The notes under the pieces are model-generated. The model saw nothing but the letters and a program-made list of their open reading frames with translations. It was not told the origin of the DNA and did not search any database. From an uncultured Butyrivibrio sp. (GTDB lineage Bacteria; Bacillota; Clostridia; Lachnospirales; Lachnospiraceae), in contig CAMORK010000014.1 in NCBI GenBank assembly GCA_946623755.1, positions 1-48,931 on the forward strand: a stretch of 48,931 nt of DNA. Reading direction: 5' to 3'. Below, one piece after another: positions 1 to 48,931 of this stretch (positions are counted from its first letter, which is position 1; the number at the start of each line of letters is the position of its first letter). A program made the position numbers and the translations under genes.

Positions 1-141
1 ATGGTTGTGAGCTTTCTCGTATATGTATATTTTACTGTTTTAGGTTAATCTGACATTTTTTACATTTTCGATTCCCCTTACATCACTATATCCATAAATA
101 AGAGAACTTCGCATTTGACCGATCTTTCCTTTGTTGTTACC

Positions 142-1272
142 TTATTTCTGCTGCTCGTAAAGTGCTGCAAAATCAACCAAACGGTCCCTGACATTTATAT
201 GCTGGGGACAGTTCTTTTCGCAAAGTCCACACTTTATGCAATCCGAAGCCTTTCCGTGATTCATGGAAAAGCGCTCATAGTACATATTGGACTTGTTTCC
301 GGTTACAACATGCATATTAAAAAGACCGAAATACTCGGGAATATTGATGTTCTTTGGACAGACTTCCGTGCAATATCTGCAGCTGGTGCACTGGATGGTT
401 CCCGTGCTGTTTAAAATCTCTGTAATCTCATCCACCAACTTATACTCTTCTTCGGAAAGTGACTTGAAATCCTGCATATAACAGGTGTTATTATTAAGTT
501 GCTCCAGATTGCTCATTCCGCTGAGCACTATCTGCACATTATCCAGGGATGCTGCGTACCTGATCGCAAGAGATGCAGGGGTCAGCATCGGGTCATTCAT
601 AGGTTTGTAGAAGTCATCAAATTTCTTCAGTGCTGTCTCAGGGAGCTTCACCAGGGCTCCGCCCTTTATCGGCTCCATGACCATCACCTTTTTGCCGTGT
701 TTTTTGGCCATCTCGTAGCAGGTGCCCGACTGTATTGCTATGCTGTCCCAGTCAAGATAGTTGATCTGAAGCTGCACAAAATCCACCTCCGGATGATCTG
801 TAAGGATCCTGTCCAGGGTTTCTGCGTCATCATGAAAAGAGAATCCGATATTCCTGACGTATCCGGCCTTTTTGAGCTTCTCGATAAAGCCGAAACCACC
901 GAATTTCTCTGTATTTATATATCTGTCTCTGCCCAGATTATGAAGCAGATAATAATCAAAATGATCAACGCCGCAGCGTCTTAACTGGTCATCAAAAAAG
1001 AACTGATAATCCTCAGGCTTTGTGACTCTGAGAATCGGCATTTTATCCGCAAGAATAAAGCTGTCTCTGGGAAATCTTTTCACCACAGCCTCTTTTACCG
1101 CCTCCTCAGAGTGCTCCTGATGATAGGGGTACGCGGTGTCAAAGTAGGTAAATCCGCGCTCCATGAAAAGATCTGCCATTTTCTTAAACTGCTCAATATC
1201 GATTGAGGCAGGATTCTCCTTATCTGTCAGTGGCAGTCTCATTGTTCCGAATCCAAGCTTCTTAGTACTCAT
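142..1272 (-). CDS. Aldo/keto reductase with C-terminal ferredoxin-like 4Fe-4S domain
   Basis: This 376-residue protein is a predicted cytoplasmic oxidoreductase reducing aldehydes or ketones. The N-terminal 280 residues form the aldo/keto reductase barrel: an early GFGTMRLP strand, the FDTAYPYH segment (catalytic Asp/Tyr), LADK (Lys) and YYLLHNLG (His). The C-terminal part carries two Cys clusters, CTSCRYCTEVCP (about 295) and CIKCGLCEKNCP (about 345), as in Fe-S aldo/keto reductases common in anaerobic clostridia, so electrons may come from ferredoxin as well as nicotinamide. The ATG at 1272 has AAAGGAG about 10 bases upstream. It sits 16 bases downstream of the next gene, so the two are probably co-transcribed. 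The substrate cannot be told from sequence. Confidence 0.93.
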   Translation of the reverse strand: MSTKKLGFGTMRLPLTDKENPASIDIEQFKKMADLFMERGFTYFDTAYPYHQEHSEEAVKEAVVKRFPRDSFILADKMPILRVTKPEDYQFFFDDQLRRCGVDHFDYYLLHNLGRDRYINTEKFGGFGFIEKLKKAGYVRNIGFSFHDDAETLDRILTDHPEVDFVQLQINYLDWDSIAIQSGTCYEMAKKHGKKVMVMEPIKGGALVKLPETALKKFDDFYKPMNDPMLTPASLAIRYAASLDNVQIVLSGMSNLEQLNNNTCYMQDFKSLSEEEYKLVDEITEILNSTGTIQCTSCRYCTEVCPKNINIPEYFGLFNMHVVTGNKSNMYYERFSMNHGKASDCIKCGLCEKNCPQHINVRDRLVDFAALYEQQK

Positions 1273-1288
1273 AGGATGAATTCTCCTT

Positions 1289-2578
1289 TCATTTGGACAT
1301 CTGCATGACCTGTCCCTGTGCGGCTTCTTTTGCTTCTTCTGACTTTTCGTCTTTGGAGGATTCTTCTGCCTTCATTTTCTCAACGTATTTAATGTCGTAC
1401 TTTAGCTCTTTTGCCAGATAAAGAAGTCCTCCGAACTTCTCTACATCTCCGCTCTCGTGAGCAGCCTTGGCGTACACTTCCATCTTCTCCTCACGCATGC
1501 GCCTGGGGTAGGTCTTAAGCAGACCAACCGCCATGTAAAAGTACGGCTCATCAATATTGCCAAGGCAGTCAAAGAGGAAATCGCAACCCTCAAGATTAAC
1601 GGGTTGTCCAAGCTTTTTTAACAGCTCAATTGTATTGCAGACGGCGTACTCATTCTTGTAATCGTTGAAATACAGGTACTTTCTTATATCTACATGATTA
1701 TTTTTTACTGCGTTAACTGTTTTTTCCAGCTCATTATCTGAGAGCACCCTCTCAAAAATATCGGTACTGATGCTGCCATCATTGGAAATTACGGAAAAGT
1801 TCGATTTTGCGATCTTGTCAGGATATTTTTTGCTGTCACGAAGCAGCTCTTTTTCCCACTGATAGCGTATGGTTCCCCAGTCATCTGTGGCAAATGCAGA
1901 ACTCCTCTTTCTATAGCTGTCTCTGAATTCTTCACGGGCGCCCTGAGGCATTTTCTCAAAATAGTCTCCTCTTTCCTTGAAAAACTTATCGAGCTCCCTT
2001 CTGATAATGTAAAGCTCAGCTACAGTGGGGAGTTTAATGATTACGCCATCAACCGTGTAAAGCTCCGCTTTGCGTTTGTTGTAGCCACATATAAGGTCAA
2101 CCGGGAGATGTCCGCCCAAGATTGAAAACCATTTACCTGATTCGCTGACCCTGAGAAAATGCGCCTTTTTGCCATTCTCAAAGATATGCAGGTGAAATGT
2201 TTCTTCGCTCAGAAGCTCTTTTGTTTTGATGTAACCAAACAATTCGCCAAAATGAGGGGTTTCTCCATATTTTACTACTTCATTCCAGCTTAATACGCTG
2301 CGATATTGTATTCCTTCTGTTTTCTTTTTACGCTTTCCAGGTAGTCCGGCAAGCACGAGCCACGGCAGTCCAATGGTGCAGGTAGGCATAAAGAGCAGGA
2401 TCGATAAATCTGTGAATGCGTCCGTTCCCGTAAGTGACTCAATTCCCATGCAAATGAAGACGGAAATAAAAAAGCCGACAAATCCACTTATTCCCATAAT
2501 TGAAAGGATTGCAAATGTAGCCAGTGCACGTCTGAAAGAACCGCCTTTATTTGCAAAATCATATAACTTTTGAAGCAT
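1289..2578 (-). CDS. Membrane-anchored protein of unknown function
   Basis: This 429-residue protein is not recognised. Two hydrophobic segments lie near the N-terminus (about residues 18-50 and 58-80). The second is followed by a basic run (GKRKKK), which suggests that the remaining ~340 residues are cytoplasmic. The soluble part is charged and mixed helix/strand, with no motif I can name. The C-terminal 30 residues are low-complexity Lys/Glu/Ala. The start at 2578 has only a weak Shine-Dalgarno (AGGAAA, rather far upstream). It precedes the aldo/keto reductase by 16 bases, so the pair probably shares a transcript, but the context gives no functional clue. Confidence 0.8.
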   Translation of the reverse strand: MLQKLYDFANKGGSFRRALATFAILSIMGISGFVGFFISVFICMGIESLTGTDAFTDLSILLFMPTCTIGLPWLVLAGLPGKRKKKTEGIQYRSVLSWNEVVKYGETPHFGELFGYIKTKELLSEETFHLHIFENGKKAHFLRVSESGKWFSILGGHLPVDLICGYNKRKAELYTVDGVIIKLPTVAELYIIRRELDKFFKERGDYFEKMPQGAREEFRDSYRKRSSAFATDDWGTIRYQWEKELLRDSKKYPDKIAKSNFSVISNDGSISTDIFERVLSDNELEKTVNAVKNNHVDIRKYLYFNDYKNEYAVCNTIELLKKLGQPVNLEGCDFLFDCLGNIDEPYFYMAVGLLKTYPRRMREEKMEVYAKAAHESGDVEKFGGLLYLAKELKYDIKYVEKMKAEESSKDEKSEEAKEAAQGQVMQMSK

Positions 2579-2617
2579 GTATTTCTTGTATTTCCTATTC
2601 TAAAAATTTTGAAAGGC

Positions 2618-3640
2618 TCAAACCTCTGCTTTTGCCTTTTCCAGGGCTTCGATCACTCTGTCGCAGAACCTGTCAAATTCAGGATCCTCCTCGTACTCAT
2701 CCGGGTGAGCGAGGACGTAATCGAGAGCCATGCGAGCGCCTTTGTGGAAAGGCACGTTTGTTGTCATCTGAGGAACAAGTCTCTTTAACTTGCTGTTATC
2801 AAACACAACTGATACGGCCTTGTCTCCCAAAAGCCCGCCTCTGAAATCATAGCCGTATTTCTCTCCCGCTTCGCTGAGGAAATCAGAAGATACGTGATAG
2901 GGCTTAAGTTCCACGCCAAGTGCATCAGCAATTGTACCATAAATCTGATCCCAGGTCAGTATTTCGTCTCCTGTTATCTGGAAAGCCTCGCCGATGGCAT
3001 GTCTGTTGCCCATAAGTCCCGTAAATCCGATCGCAAAGTCGCTGTTGAAGGTCAGTGCCCAAAGTGAAGATCCGTCACCCTGAATGATCACGGGCTTGCC
3101 CTGCTGCATTCTCCTTATCACCTGGTAGAATCCTTTATCTCCGTGCACTCCCAGCGGTATATGCCTCTCATCGTAGGTGTGACTGGGCCTTACGATGGTG
3201 ACAGGAAAACCTTCTTCGCGGTATTTCTTCAGCAAGAACTCCTCGCAGGCAATCTTGTTTCTGGAGTATTCCCAATATGGATTGGCCAGAGTTGTTCCCT
3301 CTGTGATCACATAGGAAGCAGCAGGTTTATTGTAGGCCGATGCAGAGCTGATGAAGATATACTGCTTTGTTTTTCCGGAAAAGAGCCTGTGATCACGCTC
3401 TACTGCCTTGACATCGAAGGCGATAAAATCGCTGACAACATCAAAGGTCATACCTTCAAGCTTGCTCTTTACATCTGCTTCGTCATTGATATCAGCTGTT
3501 ATTTGTTTCACGGAAGACGGCACTTTGCTCTTTCTGTTTCCTCTGTTTAAAAGAAATACCTCCCACTGAGGGTCCTGTGCCAGTCTTTTAACTATTCCCA
3601 TGCTTATGGTTCCGGTTCCGCCTATAAAAAGTGCTCTCAT
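2618..3640 (-). CDS. NAD-dependent epimerase/dehydratase (extended SDR)
   Basis: This 340-residue Rossmann-fold enzyme is of the extended short-chain dehydrogenase type. The N-terminal strand carries the GGTGTIS nucleotide-binding loop. The active site is visible as SSASAY followed by YSRNK (YxxxK, about residue 124). Extended SDRs of this kind act on nucleotide sugars or related compounds with NAD(P), and the substrate here is unknown. The ATG at 3640 is preceded by a GGGGG-type Shine-Dalgarno. It lies 30 bases downstream of the alcohol dehydrogenase remnant, whose promoter probably still drives it. The length is normal and the frame intact. Confidence 0.9.
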   Translation of the reverse strand: MRALFIGGTGTISMGIVKRLAQDPQWEVFLLNRGNRKSKVPSSVKQITADINDEADVKSKLEGMTFDVVSDFIAFDVKAVERDHRLFSGKTKQYIFISSASAYNKPAASYVITEGTTLANPYWEYSRNKIACEEFLLKKYREEGFPVTIVRPSHTYDERHIPLGVHGDKGFYQVIRRMQQGKPVIIQGDGSSLWALTFNSDFAIGFTGLMGNRHAIGEAFQITGDEILTWDQIYGTIADALGVELKPYHVSSDFLSEAGEKYGYDFRGGLLGDKAVSVVFDNSKLKRLVPQMTTNVPFHKGARMALDYVLAHPDEYEEDPEFDRFCDRVIEALEKAKAEV

Positions 3641-3670
3641 GTTATACCCCCATTATCATATTAGTAACTG

Positions 3671-3893
3671 TTACCCCAAAGCGTTCTGGTAAATCCTGTT
3701 AACGTCAGCTGCTTCCAACGGTCTTATCCTTGAAAGCTTGACTGTATCCTGCATTGTCGCATCCAGAGAAAGTGCCGAAAGGTCTTTTTCCGAGTTGGCA
3801 GCTCCGTGAGCAATGGCTTTTGCTGTATCTATCGCACTTCCGCCGCCTATGCCGATTATCATATCCGCGCCGAATGAAAGAGCTGCACAATGG
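3671..3893 (-). pseudogene. Remnant of an iron-containing alcohol dehydrogenase
   Basis: An open frame of about 74 codons carries two separated pieces of an Fe-dependent alcohol dehydrogenase (normally ~380 residues). One piece is the coenzyme-binding segment around GADMIIGIGGGSAIDTAKA. The other is the extreme C-terminus ending IRPLEAADVNRIYQNALG. About 240 residues between them, including the metal-binding His/Asp region, are missing, and the first ~75 residues are missing too. Reading upstream from the only ATG (3862) the family resemblance continues (AALSFGAD) until an in-frame TAG at about 3894-3896. A good AGGAGG site and a promoter survive just upstream without an in-frame start codon. 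So it is a relic with an intact control region, not a small gene. Confidence 0.85.
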
Positions 3894-3916
3894 TCCTCCT
3901 ATGCTTTACTTTATGT

Positions 3917-3945
3917 CTTATATTTTGTGCAGATATATTCTGCAA
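3917..3945 (-). promoter_or_regulatory. Sigma-A type promoter with TGCAGA boxes, upstream of the ADH remnant and epimerase
   Basis: On the minus strand TTGCAG (3940-3945) and TATAAG (3917-3922) are separated by 17 bases, close to the vegetative consensus. The -35 element overlaps an inverted repeat GCAGA-N5-TCTGC (3929-3943), and a further TGCAGA lies just upstream, so a regulator site is possible. Today the transcript would cross the broken alcohol dehydrogenase and reach the epimerase gene. Confidence 0.6.
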
Positions 3946-4053
3946 ATTTCTGCATAACTATGTATTTTGATGCTCCATTAATTCTAAATTCTACGCCTCT
4001 AAATTGCTATACTTTGGCGGATAAAATTTGCATAAATATTCCCTGGCAGTATT

Positions 4054-4291
4054 TTCTACTTATACGGAAAAAAGTAGTCCATGGGCGTAGAACGCCAACG
4101 AGATGAAATTTGCATAAGGGGTTATTTTCTACCTATACAGACAAAAATGGCCTATGGGCGTAGAAAGTCGAAGAGATGATTCTACCTATACAGTAAAAAG
4201 TGGCTTATGGGCGTAGAAAAACTCAGATAAAATGAATTGTAATGATATTTCTTTCTACCTATACAAACAAAAGTGGCCAGTGGGCGTAGAA
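4054..4291. repeat. Four tandem-oriented copies of a 39-bp hairpin-forming repeat
   Basis: Four copies, each exactly 39 bases, lie at 4054-4092, 4127-4165, 4180-4218 and 4253-4291, all in the same orientation. Each begins TTCTACYTATAC, has an A-rich centre, and ends TGGGCGTAGAA. The ends pair (TTCTAC/GTAGAA). After a 2-base bulge the inner CTATA can pair with TATGG in copies 2 and 3, so each copy can fold as a bulged hairpin of about 11 pairs with a 15-base loop. The unrelated spacers are 34, 14 and 34 bases. Copies differ mainly in the loop. It looks like a family of small palindromic extragenic elements, not CRISPR: repeats diverge, spacers are irregular and there are no cas genes. Confidence 0.85.
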
Positions 4292-4322
4292 ACAATGGGA
4301 ATAATAAGATGCATATAAAGCC

Positions 4323-4922
4323 CTATTCTTCCACCAGTTTTCTAATAGTCTCCCAGTCATAGCATCGCCTGAAATTATCTCCGGGGAACTCGCATCCCTG
4401 ATTCCATGGGCGGTCAATGACAAAGACCTTCAGTTCCGGAAGATGGCTGAAATACTGAAATGCAGCCGGAGAATCCTCGATGGCTATATCAAACTTCATT
4501 TTGTAATAATCTTCCAGTTCAAGACTGAAATCACTGTTCTTGATAAAGCTGTCACGGCCGTACTTATTGAGGCAGTACAGCTTGACATCGGCAAGATTAT
4601 GCTCATCCAGCCACTGCCTTGATGCCTCATACGCACTGTAGGGGCGTCCTGTTATTATGGAAATTTCATGTCCCTGATCTATCCAGCCCCTGATGGTCTC
4701 TATAGCCCCCGGGGTCTCGTCATATGATAAAAGAACTCTCGGCGAATGCCCCTCGATCATCATCTTCTCATACTGCTCATCCGTCAGCGAAAAAGTCTTT
4801 TGAAGATTAAAATCCCTGATCTCCTCATAGGGCACATTCAAGTCGAAAAGTTCTTTCACTAGCTGCGAAAAATGCTTGCCTGTCTCGCACAGACAGTCAT
4901 CGTAGTCAATATAAATATTCAT
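4323..4922 (-). CDS. HAD-superfamily 5'-nucleotidase-like phosphatase
   Basis: This 199-residue cytoplasmic protein is a predicted phosphatase of the haloacid dehalogenase superfamily. Motif I is IDYDDCLCET near the N-terminus (nucleophile and acid Asp), motif II IITGRP, motif III IEDSPAAF. The layout, with a helical cap between motifs I and II and short overall length, resembles the 5'(3')-deoxyribonucleotidase group, but the substrate is not established. It starts 2 bases after the stop of the diguanylate cyclase gene, so the pair is translationally coupled. The pairing could mean turnover of a nucleotide made or removed in the same signalling context, but that is only inference. Confidence 0.8.
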   Translation of the reverse strand: MNIYIDYDDCLCETGKHFSQLVKELFDLNVPYEEIRDFNLQKTFSLTDEQYEKMMIEGHSPRVLLSYDETPGAIETIRGWIDQGHEISIITGRPYSAYEASRQWLDEHNLADVKLYCLNKYGRDSFIKNSDFSLELEDYYKMKFDIAIEDSPAAFQYFSHLPELKVFVIDRPWNQGCEFPGDNFRRCYDWETIRKLVEE

Positions 4923-4924
4923 AG

Positions 4925-6280
4925 TTAGTCTCTTTTGGTCTCTCCTTTAGCTGTATTGTATTTGTAAACGTAATTTACCTTTACGTCTTTTCCCCGCTCA
5001 GTATCATGGAACAGATTTGTTATCCTGTTGATAACCTTCTCTATATCTCCCCTGCTGCACTCTGTAAGCATGATAAGAAAACTGAGACTCCCGTTTTGCA
5101 CCATTATATCACTCATTCTAAGAGTCTTTTCTGCAACACTGCAAAACTGTTCATCAATCTCCATGATATGCTGGGCATCAGTATCCTCGGTATCAAGCTC
5201 AAACAAAAGAATTGCCGCATCTCCGCCATATCTTCTGTAAAAGCGCATGATATACTTGTAAACCGCTGAGAAATAGTCTTTTCCAAGAAGCAATGCTCCT
5301 GATTTGTCGTTCCTCTCCTCCAATATCTGAACCAGACGGTCGAGTCTGCTCTCAGTATACGCTTCATTACTGTCGCCGCTGCTTTCGGAACCATAAATCG
5401 CATAACCATGCTTGCCGTTTTGCTTTACTCTATAAAGCGTATTGTCTGCCATGGCAAAAAGATCATTATATTCTCTGCCATGTTCTGGAATCATAACAAC
5501 ACCTATGGATATCCCCAGTGGAATTCCATGGCCTTCACCCAGAATTTTCCGGGCTGCTGTCTGAAGCTGCTTGTTAAGGCGATTGGTCAGGGATCTGACA
5601 GCTCTCTCTTGTGTCAGGTCATCGTAAAATCCAATGAACTCATCACCGCCGATTCTGCACAGAGTATCTGTTTCACGGGAGTTCTTGCGTAAAATATCCG
5701 AAAACGCTTTCAGTATCTGGTCGCCCTTTTCATGACCAAACAGATCATTGACCAGTTTGAAACTGTCCAGATCAAAGATCATAAGAGAGCCGTTCTTTCT
5801 ATTACACAGCTTGGATACACGCTCAGTACCTTTTGCCTTGTTCAAAAGACCTGTGAACCTGTCCACAGTGGCCTCTTCCTCAAGATTCTCCATCATTCTG
5901 CTGTTTTTGACAGAGTTATCGATACGCCTGATAAGAACATCCTTATTGAGTGGTTTTCTGACAAAGTCAGATGCACCCATGACAAGGCCCATCTCCTCTA
6001 CTTCGCTGTCATCTTCTCCGGATATGAAAATTACCGGGATCTTAGGCCTGCCTGAGTGTTCTTCAAATCGTCTTATCATGATGTAAGTCTCAAATCCGTC
6101 AATTTCAGGCATCATGATATCAAGCAGAATCAGATCCGGTGTATTGTTCTCTATGTACTTCATAAGTTGTTTCCCTGAGTTGACACAGGTCACATGCATA
6201 TTTTCTTCTGCAAACAGCATCTTGGCATGGTTTAGGCAGACCGGGTCGTCATCCACAACAACAATATTGTATTCAAGCAT
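4925..6280 (-). CDS. Response regulator diguanylate cyclase (REC-GGDEF plus degenerate GGDEF-like tail)
   Basis: This 451-residue cytoplasmic protein is predicted to make cyclic di-GMP from two GTP on phosphorylation. Residues 1-125 are a receiver with VVDDD acidic residues, phosphoacceptor Asp in LLDIMMPE and Lys in RKPLN. Residues ~135-300 are a GGDEF domain with an intact RIGGDEF signature (about 208) and an RETD inhibitory I-site exactly five residues before it, so product feedback is expected. Residues ~315-445 look like a second, degenerate GGDEF fold (pattern LRMSDIMVQNGSLSFLIML) with no catalytic signature. The ATG at 6280 has an excellent GGAGG. It lies downstream of a terminator, so it is probably its own transcription unit with the HAD gene. 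Confidence 0.93.
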   Translation of the reverse strand: MLEYNIVVVDDDPVCLNHAKMLFAEENMHVTCVNSGKQLMKYIENNTPDLILLDIMMPEIDGFETYIMIRRFEEHSGRPKIPVIFISGEDDSEVEEMGLVMGASDFVRKPLNKDVLIRRIDNSVKNSRMMENLEEEATVDRFTGLLNKAKGTERVSKLCNRKNGSLMIFDLDSFKLVNDLFGHEKGDQILKAFSDILRKNSRETDTLCRIGGDEFIGFYDDLTQERAVRSLTNRLNKQLQTAARKILGEGHGIPLGISIGVVMIPEHGREYNDLFAMADNTLYRVKQNGKHGYAIYGSESSGDSNEAYTESRLDRLVQILEERNDKSGALLLGKDYFSAVYKYIMRFYRRYGGDAAILLFELDTEDTDAQHIMEIDEQFCSVAEKTLRMSDIMVQNGSLSFLIMLTECSRGDIEKVINRITNLFHDTERGKDVKVNYVYKYNTAKGETKRD

Positions 6281-6319
6281 TGATTTTCCTCCGGATAAAG
6301 AAAAAGAATGTCCAACTAC

Positions 6320-6325
6320 ATTATA
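6320..6325 (-). promoter_or_regulatory. Candidate -10 element for the diguanylate cyclase gene
   Basis: A perfect TATAAT on the minus strand lies about 40 bases before the start codon at 6280 and just after the terminator hairpin. A -35 at 16-18 bases would fall inside the hairpin and is poor, so this is weak support only. Confidence 0.3.
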
Positions 6326-6335
6326 TTAAAAGAAT

Positions 6336-6368
6336 AGCCGCATGGATACCCTTAGTATTCATGCGGCT
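6336..6368 (-). terminator. Rho-independent terminator after the 103-residue gene
   Basis: AGCCGCATG (6336-6344) pairs with CATGCGGCT (6360-6368), and the stem continues inward with a mismatch (GATAC against GTATT). On the minus strand the hairpin is followed by ATTCTTTTAA. It separates the upstream phosphorelay/HD-GYP genes from the diguanylate cyclase gene. Confidence 0.75.
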
Positions 6369-6375
6369 TTGCATC

Positions 6376-6687
6376 TTAAGTATTGTCTGATTTGTCTTCC
6401 TTCATAGTCTCCTGGCCGCTGGCCCTCATTATCTTTATTCCCTCAAGAGCAACCTGATATATCATGGCCATCTCTCTGGAAGCCGGATCGTTATAACTGC
6501 ATTTGGATTTTAACGCCTTGAAATGCTGCTCTGCTTTTTCGATAACAGGCTTGGTTATCATGATTCCGTCACAATACAGCGTTCCTGTCTGCGGGTCATA
6601 TTTCGAATCTTCATACTTGGTCTTAGCAAAATCTCCTGCGCCCATAGATGCCGCCAGTTGATTTAAAAGATCCAGTTTATCTGCCAT
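6376..6687 (-). CDS. Small soluble protein of unknown function
   Basis: A 103-residue protein that I do not recognise. It has no signal peptide or membrane segment. The centre reads as a short beta pair (GTLYCDGIMITKPVI) followed by helices, and the tail is Lys/Glu/Asp-rich. The ATG at 6687 has GAGGTGG upstream. A TATACT element lies about 25 bases before the Shine-Dalgarno without a clear -35. It sits between the degenerate HD-GYP gene (92 bases upstream) and a terminator, so it is the last gene of that run. An adaptor or regulatory role in the c-di-GMP block would fit the position but nothing in the sequence proves it. Confidence 0.7.
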   Translation of the reverse strand: MADKLDLLNQLAASMGAGDFAKTKYEDSKYDPQTGTLYCDGIMITKPVIEKAEQHFKALKSKCSYNDPASREMAMIYQVALEGIKIMRASGQETMKEDKSDNT

Positions 6688-6779
6688 ATGCCGCCACCTC
6701 GCTTCAAATAGTATAAATCTACAAAATACTGAAAAAAGTAGATATATATATTATAATTCCTCTTGCATTCGGTGCGCAA

Positions 6780-9152
6780 CTATCTGAGTCTTATGTCAGT
6801 CAGTGCAACGCGATCACCGGTAAGAGCCACATAAATCGCGGCCGGATTTTCTTTTATCACAGTAGTATTTTCAATGTAAAGACCGAGATTCTCCGTAGTC
6901 GTAATAACACTGTTGCCCTTGCGCTCAAAGGTAACTTCACACTCTACGCCTTCCTTATTTTTATCTTTCCATTCCTCCCACCCGGGGAAGTAATCCTTCT
7001 TTTTCATGATGAACTCATTATCGGAATAATTGTCTTTTATTTCATTTTCTCCATTGAGTTTGATCAATGCATACTCATGGTAATTATTACCGAATACCTG
7101 TCCGTCATCCGAAGAATAAATGGCAATATACGGGCAATGCCAGATAAAACTTGCCACCGGCAGGCTCACCGTATGGAATTTGATCCTGAGCTTGTTCTTA
7201 AGCTCTATACCCTCGGTTGCCGCTGAACGGGTCTGACTGATCTGGATATTTTTTAAATCCGACTCCATATGATCGATATAACTTATTTCATCCGAAATTC
7301 GAGGTACAAAGTTTTCATCTACATCCTTATCGGTCTGTTCTATTGTTATTTCGCTTATGTCACAGTTTTCACCTGTAATCCCGATATAAACTGACGTTGA
7401 GCCGTCCGTCAGAGCTAAGATGTCTTCTTTCTCGTAGTCCGGTCCCCTCATTACAACCTTAAGATGATCATCATACTTTCCGGCAATTATCTCATATTCA
7501 TCAGCCTTCAGTCTTTCATAGCCGGCAGCCTCATCAAGCTTAATCTCTTTGATCTTTCTGGCACTGGTACAAATATTATGGTCATCAAACCATATCTCTC
7601 CATACTCCTGATAGTGATATGCTGTTATGGATTTTTTATTGTCATGCACACGTCGGTCATATGAATCAAACAAAATAATGGACGGTGCTGTAAAGCTATT
7701 TGTTGGATCCTTTGCCGGCACGGATTTAAATCTGATCCTGATAATCTGTCCTCCGACAGGAATACCCATGGAAATTGCATCCCTGTATGTGCGACAGGTA
7801 AGCTCTTTTTCCACAAGGGACAGATCATCATGGCTTCTTCCGCTCGATTCCTCATCTATGATCTTAACCATGATCCCGGCAAACTCAGGGTCAAATTCAA
7901 TACCGGCCCCCTTTACAAATGCTTCTCTGGCTACAAACTCCGGCTTTGCATCACGATATCTTTTCCTGGATGTCATAGTAACATATGCATCAGCAACCGC
8001 AATGATCCTGGCAATCTCCGGTATATCCTCTCCCTTTAAGCCTTCCGGATATCCCGTTCCGTTATATCTCTCATGGCTGTAATATGCTCCGTCGCTTAAG
8101 AACGGATATTCTTTTATATTTTCCAGTATCTCTTTTCCGATAACGGGCTTTTGTCTAAATGTTTCGATGTCCCACTTACCGGGGTCCTCCTCATTCTTGA
8201 TGACAGAATCCGGGATTCCTATAAGGCCGACATCATGAAGCAATGCTGCATAATATGCCTTTTCACAATGGTCCTCATCAAGTCCGCAACGAGCTGTTAT
8301 CTTTCTTGCATATTCTGCCACTTTAACCGCATTGCCCTTTGCAAAGTCATCCTTTTTTTCTACGGCAGACACAAAAGCTTTTGCTGTCTGGTCAAAAAGC
8401 CTCTGCATACGCTTTTGCTCACCCTGCATATTCTGAAGTTCAAGATTATGAGCATGCTCCACCGTATCATTTATATCAAGATATGCAAATATATACAGAC
8501 TGACAGAAACCGCTACCATTGACATATTAACTATGGAGATTCCATAGGTAAATATCTGCAATATGCCACATATGATCGGCACAAAGATGTATAAGATCAT
8601 TGAAAGATAGATCAGTCTGCTGAAGAACTTTTTATACTGCCTTATCACTGTATACTGTACGATTGGGCAGATTATAGGGATGATATAAGCTATTAAGAAG
8701 CCGCGTCCCCTATGATACGTATTGGTCGCATCAAAATAATAATACAGGTTGGTGAACGCTCCTATTACCGCCAGGACCATACCAAAGAAAGATACTACTC
8801 CAACCACATCCAGTCGCTTAGAGGTAATTCTGGCCTTATTTTCTTTTTCAACCCCCAGCAGATTCTTAAGGTAAATATTAAAAGCAAAGACGACCCCTGA
8901 TGTCAGCACGAATACAGCACAGTTGCTAAGCCTTACCATTACATAGCCTTTGTGACTGATATCTCCTGCGTAAATATAAGCCAGCCTGTCAAACCAAAGC
9001 AAAGCAAAGGCTATAACCTCCATGGTAATAAGCGTCCACTTCATCTTCTTATCCATGAACTTTGTGATAAGCAAAAGAATGGCCATCATTCCACATGCCC
9101 CGCACAAAAGGAGCATCATATTAAGTTGATATGTCCTGATAAATTCGACCAT
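6780..9152 (-). CDS. Membrane HD-GYP protein with degenerate metal site and duplicated C-terminal module
   Basis: About 790 residues. Residues 1-235 hold seven or so membrane segments of a sensor type, followed by a short coiled linker and an HD-GYP domain (~260-430). The HD (ALLHDVG), the HE and GYP of SHERYNGTGYP and the VAD Asp are present. Residues that are normally metal-binding His are replaced: GNAVKV where GHSxRV is usual, RQKPVIG where KxHPxxG is usual, and SHE where HHE is usual; the Lys after HD is Leu. Phosphodiesterase activity is therefore doubtful. Residues ~455-790 are two related beta-rich repeats ending TSVYIGITG...DISEITI and AAIYVALTG...ALTDIRL. The ATG at 9152 follows AAAGGA; a TTG one codon upstream is less likely. 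It is 11 bases from the preceding response regulator gene. Confidence 0.88.
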   Translation of the reverse strand: MVEFIRTYQLNMMLLLCGACGMMAILLLITKFMDKKMKWTLITMEVIAFALLWFDRLAYIYAGDISHKGYVMVRLSNCAVFVLTSGVVFAFNIYLKNLLGVEKENKARITSKRLDVVGVVSFFGMVLAVIGAFTNLYYYFDATNTYHRGRGFLIAYIIPIICPIVQYTVIRQYKKFFSRLIYLSMILYIFVPIICGILQIFTYGISIVNMSMVAVSVSLYIFAYLDINDTVEHAHNLELQNMQGEQKRMQRLFDQTAKAFVSAVEKKDDFAKGNAVKVAEYARKITARCGLDEDHCEKAYYAALLHDVGLIGIPDSVIKNEEDPGKWDIETFRQKPVIGKEILENIKEYPFLSDGAYYSHERYNGTGYPEGLKGEDIPEIARIIAVADAYVTMTSRKRYRDAKPEFVAREAFVKGAGIEFDPEFAGIMVKIIDEESSGRSHDDLSLVEKELTCRTYRDAISMGIPVGGQIIRIRFKSVPAKDPTNSFTAPSIILFDSYDRRVHDNKKSITAYHYQEYGEIWFDDHNICTSARKIKEIKLDEAAGYERLKADEYEIIAGKYDDHLKVVMRGPDYEKEDILALTDGSTSVYIGITGENCDISEITIEQTDKDVDENFVPRISDEISYIDHMESDLKNIQISQTRSAATEGIELKNKLRIKFHTVSLPVASFIWHCPYIAIYSSDDGQVFGNNYHEYALIKLNGENEIKDNYSDNEFIMKKKDYFPGWEEWKDKNKEGVECEVTFERKGNSVITTTENLGLYIENTTVIKENPAAIYVALTGDRVALTDIRLR

Positions 9153-9163
9153 CAAACATTCCT

Positions 9164-9925
9164 TTATCTGCTATGAAGTATAAAAAACTCATTGAGCTTC
9201 TCCAAAAGCTCTTCTTTTTTGATGTTTTTCAAAAAATAACCTTCCGGTTTCAATGAAACCACCTTCATCACACTTTCCTTATCACTTTTTCCTGTAAGAA
9301 ACATAACCGGAATAGACTTGGTCTCATCGTCGCTTCTAAGCATTTCCAGCACCTGCGGGCCACTGGTCACCGGCATCTCGTGATCAAGCAGGATCAGATC
9401 TACCGTATTTTTCCCAAGCCACTTAATTGCCTGCAGGCCGGAATTTGCCATAAATACCTTATAAGTATCTTTTAACCACTCTCGAACAAGCCCAAGATAA
9501 TTGGGATCATCATCGACTACAAGGATGCTCTTTTTAAAATCACCCTTACGTTCTTTCTCAAAGTATTCCGTAACTGCCTTTAGATATGCAGCATTATCTA
9601 CAGGACGCGGAAAAGTGCTGTAGATAAGATGTTCGGGAATATGTGTGGATATACTCTGCAGATCTTTTTGCTCTCCTATCAGGATGATCTGCTGGCTTCT
9701 CTCTTCCATCGTATCAGCCAGATAGTGAATGACATCCTCATGAGAAGACGATTGATCATCCATATACAACGTGATCAAAGTAACTCCATCGAGCTTTTTG
9801 TTGATATCATCAATAGAACAGGGGGCAAAACTGCAATCTATGCCTGAGTCCTGCGCTTTTCCTATCAGTACCCTGACTATAAATGATTCTTTTTCACCTA
9901 CAACGATCATGCGATCCTTAAACAT
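9164..9925 (-). CDS. Response regulator: pseudo-receiver plus C-terminal receiver
   Basis: About 253 residues with no DNA-binding output. The C-terminal ~120 residues are a standard receiver (LVVDDD, phosphoacceptor in LLDHEMP, T in FLTG, Lys in LKNIKK). The N-terminal ~125 residues alternate strands and helices like a receiver (MIVVGE, LITLYMDD, IILIGE, FPRPVD) but lack the acidic pocket and the KP lysine, so this half is a pseudo-receiver. I chose ATG 9925 over the longer frame to 9985 because AAGGAGAG lies five bases upstream; the longer version would run into the kinase gene. It is sandwiched between the hybrid kinase and an HD-GYP gene and is a likely phosphorelay output or shuttle. Confidence 0.85.
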   Translation of the reverse strand: MFKDRMIVVGEKESFIVRVLIGKAQDSGIDCSFAPCSIDDINKKLDGVTLITLYMDDQSSSHEDVIHYLADTMEERSQQIILIGEQKDLQSISTHIPEHLIYSTFPRPVDNAAYLKAVTEYFEKERKGDFKKSILVVDDDPNYLGLVREWLKDTYKVFMANSGLQAIKWLGKNTVDLILLDHEMPVTSGPQVLEMLRSDDETKSIPVMFLTGKSDKESVMKVVSLKPEGYFLKNIKKEELLEKLNEFFILHSR

Positions 9926-9950
9926 ACTCTCTCCTTTTTCTGAGGCATTG

Positions 9951-12900
9951 TCATGAAATGAGAGCCTCCATGCCTTCCCAATCAAATACTTTTAACTTTT
10001 TAGCAAGTTCTGCTATCTTTTCTTTATCATCCTTTGGAAGTTTGTATTCATTGAGCTGATTCAGGATCATCTCCACAGCATCATAGTCCATCTGAGGGAT
10101 CACATCCCTAAGAGCACTGTATGCATCATTAAGCTCTTCCAAAGAGATCTCCTCTTTATCAGAATCATCCTGCATCTCGCTCTCATCAAGCCCCGCAAGT
10201 TTATCCTTAAATTCCAGATAGCTCTTTAACAGATCATCATTATGTTTGTCGATAAACTCAATGTCTTCCTTATTGCCCGCATCCTCTATACTCTCTGCAA
10301 GCTTTGACATTTCCGTGGCACCTATGATCCTGTATGAGCTCTTGAGTGCATGAACCTTAATAGTATAAAGCCTGATATCCCCGGCTTCATAGGCGTCACT
10401 TATTACTCTTGCATTTCCGTCTATAGTCTCGAGGAACATCTTAAGGGAATAAATAAACTGTGAAATACCTCCGGAATTCTTGATTCCCTCATCCACATCA
10501 ATTCCTTCCACATCATAAATCCAATTAAGCTCCGGCGGAATACTCTCCAGATCAGCAGTGGCCTCTGTCGCCTCCGGCTTATCCATGATCTCCTCGGGAA
10601 GATGACGCATTATAGCATTCTCAAGGGCATAACTGTCAATAGGCTTTGACAAATATCCCGTAAAACCTTTGGACTTATAGAATTCCTCTCCGGCTGTTGA
10701 ATTGGCAGTAAGTGCATAGACCGGTATATCCGGATCAGTCTCACGAATGTGTGCTACTGTCTCAATACCATCCATCCCCGGCATCATGTGATCCAATAGC
10801 ACTACATTGAATCTTGTAGACTTCATTTTTTCCAGGCACTCCTGTCCGCTTGAAGCAGTAGTCACGAACATCTTTGTAGCTTTCAAAAGTCCCTTAATGA
10901 CACTGAGGTTCATCGGATTGTCATCAACTACCAGTATATCTGCATCAGGGGCTATGAATTTAGGTACATACGGCCCCTTTGCGGCAGACTCATCGTGTTC
11001 TATGAATAATCCCAATGGCGAAGTATCGGTTATTTTCTGCTTCAGGCACAGTATAAACTCCGAGCCTTCCCCATACACACTCTCACAGGTCAGCGTTCCA
11101 CCCATAAGCTCGGTAAATCGTCTGGATATGTCCAAACCAAGTCCTGTTCCCTGAATACCGCTGTTCTTTTGTTCGTCCAGCCTCTCGTATGCAGTAAAGA
11201 GCTTATCCATGTCTTCTGCCTTAACACCAATTCCTGTATCCTTTACAGAGTATCGTATGCTGGCTTCATCCCCATGGCGCTCATCCATTGAAACAGACAG
11301 GATGACGCAGCCCTTTTGTGTATACTTAACAGCGTTGGTAAGAAGGTTTAAAACCACCTGCTTTATCTTTCCTGCGTCTCCATACAGCTTCTTGGGAATA
11401 AGTTCGTCTACAACAACATCGAACATCAGCTCTTTTTCTGTACATTTCACACGTATCATCGATACTATTGACCTTAAAAGATCCTGAACATCATATTCCT
11501 GCTCGACAAGATGCATCTTGCCCGATTCAATTTTTGATATATCAAGAAGATCATTGATAAGGCCAAGAAGAGTCTCAGACGCATTTCTGATATCAAGGGC
11601 ATAGTTAACCATAGACATAAAATATGCCTTGGGTACATCCTTGGGATTTTCACGCAGTATCATCTCATCCATACCCATTATGGTATTGATAGGTGTGCGT
11701 ATTTCATGGGAAATATTGGCAAGGAATCTGGTCTTTGCCAAATTGGCCCGCTCTGCATCGTCTCTTGCCTGCTTGATCTCTTCATACTGTCTTCTGATGA
11801 CAGTTCCCTTCATTACCCTCCACACAATAAGTCCTGTGAAAAGAGCTATGAGTATCAGCGACAAAACCCGCACGATCCAAAGTTCTGAAAACCGGGATTT
11901 CTTGGTGATACCTACAGTCTGCTCCAACATAACATTTCTCCTGGTGTGATCGAGAACCTGTATGTGAAGAGTATAGTTTCCGCTGCTCATACCGGTATAC
12001 TCAAGGTCCTGAAGCTGGCTTCTTGGTACTACCAATTCATCTTCTTCGTCACCCTCCATAAAGATCCTTACCGGCGGATCAGTCAACGTATAATCAAGAA
12101 CCGAAACCTCTATCCTGACTCTTCCACCGCTTGAAGGCAAAGTATATCTGCCCTGGCCGTCCGGTAATATCTTTTTATCACCGATGTATATCGACTTTAC
12201 CGTGGTTTTGACCGCTATTTGTCCCTCAAAAAAGTTTTTGATATTTACCTTGCATACCCCTGCCCTTCCGGAAAGGTATAAATCACCATTTTCATCCAGA
12301 TAGCTGAAGGAATTGGAAGTAGGGGTTCCTGTGAGGCCATTGGCGAGTGTATACAGCTTGAAATCTGTTATACTGTCATCAACCATCTCACGGGCATCTA
12401 CGACATAAATACCTGCAGAAGAAATAACCCATATATCATCGCTTTCGCTGACAATAAGGTCATAGTTGTTGTTATATGGAAAAGATGTAACCTGTGTTAC
12501 GATTTCATCCTTCATGTACTGAATTGAGTTTGATGTCACCAGCCAGTAAAGATCCCTCATGTCATCCCTGATGATCTTCATGACAACATCGCTGGTGAGC
12601 CCATCATCTCTGCCGATCTTTCTTACGCCGGCATCGCTGATCACATATATTCCGTCACCATCTGTTCCTACATATATCTGGCCGTCATCGCCCTCTTCAA
12701 TATCCAAAAACACAGTATTCTTTATAGTCGGATCCAGCGCCAGTACGCTCTGTACCTTTCCATCTGAAATCCTGGCAAGGCCAATATTTGTCCCCGCGTA
12801 AATACTGCCATCTCCGGCCTGCATAGTGCATCTTATCTCATCGCTCGGCATTCCGTTTTGTACACTAAAATTCGTTATGTTACCTTCTTTTGAGTAACAC

Positions 12901-14204
12901 ACCAGTCCGATGCCGTTATCGAAAGTGGATATCCATAAATTGCCATCATCATCCCGCATAAGACAACGGATTCTTGAATGCCCCAAATAATCTGTCAGTT
13001 CATTCTCAATCACCTGATTGTCTTTTCCCAGAATCCTCAATCCCTGGTTAGAGCCAACGTAGAGCTTATCTCCAACAAGACAGGTTGCATTTACTACCTC
13101 TCTCGGCAATCCCGTTATGCGACTCATATCCGTAAAATTGCTGGTTACGAGCTTCATAACTCCCTGCGTAGAAGATGCGATCCAAATATTTCCCTGATAA
13201 TCAGAGGTAGCCATTTCTATTCCACTGTCCACAGGAAGGTCGTTGATCAGATTAAAGCTGTTATCAACATCCAGATATCCCAGCTGACTGCTGGAAGATA
13301 CCCATATCCTTCCGCAGTCATAATTTATCCAGTGTATGGAATTTAAAGGTGCCACGGATATATGTCTTAATTGTCCGACAGGATCTCCAAAGCGTCCATA
13401 GTAAAGATCACTTCCCTCCGTACCGAAATAGACATATCCATCTCTGGCCGGGTCACTCAGGATATTTGATATTCTGTTTTCCAGGCCAAGTTCACGGCTG
13501 CTGTAACAGAGGTTGATCACCTGATCCTCAACGGAGAATACAATGCCATTCTTGGTCTGCCCATAAATAGTGCCCTGTGAATCGCTGTACAGGCTCAGCA
13601 CTCTCTCCTCATTAATCCTGTCATCTTCAATGTTATGGATCACCAAACCGGCATCCGCAAAACATATTCCGGCTGTAGTCCCTATATATACATTACCTTC
13701 ACCATCTTCTGCAAAAGATCTGATTGATGAAGATGGTAGTCCTTCCTTATAAGTGATCCATGTAGCCTTTTCACCGTCCAGCACAACAACACCGTTATCA
13801 TTGGTGCCAACCCAGATCCGGCCACGGCTGTCTTCAAACATTCCTCTCCCACTGGTAAGACCATCGGAAGTAGTTATTTTTTCAAACACAGACCCGTCGT
13901 AACGAATTATTCCACTATAGCTGCCGATCCAAATATACCCGTCACTGGCGCCAAGGACACAATTGGCATCTGACGTAGGCAATCCATTAGTAGCATCATA
14001 AACCTGCGTGGCATATCCTGCGGACCCAAGCTGTCCTGATACAGCATAACCTCCACCAAGCCTTAGCGTGTTTTCATCAGCCTCCATTACAAGTGATGAG
14101 CTGTCAGATGCTGCGGAGTCAAAGCAATCGCAATAAACTCCGGCAATCAATATCAGCACACCAAGAGAAGCCGCTATGAAGTTTTGGATCTCTCTCTTCT
14201 CCAT
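9951..14204 (-). CDS. Hybrid sensor histidine kinase with extracytoplasmic beta-propeller, receiver and HPt
   Basis: This 1417-residue membrane kinase has an N-terminal membrane/signal segment (~10-28), then about 640 residues of two-component propeller repeats (recurring GLPSSSIRS, DGYIWIG and GRIWVGT patterns). A Y_Y_Y-like beta domain and a transmembrane helix (~778-800) follow. The cytoplasmic part has HisKA (SHEIRTP, His ~833), an ATPase domain (N-box LLTNAVKY, DTGIGV, GTGLGL), a receiver (LLDHMMPG, Asp ~1138) and an HPt domain (VHALKSS, His ~1285). The last ~65 residues form a further conserved block (PQMDYDAVEM). This is the full His-Asp-His phosphorelay of BvgS/HTCS-like kinases, but without an HTH. 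Propellers of this type sense carbohydrate or other periplasm-side ligands in Bacteroidetes; the ligand here is unknown. AAGGAG precedes ATG 14204. Confidence 0.95.
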   Translation of the reverse strand: MEKREIQNFIAASLGVLILIAGVYCDCFDSAASDSSSLVMEADENTLRLGGGYAVSGQLGSAGYATQVYDATNGLPTSDANCVLGASDGYIWIGSYSGIIRYDGSVFEKITTSDGLTSGRGMFEDSRGRIWVGTNDNGVVVLDGEKATWITYKEGLPSSSIRSFAEDGEGNVYIGTTAGICFADAGLVIHNIEDDRINEERVLSLYSDSQGTIYGQTKNGIVFSVEDQVINLCYSSRELGLENRISNILSDPARDGYVYFGTEGSDLYYGRFGDPVGQLRHISVAPLNSIHWINYDCGRIWVSSSSQLGYLDVDNSFNLINDLPVDSGIEMATSDYQGNIWIASSTQGVMKLVTSNFTDMSRITGLPREVVNATCLVGDKLYVGSNQGLRILGKDNQVIENELTDYLGHSRIRCLMRDDDGNLWISTFDNGIGLVCYSKEGNITNFSVQNGMPSDEIRCTMQAGDGSIYAGTNIGLARISDGKVQSVLALDPTIKNTVFLDIEEGDDGQIYVGTDGDGIYVISDAGVRKIGRDDGLTSDVVMKIIRDDMRDLYWLVTSNSIQYMKDEIVTQVTSFPYNNNYDLIVSESDDIWVISSAGIYVVDAREMVDDSITDFKLYTLANGLTGTPTSNSFSYLDENGDLYLSGRAGVCKVNIKNFFEGQIAVKTTVKSIYIGDKKILPDGQGRYTLPSSGGRVRIEVSVLDYTLTDPPVRIFMEGDEEDELVVPRSQLQDLEYTGMSSGNYTLHIQVLDHTRRNVMLEQTVGITKKSRFSELWIVRVLSLILIALFTGLIVWRVMKGTVIRRQYEEIKQARDDAERANLAKTRFLANISHEIRTPINTIMGMDEMILRENPKDVPKAYFMSMVNYALDIRNASETLLGLINDLLDISKIESGKMHLVEQEYDVQDLLRSIVSMIRVKCTEKELMFDVVVDELIPKKLYGDAGKIKQVVLNLLTNAVKYTQKGCVILSVSMDERHGDEASIRYSVKDTGIGVKAEDMDKLFTAYERLDEQKNSGIQGTGLGLDISRRFTELMGGTLTCESVYGEGSEFILCLKQKITDTSPLGLFIEHDESAAKGPYVPKFIAPDADILVVDDNPMNLSVIKGLLKATKMFVTTASSGQECLEKMKSTRFNVVLLDHMMPGMDGIETVAHIRETDPDIPVYALTANSTAGEEFYKSKGFTGYLSKPIDSYALENAIMRHLPEEIMDKPEATEATADLESIPPELNWIYDVEGIDVDEGIKNSGGISQFIYSLKMFLETIDGNARVISDAYEAGDIRLYTIKVHALKSSYRIIGATEMSKLAESIEDAGNKEDIEFIDKHNDDLLKSYLEFKDKLAGLDESEMQDDSDKEEISLEELNDAYSALRDVIPQMDYDAVEMILNQLNEYKLPKDDKEKIAELAKKLKVFDWEGMEALIS

Positions 14205-14214
14205 GCCACTCCTT

Positions 14215-16350
14215 TTACATCGTTCTGTTATACTTTTTCAAAACAACCTTAACCTCAGGAATGTTATCAAGAAATACCTCTACGCACTTGGGATCAAACT
14301 GCGTCCCCTTGCCTTCTTTGATAATGTCAAGAGCTTTGTCCAAAGGAAAGGCCGGCTTATATACTCTTGGAGATGTAAGAGCATCAAACACATCGGCTAC
14401 AGCCATTATTCTGGCAGAAAGAGGGATGATTTCTCCATGCAATCCATCGGGGTACCCTTTTCCATCCCATCTCTCATGATGATACGCAGCCATATTCCTT
14501 GCTTCTTTGAGGTAATTCTCACCCATGACAGTACTTATGGCATCTTCCATGATCTTCTTTCCAACAGTAGTATGCGTCTTAATGATCTCAAACTCTTCAT
14601 CTGTCAGTTTGCCAGGCTTATTGAGTACCGCATCCGGGATGTTGATCTTTCCAATATCATGAAGCGGCGCTGAGCGGACTACGTCGGAAATAAACTTAGC
14701 ATCGATCTTTTCAGCGTAATATCCCTTTTTCTGCAGGCCTTCAACAATTATCTTTACATAAGCGGCAGTCTTTTGAATATGAGCACCTGTATCAGAGTCT
14801 CTGTTTTCAACCATATCAGCCATGGTAACAATAAGTCCGTCCTGCATCTTGGCTGTAGTATCAGAAAGCCTCCTTAAGTCGCGCATCTGCTCTGAAAGAT
14901 TAAGTGTCATATTGCAAATAGAGTTATAGAGTTCCTCCACTTCATCCTGTGTTTCGATTTTCAGAGCCCTGATACTCTTAACATTTTTATCAAGTTGTTC
15001 CTGTCCATAACCAAGGTTGGAAAAATCATTAACGCACTTGGCCATACTTCTGATCGGATATACCATGGTAACATTCGTTACCCAAAGGTTATGCGCGATT
15101 ACCAGGATAAAAAAGCCCAGAAGAATAAAGAAAGCTTTTGTCATAAAGCTTTTCATGTAGCCCTGCATATTCGTTATCGAGATATCTGCCACTCCATAAC
15201 ATACGACACGTCCGCCGGAGTCTTTTATCGGGTAAAAGATCGACCGTGTCCAGTGCCTCATACTGCCATGCTCTAACGGCTGTACATTTTCTCCGGCCAA
15301 AAACTGCGGTAAATACTCCAAAAAATCCTCGTCATAATCAATCTTCACCGGAATGGCTTCACCCTTATCGCTGTTGAGATCGAAGATACGACGGCCGGCG
15401 TTTTTCTCGAATTTCACAAAAAACATATTTTCAACAGAGCCAGAGGCTCTTTTTATCTTTCGCAGAAGCTCCTGCGTTTCAAGATACCCTTCTGCATCTT
15501 CTCCTGCCGCGATGAAACCATTTATTTTCTCGGGGTCAATGACATCGGCAGAGAGTCTGAGCGCATTTAAAGCATCTATTGTCTTCTCCTGCTTAGTGTT
15601 GTTAAAATACAGACCAAATCCTATCCATCCTGTCACAACTATCAGGATCAATGATGTGGATATAACAATGGCTGTGGTTCTGCGGCCCATACTATGTCTG
15701 GTATCTTTTCCCCACACCTTGAGTTTCAGAATTTCATCCCTTGAAAGAGGTTCCTGTTTCCAGTTCCCTCTTTCCAGCCTGTGTAATTTGTTGTCCGGAA
15801 TAAGAATCAAAAGCAGCCATGCAACGGCCGCAGAAAGACCTTTGTCCAGTATATTCCTCAGAAGCGTATATATATAGTAGGCCAAAAACAGATTGCCTCC
15901 AATTATCGAAGCAAAAAGCTCTGTCGTTTCCGAATTCTTGGCAACCTGAGCACCATCCAGAAGGTTCCAGTTGATAACAGCGCTTATACTTCCGGACACA
16001 AAGGCCACTATTAAAATGTACATAATAAAACTTGAGATTTTCTTTTGCGAGAATTTTCTGATATACCATACAGTAAATATAGCTATCAGAGCATTAAGAA
16101 AGCCAAAATACACAGCATTTTGGTCAAAGATGCCACATATGGCATTGGTCATAACAGCCGTTAAGATGCCGGGGAAAAGTCCGCCTACAGCAGCTACTGC
16201 TATTGTACCAATAGCATCGAGAAACAAAGGCATACCCATTTTGTCCATCAAAAAAGCAAGCATAACATTGATCATTATTCCGATCAATGAAAGCAAGATT
16301 CTGGTTTGAGCTCCGCCTTTTGTTGAGCTAGGGTATCTGTAATCAGCCAT
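14215..16350 (-). CDS. Membrane HD-GYP cyclic-di-GMP phosphodiesterase with extracytoplasmic sensor
   Basis: About 711 residues. Residues ~15-187 are five or six membrane helices resembling an ECF-type substrate-binding membrane domain (GTIAVAAVGGLFPGILTAVMT). Then come a transmembrane helix (~226-248), a ~150-residue extracytoplasmic sensor domain, another helix (~403-423) and a HAMP-like/coiled linker. The HD-GYP domain (~505-700) has all expected metal residues: GAHIQKT, LHDIGK, KTHTTVG, YHHERWDGKGYP and VADVFDAL. It is therefore predicted to hydrolyse c-di-GMP in response to an external signal. I start at ATG 16350, with AAGGGTGG just upstream, rather than at the in-frame TTG at 16365. 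It ends 10 bases before the hybrid kinase gene. Confidence 0.93.
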   Translation of the reverse strand: MADYRYPSSTKGGAQTRILLSLIGIMINVMLAFLMDKMGMPLFLDAIGTIAVAAVGGLFPGILTAVMTNAICGIFDQNAVYFGFLNALIAIFTVWYIRKFSQKKISSFIMYILIVAFVSGSISAVINWNLLDGAQVAKNSETTELFASIIGGNLFLAYYIYTLLRNILDKGLSAAVAWLLLILIPDNKLHRLERGNWKQEPLSRDEILKLKVWGKDTRHSMGRRTTAIVISTSLILIVVTGWIGFGLYFNNTKQEKTIDALNALRLSADVIDPEKINGFIAAGEDAEGYLETQELLRKIKRASGSVENMFFVKFEKNAGRRIFDLNSDKGEAIPVKIDYDEDFLEYLPQFLAGENVQPLEHGSMRHWTRSIFYPIKDSGGRVVCYGVADISITNMQGYMKSFMTKAFFILLGFFILVIAHNLWVTNVTMVYPIRSMAKCVNDFSNLGYGQEQLDKNVKSIRALKIETQDEVEELYNSICNMTLNLSEQMRDLRRLSDTTAKMQDGLIVTMADMVENRDSDTGAHIQKTAAYVKIIVEGLQKKGYYAEKIDAKFISDVVRSAPLHDIGKINIPDAVLNKPGKLTDEEFEIIKTHTTVGKKIMEDAISTVMGENYLKEARNMAAYHHERWDGKGYPDGLHGEIIPLSARIMAVADVFDALTSPRVYKPAFPLDKALDIIKEGKGTQFDPKCVEVFLDNIPEVKVVLKKYNRTM

Positions 16351-16394
16351 GATCCACCCTTCCAAAAATTATGCGATATTGCGCATGCCTATTA

Positions 16395-17006
16395 TCATTT
16401 TACCACAACAAGCGCTTGAATTTTATCCCAGTCGAAGTTTCTTAATAGTTTTTCTATTTTTTTTACTTTTTCCAGGTCCATTGGTGGCAGCTTATATTCT
16501 TTTAACTCTGCGATCACCATTTCAACTGCATCGTAATCCATTTGAGGCACAAACTCAGCTATTGCTTTATAAGCATTTTCCAAATCACTGGCAGAAATGG
16601 CCGGTTTCTCATTATCGGTATCAGATCCGGACTCCCCAATGTGCTCTATAGGAGAAAGCTTATCCTTAAAGGAACCGCACATTGCCAAAAGCCCCGGCGT
16701 TTTCATGGTTATTTTTTCCCTGTCTCCTTCATCACCGGCTTTTTCCAGCTCCTCTGCCATTTCTGACAGTTCTTTTGCCCCAAGTATTCTGGCAGTACTT
16801 TTCAATGAATGTACTTTTATGGTATAGGATTGTATATCTCCACCATCCAGTGCATTCTTAATTTCCGCAATTCTTGCTTCAAGCGTATCAAAAAAAGTTT
16901 TAACAAACTTTACATATTGTTGAGGCATTCCGCAGTTGGTTATTCCTTCTGACGGATCAATGCCCTCCACTTCACTCATCCATTTTAATTCTTCAGGCAG
17001 TTCCAT
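16395..17006 (-). CDS. Stand-alone HPt phosphotransfer protein
   Basis: This 203-residue cytoplasmic protein is almost entirely a paralogue of the C-terminal tail of the hybrid kinase at 9951-14204. Both begin with a P-E-L-x-W...EGIDxxEGI stretch, carry the HPt active site (VHSLKSTARILGA here, His about 67) and end with the same block (PQMDYDAVEM then EYKLP then FDW). It is predicted to accept and pass phosphate between receivers, which would link the hybrid kinase with the response regulators nearby. AAAGGA precedes ATG 17006. It is the first gene of the minus-strand run and diverges from the plus-strand gene at 17060. Confidence 0.9.
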   Translation of the reverse strand: MELPEELKWMSEVEGIDPSEGITNCGMPQQYVKFVKTFFDTLEARIAEIKNALDGGDIQSYTIKVHSLKSTARILGAKELSEMAEELEKAGDEGDREKITMKTPGLLAMCGSFKDKLSPIEHIGESGSDTDNEKPAISASDLENAYKAIAEFVPQMDYDAVEMVIAELKEYKLPPMDLEKVKKIEKLLRNFDWDKIQALVVVK

Positions 17007-17059
17007 GGCTAAGTCCTTTCAATTTAAATCTTAGTACAAATATATGATAGAATAATTAT

Positions 17060-17734
17060 ATGAATAATGCCAATAAAACCAAAGAAAACAATCGCGAATC
17101 TATATTTCTGAATGAACACCTGTTGACGGCCGCATGTCTATTTGCAGTGATAACAAGCGTTATTTCACTTGTCTTCTTTCCTTCAGAGGGAGATTCCTTT
17201 ACCAGGTTTGAGATTTTAGTGAAACTTGTAACCACCGTCGCCATGTTTTTTGCCTTCAGATACTATAACTGGGATGTAGCAAAAGGCCTTATGGGTGGCG
17301 TTTTATTCTGTCTCATGTATCAGGAAGCCTTTCTGGTTTTAGGAAAGCTTTGGGGAGAACAGGACTTTGACACGTATCTCACAGTGGGAGTCCAGGGAAG
17401 TCTGTATCTGGCGGCTGCCGGAATGTCTTTTCTCATGACTATCATAATCACCGTCAATCATTTTATCATCAACTATGCATTACATGGCAATCCTGAAAAT
17501 GTAATCTTTAATCGCATGGCCATTTTATTTAAACTGGCGGTCTATGTGCTTTTACTGGCAACCAACAGCAAACTTGGATTCTCATCAGCAATGCTATGGA
17601 AAAACGCCCTCCAATATCTGACAGATATTGCCATTCTTCTTCTCCTTGTCAGCATCGAATCACAATTTGACTCCTTTAAGGTGCTTCGTCAGGAGCTTTT
17701 GAAATTCAAACGTGAACGGAGGAAAAAGAAATGA
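17060..17734 (+). CDS. Multi-spanning membrane protein of unknown function
   Basis: A 224-residue protein with about five hydrophobic segments (roughly 22-40, 50-66, 70-90, 115-140 and 165-200) and a basic C-terminus (KFKRERRKKK) expected in the cytoplasm. I do not recognise the family. No Shine-Dalgarno is visible before ATG 17060. A TAGAAT sits at 17048-17053, so the message could be leaderless or the start could be wrong. Its stop overlaps the start of the next gene by four bases (ATGA), so the two proteins are made together. Confidence 0.7.
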   Translation: MNNANKTKENNRESIFLNEHLLTAACLFAVITSVISLVFFPSEGDSFTRFEILVKLVTTVAMFFAFRYYNWDVAKGLMGGVLFCLMYQEAFLVLGKLWGEQDFDTYLTVGVQGSLYLAAAGMSFLMTIIITVNHFIINYALHGNPENVIFNRMAILFKLAVYVLLLATNSKLGFSSAMLWKNALQYLTDIAILLLLVSIESQFDSFKVLRQELLKFKRERRKKK

Positions 17735-18705
17735 ACACTCGCAAACGTCTGATAGGCATATGGCTTATGGCCATGGCTCTTCTTTCGCTTTGTGCATACA
17801 CTGCTTTCTTCGTAGCCCAAATGTGGCTCAATGTTCTATATGTTATATATCTTTCGCTGGCAATCATGCAGGTTGCAGCTCTTATCATCTACCTGTGGGG
17901 GCCTCAGAAACTCCCTTTCAGACCATTAAGGATGCTATATCATGCTTTTTGTATCTCATCTTTTTTGGTTATACCATCATTTGTATTTATATTTATGGGT
18001 CTGATCTCACAGTATCATATCAAAATTCCTGAGAGTATTGATGCAGAGAAGATGCCTGTAGAAAGTATCCTCCCAAAAGACAAGACCACAATCTACAACA
18101 CGGGGACAGTTTATATATTTTTCCCCGAATATTCAAGCGTAGAACTGGTGACAGGTGACCGCCCGTCAAAGTCTGATGATTCCATAACCTGGTGCTGCGG
18201 AGCTGCTTTCCAGCACGCTGTAAGCCTTGGGTTTTCCGAGGAAAATGTAGAAGGAGACCATGCAGTAAACGGAGCCTACTACACAAGTCCCTACACCAGG
18301 GATACCTTTGGTGCCTTTACTTTTGCAGACAAAAAATTTGCTTTTACCTTTGACAATGCCACAGATGCCATAAAAACTGCTGCAGAAGCCGGTGGAAGCG
18401 GCTTTATGCAGTTTGCGCTAATTGACAACAAAAAAACCGTTATGAACTTCGACAGACCCAGAGCGCGCTGCTACAGGACTCTTGCCGAGCTTAACGGTCA
18501 TCTCTGTATTATAGATTCTGTTAATATGCTGCATTTTGACGAATTTCTCGCAGAGCTTGACAGACTGGGTGTTACAAATGCCCTCTATATGGATATGGGC
18601 GCAGGCTGGAACTACTCCTGGTATCGCAATGCATCAGACAAAGCGGTAACCCTCTTTGGACTTCCGGTCCCCTGGTCGCATAACTGGATAGTCTTTAGAA
18701 AATAA
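17731..18705 (+). CDS. Membrane protein with a phosphodiester glycosidase-like (NAGPA-type) domain
   Basis: This 324-residue protein has three hydrophobic segments in the first 100 residues, then a ~220-residue soluble domain. The domain carries HAVNGAYY and, near the end, LDRLGVTNALYMDMGAGWNYSWYR. The order and spacing resemble the NGGFF and LDGGGS signatures of NAGPA-type phosphodiester glycosidase domains, which are often exported and act on cell-wall or exopolysaccharide sugars. The match is by eye and the second signature is altered, so function is tentative. GGAGG precedes the ATG, which overlaps the upstream stop. It ends three bases from a convergent gene with no obvious terminator between. 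Confidence 0.6.
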   Translation: MNTRKRLIGIWLMAMALLSLCAYTAFFVAQMWLNVLYVIYLSLAIMQVAALIIYLWGPQKLPFRPLRMLYHAFCISSFLVIPSFVFIFMGLISQYHIKIPESIDAEKMPVESILPKDKTTIYNTGTVYIFFPEYSSVELVTGDRPSKSDDSITWCCGAAFQHAVSLGFSEENVEGDHAVNGAYYTSPYTRDTFGAFTFADKKFAFTFDNATDAIKTAAEAGGSGFMQFALIDNKKTVMNFDRPRARCYRTLAELNGHLCIIDSVNMLHFDEFLAELDRLGVTNALYMDMGAGWNYSWYRNASDKAVTLFGLPVPWSHNWIVFRK

Positions 18706-18708
18706 AAC

Positions 18709-19458
18709 TCAGAATTCCAGTTCCTTTTTTCTGAATACAAGTATAGTTATTCCCAGCGAGCATAAAATATATACCGCTACTGCCAAAAGTGTAAATCCCA
18801 TGCCTTCGGCATAATCTCCCATGACAAAATCAGAAAAAGCCGCAGATATCATCCCTGTAAGGTAATACTTTCCCAGTTCGAGCCTGCCAAAGTTACCTGT
18901 ACTCAGTATAAGTGAAAGTGTAACAGGAATTATCGTCACAAAAGTCAGATATGCAAACATGCCTACGGCTGCATTTTCCGAGAGGAAGTAAAAAAAAGCC
19001 GCAAGGGTAACATAGGAGACAGTTTCGATAAATCCCAGCGTAAACAATATAACCAGAAAACGGTTTTCAAGAGGTGAGAACACTGCCCCCAGCAGTACCT
19101 TGAGCATCATCAGAAAAGCTACTGTCAAAAACTCCATCAAAAACGTCATCACACACAGATCCCCAAATTTCCCAAGCACAAATTTATCTCTGGAGATTCC
19201 GCGTCCTATTACTCCAATCATGACCATCGACTTGTACTCATCGGCATATATTCCAAGAAGAGTGGCAAAGCCAATAATTGATATGGAAAGCTTAAACCCT
19301 GTCTCTATGTTTGACAGCACAAAAAAATTCCTGTCAGGGCTTGTATCTATCCCTGTTAAGGTTGCCACTGCCGTAACCACATAACACAAAAGAAGCAGCA
19401 CCCACGGAACAATTTTTGTGAGCACCCGATGCATATCAGCCTCTATCAGCCTTCTCAC
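18709..19458 (-). CDS. ABC-2 type transporter permease
   Basis: A 249-residue membrane protein with about six hydrophobic segments (for example WVLLLLCYVVTAVATLTG and FTLLAVAVYILCSLGITILVF), the pattern of an ABC-2 exporter permease. It starts with GTG at 19458, overlapping the stop of the next permease gene (GTGA), with GGGAG upstream. The related permease and ATPase are immediately upstream, so the product is probably one half of a heterodimeric export channel such as those for antimicrobial peptides. The substrate is unknown. Confidence 0.85.
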   Translation of the reverse strand: MRRLIEADMHRVLTKIVPWVLLLLCYVVTAVATLTGIDTSPDRNFFVLSNIETGFKLSISIIGFATLLGIYADEYKSMVMIGVIGRGISRDKFVLGKFGDLCVMTFLMEFLTVAFLMMLKVLLGAVFSPLENRFLVILFTLGFIETVSYVTLAAFFYFLSENAAVGMFAYLTFVTIIPVTLSLILSTGNFGRLELGKYYLTGMISAAFSDFVMGDYAEGMGFTLLAVAVYILCSLGITILVFRKKELEF

Positions 19459-20168
19459 AGATCCATCTCCCTTCTGTCAAACGTGATTATGTTAACAGCA
19501 ATAACCGCAGCAAGATATATAAGAGCCGGTATCAGCCCCAATCCAAACCCACCGTTTTGAAAATCAACAAACGAAGAGTCCAAAAGCCCCAGAAAACTAA
19601 AGTCATATACGGGAAATCCCGTGCTACTCTGTACAGCTCTTAAAACCGCTCCCCCAAAAGCCCCTGCAAAGAACAGAACAAGCATTCCTCCCACAGAACT
19701 CATGGTCAAAAAGAGAACCAGTGATGCAAGCGCCATTACGCCAACGCCTTTGATAACACAAAAGAAGCAGAACAGTAAAAAATAAGCATTCTGTTTTGGA
19801 GATACAGGGAGCTCCGCAAGGTAATTTATCAGCCGCGCATCATAATACAGCACCAAATACGCTGCGCAATACAGCACGAATGCGTCCTTTAACTTGGTCC
19901 AGACTATTTTTTTGCGCTCCATCCCCATTCCTATAACGCTTATCATTATGCCACTTTTTATCTCGTCAGTGTAAACCGACAAAAAAATGGGGATGCTGAT
20001 AAAAAGAAGACCAAAGTTACTGAACGTACTCTTGTAGAACTCGATCTGCTCGCCCGAGGTGTCCTTAGTGCCGTTTAAAAATAAATAAATAAAGATAAGG
20101 CTCACAACGACGTATAATCCGCGCTTTCCCGCTATTCTTTTAAGATCCGCACGCATTAATCTGTTCAT
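19455..20168 (-). CDS. ABC-2 type transporter permease
   Basis: A 237-residue permease with about six membrane segments. It shares its opening with the neighbouring permease (MNRLMRADLKRI here, MRRLIEADMHRV there) and ends in the same way (FDRREMDL against FRKKELEF), so the two arose by duplication. ATG 20168 overlaps the ATPase stop by four bases and has GGGAGG upstream. It is predicted to pair with its neighbour and the ATPase to form one exporter. Confidence 0.85.
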   Translation of the reverse strand: MNRLMRADLKRIAGKRGLYVVVSLIFIYLFLNGTKDTSGEQIEFYKSTFSNFGLLFISIPIFLSVYTDEIKSGIMISVIGMGMERKKIVWTKLKDAFVLYCAAYLVLYYDARLINYLAELPVSPKQNAYFLLFCFFCVIKGVGVMALASLVLFLTMSSVGGMLVLFFAGAFGGAVLRAVQSSTGFPVYDFSFLGLLDSSFVDFQNGGFGLGLIPALIYLAAVIAVNIITFDRREMDL

Positions 20169-20986
20169 TTGATAGAACCTCCCACCAGACGGAAATAAAC
20201 ATCCTCCAGTGATGACTTTTCCACAACTTCACGCATTATCTTTATCCCATTTTCCTCAAGGATCTTCTTGGCTCTTTCCACATCATCCACCGCAATCTCC
20301 ACTGCAGGATGGTTCTCCTGAAGATCCTTCTGGGTTATCTCTTTTACTACCATCCCTTCATTAACGATTCCAAACCTATCGGCTGTATGCTCAAGCTCCC
20401 CAAGAATATGGGAAGATATGATCACTGTCATGCCGTATTCATCCCGCAGCCTTTTTACCAAACTGCGAATATCGGCTATTCCCTGCGGATCAAGGCCATT
20501 GGTGGGCTCATCAAGAATAAGAATATCCGGATTTCCAAGAATGGCATTGGCTATCCCCAGACGCTGCTGCATACCAAGAGAAAATGCCTTGACAGGCTTC
20601 TTGATTCCCTTTAGGCCCACAATCTCCAATACTCTTGCAATCTCCTGTTTTCGCTCTCTTCTTGGGATACCCTTTACAGTGGCAAAATACCTGAGGTTCT
20701 TTTCGGCGTTGAGATAGGTATAAAACCTGCATCCAACCAAAAAGCCTATCTTGCTTCTGTTCTTTAATAGTTCCTTTTTATTGGTGGAGCCTTCAATCGA
20801 AACACTCCCGGAGTTTACTTCGGACAGCCCCAGGATCATCTTAAATATGGTGGTCTTTCCTGCTCCGTTTCTTCCCACCAGACCATAGATATCTCCTTTA
20901 TTGACCTGCATGTTGACGTCTTTTAAAACCTCATGCTTGCCATATGCCTTATACACGTTTTCCAGCCTGATAACTGCATCACTCAT
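20165..20986 (-). CDS. ABC transporter ATP-binding protein (BcrA-like)
   Basis: About 273 residues. It is a cytoplasmic ATPase that powers the two permeases encoded next to it. Visible motifs are Walker A GRNGAGKTT (about 40), signature SLGMQQRLG, Walker B ILILDEPTNGLDP and the switch His in SSHILGE. The C-terminal ~70 residues are the extra domain usual in bacitracin/lantibiotic-type exporter ATPases. I start at ATG 20986 (MSDAVIRLENVYKAYG), which has GAGGG upstream and clears the peptidase stop; the longer open frame would overlap the peptidase gene. The operon order is peptidase, ATPase, permease, permease. Confidence 0.92.
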   Translation of the reverse strand: MSDAVIRLENVYKAYGKHEVLKDVNMQVNKGDIYGLVGRNGAGKTTIFKMILGLSEVNSGSVSIEGSTNKKELLKNRSKIGFLVGCRFYTYLNAEKNLRYFATVKGIPRRERKQEIARVLEIVGLKGIKKPVKAFSLGMQQRLGIANAILGNPDILILDEPTNGLDPQGIADIRSLVKRLRDEYGMTVIISSHILGELEHTADRFGIVNEGMVVKEITQKDLQENHPAVEIAVDDVERAKKILEENGIKIMREVVEKSSLEDVYFRLVGGSIK

Positions 20987-21002
20987 TCTTTGTCCCTCAA
21001 TC

Positions 21003-23108
21003 TCACCAAACTGCAATCCTCTTTTCGGGATCCAGATACATTCCATCCCCCTCCTGTATCCCGTATATCTCATAGAACTCTTCAAATTGTTGCACGCCTA
21101 CATTAATTCTGTAAAAACAAAGCGGGTGTATGTCTGACATAAAAAAGAATCTCTCTGTCTCCAGCGAATAGTTTGCTTTCCACAAGTCCGCATAGGACCT
21201 GAAGTAAAGATCATAATCAAAATCCGGATCCTTGGCCGCCAGATGCAGCGTTGATCTAAGCCCTCCCATATCAGCCGTGGCTTCTGTTGTAAGTTTCTGT
21301 CCGTTGTATGGCCCCGACCCGGGATAAGGCGATAACGACGAATAATACGCTGCCACTTTATCATTGAGATCGCTAAAGGCAATCTGATCCTCATAGGGCA
21401 TCCATGAATTCGTCATGCCATCCTTATCATATAGAGCTCCGTTTCTGTCAAAACCGTGGGTGATCTCATGGCCGATTATCGTTCCAAGTCCCGCAAGCTT
21501 CTCCTCATATGACATATCCGGAGAATAACTGTTTGGCTCACATATTCCCGCACAGATAAATATACCGTTGGTAGAAGGGTCGTAAAAAGCATTCGTTTGT
21601 GTTGTGGAGGTCATTTGATCGATCGGGTCCCAATAGTCTCTTGAAAACTTCATTTCTGAGAGCTTCACCTTGTGATACATATCGTATCTCTTAGTGGCAA
21701 AATAAGCCTCCAAAAAGCTTCCACCCTCTTCCTTTGATGCAAAAGGAGCCACACTGTAATCAAGTACCTCAAAGCTCTGATAAGCAATATGTATCCTGAT
21801 ACTATCAAGCTTTTCAAGACATCTGTCTTTGCCCTCTTCCGAAAGCCATGACTCATTGGGAAAGATGTCCCTGTATGCATCAATGATATCGAGCGTTATT
21901 GATTTGAGCTCAGATATGGTAGTATCATCAAAATAGTTTTCCACATATGTCTTGTTAAGTGCCCCGAGCATGCTGGTAGTGCCGATATAGTAGGAAAATT
22001 GAAGCTCATCCTCCTTTTGCTGTTCGGACATTCCATAATCCATCGGCTTCTGTACTCTGGATATGGAAAACTCCGACATTTTATCTTCAGTAGTCCTGTC
22101 CAAAAACCGTGCACTTTGAAGACAGTAGTTAACGATCAGATAATCCTTTATATCTTCCAGATCGCTCTCTTTGCATAGCGAAGGCAGTCTGCTTGCCATG
22201 CGATCGGGAATTATAACAAAATCCGCATTTTGAAATCCCCATTTATTCAGCAGATCATTTAATGGAAAAGAACCGGCGATAGCACCTGCCTTTTCTCTGT
22301 CCACGGCAGACTTATCCGGATTCAGATACTTCGTTTCAGTACCGGAACGTGCTACTTTTTTCTCCCAGTTAAGGCATCTTCTGAAAATCTTCGTAGCATC
22401 TCTATCTGAATACCCCACCTGTTTAAGCATATAGAGAGCTTTACCCTCTACCCCTTCAAAATAGTCAAGGGCAGTCGAGCTTGAGAGCATATCATAATAA
22501 GTCACGCCCGTCTCATCCTTTAGCGACAGTGTCGGAGTTTCAATCAAAATAAGGTTTGTGTCGGGAAATTGTTCAGTATGATAGTAATCCAGTACAGTGA
22601 CAGAAAAAGGAGCAAGACCAAGCGGATTCCTGTCAAGATCTCCAAAAAAGGCATACAGATCCTCCATGCTTCCTATGGATTCGATGTCTGCTATATAGGG
22701 TTTTAGCGGCTCAAGACCCTGGCTGTTCCTATACTCCCAATCCGATGAAAGAGCATAGTATTTCCGTAAAACTTCTGCCTCTTTGCCCTGTATTGACTCA
22801 TCGGTAACTGCCTTTTTCATTTTCTCCAGTACTGCATCGGCAACTTCCTGCATGATCCCGGAGTAAGCATCACCAACATGAAGCTTCCACTGCTTATTAA
22901 CTGCAGCAGCAAAGTCATCATTTATGCGATATTCATCATCAGGAGATATGGAATTTGAAAGATCTGAATCCACCCAGCCCTTATTTGAATCGGACAGTAG
23001 TGCCATCGCCCCGTTTGTGTCCGATCCATCTCCTGTACCTAAAGAACACGCGGTAATGGCAAATGCCATTACCGCTGCAATAATGACCGCTGCCGGTCGT
23101 CTATTCAT
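21003..23108 (-). CDS. pepO: M13-family (neprilysin/PepO-like) zinc metallopeptidase lipoprotein
   Basis: A 701-residue exported endopeptidase. The N-terminus is a lipoprotein signal (hydrophobic run ending AITAC, lipidated Cys about 21). The zinc site is HEITH (about 547) with the downstream ligand in EATAD (about 607). The C-terminus has the M13 hallmarks DIHP and a terminal Trp. The length is normal for the family. It is predicted to sit on the outer face of the membrane and cleave small peptides. Strong GAGGAG precedes ATG 23108. It lies 16 bases before the ABC exporter ATPase, which suggests that peptide handling and export or immunity are linked. Confidence 0.93.
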   Translation of the reverse strand: MNRRPAAVIIAAVMAFAITACSLGTGDGSDTNGAMALLSDSNKGWVDSDLSNSISPDDEYRINDDFAAAVNKQWKLHVGDAYSGIMQEVADAVLEKMKKAVTDESIQGKEAEVLRKYYALSSDWEYRNSQGLEPLKPYIADIESIGSMEDLYAFFGDLDRNPLGLAPFSVTVLDYYHTEQFPDTNLILIETPTLSLKDETGVTYYDMLSSSTALDYFEGVEGKALYMLKQVGYSDRDATKIFRRCLNWEKKVARSGTETKYLNPDKSAVDREKAGAIAGSFPLNDLLNKWGFQNADFVIIPDRMASRLPSLCKESDLEDIKDYLIVNYCLQSARFLDRTTEDKMSEFSISRVQKPMDYGMSEQQKEDELQFSYYIGTTSMLGALNKTYVENYFDDTTISELKSITLDIIDAYRDIFPNESWLSEEGKDRCLEKLDSIRIHIAYQSFEVLDYSVAPFASKEEGGSFLEAYFATKRYDMYHKVKLSEMKFSRDYWDPIDQMTSTTQTNAFYDPSTNGIFICAGICEPNSYSPDMSYEEKLAGLGTIIGHEITHGFDRNGALYDKDGMTNSWMPYEDQIAFSDLNDKVAAYYSSLSPYPGSGPYNGQKLTTEATADMGGLRSTLHLAAKDPDFDYDLYFRSYADLWKANYSLETERFFFMSDIHPLCFYRINVGVQQFEEFYEIYGIQEGDGMYLDPEKRIAVW

Positions 23109-23166
23109 AGATTCTGCTCCTCTCTGTCAGTATCCACCAATAATCCCACAATCTTACGTAGAATCA

Positions 23167-24906
23167 TCACTTAACCTGGAACTGAGACATAAGGTTATGG
23201 AGCTGGTTAGACTGCTCTGAAAGTTCACTCGATACAGCGCTGGATTCCTCAGCGGTTGCCGAATTGTTCTGAATAACCTCAGATATCTGCTCTATACCCT
23301 GATTGATCTCTCTCATATTGGTTGCCTGATGCTGAGCCATGTCGCCGGAGGTTCTCATCATTTCTGCCAGTTCATTTACTGAATCGCCTATTTCATGCAG
23401 AGTGATCTGTGTTTCAGCAACAATCTCATTACCACTGTCGATTTCTGCCAGAGCAGAACTTACCAGCGCATGTGTGCGCTGTACGGCATCATTGGACTGC
23501 TGTGCAAGTGCCCCAATCTCCTGAGCCACAACAGCAAATCCCTTGCCGGTATCTCCTGCCCTTGCTGCTTCGATGGAAGCATTGAGAGCAAGCAGTTTGG
23601 TCTGAGAGGAAATGGCTTCGATACTGTTTGCAACCTCCTGTATCTCTTTGGAGGCAGTTGTAATCCTCTGCATAGCCTCTGTAACCTGATCCATCTTCTC
23701 AGCACCGTCTTTGGCTACCTTCTGTGCCTCAATTGACATCTGAACACCTCTTGCACAGTCAGCTGCCATCTTCTCAGTCTGCTCTGTTACAGTACTTACG
23801 GAAGCTGTGAGCTGTTCTACTGCAGCTGCCTGGTCTGTTGCACCCTCAGCCAGTTCATTGGCACCCTTTGACATATTGACAGCGCCTTCAGAAACTCTTG
23901 CTGAAGCAGCCTTAACGTCATTCATTGTGTTAGAGAGCTTATCTGTTATCGTGTTCATGGATTCACTGATAGGACCGAAGTTTCCATGATACAGATCCGG
24001 CGTGATAGTACCAACACTGAAATCGCCCTCTGAAATCTCATTGAGTGAATCTGAAATATCCTTAACAATATTCATGGAAGCACGGGTTGAATTTTCAAGA
24101 TCTCTTGCAAGAACGTCGAACTCATCATTAGCATGATAGCCAATAGATACATTCAGATCTCCCCTTGCCATCTGCTCTGCAGCTTTTGCAACCTCATCAA
24201 CCGGTGCTACAACGCATTTGGTCAGGGTAACCTGAGCATTTCTCATAAAAACGATCAGAAGAACTGTCATAATGATACTTATAACTATCATTACTACCAT
24301 TATGACAATAGTTACATCATAAGAACTTGTCACTTCATCAGACACATGTGTCGTCATCTGTCTGGTATTTTCTACCGTTAACATAACTTCAGGGCGCAGT
24401 TCATCCCTCATAACAGCATAGATTTCATTGCCATTACTAAGGCTCCCATCCTCAAGTTCTTCGGATTCAGCATACAGCTCCGCAAGCTTGTCCGTGGTGG
24501 CTTCTATATTTTTAATGTTGGCCTCAAGAGACTTAATAATCTCTGTTTCACCACGATAGGCTTTAAGGTTCGCCAGATCCTCTTTCATGTTACCAAGCAT
24601 AGTCTCATGAAACTCAACTATCTGTTCCTGTCTTGTCTCAGAAACATGGGTTGCCAAAGCCCACCATGCGGATTTGCCAAGATTCTGATTGTGTATTCGC
24701 AGCAGTCCCTGATAGGTGTTCTGGTTATAGTAGTTATTATAAAGCTTATGGTATCCTGACACCCCAACTGCTATTGATACAATGAGCAGGCAAAGAGCCA
24801 GCCCCAGATAAATGTATATACGCGTAAAAGTATGCGCAAACTTTTTTCCAACACTCATCTCCAGTAATTTGTTATCATCGAGTTTGACAAGATTCTTGAT
24901 ATTCAT
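23167..24906 (-). CDS. Methyl-accepting chemotaxis protein
   Basis: A 579-residue transmembrane chemoreceptor. It has TM1 at ~31-53, a ~145-residue four-helix-bundle type ligand domain rich in Glu/Leu, TM2 at ~200-222, HAMP at ~225-280 and a long coiled-coil signalling domain. The conserved tip is IEAARAGDTGKGFAVVAQEI followed by ALAQQS (about 445-470). It would signal to CheA/CheW, none of which is in the window. AGGAGG precedes ATG 24906. No C-terminal CheR-binding pentapeptide is present. It is 58 bases upstream of the peptidase gene and probably a separate unit. Confidence 0.95.
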   Translation of the reverse strand: MNIKNLVKLDDNKLLEMSVGKKFAHTFTRIYIYLGLALCLLIVSIAVGVSGYHKLYNNYYNQNTYQGLLRIHNQNLGKSAWWALATHVSETRQEQIVEFHETMLGNMKEDLANLKAYRGETEIIKSLEANIKNIEATTDKLAELYAESEELEDGSLSNGNEIYAVMRDELRPEVMLTVENTRQMTTHVSDEVTSSYDVTIVIMVVMIVISIIMTVLLIVFMRNAQVTLTKCVVAPVDEVAKAAEQMARGDLNVSIGYHANDEFDVLARDLENSTRASMNIVKDISDSLNEISEGDFSVGTITPDLYHGNFGPISESMNTITDKLSNTMNDVKAASARVSEGAVNMSKGANELAEGATDQAAAVEQLTASVSTVTEQTEKMAADCARGVQMSIEAQKVAKDGAEKMDQVTEAMQRITTASKEIQEVANSIEAISSQTKLLALNASIEAARAGDTGKGFAVVAQEIGALAQQSNDAVQRTHALVSSALAEIDSGNEIVAETQITLHEIGDSVNELAEMMRTSGDMAQHQATNMREINQGIEQISEVIQNNSATAEESSAVSSELSEQSNQLHNLMSQFQVK

Positions 24907-24955
24907 CCGCTGCCTCCTAAACTATAAATTCAATAACAAGTTAACGAAATTGTAA

Positions 24956-24970
24956 TTCTATTATAGAATA
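24956..24970 (-). promoter_or_regulatory. Palindromic TATAAT element upstream of the chemoreceptor gene
   Basis: A 15-base palindrome (ATTCTAT-T-ATAGAAT on the plus strand) contains a perfect minus-strand TATAAT at 24960-24965, about 55 bases before the start codon. No good -35 stands at 16-18 bases. It could be a -10 covered by a repressor half-site, but support is weak. Confidence 0.3.
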
Positions 24971-25046
24971 TTAGTTTCAAAAAATGATAAACTTAATGAA
25001 TTGTTTATTCAAATTTTAGCGATTTAACGGAATTGACTTGTCAGGT

Positions 25047-26500
25047 TTATATAAGAATCAAAACTCCATCAGGTTCAAGTTTGCCATCCCTCCATTTTCT
25101 GGAGTAAACAATGTTCTCAAATCTGCTGATATCTATCTCTACAGCAGTTTCCTCACAGTTGAGATAAACCTGAAGGTTCTCTTTCTCCCCCAGCTTGATA
25201 TATGAGATCACTCTCTTTTGCTCAATATCGTTGGGGAAATGGAAATTCCTGCTCTTGCACGACTGTAGTTTCTTTCGCATCTCTATCAGTCGTTTCATCT
25301 CTGTGATCTCGATATCTCTTTTACCCGAATCAATCTCATCCCAGGGCATGCATCGTCTGCAATCAGGATCATAGGACCCCTCCATAGCCACTTCTGTACC
25401 ATAATAAATGCATGGACTTCCCGGCATAGTAAAAAGCACAGCAAGCTGCTGGTAAAAGATATCTATGTTGTTCCCTGCTTTATCCATAAGCCTGTTGGTG
25501 TCATGCGAATCCAAAAGATTAAACAAAACATCGTTAACCTGTGCATAGTACATGGTAAAGCACCTGTTTATGTCGTACTCAAAAGACTCGCGCCCTCTGT
25601 TCTTGTATACCCAGAAGTCAGAAATGGCCGTAGTAAGCGGATAATTCATGACAGAATCATACTCATCACCGCGAAGCCACGAAATTGAATCGTGCCAGAT
25701 TTCACCAAGAAGATAGAAGTCATCCTTCATATGGCAGGTCATGTACCTCACAGCCTTAAGGAATGAATGTGAGACCTCATTTCCAACATCAAATCTCAGA
25801 CCGTCTATATCAAAGGTCTCAATCCAGAACCTGATGATGTCCAAAAGATAGTCCTGAACCGCAGGGTTATTGGTGTTTAGCTTGGGCATGTACTCCGCAA
25901 AGGCAAAAGAGTAATACCAAGATCCCTGAGATAGGGCAATTTATCCCTAATTCCCCTGATATCTCCGCCATAGTAGTCCCTAAATCCAACTTCTCCTGTC
26001 TGCCAGGGCATAACACCCTCAGGATCAATGCTCTTATCGCCATTGCAGAATCTCTCGGGAAAGATCTGATACCACACTGTATCGTTGACCCATGCCGGCG
26101 TCTTGCAAACATCCGCAGAATTCATCCAGGGCATGATGAAGTATGAAAGAGTCTTGCCCTCAGTATTCATCTCCTCTTCGGTATAGAAACCATCCTCGAA
26201 GAAGTACATAACCTCATCGCCTGCATGTAGCTCAAAATAATACTTGCATCTCTTATATTCCGGGCGAAGTGTTGTTGTCCACCAGATATGATCCTTGAGC
26301 CTTTTCCTGTAGCAGATTTCTTCCCTCTTGCCGCTCCAGCGCTCCTTACCGCCCATTATTCCGGCGTCATACGGATCTCCGTAATAAATATAGACTTTTT
26401 CAACATCATATCCGGTTTTGATATTGATGATAAGCTGCTCCGAATCTAACGGATAGCAGTACTGTTCTGACATTCGATGGTAAATTGCACTTAAAAACAT
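25047..26500 (-). pseudogene. Neopullulanase/cyclomaltodextrinase-type GH13 gene, disrupted by internal deletion and frameshift
   Basis: Two frames together encode most of a GH13 alpha-glucan hydrolase with an N-terminal CBM34-type domain. The 5' part (26500 to about 25910) covers the N-domain, WYQIFPERF and KLPYLRDLG. The 3' part (from about 25915) resumes, in another frame, at SWYYSFAFAEYMPKLN and runs to the end. It keeps region II (GLRFDVGNEVSH), region III (LLGEIWHD) and region IV (LLDSHDTNR). About 100 residues between, including region I (the DxxxNH of domain A), are missing. The junction carries TCTTGGTATTACTCTTTT, which reads sensibly in both frames, suggesting deletion between short direct repeats. 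The first frame ends at a TAA after PLRSTCPS. The start at 26500 has AAAGGAG. Confidence 0.85.
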
Positions 26501-26513
26501 AGTGGTCTCCTTT

Positions 26514-26529
26514 CGGAAAACGTTTTCCG
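26514..26529. promoter_or_regulatory. Perfect 16-bp palindromic operator, LacI/MalR type
   Basis: CGGAAAACGTTTTCCG is a perfect palindrome with a central CG, the form bound by LacI-family sugar regulators such as MalR. It covers roughly +4 to +19 of the predicted transcript of the broken GH13 gene, a position suited to repression by road-block. No LacI-family gene is in this window, so the regulator is elsewhere. Confidence 0.8.
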
Positions 26530-26539
26530 TAATAAGGAC

Positions 26540-26568
26540 ACTATATATCATTCTTTTTAAAAACGCAA
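26540..26568 (-). promoter_or_regulatory. Sigma-A promoter of the disrupted GH13 gene
   Basis: On the minus strand TTGCGT (26563-26568) and TATAGT (26540-26545) are separated by exactly 17 bases, and the operator follows directly. The -35 lies just beyond the stop of the NudC gene, so the GH13 gene is transcribed independently. Confidence 0.75.
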
Positions 26569-26575
26569 CATAATA

Positions 26576-27442
26576 TTATATTGTTCCACCATATCCCCTT
26601 TCCTTAAACAGCTTCATCATCTCATTGGTAAGGCTGTATTCCATTGGCTGTAGCACTATTTCTTCAGGCGAGTTCCACTCAGCGTATTTAAGCTCCTGAT
26701 CATCCATCTTGATAGTTGTATCGCCGGTAACATCACAGAAAAATCCCGCAAGTATATCACTTGCCATACCCCAGGGCTGCGACTTGTAGTACCTGATATT
26801 GGTGACATTAAGGCCCACTTCTTCCATGACTTCGCGCTTAACAGTCTCCTCCAGAGTCTCTCCGATCTCAGTAAAGCCCGCCACCAGCGCATTATGACCA
26901 AAGCCGGTTCGATATTTGGTAAGAATCAGTCTGTTACTCTCCTTATCGGTAACCCCAATGATAACTGCAGGATTTATCCTGGGATATATCTTATTGCCGC
27001 ATTTAGGACACACTCTTGCTCGTTCAATCCTGTCATTAACGTTCTCACTTCCGCACTTGCCGCAGAAACGTGTAACGTCATACCATTCAGCAAGATGAAA
27101 TGCTGTAAATGCAGCATACACATAATGTTTCGGGGAAAAGAGCCTGCTCCTGACCCTGGAGAAATCGACAAACGCAAAGCGCGATCCATCATATGACAGC
27201 TCTCCGGTATTTCCCAAAAACAGAAAGAACTTCTCATCTCCTATTCCAAATAAGTACACTAAATCTGATTCAGTGGTTACTTTGAGGTCAGAAATATGAG
27301 GATACGCTATTTCTCCCGTCTCATCATTAACGGCAAGCAAAAAGCTCTTTTCCGAATAGACCACAACCAAACTCTTATCATCAGACTTGATATCCGGATC
27401 ATAGTGGTTATTCAGCTGCAGCGGATTTATATCCTGTATCAT
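26576..27442 (-). CDS. nudC: NADH pyrophosphatase (NudC-type Nudix hydrolase)
   Basis: A 288-residue cytoplasmic enzyme predicted to split NAD(H) to NMN(H) and AMP, and possibly to remove NAD caps from RNA. A four-Cys zinc ribbon (CGKCG and CPKCG, about 125-150) precedes the Nudix box, which begins GFTEIGE and continues with REVMEEVGL (about 190-212). SQPWGMAS follows, a variant of the SQPWPFPxS signature that marks NADH-specific members. AGAGG precedes ATG 27442. It is the last gene of the run from 33369, 12 bases after its neighbour. Confidence 0.92.
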   Translation of the reverse strand: MIQDINPLQLNNHYDPDIKSDDKSLVVVYSEKSFLLAVNDETGEIAYPHISDLKVTTESDLVYLFGIGDEKFFLFLGNTGELSYDGSRFAFVDFSRVRSRLFSPKHYVYAAFTAFHLAEWYDVTRFCGKCGSENVNDRIERARVCPKCGNKIYPRINPAVIIGVTDKESNRLILTKYRTGFGHNALVAGFTEIGETLEETVKREVMEEVGLNVTNIRYYKSQPWGMASDILAGFFCDVTGDTTIKMDDQELKYAEWNSPEEIVLQPMEYSLTNEMMKLFKERGYGGTI

Positions 27443-27454
27443 TCGTATACCTCT

Positions 27455-28330
27455 TTAGTCAAAATCAGCGTATTCATCGGAATCATCGTATTCTTCACAG
27501 CCGCGTTGTCTGCCCGGATCACCCGACTTCTTTTTCCTGATCAGGTGATAAATCTGGCGTCCGTGATGCAGCACAAACACTGCAGCCAGCAGGAATAAAT
27601 GAGTATAGAAAACGCCTACTATATAATAGTTACGCTCAAGAAGATATCCGGCAGCAAAGCCAAAGAAGCTCATGCCTCCTGAGATTGTCAGGCCAAGCAC
27701 CAGAAGCGGCGTTCTGACGATAGTTCTTTTCATGCAGTCAAGAAAGTCCAGGAAAGAAGCATCGAAATAGACAAAACGACCAACCATCAGTCCCAGATAA
27801 TACATCATTACAGGGCTGTACTCACTCTCATCGCCGATAAAATTGAGATAAAGTAATACAACAATTGTATAGAACATACCGAGCATCCTGACAGATGCGA
27901 TCTGGTCCCTGGAAAGTCCCTTGATAGGTATCAGAAATTTATCAAGAAGCGTATTCAAAACACAGGAGAGACAGATCATCAGAAGAAGTATAAAATCCTT
28001 CCAGTTCTCCCATCCGTACAGAAAAGTCCCCAGCATGCCTCCATGATTTGACCCGTGATAAAGGCTGTAAACATGGTTTAGCACAACATAAGCACACGCA
28101 AAAGACATCACTGAAGTAGCCGATATTATCAGCTCGTAAAAGTATTCGGACATTCTATAATAGTTGTCATTGCGACGCCTTTGTGCGCCTCGCCCCTTCC
28201 CGGGCTCAGCTATGCTGTTCCATGCCAGGATCAAAAGATTTCCGATCACTATGGCAAGTAGTGCCACCAGAAAAAAGATCAGTTTTTTAGGCCACGTAAA
28301 ATCCGGATTGGTATAAGCTTCGATTGTCAT
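27455..28330 (-). CDS. Multi-spanning membrane protein of unknown function
   Basis: A 291-residue protein with six or seven hydrophobic segments. A basic, Arg-rich loop (GRGAQRRRND) follows the first, and the C-terminal tail is strikingly acidic (EEYDDSDEYADFD) after a KKKSGD turn. I do not recognise the family. It starts with AAAGGA upstream of ATG 28330, lies 31 bases from the phosphoesterase gene and 12 bases from nudC, and so belongs to the same operon. A transport or membrane-organising role is possible, but there is no direct evidence. Confidence 0.75.
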   Translation of the reverse strand: MTIEAYTNPDFTWPKKLIFFLVALLAIVIGNLLILAWNSIAEPGKGRGAQRRRNDNYYRMSEYFYELIISATSVMSFACAYVVLNHVYSLYHGSNHGGMLGTFLYGWENWKDFILLLMICLSCVLNTLLDKFLIPIKGLSRDQIASVRMLGMFYTIVVLLYLNFIGDESEYSPVMMYYLGLMVGRFVYFDASFLDFLDCMKRTIVRTPLLVLGLTISGGMSFFGFAAGYLLERNYYIVGVFYTHLFLLAAVFVLHHGRQIYHLIRKKKSGDPGRQRGCEEYDDSDEYADFD

Positions 28331-28361
28331 TTCAATTCACGTCCTTTTATATTCAATATGC

Positions 28362-29060
28362 TCAGTCCATTACCTTCATGGGCTTAAATTTCAAATAATC
28401 TCCGGAAACCAGGCTGTACCTGACTCCGTCAACTTTGCCAAGCAGGCTGTCATGGAACCTTTCTTCTCCGTGACAATGGGCATAAATCACCTGCTCAACC
28501 CCATAGGCCTTAGCCATATAGGTGAACCGACTTGTCTTTTCCCCGATTCCGGTAGGCGGATAATGCAGAAACATCACAAATTTCTCATATCCGTCAGCTC
28601 TTGCTGCCTCAAAGGACTCCTTTAACCGCTTCGCCTCATGCTCTACCAGCATTGCTGCGTGTTCACGGGTATCAAGCCCCTCGTAACAATACCCCTTGGT
28701 GCCGACCAGTGCATAGTCACCGTAGGGGTAATAATTGTTCTGTAAAAAGAAAAGACGACCCTTGAACTTCTCATTGAGGCGGTTAGTCTTCTTGGCCTGC
28801 CAGAAGGTATCGTGATTCCCTCTGACAAGAACTTTCTTGCCGGGCAGATCCTCTATAAACTGAAGATCCAGCTGACAATCCTCGAGCTTTCTGCCCCAGC
28901 TGTGGTCGCCCACCAGCACCAGGGTGTCATCATCGGTTATTAGCTTATTACAGTTTTTTTCGATCTGCTTGTCGTGATTTCTCCAGACCTTGCCAAATAT
29001 ATCCATATTCTTGTCGGACTGGAATGAAAGATGCAGATCTCCCATGGCATATAAAGCCAT
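28362..29060 (-). CDS. Calcineurin-like metallophosphoesterase
   Basis: A 232-residue soluble phosphoesterase with the ordered metal motifs MGDLHLS, LVGDHSW, VRGNHDTFW, MFLHYPP and YAHCHG. The second is GDH rather than the usual GDxxD, and the last has Ala in place of Gly in GHxH, both tolerated within the superfamily. The substrate is unknown. AAAGGAG precedes ATG 29060. It lies 15 bases after corA in the operon and is probably translated from the same message as the glycan genes further upstream. Confidence 0.88.
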   Translation of the reverse strand: MALYAMGDLHLSFQSDKNMDIFGKVWRNHDKQIEKNCNKLITDDDTLVLVGDHSWGRKLEDCQLDLQFIEDLPGKKVLVRGNHDTFWQAKKTNRLNEKFKGRLFFLQNNYYPYGDYALVGTKGYCYEGLDTREHAAMLVEHEAKRLKESFEAARADGYEKFVMFLHYPPTGIGEKTSRFTYMAKAYGVEQVIYAHCHGEERFHDSLLGKVDGVRYSLVSGDYLKFKPMKVMD

Positions 29061-29075
29061 TTGCTATCTCCTTTG

Positions 29076-29993
29076 TCAAAGTATCTTCTTGATCTTGAAA
29101 AAGATAAGACTTCCCACAACGATAAGGACGCTAAGTCCGATAACTATGGGATACCCCAGCTGTGATTCCAGCTCAGGCATGTATTTAAAGTTCATTCCGT
29201 ACCACCCGACTATGAGGGTCAGAGGCATAAAAATTGTGGTAACCACGGTAAGCACTGTCATGATGCGGTTCTGACGCATATCGAGCTGAGACTGATACAG
29301 GTCATTTAACTGAATGGTGTAGTCACGAAGATGCGTTGCTGTATTATAGAGCCTGTCCACACGGCCGGAGAACATGCTAAAGTATCTTAGATTCTCCTCC
29401 TTGAAGAAGCCGTTCTCATTCTCCTCAAACTCCTTGGCAAGGTCCAAAAGCTGCTCATAATGGATCCGCAGGTCTCTTATATCGCCTCGAAGCTCGTTAT
29501 TTCGCTGTATCTGCGCTTCCTCGGCATCATTCATGATCTGCTTCTCTATCCGGTCAAGCTCCAGCTCATATTTCTGCAAAATCTGAAGGTCGTTGTGGAT
29601 TATAAGTTCCAGAAAGTCATACAAAAAGCGCTCAAGACATGGTTTTTTCCACTTCTTAAGTCTCTGTATCCTTCTTATAATATTGATCACAGTATCGCCC
29701 TGATCTATAAAGACAATTCCCGTCTCGTCAAGAACATATGAAAAACGCTGCAACTCTTCTGCGCCTGATGACTGGGTGGGAATCACAAAAGTTCCTGTCA
29801 GAGAATCGTAGTTAACTTCAGCCTTGGTAGTAAGGACCTCATCGTTGTTGAGATCGAAATCTATCCCCATATCGAAGTTTTCGTTCTCACTGGTCCACTG
29901 CTGGGGTGTAAGCACAGCAACATAAGGCGATGCAGCATCATGGCACTGTTCAGCACTGCATTCTTCCAGGATGTTTTTTATCAGAAAATACAT
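29076..29993 (-). CDS. corA: CorA-family magnesium/divalent metal transporter
   Basis: A 305-residue inner-membrane channel protein. The N-terminal ~240 residues are the charged alpha/beta cytoplasmic domain with long helices (EKQIMNDAEEAQIQRNNELR). Two C-terminal transmembrane helices follow, the first ending in the ion-selectivity signature YGMN (about 263) and the last followed by a basic tail (FKIKKIL). It is predicted to work as a pentamer importing Mg2+ or another divalent ion. A strong GGGGAGG precedes ATG 29993, 23 bases from the alpha-glucosidase stop. Confidence 0.93.
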   Translation of the reverse strand: MYFLIKNILEECSAEQCHDAASPYVAVLTPQQWTSENENFDMGIDFDLNNDEVLTTKAEVNYDSLTGTFVIPTQSSGAEELQRFSYVLDETGIVFIDQGDTVINIIRRIQRLKKWKKPCLERFLYDFLELIIHNDLQILQKYELELDRIEKQIMNDAEEAQIQRNNELRGDIRDLRIHYEQLLDLAKEFEENENGFFKEENLRYFSMFSGRVDRLYNTATHLRDYTIQLNDLYQSQLDMRQNRIMTVLTVVTTIFMPLTLIVGWYGMNFKYMPELESQLGYPIVIGLSVLIVVGSLIFFKIKKIL

Positions 29994-30016
29994 ACTTTTC
30001 CTCCCCTTTCATACAC

Positions 30017-31684
30017 TTACTTTGTATCCTGATATCTGTAAACCCTGGCTTCATAGGGCTTGAGCCAGTCGTCCTTAAGGGGCTCGTCCGAATAGTTACA
30101 AAGAACCAGTTCTCCGGTTTTACCCTTGTAGGCATCAGGAATCCTCATTCTGTGCGGAAGCCTTGAAAACGAGCAGATAATGAGATATCTCTCGTCCCCC
30201 AGAACTCTTTCATATATATAAAGTTCCTTATGCTTTGGGAAGAACTCATTGTACTTGCCGTATATAAGCGTCTCGGAGCTCTTTCTGAGGGCGATGCAGC
30301 GTCTGTAGAAATTCAGGATGCTGTCATCGTCCTTTTCTTCTGCCGCCACATTGACTTTCTTATAGTTAGAATTAACAAAGAACCATGGTTCAGCAGTAGA
30401 GAAGCCTGCGTGCGCGCTGTCATCCCACTGCATGGGCGTCCTTGAGGAATCCCTGCTGGAAACATGGATCCTCTGTAATCTCTTTTCTACGCTTTCCCTT
30501 AAATGATAAGTGTTGTAATTAGTTTTGCTGGAAACATCAACATACTGATCTATGGAGGTCAGTCTGATGTTCATCATTCCAATCTCCTGCCCCTGGTAGA
30601 TAAACGGGGTTCCCTGCTGGAAAAGATAACTCACAGCCAGCATGGTTCCGCTCTCACGCCAGTAATGTTCACTACCGTAACGGCTAATGATCCTCGGATG
30701 GTCATGATTCTCAATGTAAAGCGCATTCCACCCTTTCCCGTCCAGAGCTTTTTGCCACTTGGTAAAAGCTTTTTTTAGCTTAACAAGAGAAAAGGGCCTG
30801 TGTAAGTATTCTGTATAAAAGCAATCAGCCATCATATGGTCAAAAGAAAACATCATATCCAGAGATTTCGTAGATCCTGTCAAATAATTTAATGCAGATT
30901 TAACAGTTGTCATTGGACCTTCTCCCAGCTGGAAACAGTCGTACTCATCGCACACCTTACGAAACTCAGCCAAATATTCGTGGATATGCGGACCATCTTT
31001 ATAATGGGACATTCCCTTAGCTGCAGGCAAAAAAGGCAGGCCGTTCGGAAGGCCCTCCCTCTTAGAAATAAAGTTGATGACATCCTCTCTGAAACCATCA
31101 ACTCCCATATCAAGCCAGAATCTCATTATAGATTTGACTTCTTCCCTCACCTTGGGGTTATCCATATTAAGATCCGGCTGTTTCTTGGCAAAAATATGAA
31201 GATAGTACTGGCCTCTTACCTTGTCGTATTCCCAGGCTTCACCCTCAAACAAACTATCCCAGTTATTTGGCTTATCCCGCCAGATGTAATAATCGCTGTA
31301 AGGATTATCTTTTCCCTTACGGCTCTCTATAAACCATGGATGCTCATCAGAGGTATGATTTACCACCAGATCCATTATGACCTTCATTCCCAGTTCATGA
31401 GCTCTGTTTAAAACCTTTTTAAACTGATCAAGATCTCCGTACTCGGGATGGATATTCTTGTAATCGGAAATATCATAGCCAAAGTCCGCATTGGGAGAAG
31501 GATAGATTGGCGAAAACCAGATTCCGTCCACGCCAAGACTCTTTATATAATCGAGCTTTTCATATACCCCATACAGGTCTCCGATTCCATCTCCATTTCC
31601 ATCTGCAAAGCTTCTTATCCATATCTGGTAAAAGCTCATACGCTTGTACCAGTCTCTATTCCTGACCTTTGACGATGAATCCAT
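30017..31684 (-). CDS. Alpha-glucosidase, GH13 (oligo-1,6-glucosidase-like)
   Basis: A 555-residue cytoplasmic glycoside hydrolase, full length for the oligo-1,6-glucosidase/sucrase-type group. Catalytic regions are all present: MDLVVNHTSDEH (region I), GVDGFREDVIN (nucleophile Asp), LGEGPMT (acid/base Glu) and YIENHDHPR (transition-state Asp). It begins FYQIWIRSFADGNGDGIGDL, typical of this group. The predicted job is to release glucose from short alpha-linked oligosaccharides. Its ATG lies inside the last codons of the glycosyltransferase gene (29-base overlap) with AAGGGAG upstream, so the two are translationally coupled. Unlike the neighbouring GH13 pseudogene, this one is intact. Confidence 0.93.
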   Translation of the reverse strand: MDSSSKVRNRDWYKRMSFYQIWIRSFADGNGDGIGDLYGVYEKLDYIKSLGVDGIWFSPIYPSPNADFGYDISDYKNIHPEYGDLDQFKKVLNRAHELGMKVIMDLVVNHTSDEHPWFIESRKGKDNPYSDYYIWRDKPNNWDSLFEGEAWEYDKVRGQYYLHIFAKKQPDLNMDNPKVREEVKSIMRFWLDMGVDGFREDVINFISKREGLPNGLPFLPAAKGMSHYKDGPHIHEYLAEFRKVCDEYDCFQLGEGPMTTVKSALNYLTGSTKSLDMMFSFDHMMADCFYTEYLHRPFSLVKLKKAFTKWQKALDGKGWNALYIENHDHPRIISRYGSEHYWRESGTMLAVSYLFQQGTPFIYQGQEIGMMNIRLTSIDQYVDVSSKTNYNTYHLRESVEKRLQRIHVSSRDSSRTPMQWDDSAHAGFSTAEPWFFVNSNYKKVNVAAEEKDDDSILNFYRRCIALRKSSETLIYGKYNEFFPKHKELYIYERVLGDERYLIICSFSRLPHRMRIPDAYKGKTGELVLCNYSDEPLKDDWLKPYEARVYRYQDTK

Positions 31685-33071
31685 CGATTTTCTCCCTTAT
31701 TTCATGCAACTCATCCTTGATTTCACTCTTTACATCATGAAGCCCATCCCTGACTTCTCTCATCTCGCCTCTGAACTCCTCGAAGTTCTCTCTCATGCCC
31801 TCCTGAATACTCCTTGAGGCGTTAAAGATCTCTCCTGTCCCGCTTATTATCTTAGATGCAGAATCAAGAAGCAGCTCTGTACCGGACCACTTCTTTCTGG
31901 GCAGCGTTCCATCCTTAAACATCTGCAGTATCTCATCATATCTGTTTCTGGCATCCTTTACACTCTCATCCCAGGAAATATAGATTTCATCCATGGCATT
32001 CTGACCAACCTGAGCAACATGCGATAAGTCTTTTGACACCTCTTCCAGCAATACTGCCATGGAATGCGAATTTTCTTCTATGATAAATCCGTTTCTGTCA
32101 TGGGTAATTCCTTCAGCAGCACAGGAATCCTTGATAAGAACGCTCGCAAGGCCACACGCCGCAGCTTCTCTGACTACAATGCCGTTGGTATCATAGACAG
32201 ATGGGAAAAGGAAGAGATCCGCTCTGGTATTCCATGCGCGAAGCTTGTCTCTGTCATGAACGGGTCCTGTAAAGATCACACTGTCTGAAATGCCATATTC
32301 CTTAACTTTTTGCTGCATTTCATCCGCATCAGCTCCGCCTCCAACAAATACCATGCGATATTTTATTCCTTTGTCTGAGAGTTCCTTCAGTGCATCAATA
32401 ATGATTGGGATACCCTTATATTTCATGATTCTGCCCACAAAAAGAAATACCGGTACCCCTTCCGGAAGATCATAACCGGCAGTAGTCTCTATTACCAGAG
32501 CATCCGAAGTCTTACCTTTTTGGAAATCCACCCCGTTGGAAACAACGCGATATTCACCTTCATAACCCAGGGACTTTAGATTCTCGCCTGCACCTCTGGA
32601 TACAACCCAGACTTCATCACAGGCAGATATATTGGCTACCATGGCTTTTATGGTCTCTTTCTTAAGGAACCCCTCGCCCACTGCCCTTGCGATATCCACA
32701 TCAAACTTGGTATGATACGTAAATACAATCGGTACATCGAGCTCTTTTTGAAGGATCCTGGCCATGATCGTGGATGAAGCCGGGCAATGAGTATGAATTA
32801 TCTCCGGCTTAAAATCTGCAAGCTGTCCGGTACCGCTTATGGAAAGCGGATTGCCGGTCCTATAGCCCTTTACCAGATCGGTAGTATCCACACTAGAATA
32901 GGCTACCACGTCATACGGGTAGCCACTGTAATCAACATCTGGATAGCGCGGAGTTCCGACGATGACCTTATCTCCGAGATTTTCAGTCATTATCCTCGCG
33001 TAATTCATAACAACATTTGCAACTCCGTCTATAACAGGCGGGAAGGAGTCATTTAAAAGACAAACTCTCAC
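31656..33071 (-). CDS. GT4-family glycosyltransferase with C-terminal coiled-coil tail
   Basis: A 471-residue glycosyltransferase resembling diacylglycerol alpha-glucosyltransferases. The start MRVCLLNDSFPPVIDGVANV is the N-terminal Rossmann strand, HTHCPAS follows, and the C-terminal Rossmann half has LFVGRIMKYKG and the donor motif DTNGIVVREAAACG. The last fits the GT4 EX7E pattern with the first Glu replaced by Asp. Residues ~415-468 are a strongly charged amphipathic helix (FRGEMREVRDGLHDVKSEI and similar), probably a coiled coil or membrane-surface tether, not part of the usual family. The start is GTG at 33071 with GGAGGG upstream, one base from the preceding small gene. A glycolipid role is likely but not certain. 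Confidence 0.85.
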   Translation of the reverse strand: MRVCLLNDSFPPVIDGVANVVMNYARIMTENLGDKVIVGTPRYPDVDYSGYPYDVVAYSSVDTTDLVKGYRTGNPLSISGTGQLADFKPEIIHTHCPASSTIMARILQKELDVPIVFTYHTKFDVDIARAVGEGFLKKETIKAMVANISACDEVWVVSRGAGENLKSLGYEGEYRVVSNGVDFQKGKTSDALVIETTAGYDLPEGVPVFLFVGRIMKYKGIPIIIDALKELSDKGIKYRMVFVGGGADADEMQQKVKEYGISDSVIFTGPVHDRDKLRAWNTRADLFLFPSVYDTNGIVVREAAACGLASVLIKDSCAAEGITHDRNGFIIEENSHSMAVLLEEVSKDLSHVAQVGQNAMDEIYISWDESVKDARNRYDEILQMFKDGTLPRKKWSGTELLLDSASKIISGTGEIFNASRSIQEGMRENFEEFRGEMREVRDGLHDVKSEIKDELHEIREKIDGFIVKGQE

Positions 33072-33072
33072 T

Positions 33073-33369
33073 TTATTTTCCCTCCAGATCAGCCACTCTC
33101 ACAGGTTCTCCGTTAAGAAGGATATATCCCTTTGGAAGCTGGGACGCGTCAGCCATGGAAGTGTAATGATTCTTTTCATGTTTGTGAGGCATCGTTCCCG
33201 AATCATTTCTGGACGACTTTTTATTATAGGTCTCGTACACATTAGCCGGCTTGTGCTGATGAGGCATTGCCCCGGAGTTATTTGTGTTTATCTTATTAAT
33301 CTTATTTTTTCTGCTGATGATCACAATTGTAATGATCACTACAATGACTACACTCAGCAAGTCTTCCAT
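33073..33369 (-). CDS. Small membrane protein with duplicated SGxMPHxH motif
   Basis: A 98-residue protein with one N-terminal hydrophobic helix (LLSVVIVVIITIVII) followed by a basic stop (SRKNKINKIN), so the rest is likely cytoplasmic. The tail contains the same short motif twice, NNSGAMPHQHK and NDSGTMPHKHE, each followed about seven residues later by a Tyr. It ends with a short conserved-looking stretch (KGYILLNGEPVRVADLEGK). The paired His residues could bind metal. I do not recognise the family. Excellent GGAGGAG precedes ATG 33369, and it is one base from the glycosyltransferase gene. Confidence 0.8.
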   Translation of the reverse strand: MEDLLSVVIVVIITIVIISRKNKINKINTNNSGAMPHQHKPANVYETYNKKSSRNDSGTMPHKHEKNHYTSMADASQLPKGYILLNGEPVRVADLEGK

Positions 33370-33411
33370 ATCTGCTCCTCCCGTCGATATCCCATATCGG
33401 CGCCCCGTTCG

Positions 33412-34230
33412 TTATTTCATTGCGTCCTCTTCAAGGTCGTAGCTTATCTCATCAAGTTCTGCATGGTAGAACTCCGACCAGCTGTACTGGTTCATGTAAT
33501 CGCCCATGTACTTGTATTTGGAATCATTCCCATTGTCCAGCCAGTCATAGAGGTCACACTCTATCCTGTCTTTGGCAATAGCCATGCTCCCTCGCTGTTT
33601 TAGAAGGATTCCATCCAGCTTCAGTTTATTAAACGTATTCTGGAGATCCTGTCTTAAATTACACAGATATGAAAGCTTCTTTTCCGGATCGCCATCATCT
33701 TCCCACAAGGAAGCAATGATCTCACCGTTTGTAGTCTGGGCTCCTCTGTTGTTGATAAGAAGAGCAACGATTTCTTTGGTCCTCTTATACTTAAATTCCA
33801 CTGGCTGCCCATCGACAAAAAGCTCAAAGTTTCCAAAGGTCTGAGCAAATACTCTCTTAATCTTTTTACGCATCTCAGGATATCTGAGTGAATCAAGCTC
33901 ATTCTGAACTTCCTTGTCATTTCCGGGCTTTTTCAAATATCCGCTGGCATGAAGTTTCATGGCTTCATACGCATAATCGGTATCCTCAGTAAGATATATA
34001 AGGTTTACGTATGGATTCAGCTCTTTTAAATACCTTCCCAGATCAATACCCGAAAGTTCGGGCATTTCCACATCAAGAAAAGCCACATCTATTTCTTCTT
34101 CACGGGCTTTAGCCAAAGCTGAAAGAGATTCTTCGAAGAAATAACATGTAGCATCAGGTAATGTCTTTTGCAAAATACCTTTTATTTTTTTTAAGGAGGC
34201 GCTGTCGTCGTCTACTGCCAGTATTGTCAC
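33412..34230 (-). CDS. Response regulator with SARP-type DNA-binding domain
   Basis: A 272-residue predicted transcription regulator. Residues 1-125 are a receiver with acidic AVDDD, phosphoacceptor Asp in FLDVEMPE (about 53), YLTED and YLKKPG. Residues ~135-225 are a winged-helix of the OmpR/SARP type (FGNFELFVDGQPVEFKYKRTKEIVALL), and the remainder is a short helical part of the bacterial transcriptional activator region. Start GTG 34230 overlaps the upstream stop (GTGA) with AGGAGG just before it. It has no cognate kinase next door; it belongs to the partner-switching run and could translate that switch into transcription. Confidence 0.9.
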   Translation of the reverse strand: MTILAVDDDSASLKKIKGILQKTLPDATCYFFEESLSALAKAREEEIDVAFLDVEMPELSGIDLGRYLKELNPYVNLIYLTEDTDYAYEAMKLHASGYLKKPGNDKEVQNELDSLRYPEMRKKIKRVFAQTFGNFELFVDGQPVEFKYKRTKEIVALLINNRGAQTTNGEIIASLWEDDGDPEKKLSYLCNLRQDLQNTFNKLKLDGILLKQRGSMAIAKDRIECDLYDWLDNGNDSKYKYMGDYMNQYSWSEFYHAELDEISYDLEEDAMK

Positions 34231-34745
34231 TGTTCACCTCCTGCTGTAGGTAAAGTAATGGATTTAACCTTCTGATTTTGTCTCTGCTCTGCTGTCATGT
34301 GCAGTGGATCAGCTTCTCCTACCACCAGAGTATCTCCATCATTCAGGGCAGCATCATGAAGCGGGCCACAATTCATGTCGGCCAGCACCAGAGCTGCAAA
34401 TCTGTCATAATTATCATCATCTATAACAGGAAAATGGTACTTCATGCGATACCAGTGCTCCGGGTCATACCCCGTCCCTCCGATATATAGCCTGTCAGCG
34501 GTATCTGCGACCTCATCCACCCCCGCTTTATCGCCGGGCTCAAGTCCTGCTTCTTCACAAAAAAGAACACCATAAGCCTTCAGGATTCTGTCCCTTACGG
34601 TCTCATCGCTTCCGCTCTTATTCTTCCTTCCGGTCGGAGTATCCATGACTTGATAAAAGAAGTCCTGAGCCTCTTCACTATCATCGAAGTGCACGATTGC
34701 ATCAAAAAACTGCTTAGGATCGATGTCTTTTGCAATTGATGCCAT
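34227..34745 (-). CDS. Soluble acidic protein of unknown function in the partner-switching operon
   Basis: A 172-residue protein that I do not recognise. It has no membrane segment or signal. The composition is acidic, with helical stretches and a central aromatic/acidic region (GYDPEHWYRMKYHFPVIDDDNYDRFAALVLADMN is its core, 34-base-pair-free of known motifs). It has GGGGGG upstream of ATG 34745, follows the GHKL kinase gene by 14 bases, and overlaps the response regulator by four bases. Strict coupling to both neighbours suggests that it is a dedicated partner of the switch, for instance an adaptor or effector. Confidence 0.75.
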   Translation of the reverse strand: MASIAKDIDPKQFFDAIVHFDDSEEAQDFFYQVMDTPTGRKNKSGSDETVRDRILKAYGVLFCEEAGLEPGDKAGVDEVADTADRLYIGGTGYDPEHWYRMKYHFPVIDDDNYDRFAALVLADMNCGPLHDAALNDGDTLVVGEADPLHMTAEQRQNQKVKSITLPTAGGEQ

Positions 34746-34759
34746 TTATATCCCCCCTT

Positions 34760-35170
34760 CTATGCCCACGAATACCCCATGCTGAAGATGTTCTTGCCAT
34801 CTTTACGTTCATAGCTTGTCTTATCCATGCTTTTTTTCACGATAAAAATACCCAGGCCGCCGATTTCTCTTTCCTCCGCGGACAAGGTTACATCCGGATC
34901 CTCTTTAGCCAAAGGATTATAAGGAATACCCTCATCAATAAAAGTAATTGTTACATAGCTGTTGGCAGGGTCAGTATCCACCTCAATCCTGCAGCTTCCG
35001 CTCTTATCCTCATAGGCATAGCTGGCTACATTGACGAAGATTTCCTCTACGGCAACATCAATCTGCATCTGTCCTTTCATGGAACATTCAGCTTTTTCGA
35101 GTTCTTCATCAATAACGGAAAGAAGCTGAGGCAGATTTTCAACTTTTGCATCCAATACTATTTCTCTCAT
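34760..35170 (-). CDS. GHKL anti-sigma-type serine kinase (RsbW/SpoIIAB-like)
   Basis: A 136-residue single-domain Bergerat-fold ATPase. The N-box is VAVEEIFVNVASYAY (Glu and Asn present), the D-box FIDEGIPYNP, and the glycine-rich lid IGGLGIFIVKK. Proteins of this family bind and phosphorylate a STAS antagonist and sequester a sigma factor or other target. The matching STAS gene is immediately upstream, and no sigma factor is encoded nearby. The ATG is at 35170. Its Shine-Dalgarno (AGGAT) lies in the loop of a small hairpin, which may limit translation. Confidence 0.92.
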   Translation of the reverse strand: MREIVLDAKVENLPQLLSVIDEELEKAECSMKGQMQIDVAVEEIFVNVASYAYEDKSGSCRIEVDTDPANSYVTITFIDEGIPYNPLAKEDPDVTLSAEEREIGGLGIFIVKKSMDKTSYERKDGKNIFSMGYSWA

Positions 35171-35171
35171 A

Positions 35172-35188
35172 TTCTTATCCTATAAGAA
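35172..35188 (-). promoter_or_regulatory. Hairpin presenting the Shine-Dalgarno of the GHKL kinase
   Basis: A perfect 7-bp stem (TTCTTAT with ATAAGAA) has a 3-base loop AGG on the minus strand. That AGG is the core of the ribosome binding site of the kinase gene starting at 35170. It is directly next to the larger hairpin at 35191-35220. It may tune kinase output relative to STAS. Confidence 0.55.
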
Positions 35189-35190
35189 AT

Positions 35191-35220
35191 AGGCAAAAGG
35201 CATAGTAATGCCTTTTGCCT
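35191..35220 (-). terminator. Intercistronic hairpin between STAS and kinase genes
   Basis: A perfect 13-bp stem (AGGCAAAAGGCAT with its complement) and a 4-base loop lie 17 bases after the STAS stop. On the minus strand the following bases are ATTTCTTATAGG, a poor U-tract. It is therefore more likely a partial terminator or an mRNA-stabilising hairpin, giving more STAS than kinase message. Confidence 0.7.
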
Positions 35221-35237
35221 GTACTATATGCAACAAT

Positions 35238-35534
35238 TCATTCGATTGTGAGAATGTCTACGAAACCTGTTACTTCAAAGATCTCGTTAATCTCCTCGCT
35301 AACGTTCCTGATCACCATACTTCCCTGCTTATTCATGACCTTCTGAGCTGAAAGCAGCACTCTGAGTCCTGCGGAAGAAATGTACTCAAGTTTTGTGAAA
35401 TCAAACTCCAGCTTCTCAACCCCATCGAGGCTACCCTTAAGCTCATCATCAAGCTGAGGCGCGGTTGTAGTGTCGAGTCTTCCTGCTAATGAAATAGTAA
35501 GATCTTTCCCATTTGCTACTTTGTTAATTGTCAT
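35238..35534 (-). CDS. STAS-domain anti-sigma factor antagonist (SpoIIAA/RsbV-like)
   Basis: About 98 residues, a single STAS domain. It has GRLDTTTAPQLDDEL in the first half and the phosphorylatable Ser in YISSAGLRVLL, the usual site for the partner kinase. In the dephosphorylated state such proteins bind the kinase and release its target. I chose ATG 35534 because GAGGAG lies ten bases upstream; the longer GTG start would overlap the preceding gene region without a better site. The tandem pseudo-GHKL gene lies 27 bases upstream and the kinase gene 67 bases downstream. Confidence 0.92.
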   Translation of the reverse strand: MTINKVANGKDLTISLAGRLDTTTAPQLDDELKGSLDGVEKLEFDFTKLEYISSAGLRVLLSAQKVMNKQGSMVIRNVSEEINEIFEVTGFVDILTIE

Positions 35535-35561
35535 TGTGCTATTTCTCCTCTCTCTTTGCAC

Positions 35562-36773
35562 TCAAGAATTGAGTCCGTATACCATTGTAATATCTATTCT
35601 ATCACCTTTTACCCCAACAAGAACATCCTTGGCCAGGCTGGCAACGATAGACTTTTCAAGTTCATCCCATGCCTCTTGCGCACTGGGATCTGTTCCCTGT
35701 TCATTTCCAAGAGATTCTCTGTAATCACTCAGGGACCACATGATTCCGGGATCTGAACTTCCTTCCATTATACCGTAAATTCCCATAGAACCAAAGCTTA
35801 CATATCCGGTTCCATACTGCTGCTGCAGCTTCATAACCTCAGAATAATTGAGAAGTCCGTTTTCAACAACATCACTGACTTTACTCATAAAGCCCTTAAC
35901 GGCGCTATTGCCTTTATCTGTTGATACTGTCAAAAGATCTTTCTTCTTGGCTGCATCCATCAAAGTCTTTGCAGTAAGCTTAAGACAGCATACATTCTTG
36001 TATTTCTCAAGCCATATCTCTGCACGGAAGTCAGCAGTCATAGCCTTGAGCATTCCGATAGTCTCTTCAAACAGCAGCTTCAAATGAATTGCATCCTTGG
36101 CAGAGACATCCAGCTCCTCAATCAGTTCATCAGCTCTGGCATAAATTTTGCCTTCATCGATCTTGGAACTGTCAACAAACGTGAAGTCACTCTTTGCAAC
36201 AGGAACTCTTGAACCGATAGCTCCGAGAGCTTCAGAGAAGTCCTTGGTAACTACCATTTTAATATCATCTTTACCTACACCAACTTCAATATCATCAGCC
36301 AGATTAGCAACCAGCGATCTCTCCAGGTCATCCCACGCTTCCTGGGAATACTTGTCCTCTTCCTTTCGGCGTCTTAATTCCTCCTGATATTCCTTAAGGG
36401 ACCACTTGCTTGTGCCCGGAGCATCCATTACGAACAGCGATCTCAGCTTTCCGAAGAATCCCTGCTCTACGCTGTTTTCTCCGGTTGTTGATACAGAGAT
36501 CAGTTCATCCTCTCTGGTCTTGTCCATATGATTCTCGGCTGTCAGATATATCTTGGTAACCCTTGAATTACCTTCAAGCCAAAAATTCATAATTCCATAT
36601 CCGATTATTGATTTTGCCAGACGAAGAACTTCTTCTGAGAGAAGTCTTAGCCTTAAGGCATCTTTGCCTTTGATCGCCGTATCAAAGATGTAGTTCTCAA
36701 CTACTTCCTGAGCCACGTCCATCTTGGATTCGAGATTGGCAATCTTAATGTGCTCTGATTGAACGAAACGCAT
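35562..36773 (-). CDS. Tandem degenerate GHKL-like protein (two ~190-residue repeats)
   Basis: A 403-residue cytoplasmic protein made of two related halves. In each half a helix LRLLSEEVLRLAKSI (LKLLFEETIGMLKAM in the second) stands where the kinase N-box should be. Next come a strand KIYLTAE/CLKLTAK, then TVSTDKGNSAVKGF-like and KWSLKEYQEEL-like segments, and a closing helix/strand pair LERSLVANLADDIEV/LEKSIVASLAKDVLV. This order parallels the GHKL kinase encoded downstream, but the N-box Asn, the DxG and the glycine lid are gone, so ATP use is unlikely. I infer a duplicated pseudokinase, perhaps a docking partner for the STAS protein. Strong GAGGAGGGGG precedes ATG 36773; it is the first gene of the operon. 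Confidence 0.75.
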   Translation of the reverse strand: MRFVQSEHIKIANLESKMDVAQEVVENYIFDTAIKGKDALRLRLLSEEVLRLAKSIIGYGIMNFWLEGNSRVTKIYLTAENHMDKTREDELISVSTTGENSVEQGFFGKLRSLFVMDAPGTSKWSLKEYQEELRRRKEEDKYSQEAWDDLERSLVANLADDIEVGVGKDDIKMVVTKDFSEALGAIGSRVPVAKSDFTFVDSSKIDEGKIYARADELIEELDVSAKDAIHLKLLFEETIGMLKAMTADFRAEIWLEKYKNVCCLKLTAKTLMDAAKKKDLLTVSTDKGNSAVKGFMSKVSDVVENGLLNYSEVMKLQQQYGTGYVSFGSMGIYGIMEGSSDPGIMWSLSDYRESLGNEQGTDPSAQEAWDELEKSIVASLAKDVLVGVKGDRIDITMVYGLNS

Positions 36774-36804
36774 TTCCCCCTCCTCGTTGTGCAGAAACTT
36801 TCTT

Positions 36805-36832
36805 ACTATAAATTGTACATCTCTTTTTGCAA
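36805..36832 (-). promoter_or_regulatory. Promoter of the partner-switching operon
   Basis: Minus-strand TTGCAA (36827-36832) and TATAGT (36805-36810) are separated by 16 bases, upstream of the ATG at 36773. It falls in the 74-base gap after the surface-protein gene. No terminator is visible in that gap, so read-through from the surface protein is possible. Confidence 0.6.
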
Positions 36833-36847
36833 TTCTTCCACATCAAA

Positions 36848-39562
36848 TCATCCTCTTCTGGCTCTTCTCTTATATTTAACAAGATTTACGAAGCATATTA
36901 CTGCCAGGATAAATGAAAGGAATGCAATTATAACCACTCTGAGTACAAGCTTGTTCACATTTACCGCTTCATAAGCGATGGCATATTCTGAGAATCTGTC
37001 GGTCCTGAATGTAACTGTATTGGGATCATTTCCTATGTCCTCAAGAACATCAACCACACCGTTATGATTTCTTATAACAAAGAACTTCCTGCCATCCTTC
37101 CTGTATTTCTCAGGGATAGGCACAACTACTTCCAGTTCCGCAGAAGTATTGTTGATAACAGATGTTGTCCCATTGCTGGTCTTCATAATAAGGAAGTCAA
37201 AGTAGCTTACAGGCCTATATCCGATCTTTTTCTGCATCTGCTCCTTTATTCCGGCATCGACAGTCTCTGTGTTTTCTGTGATGTCAATATTGAAAGAAAC
37301 AGGTGTCCCGGTCAGAACCTGATATTTTTCTTCCGATGTGAGGGTTTCAGCTATAACATCTTCAAAGTTAATGAGCGTGGGCTGAGAGTAGTAAAGCTGT
37401 ACTGCCGTCTCCTGCTGGTCTTCGGCATAAGTATTGTTTACCGTTATCTGAAGAGTACCATCCTCAAACGCCTCTCTGAGCATTGGAAGAACAGCATCAT
37501 CTTCAATAAGTATTCTTAGCGTAGTCTCATCAATATTGTGTTTTGCCATCACGCTGCCGGCCATAACTGCAGTTGGTTCCTCTGTAGTCTCCGGTTCTAC
37601 CGCCTCAGTATAGACATCCTCTGCATACTGCTCTTCATCCAGAACTTCAACCTTCTCCGGAACTGCCTCGTCAACTACCTTCTGCTCAGCTACAGCTCCC
37701 TCTGCAGCGGTCTTCTCGTTATATTCAGTCTTTTCCTTTTCTGCAGCCTGAGCTTTCTGATTGTCGGAATTCTTTTTGGTGGTTGTCCCTGCAGTATTTG
37801 ATTTCTTCGGCGCCTCCGGAATCTTCTCAAAACTTGCGGTAATACTGTGTCCGCCTTTTATATTGTTGAAGGTGTAGCTGGAAACAGCTCCAATATTTTT
37901 ACCATCCACTGTTACAGCTGTGATCCTGTAGCCACTCTGAGCCATAATGCTGTAGGTTACACTGCTTCCCTCGGGAATATCAAAATCACCGCTTGGAGAT
38001 ATTATTCCACCGGTATTGGTAATACCTGCTGTGACTCTGTATGTTGGAGTGTTTTTCTTCATAAAGTTGGCAACAACATTAACGTCGCTTTTAATATGTT
38101 CAATTGTATAATTATTGTCTCTTGAAACCGTCTGGCTGTTAATGGTCCATCCTGTAAATTCATATCCGTCATACGCCTGGGCACGAAGCACTACTTTATC
38201 GCCCTTATTGTATGTGCCGGCTCCTTCATATTTACCGGTATCCTGAGGATAAACAGATACATTCACCGTACATCTGTCTCTGTTAAAAACAGCTGTTATG
38301 TTTCTATCTGTTGTAATATTGTTAAGCTCTATGGAAGGAGCATCGCTTATGGTCTTGTTATCCTCAACAAAACCTGCAAAGCTGTATCCGTCATTTGCTT
38401 TTGCGGTAATAGTCATCTTTCCGCCATACGGTACACTCTGACTGCCTGTTACAGATCCACCGTCACCGTTATTTACGCTTGTTCTTACATAACAGGATTG
38501 TCTTTCAAATTTTGCTACAAAGGTATGATCCTCAGTTACATTATTGATCGGAGTCTGCCCTGAGTTTGAGATTAGTGTGTCTCCTTCGTACCAGCCGGTA
38601 AATACGTAATTGTTATTAGGCGATGCTGAAATAGTGCAGCTTCCGCCATCTCTTACCACTCCGCCTCCGGCAATCGCTCCGCCTTCAGCCGGCTCGGCTT
38701 TTACGCTGATGACATGATCAACAGCCACCACTGTGATCACGCCTCTGTTTGCTATTGAAGGATCCTGTATCGAAGTTGCCACCACTGCAAATGTCGTTGC
38801 TGTCTCGTTAGGACTTACCGTGACTGTTCCGTTCCCGTCAACCGTTGTGCCTGTACTCTGATTTCCTGCAAGTGACCATGTAACAGTCGGATCATAATCA
38901 TTTACGCCATTTACATTAGCATCAAAATCAAAGCTTTTCCCAATCGGTATTGTTGCTGATGAAGGTATAACATTAACAGATGTGATATACGGTGCGTTAT
39001 CTACAACGGTAACCGATATGTCTACAGTTGCAGTATGATGCCTTCTGTAATCGTTTTCCGAAAAGAATGTATATCTTGCCTGATATGTACCGGGTTCAAG
39101 GTCTTCATACGGAGCCACCGAAAACAGTATCGACTCCTGAGGTCCAATATAATTGTCCTCAGCCAAGTATCCCACATCAAATGCTGTATAGGGATCAATC
39201 TCTTCCCAGGTAAGAGGGAAAGTGGTGGTTCCTATATTCACAATTGAAAACTGCTTGGCATAGACTACATCACCGGCATTTACTTTTCCGAAATTGATCG
39301 TTGGAGTATAGCAGGCCAGATTATAATCAAAAGGGTCCGACTCGGGATCAGGCTCGGGCTGCGGATCAGGCTCGGGCTGCAGATCAGGTCCGGGGTTCGG
39401 CTCGGGATCAGGCTCAGGATTAGAAATGTCCAATACATTATTGGTATCCGGATATTCCTCCGCATAGGCGTGGATAATCTGAATTGCTGTTGCACTTGTA
39501 AGCACAAAGCAGATCGCAAGGAGCACCGCGCAAATCCTTAGGACAACCTCTCTCTTTTTCAT
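36848..39562 (-). CDS. Large membrane-anchored surface protein with Ig-like and repeat domains
   Basis: About 904 residues. There is an N-terminal signal peptide, then a Pro/Glu/Asp stalk (repeated PEPDP) and a beta-sandwich resembling ASPM/SPD-2/HYDIN domains (TINFGKVNAGD). An Ig-like domain (SSATIPIGKSFDFDANV) follows, then four tandem ~75-residue repeats of the bacterial InlB-B/Flg_new type (GYSFAGF, GYEFTGW, NYVFTGW, GYRITAV patterns, each ending in AxF). A Lys/Glu/Ala-rich linker leads to a further domain, one transmembrane helix and a basic tail (KYKRRARRG). No LPXTG is present, so anchoring is by the helix. I start at ATG 39562 (MKKREVVL), preceded by GAGGTGA. Adhesion or cell-surface interaction is the likely role. 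Confidence 0.88.
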   Translation of the reverse strand: MKKREVVLRICAVLLAICFVLTSATAIQIIHAYAEEYPDTNNVLDISNPEPDPEPNPGPDLQPEPDPQPEPDPESDPFDYNLACYTPTINFGKVNAGDVVYAKQFSIVNIGTTTFPLTWEEIDPYTAFDVGYLAEDNYIGPQESILFSVAPYEDLEPGTYQARYTFFSENDYRRHHTATVDISVTVVDNAPYITSVNVIPSSATIPIGKSFDFDANVNGVNDYDPTVTWSLAGNQSTGTTVDGNGTVTVSPNETATTFAVVATSIQDPSIANRGVITVVAVDHVISVKAEPAEGGAIAGGGVVRDGGSCTISASPNNNYVFTGWYEGDTLISNSGQTPINNVTEDHTFVAKFERQSCYVRTSVNNGDGGSVTGSQSVPYGGKMTITAKANDGYSFAGFVEDNKTISDAPSIELNNITTDRNITAVFNRDRCTVNVSVYPQDTGKYEGAGTYNKGDKVVLRAQAYDGYEFTGWTINSQTVSRDNNYTIEHIKSDVNVVANFMKKNTPTYRVTAGITNTGGIISPSGDFDIPEGSSVTYSIMAQSGYRITAVTVDGKNIGAVSSYTFNNIKGGHSITASFEKIPEAPKKSNTAGTTTKKNSDNQKAQAAEKEKTEYNEKTAAEGAVAEQKVVDEAVPEKVEVLDEEQYAEDVYTEAVEPETTEEPTAVMAGSVMAKHNIDETTLRILIEDDAVLPMLREAFEDGTLQITVNNTYAEDQQETAVQLYYSQPTLINFEDVIAETLTSEEKYQVLTGTPVSFNIDITENTETVDAGIKEQMQKKIGYRPVSYFDFLIMKTSNGTTSVINNTSAELEVVVPIPEKYRKDGRKFFVIRNHNGVVDVLEDIGNDPNTVTFRTDRFSEYAIAYEAVNVNKLVLRVVIIAFLSFILAVICFVNLVKYKRRARRG

Positions 39563-39621
39563 AATTCTCACCTCTTCTTTCAGCATATATCTTTACAGTT
39601 CACTTTATTCTACTAAAACTT

Positions 39622-39653
39622 TTATCACAGAAATATCACTCAAAATGTGATAA
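39622..39653. promoter_or_regulatory. Inverted repeat in a divergent intergenic region
   Basis: TTATCACA (39622-39629) and its exact complement TGTGATAA (39646-39653) are 16 bases apart, between divergent genes starting at 39562 and 39688. The spacing gives arms 24 bases centre to centre, so one dimer or two could bind the same face of the helix. The binding protein is unknown. Confidence 0.45.
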
Positions 39654-39687
39654 GATTATTGAAAAAAGATCTATCGGAGTCAGACAT

Positions 39688-40452
39688 ATGTATATAAGTG
39701 TTAATAAACACATTCTATCAAGAGCGATCATGTCCGTGGCCATTGTTAAGCTGATTGCAGCTGTACTGGAAGGTGTTGTACGTTTCTTTCTTGAAAAGAA
39801 CAATAGCTCAAGCCCTGATATGCTGGACATCATGCTATGGCATTCCCAGCTCATCATATCCCTTCTGCAAATTGCAATAACGGCCGTTATTTTCTTTGTG
39901 ACCTGGAAAAGACTCAACCACTATGTAAGCGTCATTCCCCCGGAGGATCGCAAGAGTATGGGAGATCTTCAGAAGGAATACTTTGGTGAAAACATCGCTT
40001 CCCTTTCCGTGTCATCAGTAAACAGGCTTCTTCAGCTTTGGGCTGTGATCTTTGTCGCTGCGGAACTCACTTATCTTTTCACCTCCATAATGTACAGAAG
40101 ATTCATAGGAATACTTATGGATGCACTTTCCAACGGAGAGGCTATGACCGACGGAACATTTATCATGCTCTACAACATGACCCACGGCTTTAAATATCTT
40201 GAAATCCTATCAGCTATACTGCTTGGCGTTGTAATGACAGGTATTTTTTTAAATGACCGCTATATCAAACTCGGATCATTGGCTATACTGCTTCTGTTTT
40301 TGATTTCATTCGGAGCTATCCAGATGCAGACCGTAAATCTGATGGGAAGAGAAATCGGTATTGTCTGGACGTCTCTTATCTATCATATTACTGAAACCCT
40401 TGGTCTGGCTCTGCTGTCTCTTTATCTATCCGTCAGATATAAAGGGCTTTGA
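39688..40452 (+). CDS. Multi-spanning membrane protein of unknown function
   Basis: A 254-residue protein with about six hydrophobic segments and a hydrophilic loop (IPPEDRKSMGDLQKEYFGEN) between the second and third. I do not recognise the family. It has the proportions of a small multi-helix membrane protein and shares a general plan with the 166-residue protein encoded opposite. GGAG precedes ATG 39688. Its last 31 bases overlap the end of the convergent gene at 40422, an antisense overlap. Confidence 0.75.
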   Translation: MYISVNKHILSRAIMSVAIVKLIAAVLEGVVRFFLEKNNSSSPDMLDIMLWHSQLIISLLQIAITAVIFFVTWKRLNHYVSVIPPEDRKSMGDLQKEYFGENIASLSVSSVNRLLQLWAVIFVAAELTYLFTSIMYRRFIGILMDALSNGEAMTDGTFIMLYNMTHGFKYLEILSAILLGVVMTGIFLNDRYIKLGSLAILLLFLISFGAIQMQTVNLMGREIGIVWTSLIYHITETLGLALLSLYLSVRYKGL

Positions 40453-40922
40453 TCGGTACGCTTCTTTTCCAGATGTTTTATCTGAAAATGGGACCTTATC
40501 ATATTAAAAAGAAGTATTGTGATTGTCAGATCAAGGATAAAAGAGGCTATAGTTGTATCCCAAATAGCATCCCATGAGGATATAACACTTTTCCAAAGAT
40601 AGTACCATACGTTTATCGCGTTAAAGATCATCAGGATCATGGCCAATATGAGATACCCCTTTTTACGACTTCCCCGGCTCTCCCTTATGGCACCCATGCC
40701 CACATAAACATGTGCCCACAGGACAACCAAAGCGAACACAAAAACAAGAAGCAGATACATCATATCCCCAGTAAAAGCGCTCATAATGACCTTGATAACA
40801 GACCATATTCCGAAAAGAATGTAACCAACCCCTGTAGTATATAATTCATTTATGCAACGCCTGTACTTTACTGCAGACTCACTGTTATCAGCAACTATCA
40901 AAGTTTTCTCCCATAAACGCAT
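40422..40922 (-). CDS. Small four-helix membrane protein of unknown function
   Basis: A 166-residue protein with four hydrophobic segments (starting about 30, 55, 90 and 120), a basic loop (RESRGSRKKG) and a charged tail. I do not recognise the family. No Shine-Dalgarno is visible before ATG 40922, so the start is less certain, though no internal Met gives a better one. It converges on and overlaps the 3' end of the gene at 39688-40452 by 31 bases. A TATGAT lies about 25 bases upstream of the start without a clear -35. Confidence 0.65.
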   Translation of the reverse strand: MRLWEKTLIVADNSESAVKYRRCINELYTTGVGYILFGIWSVIKVIMSAFTGDMMYLLLVFVFALVVLWAHVYVGMGAIRESRGSRKKGYLILAMILMIFNAINVWYYLWKSVISSWDAIWDTTIASFILDLTITILLFNMIRSHFQIKHLEKKRTDQSPLYLTDR

Positions 40923-40983
40923 TGTTTTACTAAGATTTTATCATAATTACGCCTTTGTACAGCCAGTTTATAGTAAATTAAGA

Positions 40984-41023
40984 AATGGACGCCCCTAAAC
41001 ATCATCATTCAAGGTCGTCCATT
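40984..41023 (-). terminator. Candidate terminator overlapping the end of the ANTAR gene
   Basis: AATGGACG (40984-40991) pairs with CGTCCATT (41016-41023), with partial pairing further inward. On the minus strand the hairpin includes the last codons and stop of the ANTAR gene and is followed by TCTTAATTT. The U-tract is interrupted, so efficiency is uncertain, but the position at the end of the nitrogen operon is right. Confidence 0.5.
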
Positions 41024-41592
41024 ATTCTTTCTGCTGCTCTGCGCCTGGATATTCCTTCGTTCATGGCGCAGCTTCCTATGAACCTGTGCGCTTCATCCTC
41101 AGTCATGGCTTTCTTTTCGATTAAAAGAACCTTTGCACGGCTTATTATCTTAACTTCCTCCAGCTTTTCTTTTGCCAGGGAAATTTCTTTTGAAAGCTTC
41201 TGTATCTTATTCTGTACAAATATAAGGTATCTGATCGACTTATTTAAAAGCCCTCTCTGAAACGGCTTCTGAATAGCTAAAACCCCTAAATCTGTGACTC
41301 TGTCAAGCACATCCCCATATATATCCGGGGTGGTTACGATCAGTACGCTGATGTTGGAATCCTCTGCAATGTCCAACGCCAGATCAATTCCTGAGTCATC
41401 CGGAAGAGGCGCATTGATCACAACAATATCATAGTACCTTTCCAAGATGCTTCTCCTGGCCGAACTCGCGCTTCTAAGGAAGTCAATCGTCATAAAATCT
41501 CCTTCAGGAAGCGACCTCTTAACCACCGGGTCGAATTGCTCCGATCCGGATACTACCAGCAGGGAGTGCTGAAAGTCATCCTTTCTTGGCAT
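41005..41592 (-). CDS. ANTAR-domain RNA-binding regulator with non-phosphorylatable receiver
   Basis: A 195-residue predicted antiterminator. Residues 1-125 follow a receiver fold, but the acidic pocket (VVSGSE where VVDDD is usual) and the phosphoacceptor (Asn-60 in VVINAPLP) are lost; the KP lysine remains. A coiled linker leads to the C-terminal ANTAR domain (SRAKVLLIEKKAMTEDEAHRFI then SRRRAAERIM), which in this family binds paired hairpins in leader RNAs. GGAGG precedes ATG 41592, 13 bases after glnA. ANTAR proteins next to glutamine synthetase usually control nitrogen genes. Control without phosphorylation, such as by a partner protein, is inferred. Confidence 0.9.
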   Translation of the reverse strand: MPRKDDFQHSLLVVSGSEQFDPVVKRSLPEGDFMTIDFLRSASSARRSILERYYDIVVINAPLPDDSGIDLALDIAEDSNISVLIVTTPDIYGDVLDRVTDLGVLAIQKPFQRGLLNKSIRYLIFVQNKIQKLSKEISLAKEKLEEVKIISRAKVLLIEKKAMTEDEAHRFIGSCAMNEGISRRRAAERIMDDLE

Positions 41593-41605
41593 GGCAATCC
41601 TCCAA

Positions 41606-42781
41606 TCAATGACCCATATATGCTCCTATGAGATCCTCAGGTACAAACTCTTTTACAAAGCTGCTCTCAAGAGCCAACGCCTCTGCTTCTTTCTTGGACT
41701 TCGGTAAAAGAATGGCATCCAGATTTGTCTTCTCAGAAAGCACCATACGATTGTTGATCCCGTACAGTCCCGCCCTGATGAGCAGTGCATAGACAAGATA
41801 AGGGTTACTGAGAGCATCAGGGGAACGAAGCTCAACGTGTGTCCTGCCCTTGTATGTCTCAACAAACATAAGCTCGGATTCTCCCGCATCCGACCAGTTA
41901 ACTTTATCCGGTGCCAGGTTATTGCCAAGTCTGGCATAGGATTCAGTACTGGGATTCATGAAAAGAGTGATTTCCCTTATCTTTTCCATGATTCCTGCCG
42001 CCGCGAAGCCTGCCACATCATTGCCGTCCTTGTCATCCGCATAGATATTGATGTGATAGCCGTTTCCGGGTTTGCCGGGAAGAGGAACAGGAGAAAAATC
42101 CGAGACCAGACCGTATCTGTCAGCTATGGTACTTACAACCATCTTGAAGGTGGTCATCTGATCAGCAGCCTTTAAAGGTTTTCCGTAGTGAAAATCAATC
42201 TCGTTCTGTCCGGGGCCATGCTCGTGATGACTTCTCTCGGGAGTCAGCCCCATTTTTTCTATTGTAAGACAGATCTCACGTCTTACATTCTCGCACCTGT
42301 CAGCCGGTGCGATATCCATATAACCTGCAGTATCATAAGGGATCTTGGTAGGATTTCCGGATTCATCCTTGTTAAAGAGATAAAACTCCGTCTCAGAGCC
42401 GAACCTGAATTCAATCCCTTCTTTTTTGGCCTCTTCCACTGCCTTTTTTAGTACATTCCTTGTGGATGAAAGTATTTCCTGCCCGTCTGCACTGTAAACA
42501 TCACAGAACATGCGTAGTACTCTTCCGCTGTCCGGCCTCCACGGAAGAACAGCCAGCGTTGAAGGATCCGGCCTTAAATACAGCTTGGCGTACTGGCTGC
42601 CCCTGAATCCGGCAATCTCCTTTGCACTTATGGGAGCTCCGTCCTCAAAGGCCTTTTTCAGCTCCCCCGGCATGACCGAAATGTTTTTTTGCACACCAAA
42701 AGCATCACAAAATGCAAGCCTGATAAACTTGGCATCTTCCTCTTCAACGTATTTAAGAACTTCTTCAACTGTGTACTGCAT
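41606..42781 (-). CDS. glnA: Glutamine synthetase family protein, short form
   Basis: A 391-residue protein with glutamine synthetase order: beta-grasp N-domain (IRLAFCDAFGVQKNISV), GSETEFYLF (metal Glu), HHEHGPGQNEIDFHY, GNGYHINIY (the usual GxGxHxH region, altered), NLAPDKVNWSD and HVELRSPDALSNPYL (Arg/Glu). It should make glutamine from glutamate, ammonia and ATP. The length is about 50 residues under the usual type I (~440), mostly from the C-terminus. It lacks an obvious adenylylation-loop Tyr. AAGGAGG precedes ATG 42781. The placement after gltBD and dapL supports ammonia assimilation, though a related gamma-glutamyl ligase cannot be excluded. Confidence 0.85.
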   Translation of the reverse strand: MQYTVEEVLKYVEEEDAKFIRLAFCDAFGVQKNISVMPGELKKAFEDGAPISAKEIAGFRGSQYAKLYLRPDPSTLAVLPWRPDSGRVLRMFCDVYSADGQEILSSTRNVLKKAVEEAKKEGIEFRFGSETEFYLFNKDESGNPTKIPYDTAGYMDIAPADRCENVRREICLTIEKMGLTPERSHHEHGPGQNEIDFHYGKPLKAADQMTTFKMVVSTIADRYGLVSDFSPVPLPGKPGNGYHINIYADDKDGNDVAGFAAAGIMEKIREITLFMNPSTESYARLGNNLAPDKVNWSDAGESELMFVETYKGRTHVELRSPDALSNPYLVYALLIRAGLYGINNRMVLSEKTNLDAILLPKSKKEAEALALESSFVKEFVPEDLIGAYMGH

Positions 42782-42790
42782 GAGTCCTCC

Positions 42791-44005
42791 TTAAAGCTTT
42801 TTAATTCTCTCTATTGCTTCTAAAGTGTTTTCTCTGTTGCCAAAGGCTGTGAGCCTGAAATAATGCTCACCGTGTGGGCCAAATCCCGATCCGGGTGTTC
42901 CGACAACATTTGCCCCGGTAAGAAGATAGTCAAAGAATTCCCAGCTGGTCATTTTGTCAGGAGTGTGAAGCCAGATATATGGCGCATTTACACCGCCTGA
43001 TACATCATATCCGGCAGCTTTAAGCCCATCGTAGATATATCTTGCATTTTCCATATAATATGCAATCTGGGATTTGATCTGCTTTCTTCCTTCTTCTGAA
43101 TATACAGCCTCTCCGGCCTTTTGTACAATATAAGGAGCTCCGTTATACTTGGTTCCGTGTCTTCTTGCCCATAGACTCCATAAACCGACACCTCCGGCCT
43201 CAAGTTCCTTGGGAATAACGGTAAATCCAAGTCTTAACCCCGTGAATCCTGCTGTCTTGGAAAAAGACCTGAACTCGATGGCACAGGTTTTAGCCCCATC
43301 GCATTCATATATGCTGTGGGGAACGTCATCCTCTGAAATATATGCTTCATAAGCAGCATCGTACAGAATGATGGCCTTATTCTTATTTGCATAGTCAACC
43401 CAGACCTGAAGCTGATCTTTTTTGATCACGGCTCCCGTGGGGTTATTGGGGAAGCACAGATAGATCAGGTCCGGAGTCTCTTTAGGTAATTCCGGAACGA
43501 AGTCATTATCAGCCGTGCATGGCATGTAAATAACATCCTTGTAGCTCTGTGCGATCTCATCATAGATTCCGGTTCTGCCTGCCATGACATTGGAGTCCAC
43601 ATAAACGGGATAAACCGGATCACAGACAGCAACTTTATTATCGAGGCTAAAGATCTCCTGAATATTGGAGCAGTCGCACTTTGCTCCGTCCGATACAAAA
43701 ATCTCATCGGGGGAGATGTCGCATCCCCTTTGTTTAAAATCCATCTCGGAAATCTTTTCACGAAGGAAGCTGTATCCAAGATCAGGGGCGTAGCCCTTGA
43801 AAGTGTCGGCGCTTCCCATCTCATCAACAGCACTGTGAAGAGCATCTGTTATAGCCGGAGCGATAGGCAAAGTCACATCTCCGATTCCAAGTCTGATGAT
43901 CTTTGCATCCGGGTTTTTCTCCTGATACTCTTTAACCTTTTTTCCGATGGTGGAAAAGAGATAATTCCCCGGTAATTTTAAGTAGTTTTCATTTGCTTTT
44001 ACCAT
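42791..44005 (-). CDS. dapL: LL-diaminopimelate aminotransferase
   Basis: About 404 residues, a PLP-dependent fold-type I aminotransferase. It converts tetrahydrodipicolinate to LL-diaminopimelate using glutamate, a one-step route to peptidoglycan and lysine precursors. The N-terminus ([17 protein letters not shown]) is typical of Dap[15 protein letters not shown] carries the PLP lysine, and [10 protein letters not shown] and YDAAYEAYI are present. I chose ATG 44005 with GGAGAG seven bases upstream over a TTG at 44020. It lies 15 bases after gltD and 9 bases before glnA, so its glutamate donor is made by the same operon. Confidence 0.95.
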
Positions 44006-44020
44006 TGTATTTCTCTCCAA

Positions 44021-45511
44021 TCAAAGATTTGTATATCCCATGAGATACTGATCTACCTCTTTTGCGCATTCTCTGCCTTCGGAAATAGCCCATACTACAA
44101 GAGACTGTCCTCTGTGCATATCTCCTGCGGAAAAGACCTTGCTATCTCCGATACGATAACTCTCTTTTCCGGTAACTACCGTACCTCGCTGACTAAGCTC
44201 AAGGCCAAAGTCTTCAGCCACATAGTTCTCACATCCGATAAATCCGGCAGCAATCAGAAGAAGGTCGCACTTAAGAATCTTTTCCGTGCCCTTAACCTCG
44301 CAGAGCTTGCCATCCCTGAATTTAACCTGTACGGTCGTGGCCTGCCTGATATGGCCTCTCTTATCGGTCTTAACACTCTTTACAGTAGTCTCAAAAACCC
44401 TTGGATCCTCTCCGTAAAGATAAATGGCTTCTTCATGGCCGTAATCTGTCTTAAGGACCTTGGGCCACTCCGGCCATGGATTGCTGTCAAGTCGCTCTAC
44501 AGGCGGCTTAGGCATCATCTCAATCGCTGTAACACTCTTTGCCCCGTGCCTTATGACCGTTCCTATGCAGTCATTGCCGGTATCGCCACCACCTACAATA
44601 ATAACATTCCTGCCCTCTGCATCAATATATCCTTTTTGTGTTTTAAGAGCTGCCACAGATCTGTCATCTGCCTTCAAAAGAGCCTTTGTATTCATTGTAA
44701 GGAAATCAACGGCATTGTAAACACCTTTTATCTTCTGCGGATCAGCAACTGCAAGGGGTCTCGCTTTCTTTGCTCCGCAGCACAGAACCACTGCATCAAA
44801 TTCGTCCAAAATCTCTTTCGAGTGCATGTCCTCACCGATATTCACACCGGTATGGAATACTACACCTTCCTGCTCCATAAGAGTTTTCCTTCTGAGGACT
44901 ACACTCTTATCAAGCTTCATGTTAGGAATACCATACATTAAGAGTCCGCCGATCTCGTCTTCCCTCTCAAATACTTCTACGCTGTGCCCTCTGTGATTGA
45001 GCTCATCGGCAACAGCAAGTCCCGAAGGTCCGCTGCCCACAACAGCAACCTTCTTACCGCTTCTGATCTGAGGAATAACCGGTGTTATGTATCCCTTTTC
45101 AAAGGCATTCTCAATCAGATAGAGTTCATTGTCATGAACAGTTACAGAATCTCCGTTCTGCCCACACATGCAGGCCTTTTCGCAAAGAGCCGGGCATACC
45201 CTTCCGGTAAATTCCGGAAAATTGCTGGTCTTATGAAGTCTTGCAAAAGCATGCTTATCATGTCCTCTGTAGATTTCATCATTCCATTCGGGGATCAGGT
45301 TGTGAAGAGGACATCCCGTCACCATGCCACCAAGATTCATGGCAGACTGACAAAACGGAACTCCGCAGTTCATACATCTTGATGCCTGCTTGCGCCTCTC
45401 CTCCGAATCCAGCGGAATATGGAACTCCTCAAAATTCTCTATTCTGTCTTTTGGCGGAACATCCCTGTTATTTGTCCTGTTATATTCAAGAAATCCTGTT
45501 TCTTTTCCCAT
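44021..45511 (-). CDS. gltD: Glutamate synthase (NADPH) small subunit
   Basis: A 496-residue electron-input subunit. It has N-terminal Cys clusters (CMNCGVPFCQ, GCPLHN and CPALCEKACMCG) for two 4Fe-4S centres. The FAD site VAVVGSGPSG (about 150) and the NADPH site VIIVGGGDTG (about 290) follow, and the C-terminal GDMHRGQSLVVWAISEGR binds FAD. It passes electrons from NADPH to the large subunit for making glutamate from glutamine and 2-oxoglutarate. GGAGAG precedes ATG 45511, 31 bases after gltB. Confidence 0.96.
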   Translation of the reverse strand: MGKETGFLEYNRTNNRDVPPKDRIENFEEFHIPLDSEERRKQASRCMNCGVPFCQSAMNLGGMVTGCPLHNLIPEWNDEIYRGHDKHAFARLHKTSNFPEFTGRVCPALCEKACMCGQNGDSVTVHDNELYLIENAFEKGYITPVIPQIRSGKKVAVVGSGPSGLAVADELNHRGHSVEVFEREDEIGGLLMYGIPNMKLDKSVVLRRKTLMEQEGVVFHTGVNIGEDMHSKEILDEFDAVVLCCGAKKARPLAVADPQKIKGVYNAVDFLTMNTKALLKADDRSVAALKTQKGYIDAEGRNVIIVGGGDTGNDCIGTVIRHGAKSVTAIEMMPKPPVERLDSNPWPEWPKVLKTDYGHEEAIYLYGEDPRVFETTVKSVKTDKRGHIRQATTVQVKFRDGKLCEVKGTEKILKCDLLLIAAGFIGCENYVAEDFGLELSQRGTVVTGKESYRIGDSKVFSAGDMHRGQSLVVWAISEGRECAKEVDQYLMGYTNL

Positions 45512-45542
45512 CTTAGTATCTCTCCGTTCTTAATAACATGTG

Positions 45543-48500
45543 TTATGCCAATTCCTTGAAAGCCTCTAATACTGCTGTGTCGTGGTCAATTCCCTGTTCC
45601 TCGAACTTACTGATTGCCGACAGCATCTTGTGATAATCATTGGGTACTATCTTCTTGAAATCAGGGATATATTTATCAAAGTTTTCCAGGATCTCTTTTC
45701 CGAATTGTGAACCTGTTTCTTTTACATAGTCCTCAAGTATTCCCTGAAGCTCAGCGATATCGTACTTCTCGGTGAGTTCCGTAAGGCTGGCCATATCCTT
45801 GTTCATACGAAGGTATAATGTGTGCTCTCTGTCCAGAACATAGGCGATTCCTCCGCTCATTCCGGCCGCAAAGTTCTTTCCGGTCATGCCAAGGATTACC
45901 GCTCTTCCGCCTGTCATATACTCAAGGCCATGGTCTCCGCAGCCTTCTGATACAGCAAGCGCTCCGGAATTTCTTACGCAGAATCTTTCACCTGCAATTC
46001 CGCAGACATAGGCTTTTCCTGCTGTTGCACCATAGAGAGCAACATTACCGATGATGATGTTCTCATGGGCTTTGTAAGTAGCTTCCTTGGGCGGTGCTAC
46101 AATTACCTTGCCTCCCGATAATCCCTTTCCAAATCCATCATTGGCATCACCTGACAGGCGAAGTGTTACACCCTTTGGAAGAAATGCTCCAAAGGACTGG
46201 CCACCGCCACCTGTTGCTTCAACCACGATGGAATCATCCGGAAGTGTATCCGTAAAATCATTTGTGACCCTGCTACCAAGAAGTGTTCCAAAGCTTCTGT
46301 CCGTGCTGGACACATCGACCTTCACACACATCTTTGAAGCCGGTTTTTTCTTAAACTTCTCGTAGGCCGGTAAAAGAACTTTATGATCCAGTGTCTTTTC
46401 CAGCTCAAAATCATATGCATCTTTAGGATCAAAATGGTTTTTTTCATTTTGCGCAAAGCTCGTGTCAAGGATTCTCGAAAGATCTGCAGCATCCTTGCAA
46501 CGGGCATTTGGAATTGTCCTCATCTTAAGACAGTCGGTTCTTCCCACCATCTCTTCTACAGTCCTGAATCCGAGTTCACTCATGATCTCGCGAAGCTGCC
46601 TTGCTACAAAGAGCATGAAGTTCATGACATGCTCGGGCTTACCTTTAAATCTCTTTCTGAGCTCCTCATTCTGAGTCGCGATTCCTACAGGACATGTATC
46701 CTTTGAACACACGCGCATCATCATGCAGCCCATGCATACAAGGGGTGCCGTGGCAAATCCAAATTCCTCAGCTCCCAGAAGTGCTGCTATAGCAACGTCG
46801 CGTCCAGTCATAAGTTTGCCGTCAGTCTCAAGAACAACGCGGCTTCGAAGGCCATTCTGCAGCAGAGACTGATGTGCCTCGCTTACTCCAAGCTCCCATG
46901 GAAGTCCTGCATGGTGAACCGAAGACGAAGGCGCCGCACCTGTTCCTCCGTCATATCCTGAGATCAGGATTACCTGGGCTCCTGCCTTGGCCACACCTGA
47001 AGCAATGGTGCCAACTCCCGCCTCAGAAACGAGCTTTACAGATATCCTTGCCTTGTCATTGGCATTCTTAAGGTCATAAATGAGCTGTGCCAGGTCTTCT
47101 ATAGAGTAGATGTCATGGTGCGGAGGAGGTGATATAAGTGCTACCCCGGGAGTTGAAAAACGTGTGCTTGCAACCCACGGATAAACCTTTTTGCCCGGAA
47201 GGTGTCCGCCTTCACCCGGCTTTGCACCCTGTGCCATCTTGATCTGTATCTCTTTTGCACTCTGAAGATATCTGCTGGTGACGCCAAACCTGCCCGAAGC
47301 AACCTGCTTAACCGCACTGTTGCGTTCCGTTCCGAATCTGGCAATATCCTCACCGCCTTCACCGGTGTTACTCTTTCCGCCAAGCCTGTTCATGGCCGTA
47401 GCCAGAGTCTCATGAGCCTCCTTGGAAAGTGATCCGTAGGACATCGCTCCTGTCTGGAAGCGCTTTACAATCTCTTCTACAGGCTCTACTTCGCTTAAAG
47501 GTACCTTTTCGCCTGACGGTACAAAGGATAAAAGAGCTCTCAGAGTATGCGGTCTATCGTCGTCATCAACAAGCTCGGTATATTCCTTAAACCTCTCGTA
47601 ATCCCCTTCTCTTACGGCTCTCTGAAGGGTAACAATTGTTTTTTGATTATACATATGGTCTTCCATCTCTTTTCCGCTGCGAAGACCATGGAAGCCGAAG
47701 GAATCCAGGCTTGAATCAGTAGAAAGGCCAAGCGGGTCGAAGGCCTTGTTGTGCCTGAGCTCTACATCCTCTCCGATCTCGCTGATGCCAATGCCTCCGA
47801 CTCTGCTGGTGGTGCCCGTGAAATATCTGTCCACAAACTCTTTTGACAAACCGATGGCCTCAAATATCCTTGCAGACTGATAAGACTGCAGGGTTGAAAT
47901 ACCCATCTTGGCTGCAATCTTAACAACTCCGCCAAGAAGTGCCTTGTTATAATCAGCAATCGCCGTGTGATAGTCCTTATCAAGAATTCCTATATCTATA
48001 AGCTCTGCAATGCACTCATGAGCAAGATACGGATGGATAGCACGTGCACCAAAACCGAGAAGCGTGGCAACCTGATGTACATCTCTGGGCTCTCCGCTCT
48101 CAAGAATGATAGAAACTGCCGTGCGCTGTTTAGTCCTTACCAGGTGCTGCTCCACGCTGGATACAGCCAGAAGCGAAGGGATAGGCATGTGGTTTTCATC
48201 AACACCCCTGTCGGAGAGAACGATAATATTCACGCCCTCGGCTGTAGCCCTGTCCACTGAGATATTCAGCTGGTCCAGAGCCCTCTCCATAGGTGTGTTC
48301 TTATAGTAAAGAAGGGATAACTTTCTTACATGAAAGCCCGGCTGATCCAGAGCTTCGATCTTCATGAGATCCACACCGGTAAGTATAGGGTTGTTGACCT
48401 CAAGAACACGGCAGTTATCACTCTTTTCCCCAAGAAGATTTCCGTCGGAGCCGATGTACACTGTGGTATCGGTAACCACTTTCTCACGAAGGGAATCGAT

Positions 48501-48931
48501 TGGCGGATTTGTAACCTGGGCAAAGAGCTGTTTGAAGTAGCAAAACAGCATCTGATGATGCTTTGAAAGCATGGCAAGAGGGACGTCCGTACCCATGGAA
48601 ACTGTGGGTTCTATGCCGTTTGTTGCCATCGGCATGATCTGCTGTTTGACGTCCTCATAGGAATACCCGAATACCTTGTAGAGTTTGTCTCTCATCTCCT
48701 GGGTATGGGTAGGTATCTTTTTATTTGGAACCGACAGAGTTCCGAGATGCAGCAAATATCTGTCAAGCCACTCGCCATAAGGTTTTGCCAGTGAATATCT
48801 GTCTTTGCACTCCTTGTCGGATATTATGCGTCCTTCTTTTGTGTTTACCAGAAGCATATGTCCCGGTGAAAGTCTAGATTTCTCAAGGATGTTCTCCTCG
48901 GGAATATCTAAAACACCAACTTCAGATGAAA
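45543..48931 (-). CDS. gltB: Glutamate synthase large subunit, partial (5' end outside window)
   Basis: At least 1128 codons are visible. The frame stays open to the right edge (upstream of Met at 48857 it reads SSEVGVLDIPEENIL, as in the family), so the N-terminal glutaminase domain and start codon lie beyond the window. Present are the central domain, the FMN domain (TGEGGEDIARF, GAKPGEGGHLPGKK and GYDGGTGAAP), the 3Fe-4S Cys set CMMMRVCSKDTCP, and the C-terminal GXGXG barrel (GGGGQSFGAFLPKG and GDANDGFGKGLSGG). It catalyses glutamate formation with GltD and is the first visible gene of the nitrogen operon. Confidence 0.97.
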   Translation of the reverse strand, partial: SSEVGVLDIPEENILEKSRLSPGHMLLVNTKEGRIISDKECKDRYSLAKPYGEWLDRYLLHLGTLSVPNKKIPTHTQEMRDKLYKVFGYSYEDVKQQIMPMATNGIEPTVSMGTDVPLAMLSKHHQMLFCYFKQLFAQVTNPPIDSLREKVVTDTTVYIGSDGNLLGEKSDNCRVLEVNNPILTGVDLMKIEALDQPGFHVRKLSLLYYKNTPMERALDQLNISVDRATAEGVNIIVLSDRGVDENHMPIPSLLAVSSVEQHLVRTKQRTAVSIILESGEPRDVHQVATLLGFGARAIHPYLAHECIAELIDIGILDKDYHTAIADYNKALLGGVVKIAAKMGISTLQSYQSARIFEAIGLSKEFVDRYFTGTTSRVGGIGISEIGEDVELRHNKAFDPLGLSTDSSLDSFGFHGLRSGKEMEDHMYNQKTIVTLQRAVREGDYERFKEYTELVDDDDRPHTLRALLSFVPSGEKVPLSEVEPVEEIVKRFQTGAMSYGSLSKEAHETLATAMNRLGGKSNTGEGGEDIARFGTERNSAVKQVASGRFGVTSRYLQSAKEIQIKMAQGAKPGEGGHLPGKKVYPWVASTRFSTPGVALISPPPHHDIYSIEDLAQLIYDLKNANDKARISVKLVSEAGVGTIASGVAKAGAQVILISGYDGGTGAAPSSSVHHAGLPWELGVSEAHQSLLQNGLRSRVVLETDGKLMTGRDVAIAALLGAEEFGFATAPLVCMGCMMMRVCSKDTCPVGIATQNEELRKRFKGKPEHVMNFMLFVARQLREIMSELGFRTVEEMVGRTDCLKMRTIPNARCKDAADLSRILDTSFAQNEKNHFDPKDAYDFELEKTLDHKVLLPAYEKFKKKPASKMCVKVDVSSTDRSFGTLLGSRVTNDFTDTLPDDSIVVEATGGGGQSFGAFLPKGVTLRLSGDANDGFGKGLSGGKVIVAPPKEATYKAHENIIIGNVALYGATAGKAYVCGIAGERFCVRNSGALAVSEGCGDHGLEYMTGGRAVILGMTGKNFAAGMSGGIAYVLDREHTLYLRMNKDMASLTELTEKYDIAELQGILEDYVKETGSQFGKEILENFDKYIPDFKKIVPNDYHKMLSAISKFEEQGIDHDTAVLEAFKELA

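Follow-up and report, generated by a model that had tools for sequence, protein, structure and literature searches.

The window analysed here, that is, the whole 48,931-nucleotide stretch of DNA from an uncultured Butyrivibrio sp. whose genome is 60% complete, encodes on its reverse strand a tandem pseudo-GHKL protein of 403 residues (35562..36773, (-)), recognized from the ORF listing, a repeat alignment, a structure model and profile matches. Downstream of it lie on the same strand, in this order, the genes for a STAS protein, a GHKL kinase, a 172-residue protein, a response regulator and a 98-residue protein. The STAS protein (35238..35561, (-)) is anti-anti-sigma-like (PF01740, 1.6e-15) and carries the motif YISSAGL; on the basis of this match and motif it is classed as a partner-switching STAS protein with a putative phosphorylatable serine. 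Its probable start is the ATG at 35534, giving 98 residues, since its close relatives (L050-L054) give the same length. The GHKL protein (34760..35170, (-)) is a serine kinase of the RsbW/SpoIIAB type (PF13581, 6.7e-22) with intact N-box, DxG and GGLG motifs. The Pfam matches thus agree with the earlier note on this DNA, which had placed the 403-residue gene directly before a STAS gene followed by a real GHKL kinase.

Between the STAS and GHKL genes there is a hairpin of 13 bp with a 4-nt loop (35191..35220, (-); z -4.9 relative to shuffled sequences), which is conserved in two related loci (L050, L051), so that expression of the kinase may be uncoupled from that of the pseudo-GHKL/STAS pair. 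It might act as an attenuator or processing site, or could set the STAS:kinase ratio. The 172-residue protein (34227..34745, (-)) has no known family, and a relative of it precedes a response-regulator gene in L050, L051 and L074. In the window, the response regulator has a receiver domain plus a weak Trans_reg_C match that does not reach the cut-off, and its gene (33412..34230, (-)) shares 4 bp with the preceding one. In L074 this pair recurs beside a PP2C phosphatase, hinting that both proteins are part of the same signalling set. The 98-residue protein (33073..33369, (-)), whose N-terminus is hydrophobic by eye, has relatives encoded 3' of this cluster in L050 and L051 as well. No phosphatase gene adjoins the 403-residue gene in the window; four strong matches to PP2C/SpoIIE phosphatases were found elsewhere in the genome.

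Directly upstream of the 403-residue gene lies that of a 912-residue InlB-type repeat protein (36848..39586, (-)), and a 254-residue protein, which looks hydrophobic by eye and has no Pfam match reaching the cut-off, is divergently encoded (39688..40452, (+)). Using pG for the pseudo-GHKL domain, the families of these two proteins occur within four genes of pG in 9 and 8, respectively, of the 80 best of at least 446 pG loci (hereafter, the best 80 loci), and an envelope output is possible. Farther on in the window (41005-42781), a receiver-ANTAR regulator is encoded beside a gene that resembles glutamine synthetase by eye. The same genome also has a second, single-domain pG gene directly 3' of another STAS gene.

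The two halves of the tandem protein, pG-A (approximately residues 1-180; 36237..36761, (-)) and pG-B (approximately residues 193-403; 35580..36194, (-)), align with each other with a score of 217, as compared to a maximum of 68 over 500 shuffles. A profile built from single-domain relatives covers each half nearly end to end (1.1e-40 for pG-A and 7.0e-44 for pG-B), and the AlphaFold secondary structure of each half follows the GHKL order, which bears out the earlier proposal of two repeats with a GHKL layout.

The sequence comparisons of pG with the GHKL superfamily gave weak signals. Scans against Pfam at curated cut-offs returned no HATPase match for the 403-residue protein or the pG relatives scanned, HATPase families being absent among the matches of 34 pG members, and a PDB sequence search with A2 gave no matches. 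A profile of 99 pG domains, made non-redundant by word overlap from 127, matched GHKL with P 0.0014 and a probability of 17.7%, and a narrower pG profile with P 0.0022; reversed-profile controls gave P 0.29, 0.17 and 0.35. Comparison with A5 yielded P 0.0064 over 134 columns for A2, P 0.077 for A3 and P 0.025 for A4, only the last strands being aligned in the latter. Profile-profile comparison is therefore insufficient alone to establish the pG fold, and the assignment is decided by the structure models, which predict the Bergerat/GHKL fold of the RsbW/SpoIIAB anti-sigma subtype rather than any of the other folds that would have spoken against the earlier note. The two AlphaFold models reach no more than 69-72 in mean pLDDT and are poor in the lid regions, and the best Foldseek E-values were 1.3e-3 and 2.6e-3, none being at or below 0.001; in the search with the tandem model, every RsbW-type match covers the first half. 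Structural search also detected a SiaB-like fold in pG. The sequence family of SiaB in Pfam, which we take to be DUF6272, was absent among the pG profile matches. Among viral proteins, the top match in the structure library was a histidine-kinase-like phage protein (E 2.9e-3), and PHROGs gave weak matches only.

A kinship of pG with STAS was considered and rejected. The 99-domain profile matched the last 25 STAS columns with P 7.7e-05, better than its match to GHKL, and the narrower profile matched the last STAS columns with P 0.0065, but this signal comes from columns that precede the domain and are filled by few ORFs only. One of these ORFs (7593-8372, (-)), in the 9064-base locus L031, begins, by eye, with a STAS-like C-terminus in frame with the start of a pG. 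This ORF, which lies where a contig piece ends, then departs from the pG frame and is probably a STAS-pG stretch that is disrupted or was misassembled.

The column of the N-box asparagine is hydrophobic in all 99 non-redundant pG domains (Met in 74, Leu in 23, Phe and Val in one each) and holds Asn in none; the pattern EE...N occurs 12 times in the pG sequences (11 sequences), none of them falling in the aligned N-box column. None of the 99 pG domains has the GG(L/V)G lid, which all 31 GHKL kinases from the same loci have, and D-x-G was found in 6/99 in the segment tested. Hence, the loss of the N-box asparagine claimed by the earlier note stands for the family. Its claim of a missing glycine lid stands for GG(L/V)G, although a looser G-x-G remains in the 55-residue lid segment of 49/99 domains, so that to speak of no glycines would be too strong. 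By contrast with these losses, a glutamate four residues before the asparagine position is invariant (99/99). The profile alignment pairs the N-boxes of pG and RsbW and equates this residue with Glu49 of RsbW; RsbW residues Arg23, Asp42, Lys44, Ser48 and Glu49 fit the alignment once 4 is added to the chain index. In RsbW, Glu49 touches the serine of RsbV that becomes phosphorylated, Ser56 (PMC7340262). Thus, the main ATP-handling parts of the fold are gone and the part facing the STAS serine has been kept. The interface with STAS is not simply conserved, since the position of Asp42, another RsbW contact, is His or Arg in 94/99 domains. Also nearly invariant are the Trp (96/99) and Tyr (93/99) of a WSLxxY stretch.

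The gene neighbourhoods link pG to STAS. The best 80 loci derive mostly from Butyrivibrio, Pseudobutyrivibrio and other Lachnospiraceae, with single or few loci titled Eubacterium, Oscillospiraceae, Peptostreptococcaceae, Clostridiales and Synergistales; they are not independent, as L052-L054 come from one strain and L065 and L086 overlap on one record. Neighbouring genes were labelled with small profiles built from these loci, not with Pfam, and the STAS, GHKL and PP2C counts exclude unlabelled ORFs of less than 90 residues. In 60 of the best 80 loci (23/26 tandem and 37/54 single-domain loci), pG has a STAS gene as its immediate same-strand neighbour. For control genes lying four or more genes from any pG, the figure is 5 of 407, counted on either strand; the placement of pG relative to STAS, on which the earlier note had staked its reading, is thus far from random. 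Within the same best 80 loci, a GHKL kinase lies within three genes of pG in 32 and a PP2C phosphatase within five genes in 24, and in 12 loci no STAS, GHKL or PP2C gene was found within the tested range. Three loci (L100, L105 and L106) share the order PP2C, pG, STAS, pG, GHKL. As for other neighbours, a cluster of genes encoding proteins of about 725 residues (e.g. L089:4764-6941) lies no more than four genes from pG in 21 of the best 80 loci, its one scanned member being an ABC transporter. In L024, a cluster (1283-10911) contains several STAS genes, pG, an ECF sigma factor, a diguanylate cyclase, a SiaA-like phosphatase and a GHKL kinase, suggesting a c-di-GMP output at that locus.

At the genome level, pG matches were found in 60/79 genomes of the genus, which include genomes behind some of the 80 loci, in 12/200 of the family sample (with the tandem profile), in 34/295 of the order and in 4/398 of the phylum, two of the latter from the window's own genus. 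A GHKL kinase is present in 58 of the 60 pG carriers of the genus versus 7 of the 19 non-carriers (Fisher 7e-8, and 9e-5 in the 47 better genomes, P values that ignore shared ancestry). In the literature searched, mostly outside subscription papers, no paper was recognised as describing the pG family.

The tandem arrangement that the earlier note had treated as the unit occurs in 26 of the best 80 loci, but the single domain is commoner (54/80). Nor did the tandem originate by one recent duplication, as the idea of a duplicated kinase would imply. In a tree of 120 of the 127 domains, from which identical rows had been removed, the 24 A halves of the Butyrivibrio and Pseudobutyrivibrio tandems, pG-A among them, form one long-branch clade (100/100), the 24 B halves share a clade with four single-domain genes (28 rows, 100/97), pG-B of the window grouping with single-domain relatives, and L092 is a separate tandem; the halves therefore belong to different lineages and a recent duplication was rejected. 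Several long branches make the deep placements unsure. The tree indicates that tandem or flanking pG pairs seem to have arisen more than once. Such repeated pairing would fit a dimeric unit by analogy with RsbW, which forms dimers via alpha1 and beta1 (PMC7340262).

What these proteins might act upon is suggested by two further associations, to a sigma factor and to a channel. The statement of the earlier note that no sigma factor is encoded nearby holds for the window, as the three sigma-70 region 2 matches of its 60%-complete genome are all on other contigs, but not for the family. An ECF sigma gene (161-162 residues) lies directly before the tandem pG gene in 6 of the 26 tandem loci within the best 80 (L062:6432-6917, L052:6486-6974 and relatives), the six corresponding to four strains, with three loci from strain FCS014. 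Within four genes of pG this sigma gene is found in 10 of the best 80 loci, counting the same gene twice for L065 and L086, versus 0/269 control genes at a distance of five or more; outside that set, a relative of it adjoins pG in L024. In the genus, an ortholog occurs in 26/60 pG carriers versus 0/19 non-carriers (Fisher 1.7e-4, and 0.02 in the 47 better genomes, again with shared ancestry ignored). The 60%-complete genome of the window has only distant relatives (best E 8.5e-10) and no close ortholog, and 33 other carriers of the genus gave no ECF sigma match at 1e-25. A sigma link throughout the family was consequently rejected, 34 of the 60 pG-carrying genomes of the genus being without it, including G210, listed as 99% complete.

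The second association is a fusion: MscS-type proteins of about 455-485 residues with a C-terminal pG are encoded at ten loci (L028-L030 and L198-L204), the MscS label coming from Pfam for the first three and from our own profile for the other seven. A search with one fused C-terminal pG returned eight proteins; seven of these carry MscS as a precomputed domain, and for the eighth none is listed. A STAS gene lies within two genes of the fusion gene only in L029, with a single pG between them; in L028 it lies five genes away on the opposite strand.

The predicted fold, the lost motifs, the retained glutamate, the gene linkage and the co-occurrence, all of them computed, lead us to favour, with some reserve, the view that the 403-residue protein is a covalent pair of dead RsbW/SpoIIAB-fold domains acting as a non-kinase partner of the neighbouring STAS protein. 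The lost ATP residues, the frequent STAS neighbour and the MscS fusions indicate that pG probably reads the switch rather than setting it. We infer STAS binding by pG, its dependence on phosphorylation and the nature of the target, as follows. The GHKL kinase (34760-35170) would phosphorylate STAS at its serine, and a PP2C phosphatase of the SpoIIE type would take the phosphate off. Unphosphorylated STAS might then dock on the pseudo-GHKL protein, its serine lying opposite the kept N-box glutamate, and free or change whatever this protein holds, while phosphorylation of STAS would block docking. The two jobs of RsbW, kinase and target binding, would thus be split between two proteins. The target may vary by locus, probably being the ECF sigma factor where one is adjacent, and might be the channel itself in the MscS fusions. 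Counting against this view are the weak profile and Foldseek scores, the low model confidence, the restriction of the RsbW-type matches of the tandem to its first half, the 12 of 80 loci with none of the three partner genes in range, the near absence of STAS beside the MscS fusions, the altered Asp42 position, the GHKL kinase in 7 of 19 pG-less genomes, the fact that the six sigma loci come from only four strains, and the window itself, where neither a phosphatase nor a sigma gene adjoins the 403-residue gene. It is tempting to extend this to a general STAS reader that ties a kinase/phosphatase/STAS cassette to unrelated outputs, acting on ECF sigma factors when free and on MscS gating when fused; we regard this broader proposal as tentative and rather doubtful. 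If true, a mechanosensitive-type channel would be a direct output of serine partner switching.

Other explanations have to be weighed. The best of them, although we consider it unlikely, is a dominant-negative action on the GHKL kinase, with which the dead domains would dimerise through an RsbW-type beta1/alpha1 face so as to inhibit or tune it, as RsbW3 may do with RsbW1. The alpha1/beta1 dimerisation of RsbW would allow this, the kinase is present in nearly all pG carriers of the genus (58/60), and overexpressed RsbW3 has been suggested to inactivate RsbW1 via a heterodimer (PMC7693655). However, STAS is the commoner neighbour in the best 80 loci (60 adjacent, versus 32 with GHKL within three genes), the tandem protein, or the pG genes flanking STAS in L100, L105 and L106, could pair with themselves, and the kept glutamate corresponds to a STAS contact and not to the dimer face described in PMC7340262. 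Less probable still is a simple decoy that titrates STAS, thereby setting a threshold, without acting on any target itself. The loss of catalysis with retention of the serine-contacting glutamate and the tight pG-STAS linkage would suit such a decoy, but the MscS fusions and the ECF sigma adjacency in some loci suggest an attached output, and the near-invariant Trp and Tyr of WSLxxY may mark a second ligand; a target-side partner fits the glutamate, the fusions and the sigma-adjacent loci at least as well. Finally, pG might have remained catalytic, as an atypical kinase or nucleotide-binding protein whose motifs have been rebuilt, in the manner of SiaB. This is highly improbable given the hydrophobic asparagine position and absent GG(L/V)G lid in 99/99 domains, the real GHKL kinase encoded next door and the failure of 34 members to match any HATPase family.

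Whichever role it has, pG is a domain family that matches nothing in Pfam or NCBIfam, and its genes recur beside those for serine partner switching in Lachnospiraceae of the rumen and gut and in some further bacteria. To our knowledge, the targets of STAS/PP2C/GHKL sets in such bacteria are mostly unknown. If pG reads STAS phosphorylation as a non-kinase partner, it would help to find these targets, with ECF sigma factors and MscS channels among them, and would be a natural example of a kinase fold that has lost catalysis but persists for binding.

Among the closest known systems, the LvrC-type response regulator domain (9qih) and the phosphotransferases ChpT and 4qpj differ from pG in that they belong to two-component signalling. 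With RsbW/SpoIIAB (PF13581), pG shares the fold, the element order, the N-box glutamate and the genetic link to STAS, but it differs in having no N-box asparagine, no GG(L/V)G lid, a length of about 180-210 residues and no profile match, and the window protein differs further in being tandem and in having no adjoining sigma gene. SiaB, of the P. aeruginosa SiaABCD system, has an RsbW-like fold within a PP2C-controlled partner switch; SiaB, however, has kinase activity and acts on SiaC, whereas the partner of pG would be STAS (PF01740) and the kinase is a separate gene (PMC7647112). That system indicates that partner switches can drive non-sigma outputs (PMC7647112), and CapK/CapS and VapK/VapS are GHKL-STAS pairs with other outputs (PMC13373217).

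The closest precedent for the mechanism that we propose, by analogy, is the SigF partner switch of M. smegmatis. There, RsbW1 binds SigF, only RsbW2 phosphorylated RsfB, and RsbW3 did not phosphorylate RsfB and acts as an antagonist through RsbW1, so that the kinase role (RsbW2) and the target-binding role (RsbW1) are split and RsbW3 is a third member (PMC7693655). Kinase-less RsbW homologues are therefore already on record, which corrects the earlier note. Nevertheless, the M. smegmatis proteins are described as RsbW homologues, whereas pG is a separate family without profile entry, often tandem or MscS-fused; what is new here is this separate dead-kinase family without profile match, together with its regular STAS pairing, the tandem arrangement and the MscS fusions.

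Follow-up and report, generated by a model that had tools for sequence, protein, structure and literature searches.

What does a protein do that carries the predicted fold of an anti-sigma kinase twice over, has lost the motifs of the ATP site, and is encoded beside a STAS partner and an intact kinase? The question is raised by the window analysed here, a stretch of 48,931 nucleotides from an uncultured Butyrivibrio sp., in which a preliminary description had seen a partner-switching operon headed by a tandem pseudo-GHKL protein. The minus strand, which that description did not give, carries the 403-residue frame from 36773 to 35562, followed in order by genes for a STAS protein, a kinase, a 172-residue protein and a response regulator.

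35562..36773, minus strand: 403-residue tandem pseudo-GHKL protein; open reading frame with full-length homologues and without credible Pfam or NCBIfam match
36216..36773, minus strand: residues 1-186, the first pseudo-GHKL half, with Glu-Glu at 47-48 and Leu52 where the N-box Asn would stand
35562..36200, minus strand: residues 192-403, the second pseudo-GHKL half, with Glu-Glu at 236-237 and Met241 where the N-box Asn would stand
35238..35534, minus strand: STAS protein of anti-anti-sigma type, 98 residues from the likely ATG (TIGR00377, 1.3e-19; Pfam STAS, 1.6e-15)
35191..35220, minus strand: terminator-like hairpin with a 13-bp stem, after the STAS gene and before the kinase gene
34760..35170, minus strand: kinase of the HATPase_c_2 (RsbW/SpoIIAB) type, 136 residues (HATPase_c_2, 6.7e-22)
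34227..34745, minus strand: X172, a 172-residue protein of unknown family, with nothing above the curated cut-offs of Pfam
33412..34230, minus strand: RR272, a response regulator with a receiver (Response_reg, 9.8e-19) and a weak winged-helix match (Trans_reg_C, 0.041), a possible output

The two repeats proposed for the 403-residue protein are borne out by profile comparison, since the profiles of residues 1-186 and 195-403 match one another across 172 columns with 31% identity (hhalign probability 99.9, E 2.3e-31); both half profiles also match single-domain relatives. Known domain families have little to say about the protein: its sole Pfam match is a sub-threshold one to an Ig-like family (E 0.033), NCBIfam gives none, and HATPase_c and HATPase_c_2 are absent both at E<=1 for the protein itself and among the best 25 of 35 Pfam families for 64 family members. 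A search of 5.8 billion proteins returned 211 relatives in its length range; the 120 listed have no Pfam domain and are named ‘hypothetical’ or uncharacterised in their source, the organism, where given, being Butyrivibrio or Lachnospiraceae.

The link to GHKL proteins comes mainly from predicted structure. In AlphaFold2 models both halves show the Glu-Glu helix, two strands, the last helix and two final strands, broadly the layout that the preliminary description had read from the sequence, and they fit the GHKL (Bergerat-type) fold of two N-terminal helices, a mixed sheet and a last helix with two strands; a SiaB-like fold describes the models as well. The best fold matches of both predicted halves are anti-sigma kinases, with UsfX as the top structural match, and the fold check proposed in that description did not refute a GHKL fold in either half. 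Foldseek E-values for GHKL entries are 6e-3 or worse, and a large, conserved insert ahead of the last helix is modelled with low confidence. PirF prenyltransferase, the top Foldseek row for the model of the 403-residue protein (E 1.8e-4, TM 0.17-0.21), was judged spurious because it is absent from the 50 entries that VIA-align lists and because the best prenyltransferase for the second model, PagF, stands only in row 7 with a probability of 0.11. Sequence comparisons lend weaker support. The profile called A2 aligns with real kinases in the right register at E 4e-4, and at 6e-5 once degenerate ABC-fused domains are added, while GHKL similarity by sequence alone is weak (hhalign probability 34-65%), narrower profiles give a probability of 0.4-0.5%, and PDB sequences, SiaB included, yield no match to A2 at E<=10. 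The ABC-fused domains came from a search of the genus genomes with A2, in which four weak matches were followed: three loci (L100, L101 and L103) encode an ABC ATPase whose tail is GHKL-like but degenerate and helps to bridge the family profile to GHKL, and for L102 the list of reading frames without open ends contains none that covers the match. The ABC transporter ATPase of L100 (1499-2590, minus strand) carries its degenerate GHKL-like domain at the C-terminus, as do those of L101 and L103, and a Pfam scan of L100 gave ABC and other P-loop matches and no HATPase match for the tail. Together, the models support a predicted tandem degenerate GHKL protein of the anti-sigma class.

The loss of the N-box Asn, the DxG motif and the glycine lid, claimed earlier from the letters, is confirmed by pattern. 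Catalysis by SpoIIAB involves the Glu and the Asn of the N-box. In the profile-profile register, the N-box Glu corresponds to the second Glu of the Glu-Glu pair and is kept in 64/64 members, and the position of the Asn, four residues further on, is hydrophobic in all 120 family domains compared (Met in 75, Leu in 42, Ile in 3); counting from the first Glu instead, Asn occurs in 8/120. Counted as patterns rather than position by position, DxG is found in 3/120 and GxG in 16/120 domains, and the same patterns in 18 distinct kinase frames of 120-160 residues from the same loci give ExxxN in 16, DxG in 18 and GxG in 18. Judged from these motifs, the tandem protein is unlikely to act as a kinase on STAS Ser or Thr.

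How widely the family occurs depends on the query and the sample, all genome counts including the source genome. The 403-residue protein itself matched 48 of 99 genomes. A 64-member profile found the family in 46/61 genomes of the genus, in 34/295 genomes of an order sample (14 of 129 genera, including one that rests on a weak match) and in 4/398 genomes of a phylum sample, two of these belonging to the genus of the source genome and two to one other genus. Neighbourhoods were pooled from the window and loci L002-L031, L040-L099 and L107-L135, genes with identical last 150 residues being dropped, and the resulting 92 family genes comprise 59 single-domain, 28 tandem and 5 fused forms. In a tree of 120 domains, in which several deep forks are weak and for which the tree tool issued a long-branch warning, one group (100/100) unites the 28 first halves and one single-domain member, another (100/99) unites the 28 second halves and 15 single-domain members, and a branch with 100/100 has the five channel fusions described below on one side. 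Since first and second halves are not close sisters, the tandem form is probably old.

The most constant companion of the family is the STAS gene. In the window its start is probably the ATG at 35534 rather than the GTG at 35561, as suggested by a GAGGAG box ahead of the ATG and by the 98-residue length of the protein in the close relative L081. The motif YISSAGL of its product holds a Ser of the phospho-acceptor type, which we take to be equivalent to Ser58 of SpoIIAA, and this Ser is kept in 57/57 STAS proteins encoded within 160 bp of family genes. On the same strand and within 150 bp, a STAS frame accompanies 56 of the 92 family genes, upstream in 28 and downstream in 28; by type, this holds for 33/59 single, 23/28 tandem and 0/5 fused genes, so that the 36 genes without such a neighbour include all five channel fusions. 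The adjacency expected is about 0.24% of genes (226 STAS matches in the 61 genus genomes, assuming 0.9 genes per kb), and the tiny binomial p obtained against it is not to be taken literally, the family genes being related to one another. In the source assembly (60% complete), the two STAS genes in small frames adjoin the only two family genes found, and a third STAS match lies in a 558-residue frame; the second family gene, on another contig, encodes a single-domain protein of 182 residues and stands directly behind its STAS gene. STAS matches average 4.4 per genome with the family (n=46) and 1.6 without it (n=15; p 1e-6), or 4.1 (n=25) and 1.6 (n=10; p 8e-5) at a completeness of at least 90%, these counts pooling stand-alone and transporter domains and the family-bearing genomes being larger. 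The linkage between family and STAS is strongly non-random, and homologues scattered at random with respect to STAS genes, which had been named as a ground for refutation, are not what was found.

The kinase is a looser associate. Its gene does follow the STAS gene, as had been described, and the product has intact motifs (EIFVN, DEG and GLGI) and is the only HATPase_c_2 match above cut-off in the assembly. The assembly also holds five SpoIIE matches, one of them partial, so that a STAS protein with a phosphorylatable Ser, a kinase and a SpoIIE-type phosphatase are all present in the genome. Counting fused and partial matches, at least 24/92 family genes have a kinase profile match no more than 3.5 kb away, a lower bound as the flank is limited to 1.5 kb in many loci; of the 56 with an adjacent STAS gene, 15 have such a kinase. 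Besides the window, L111, L115, L117 and L135 have a kinase near the family gene; in L041 and L044 the order is STAS, kinase, SpoIIE phosphatase and family gene, and in L056 it is STAS, a membrane SpoIIE-HATPase fusion and family gene.

Whether the kinase belongs to the same transcription unit hinges on the hairpin between it and the STAS gene. A scan of the region found one such site against 2.9 expected from shuffled sequence, a count that is no evidence by itself, and the case for the hairpin therefore rests on conservation. Clear hairpins follow the STAS gene in 9 of the 11 relatives folded, nearly identical in L080 and L081 and differing but strong in L082, L083, L085, L086, L088, L090 and L091; the fold is ambiguous in L089, and L093 has no hairpin. 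With this hairpin, and with relatives that have the gene-STAS pair and no kinase match nearby, a single three-gene operon including the kinase is not taken as demonstrated. Of the operon first proposed, the pairing of gene and STAS stands, but the kinase is set apart: the unit looks like family gene plus STAS, and the block of kinase, X172 and RR272 like a neighbour placed after it in the clade of the window. In L093 only 14 bases separate STAS and kinase, and as no hairpin intervenes, the two are likely co-transcribed there. On the other side of the tandem gene, at 36848-39586, lies a gene for a 912-residue protein with Flg_new_2 (divergent InlB B-repeat) domains, and several related loci have a relative of it next to their tandem gene.

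Genes that could be the output of such a switch vary among relatives. The preliminary description held that no sigma factor is nearby, which is true of the window's contig, where Sigma70_r2 has no match (the assembly, 60% complete, has three, all on other contigs), but not of the family: in L020, L021, L090 and L092, which form one close clade of the domain tree, the tandem gene is preceded, at a distance of 47-83 bp, by a gene that Pfam scans identify as an ECF sigma factor. In these four the tandem protein may bind the sigma factor. In looser cases such a gene lies 559 bp downstream (L061) or about 4.2 kb away (L093 and L099). Relatives of X172 and RR272 recur as a two-gene module near the family gene in the clade of the window and in L095, L096, L098 and L120. 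In five proteins of 458-484 residues, MscS channel domains are followed by a C-terminal family domain, as identified by Pfam scans:

L066, 4134-5510: MscS fusion
L072, 4130-5554: MscS fusion
L073, 4734-6140: MscS fusion
L075, 4066-5472: MscS fusion
L076, 3808-5262: MscS fusion

No STAS gene was found in the stretches fetched around these five. Other signalling genes were observed as well. In L054, a gene of the zf-HC2 (putative zinc-finger) type, seen in anti-sigma factors, lies at 4277-4603 on the minus strand and is separated by 168 bp from the single-domain family gene upstream of it. The window itself has a receiver-ANTAR regulator adjoining a glutamine-synthetase-like gene at 41005-42781 (the synthetase identified by eye), and, at 4925-16365, a cluster with a receiver-GGDEF protein, two HD-domain proteins and a hybrid histidine kinase with propeller repeats.

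Characterised switches offer partial parallels. In the sections of PMC7693655 drawn on here, the mycobacterial SigF switch has a STAS protein toggled by Ser phosphorylation; in M. smegmatis, the anti-sigma factor is RsbW1, which did not phosphorylate RsfB, the kinase is RsbW2, and RsbW3, an RsbW homologue without kinase activity on RsfB, opposes RsbW1. RsbW3 was also found to interact with RsbW1, presumably as a heterodimer in the authors' view, since RsbW-type anti-sigma factors are homodimeric (PMC7693655). The division of anti-factor and kinase duties proposed below resembles that between RsbW1/UsfX and RsbW2, as far as those sections describe it, and UsfX is the closest structure; unlike UsfX, whose solved chain has 129 residues, single-domain members of the family have about 175-230 residues and a conserved insert, and unlike RsbW1/UsfX the protein here is tandem, lacks a Pfam match and has no sigma factor on its contig. 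As a putatively kinase-dead RsbW homologue that adds a member to a partner switch, it recalls RsbW3 of M. smegmatis (same sections of PMC7693655), but RsbW3 acts on RsbW1, whereas the family is linked to STAS. SiaB of the Pseudomonas aeruginosa SiaABCD system is, in the part of PMC7647112 consulted, an active kinase on Thr68 of SiaC, whereas the family lacks the ATP motifs. With SpoIIAB/RsbW of Bacillus the protein shares the predicted fold of each half, a STAS partner beside it and the N-box Glu; it differs in the lost Asn, DxG and glycine lid, in being tandem and in the large insert before the last helix.

Given the computed repeat, predicted fold, motif loss, STAS linkage, STAS Ser, and intact kinase and phosphatases of the genome, we lean towards a split partner switch whose output depends on the lineage and in which the tandem protein is the kinase-dead anti-factor. 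One chain would combine two kinase-dead domains of the RsbW/UsfX type and form the binding half of the switch, holding an output protein and being switched in turn by the STAS protein encoded next to it. Phosphorylation of the conserved STAS Ser by an intact kinase, presumably the 136-residue neighbour in the window, would break the contact between STAS and the tandem protein, and SpoIIE-type phosphatases encoded elsewhere in the genome would reset the STAS protein. In some relatives the output would be an ECF sigma factor; in the window, the likeliest candidates are the X172/RR272 module and an unlinked target. What we infer in this scheme is that the tandem protein physically binds STAS and sequesters an output, as well as the direction of switching and the nature of the output. 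Against it count the 36/92 genes without a close STAS, the sigma arrangement being one close clade plus looser cases, the weak GHKL similarity and the confinement of the RR272 module to a few clades.

Alternatively, the tandem protein could have no output of its own and act as a sink or decoy, titrating two unphosphorylated STAS molecules away from another target of the RsbW type. STAS linkage is indeed commoner than linkage to a kinase or to any single output, two domains per chain could bind two STAS proteins, and the hairpin closes a two-gene unit; yet the ECF sigma gene heading the unit in four relatives and the domain fused to MscS channels in five proteins both point to the domain itself carrying an output. 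A pure decoy appears unlikely, and the split switch with a lineage-specific output is favoured over it because it has the same ingredients as the M. smegmatis precedent (PMC7693655, in the sections cited); an anti-factor role also fits the changing neighbours at least as well. Less probable again is a heterodimer of the RsbW3 kind, in which the dead domains would associate with the intact kinase and inhibit or modulate it. The RsbW3-RsbW1 interaction reported in those sections, and the five loci listed above with a kinase near the gene, would agree with it, but a kinase accompanies at least 24/92 genes, and 15/56 of those with an adjacent STAS, compared with 56/92 for STAS itself, and a tandem protein could fill the dimer interface by its own second domain.

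It is more doubtful still that the domain is not dead at all and has instead diverged to bind nucleotides or to act as an enzyme, through a new site built from invariant Glu, Asn and Ser residues. In the numbering of the second-half alignment, Glu46 and Ser184 are conserved in 64/64 members, Asn98 in 63/64 and Asp179 in 61/64; the classical ATP motifs, however, are absent, the insert is modelled with low confidence, and the conserved Glu, Asn, Asp and Ser can equally make a protein interface. That the GHKL similarity reflects a common alpha/beta arrangement in an unrelated fold, as Foldseek values not below 6e-3 and weak profile scores might suggest, is the least probable reading.

Partner switching with RsbW-fold proteins and RsbW homologues without kinase activity are known already. 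Within the open-licence PubMed Central literature searched, by titles and the abstracts shown, no description of the family or of STAS control of MscS was found; within that literature, what is new is a distinct family with a long insert and no Pfam model, together with the tandem arrangement and the fusions to MscS-type channels. The relatives suggest that a broken kinase serves as a reusable switch part whose target varies by lineage. More tentatively, the domain might be a general kinase-dead reader of STAS proteins with varied outputs (ECF sigma factors, a response-regulator module, the cytoplasmic end of MscS channels), through which STAS phosphorylation would govern transcription and, perhaps, the gating of channels, with a tandem protein able to read two STAS molecules at once; we regard this as possible rather than probable. 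If the preferred reading of a split switch holds, these genomes would encode an unnamed family of pseudo-anti-sigma kinases in which the kinase/anti-sigma pair is split into a catalytic and a binding protein, and, through the MscS fusions, partner switching would reach beyond transcription into membrane transport.
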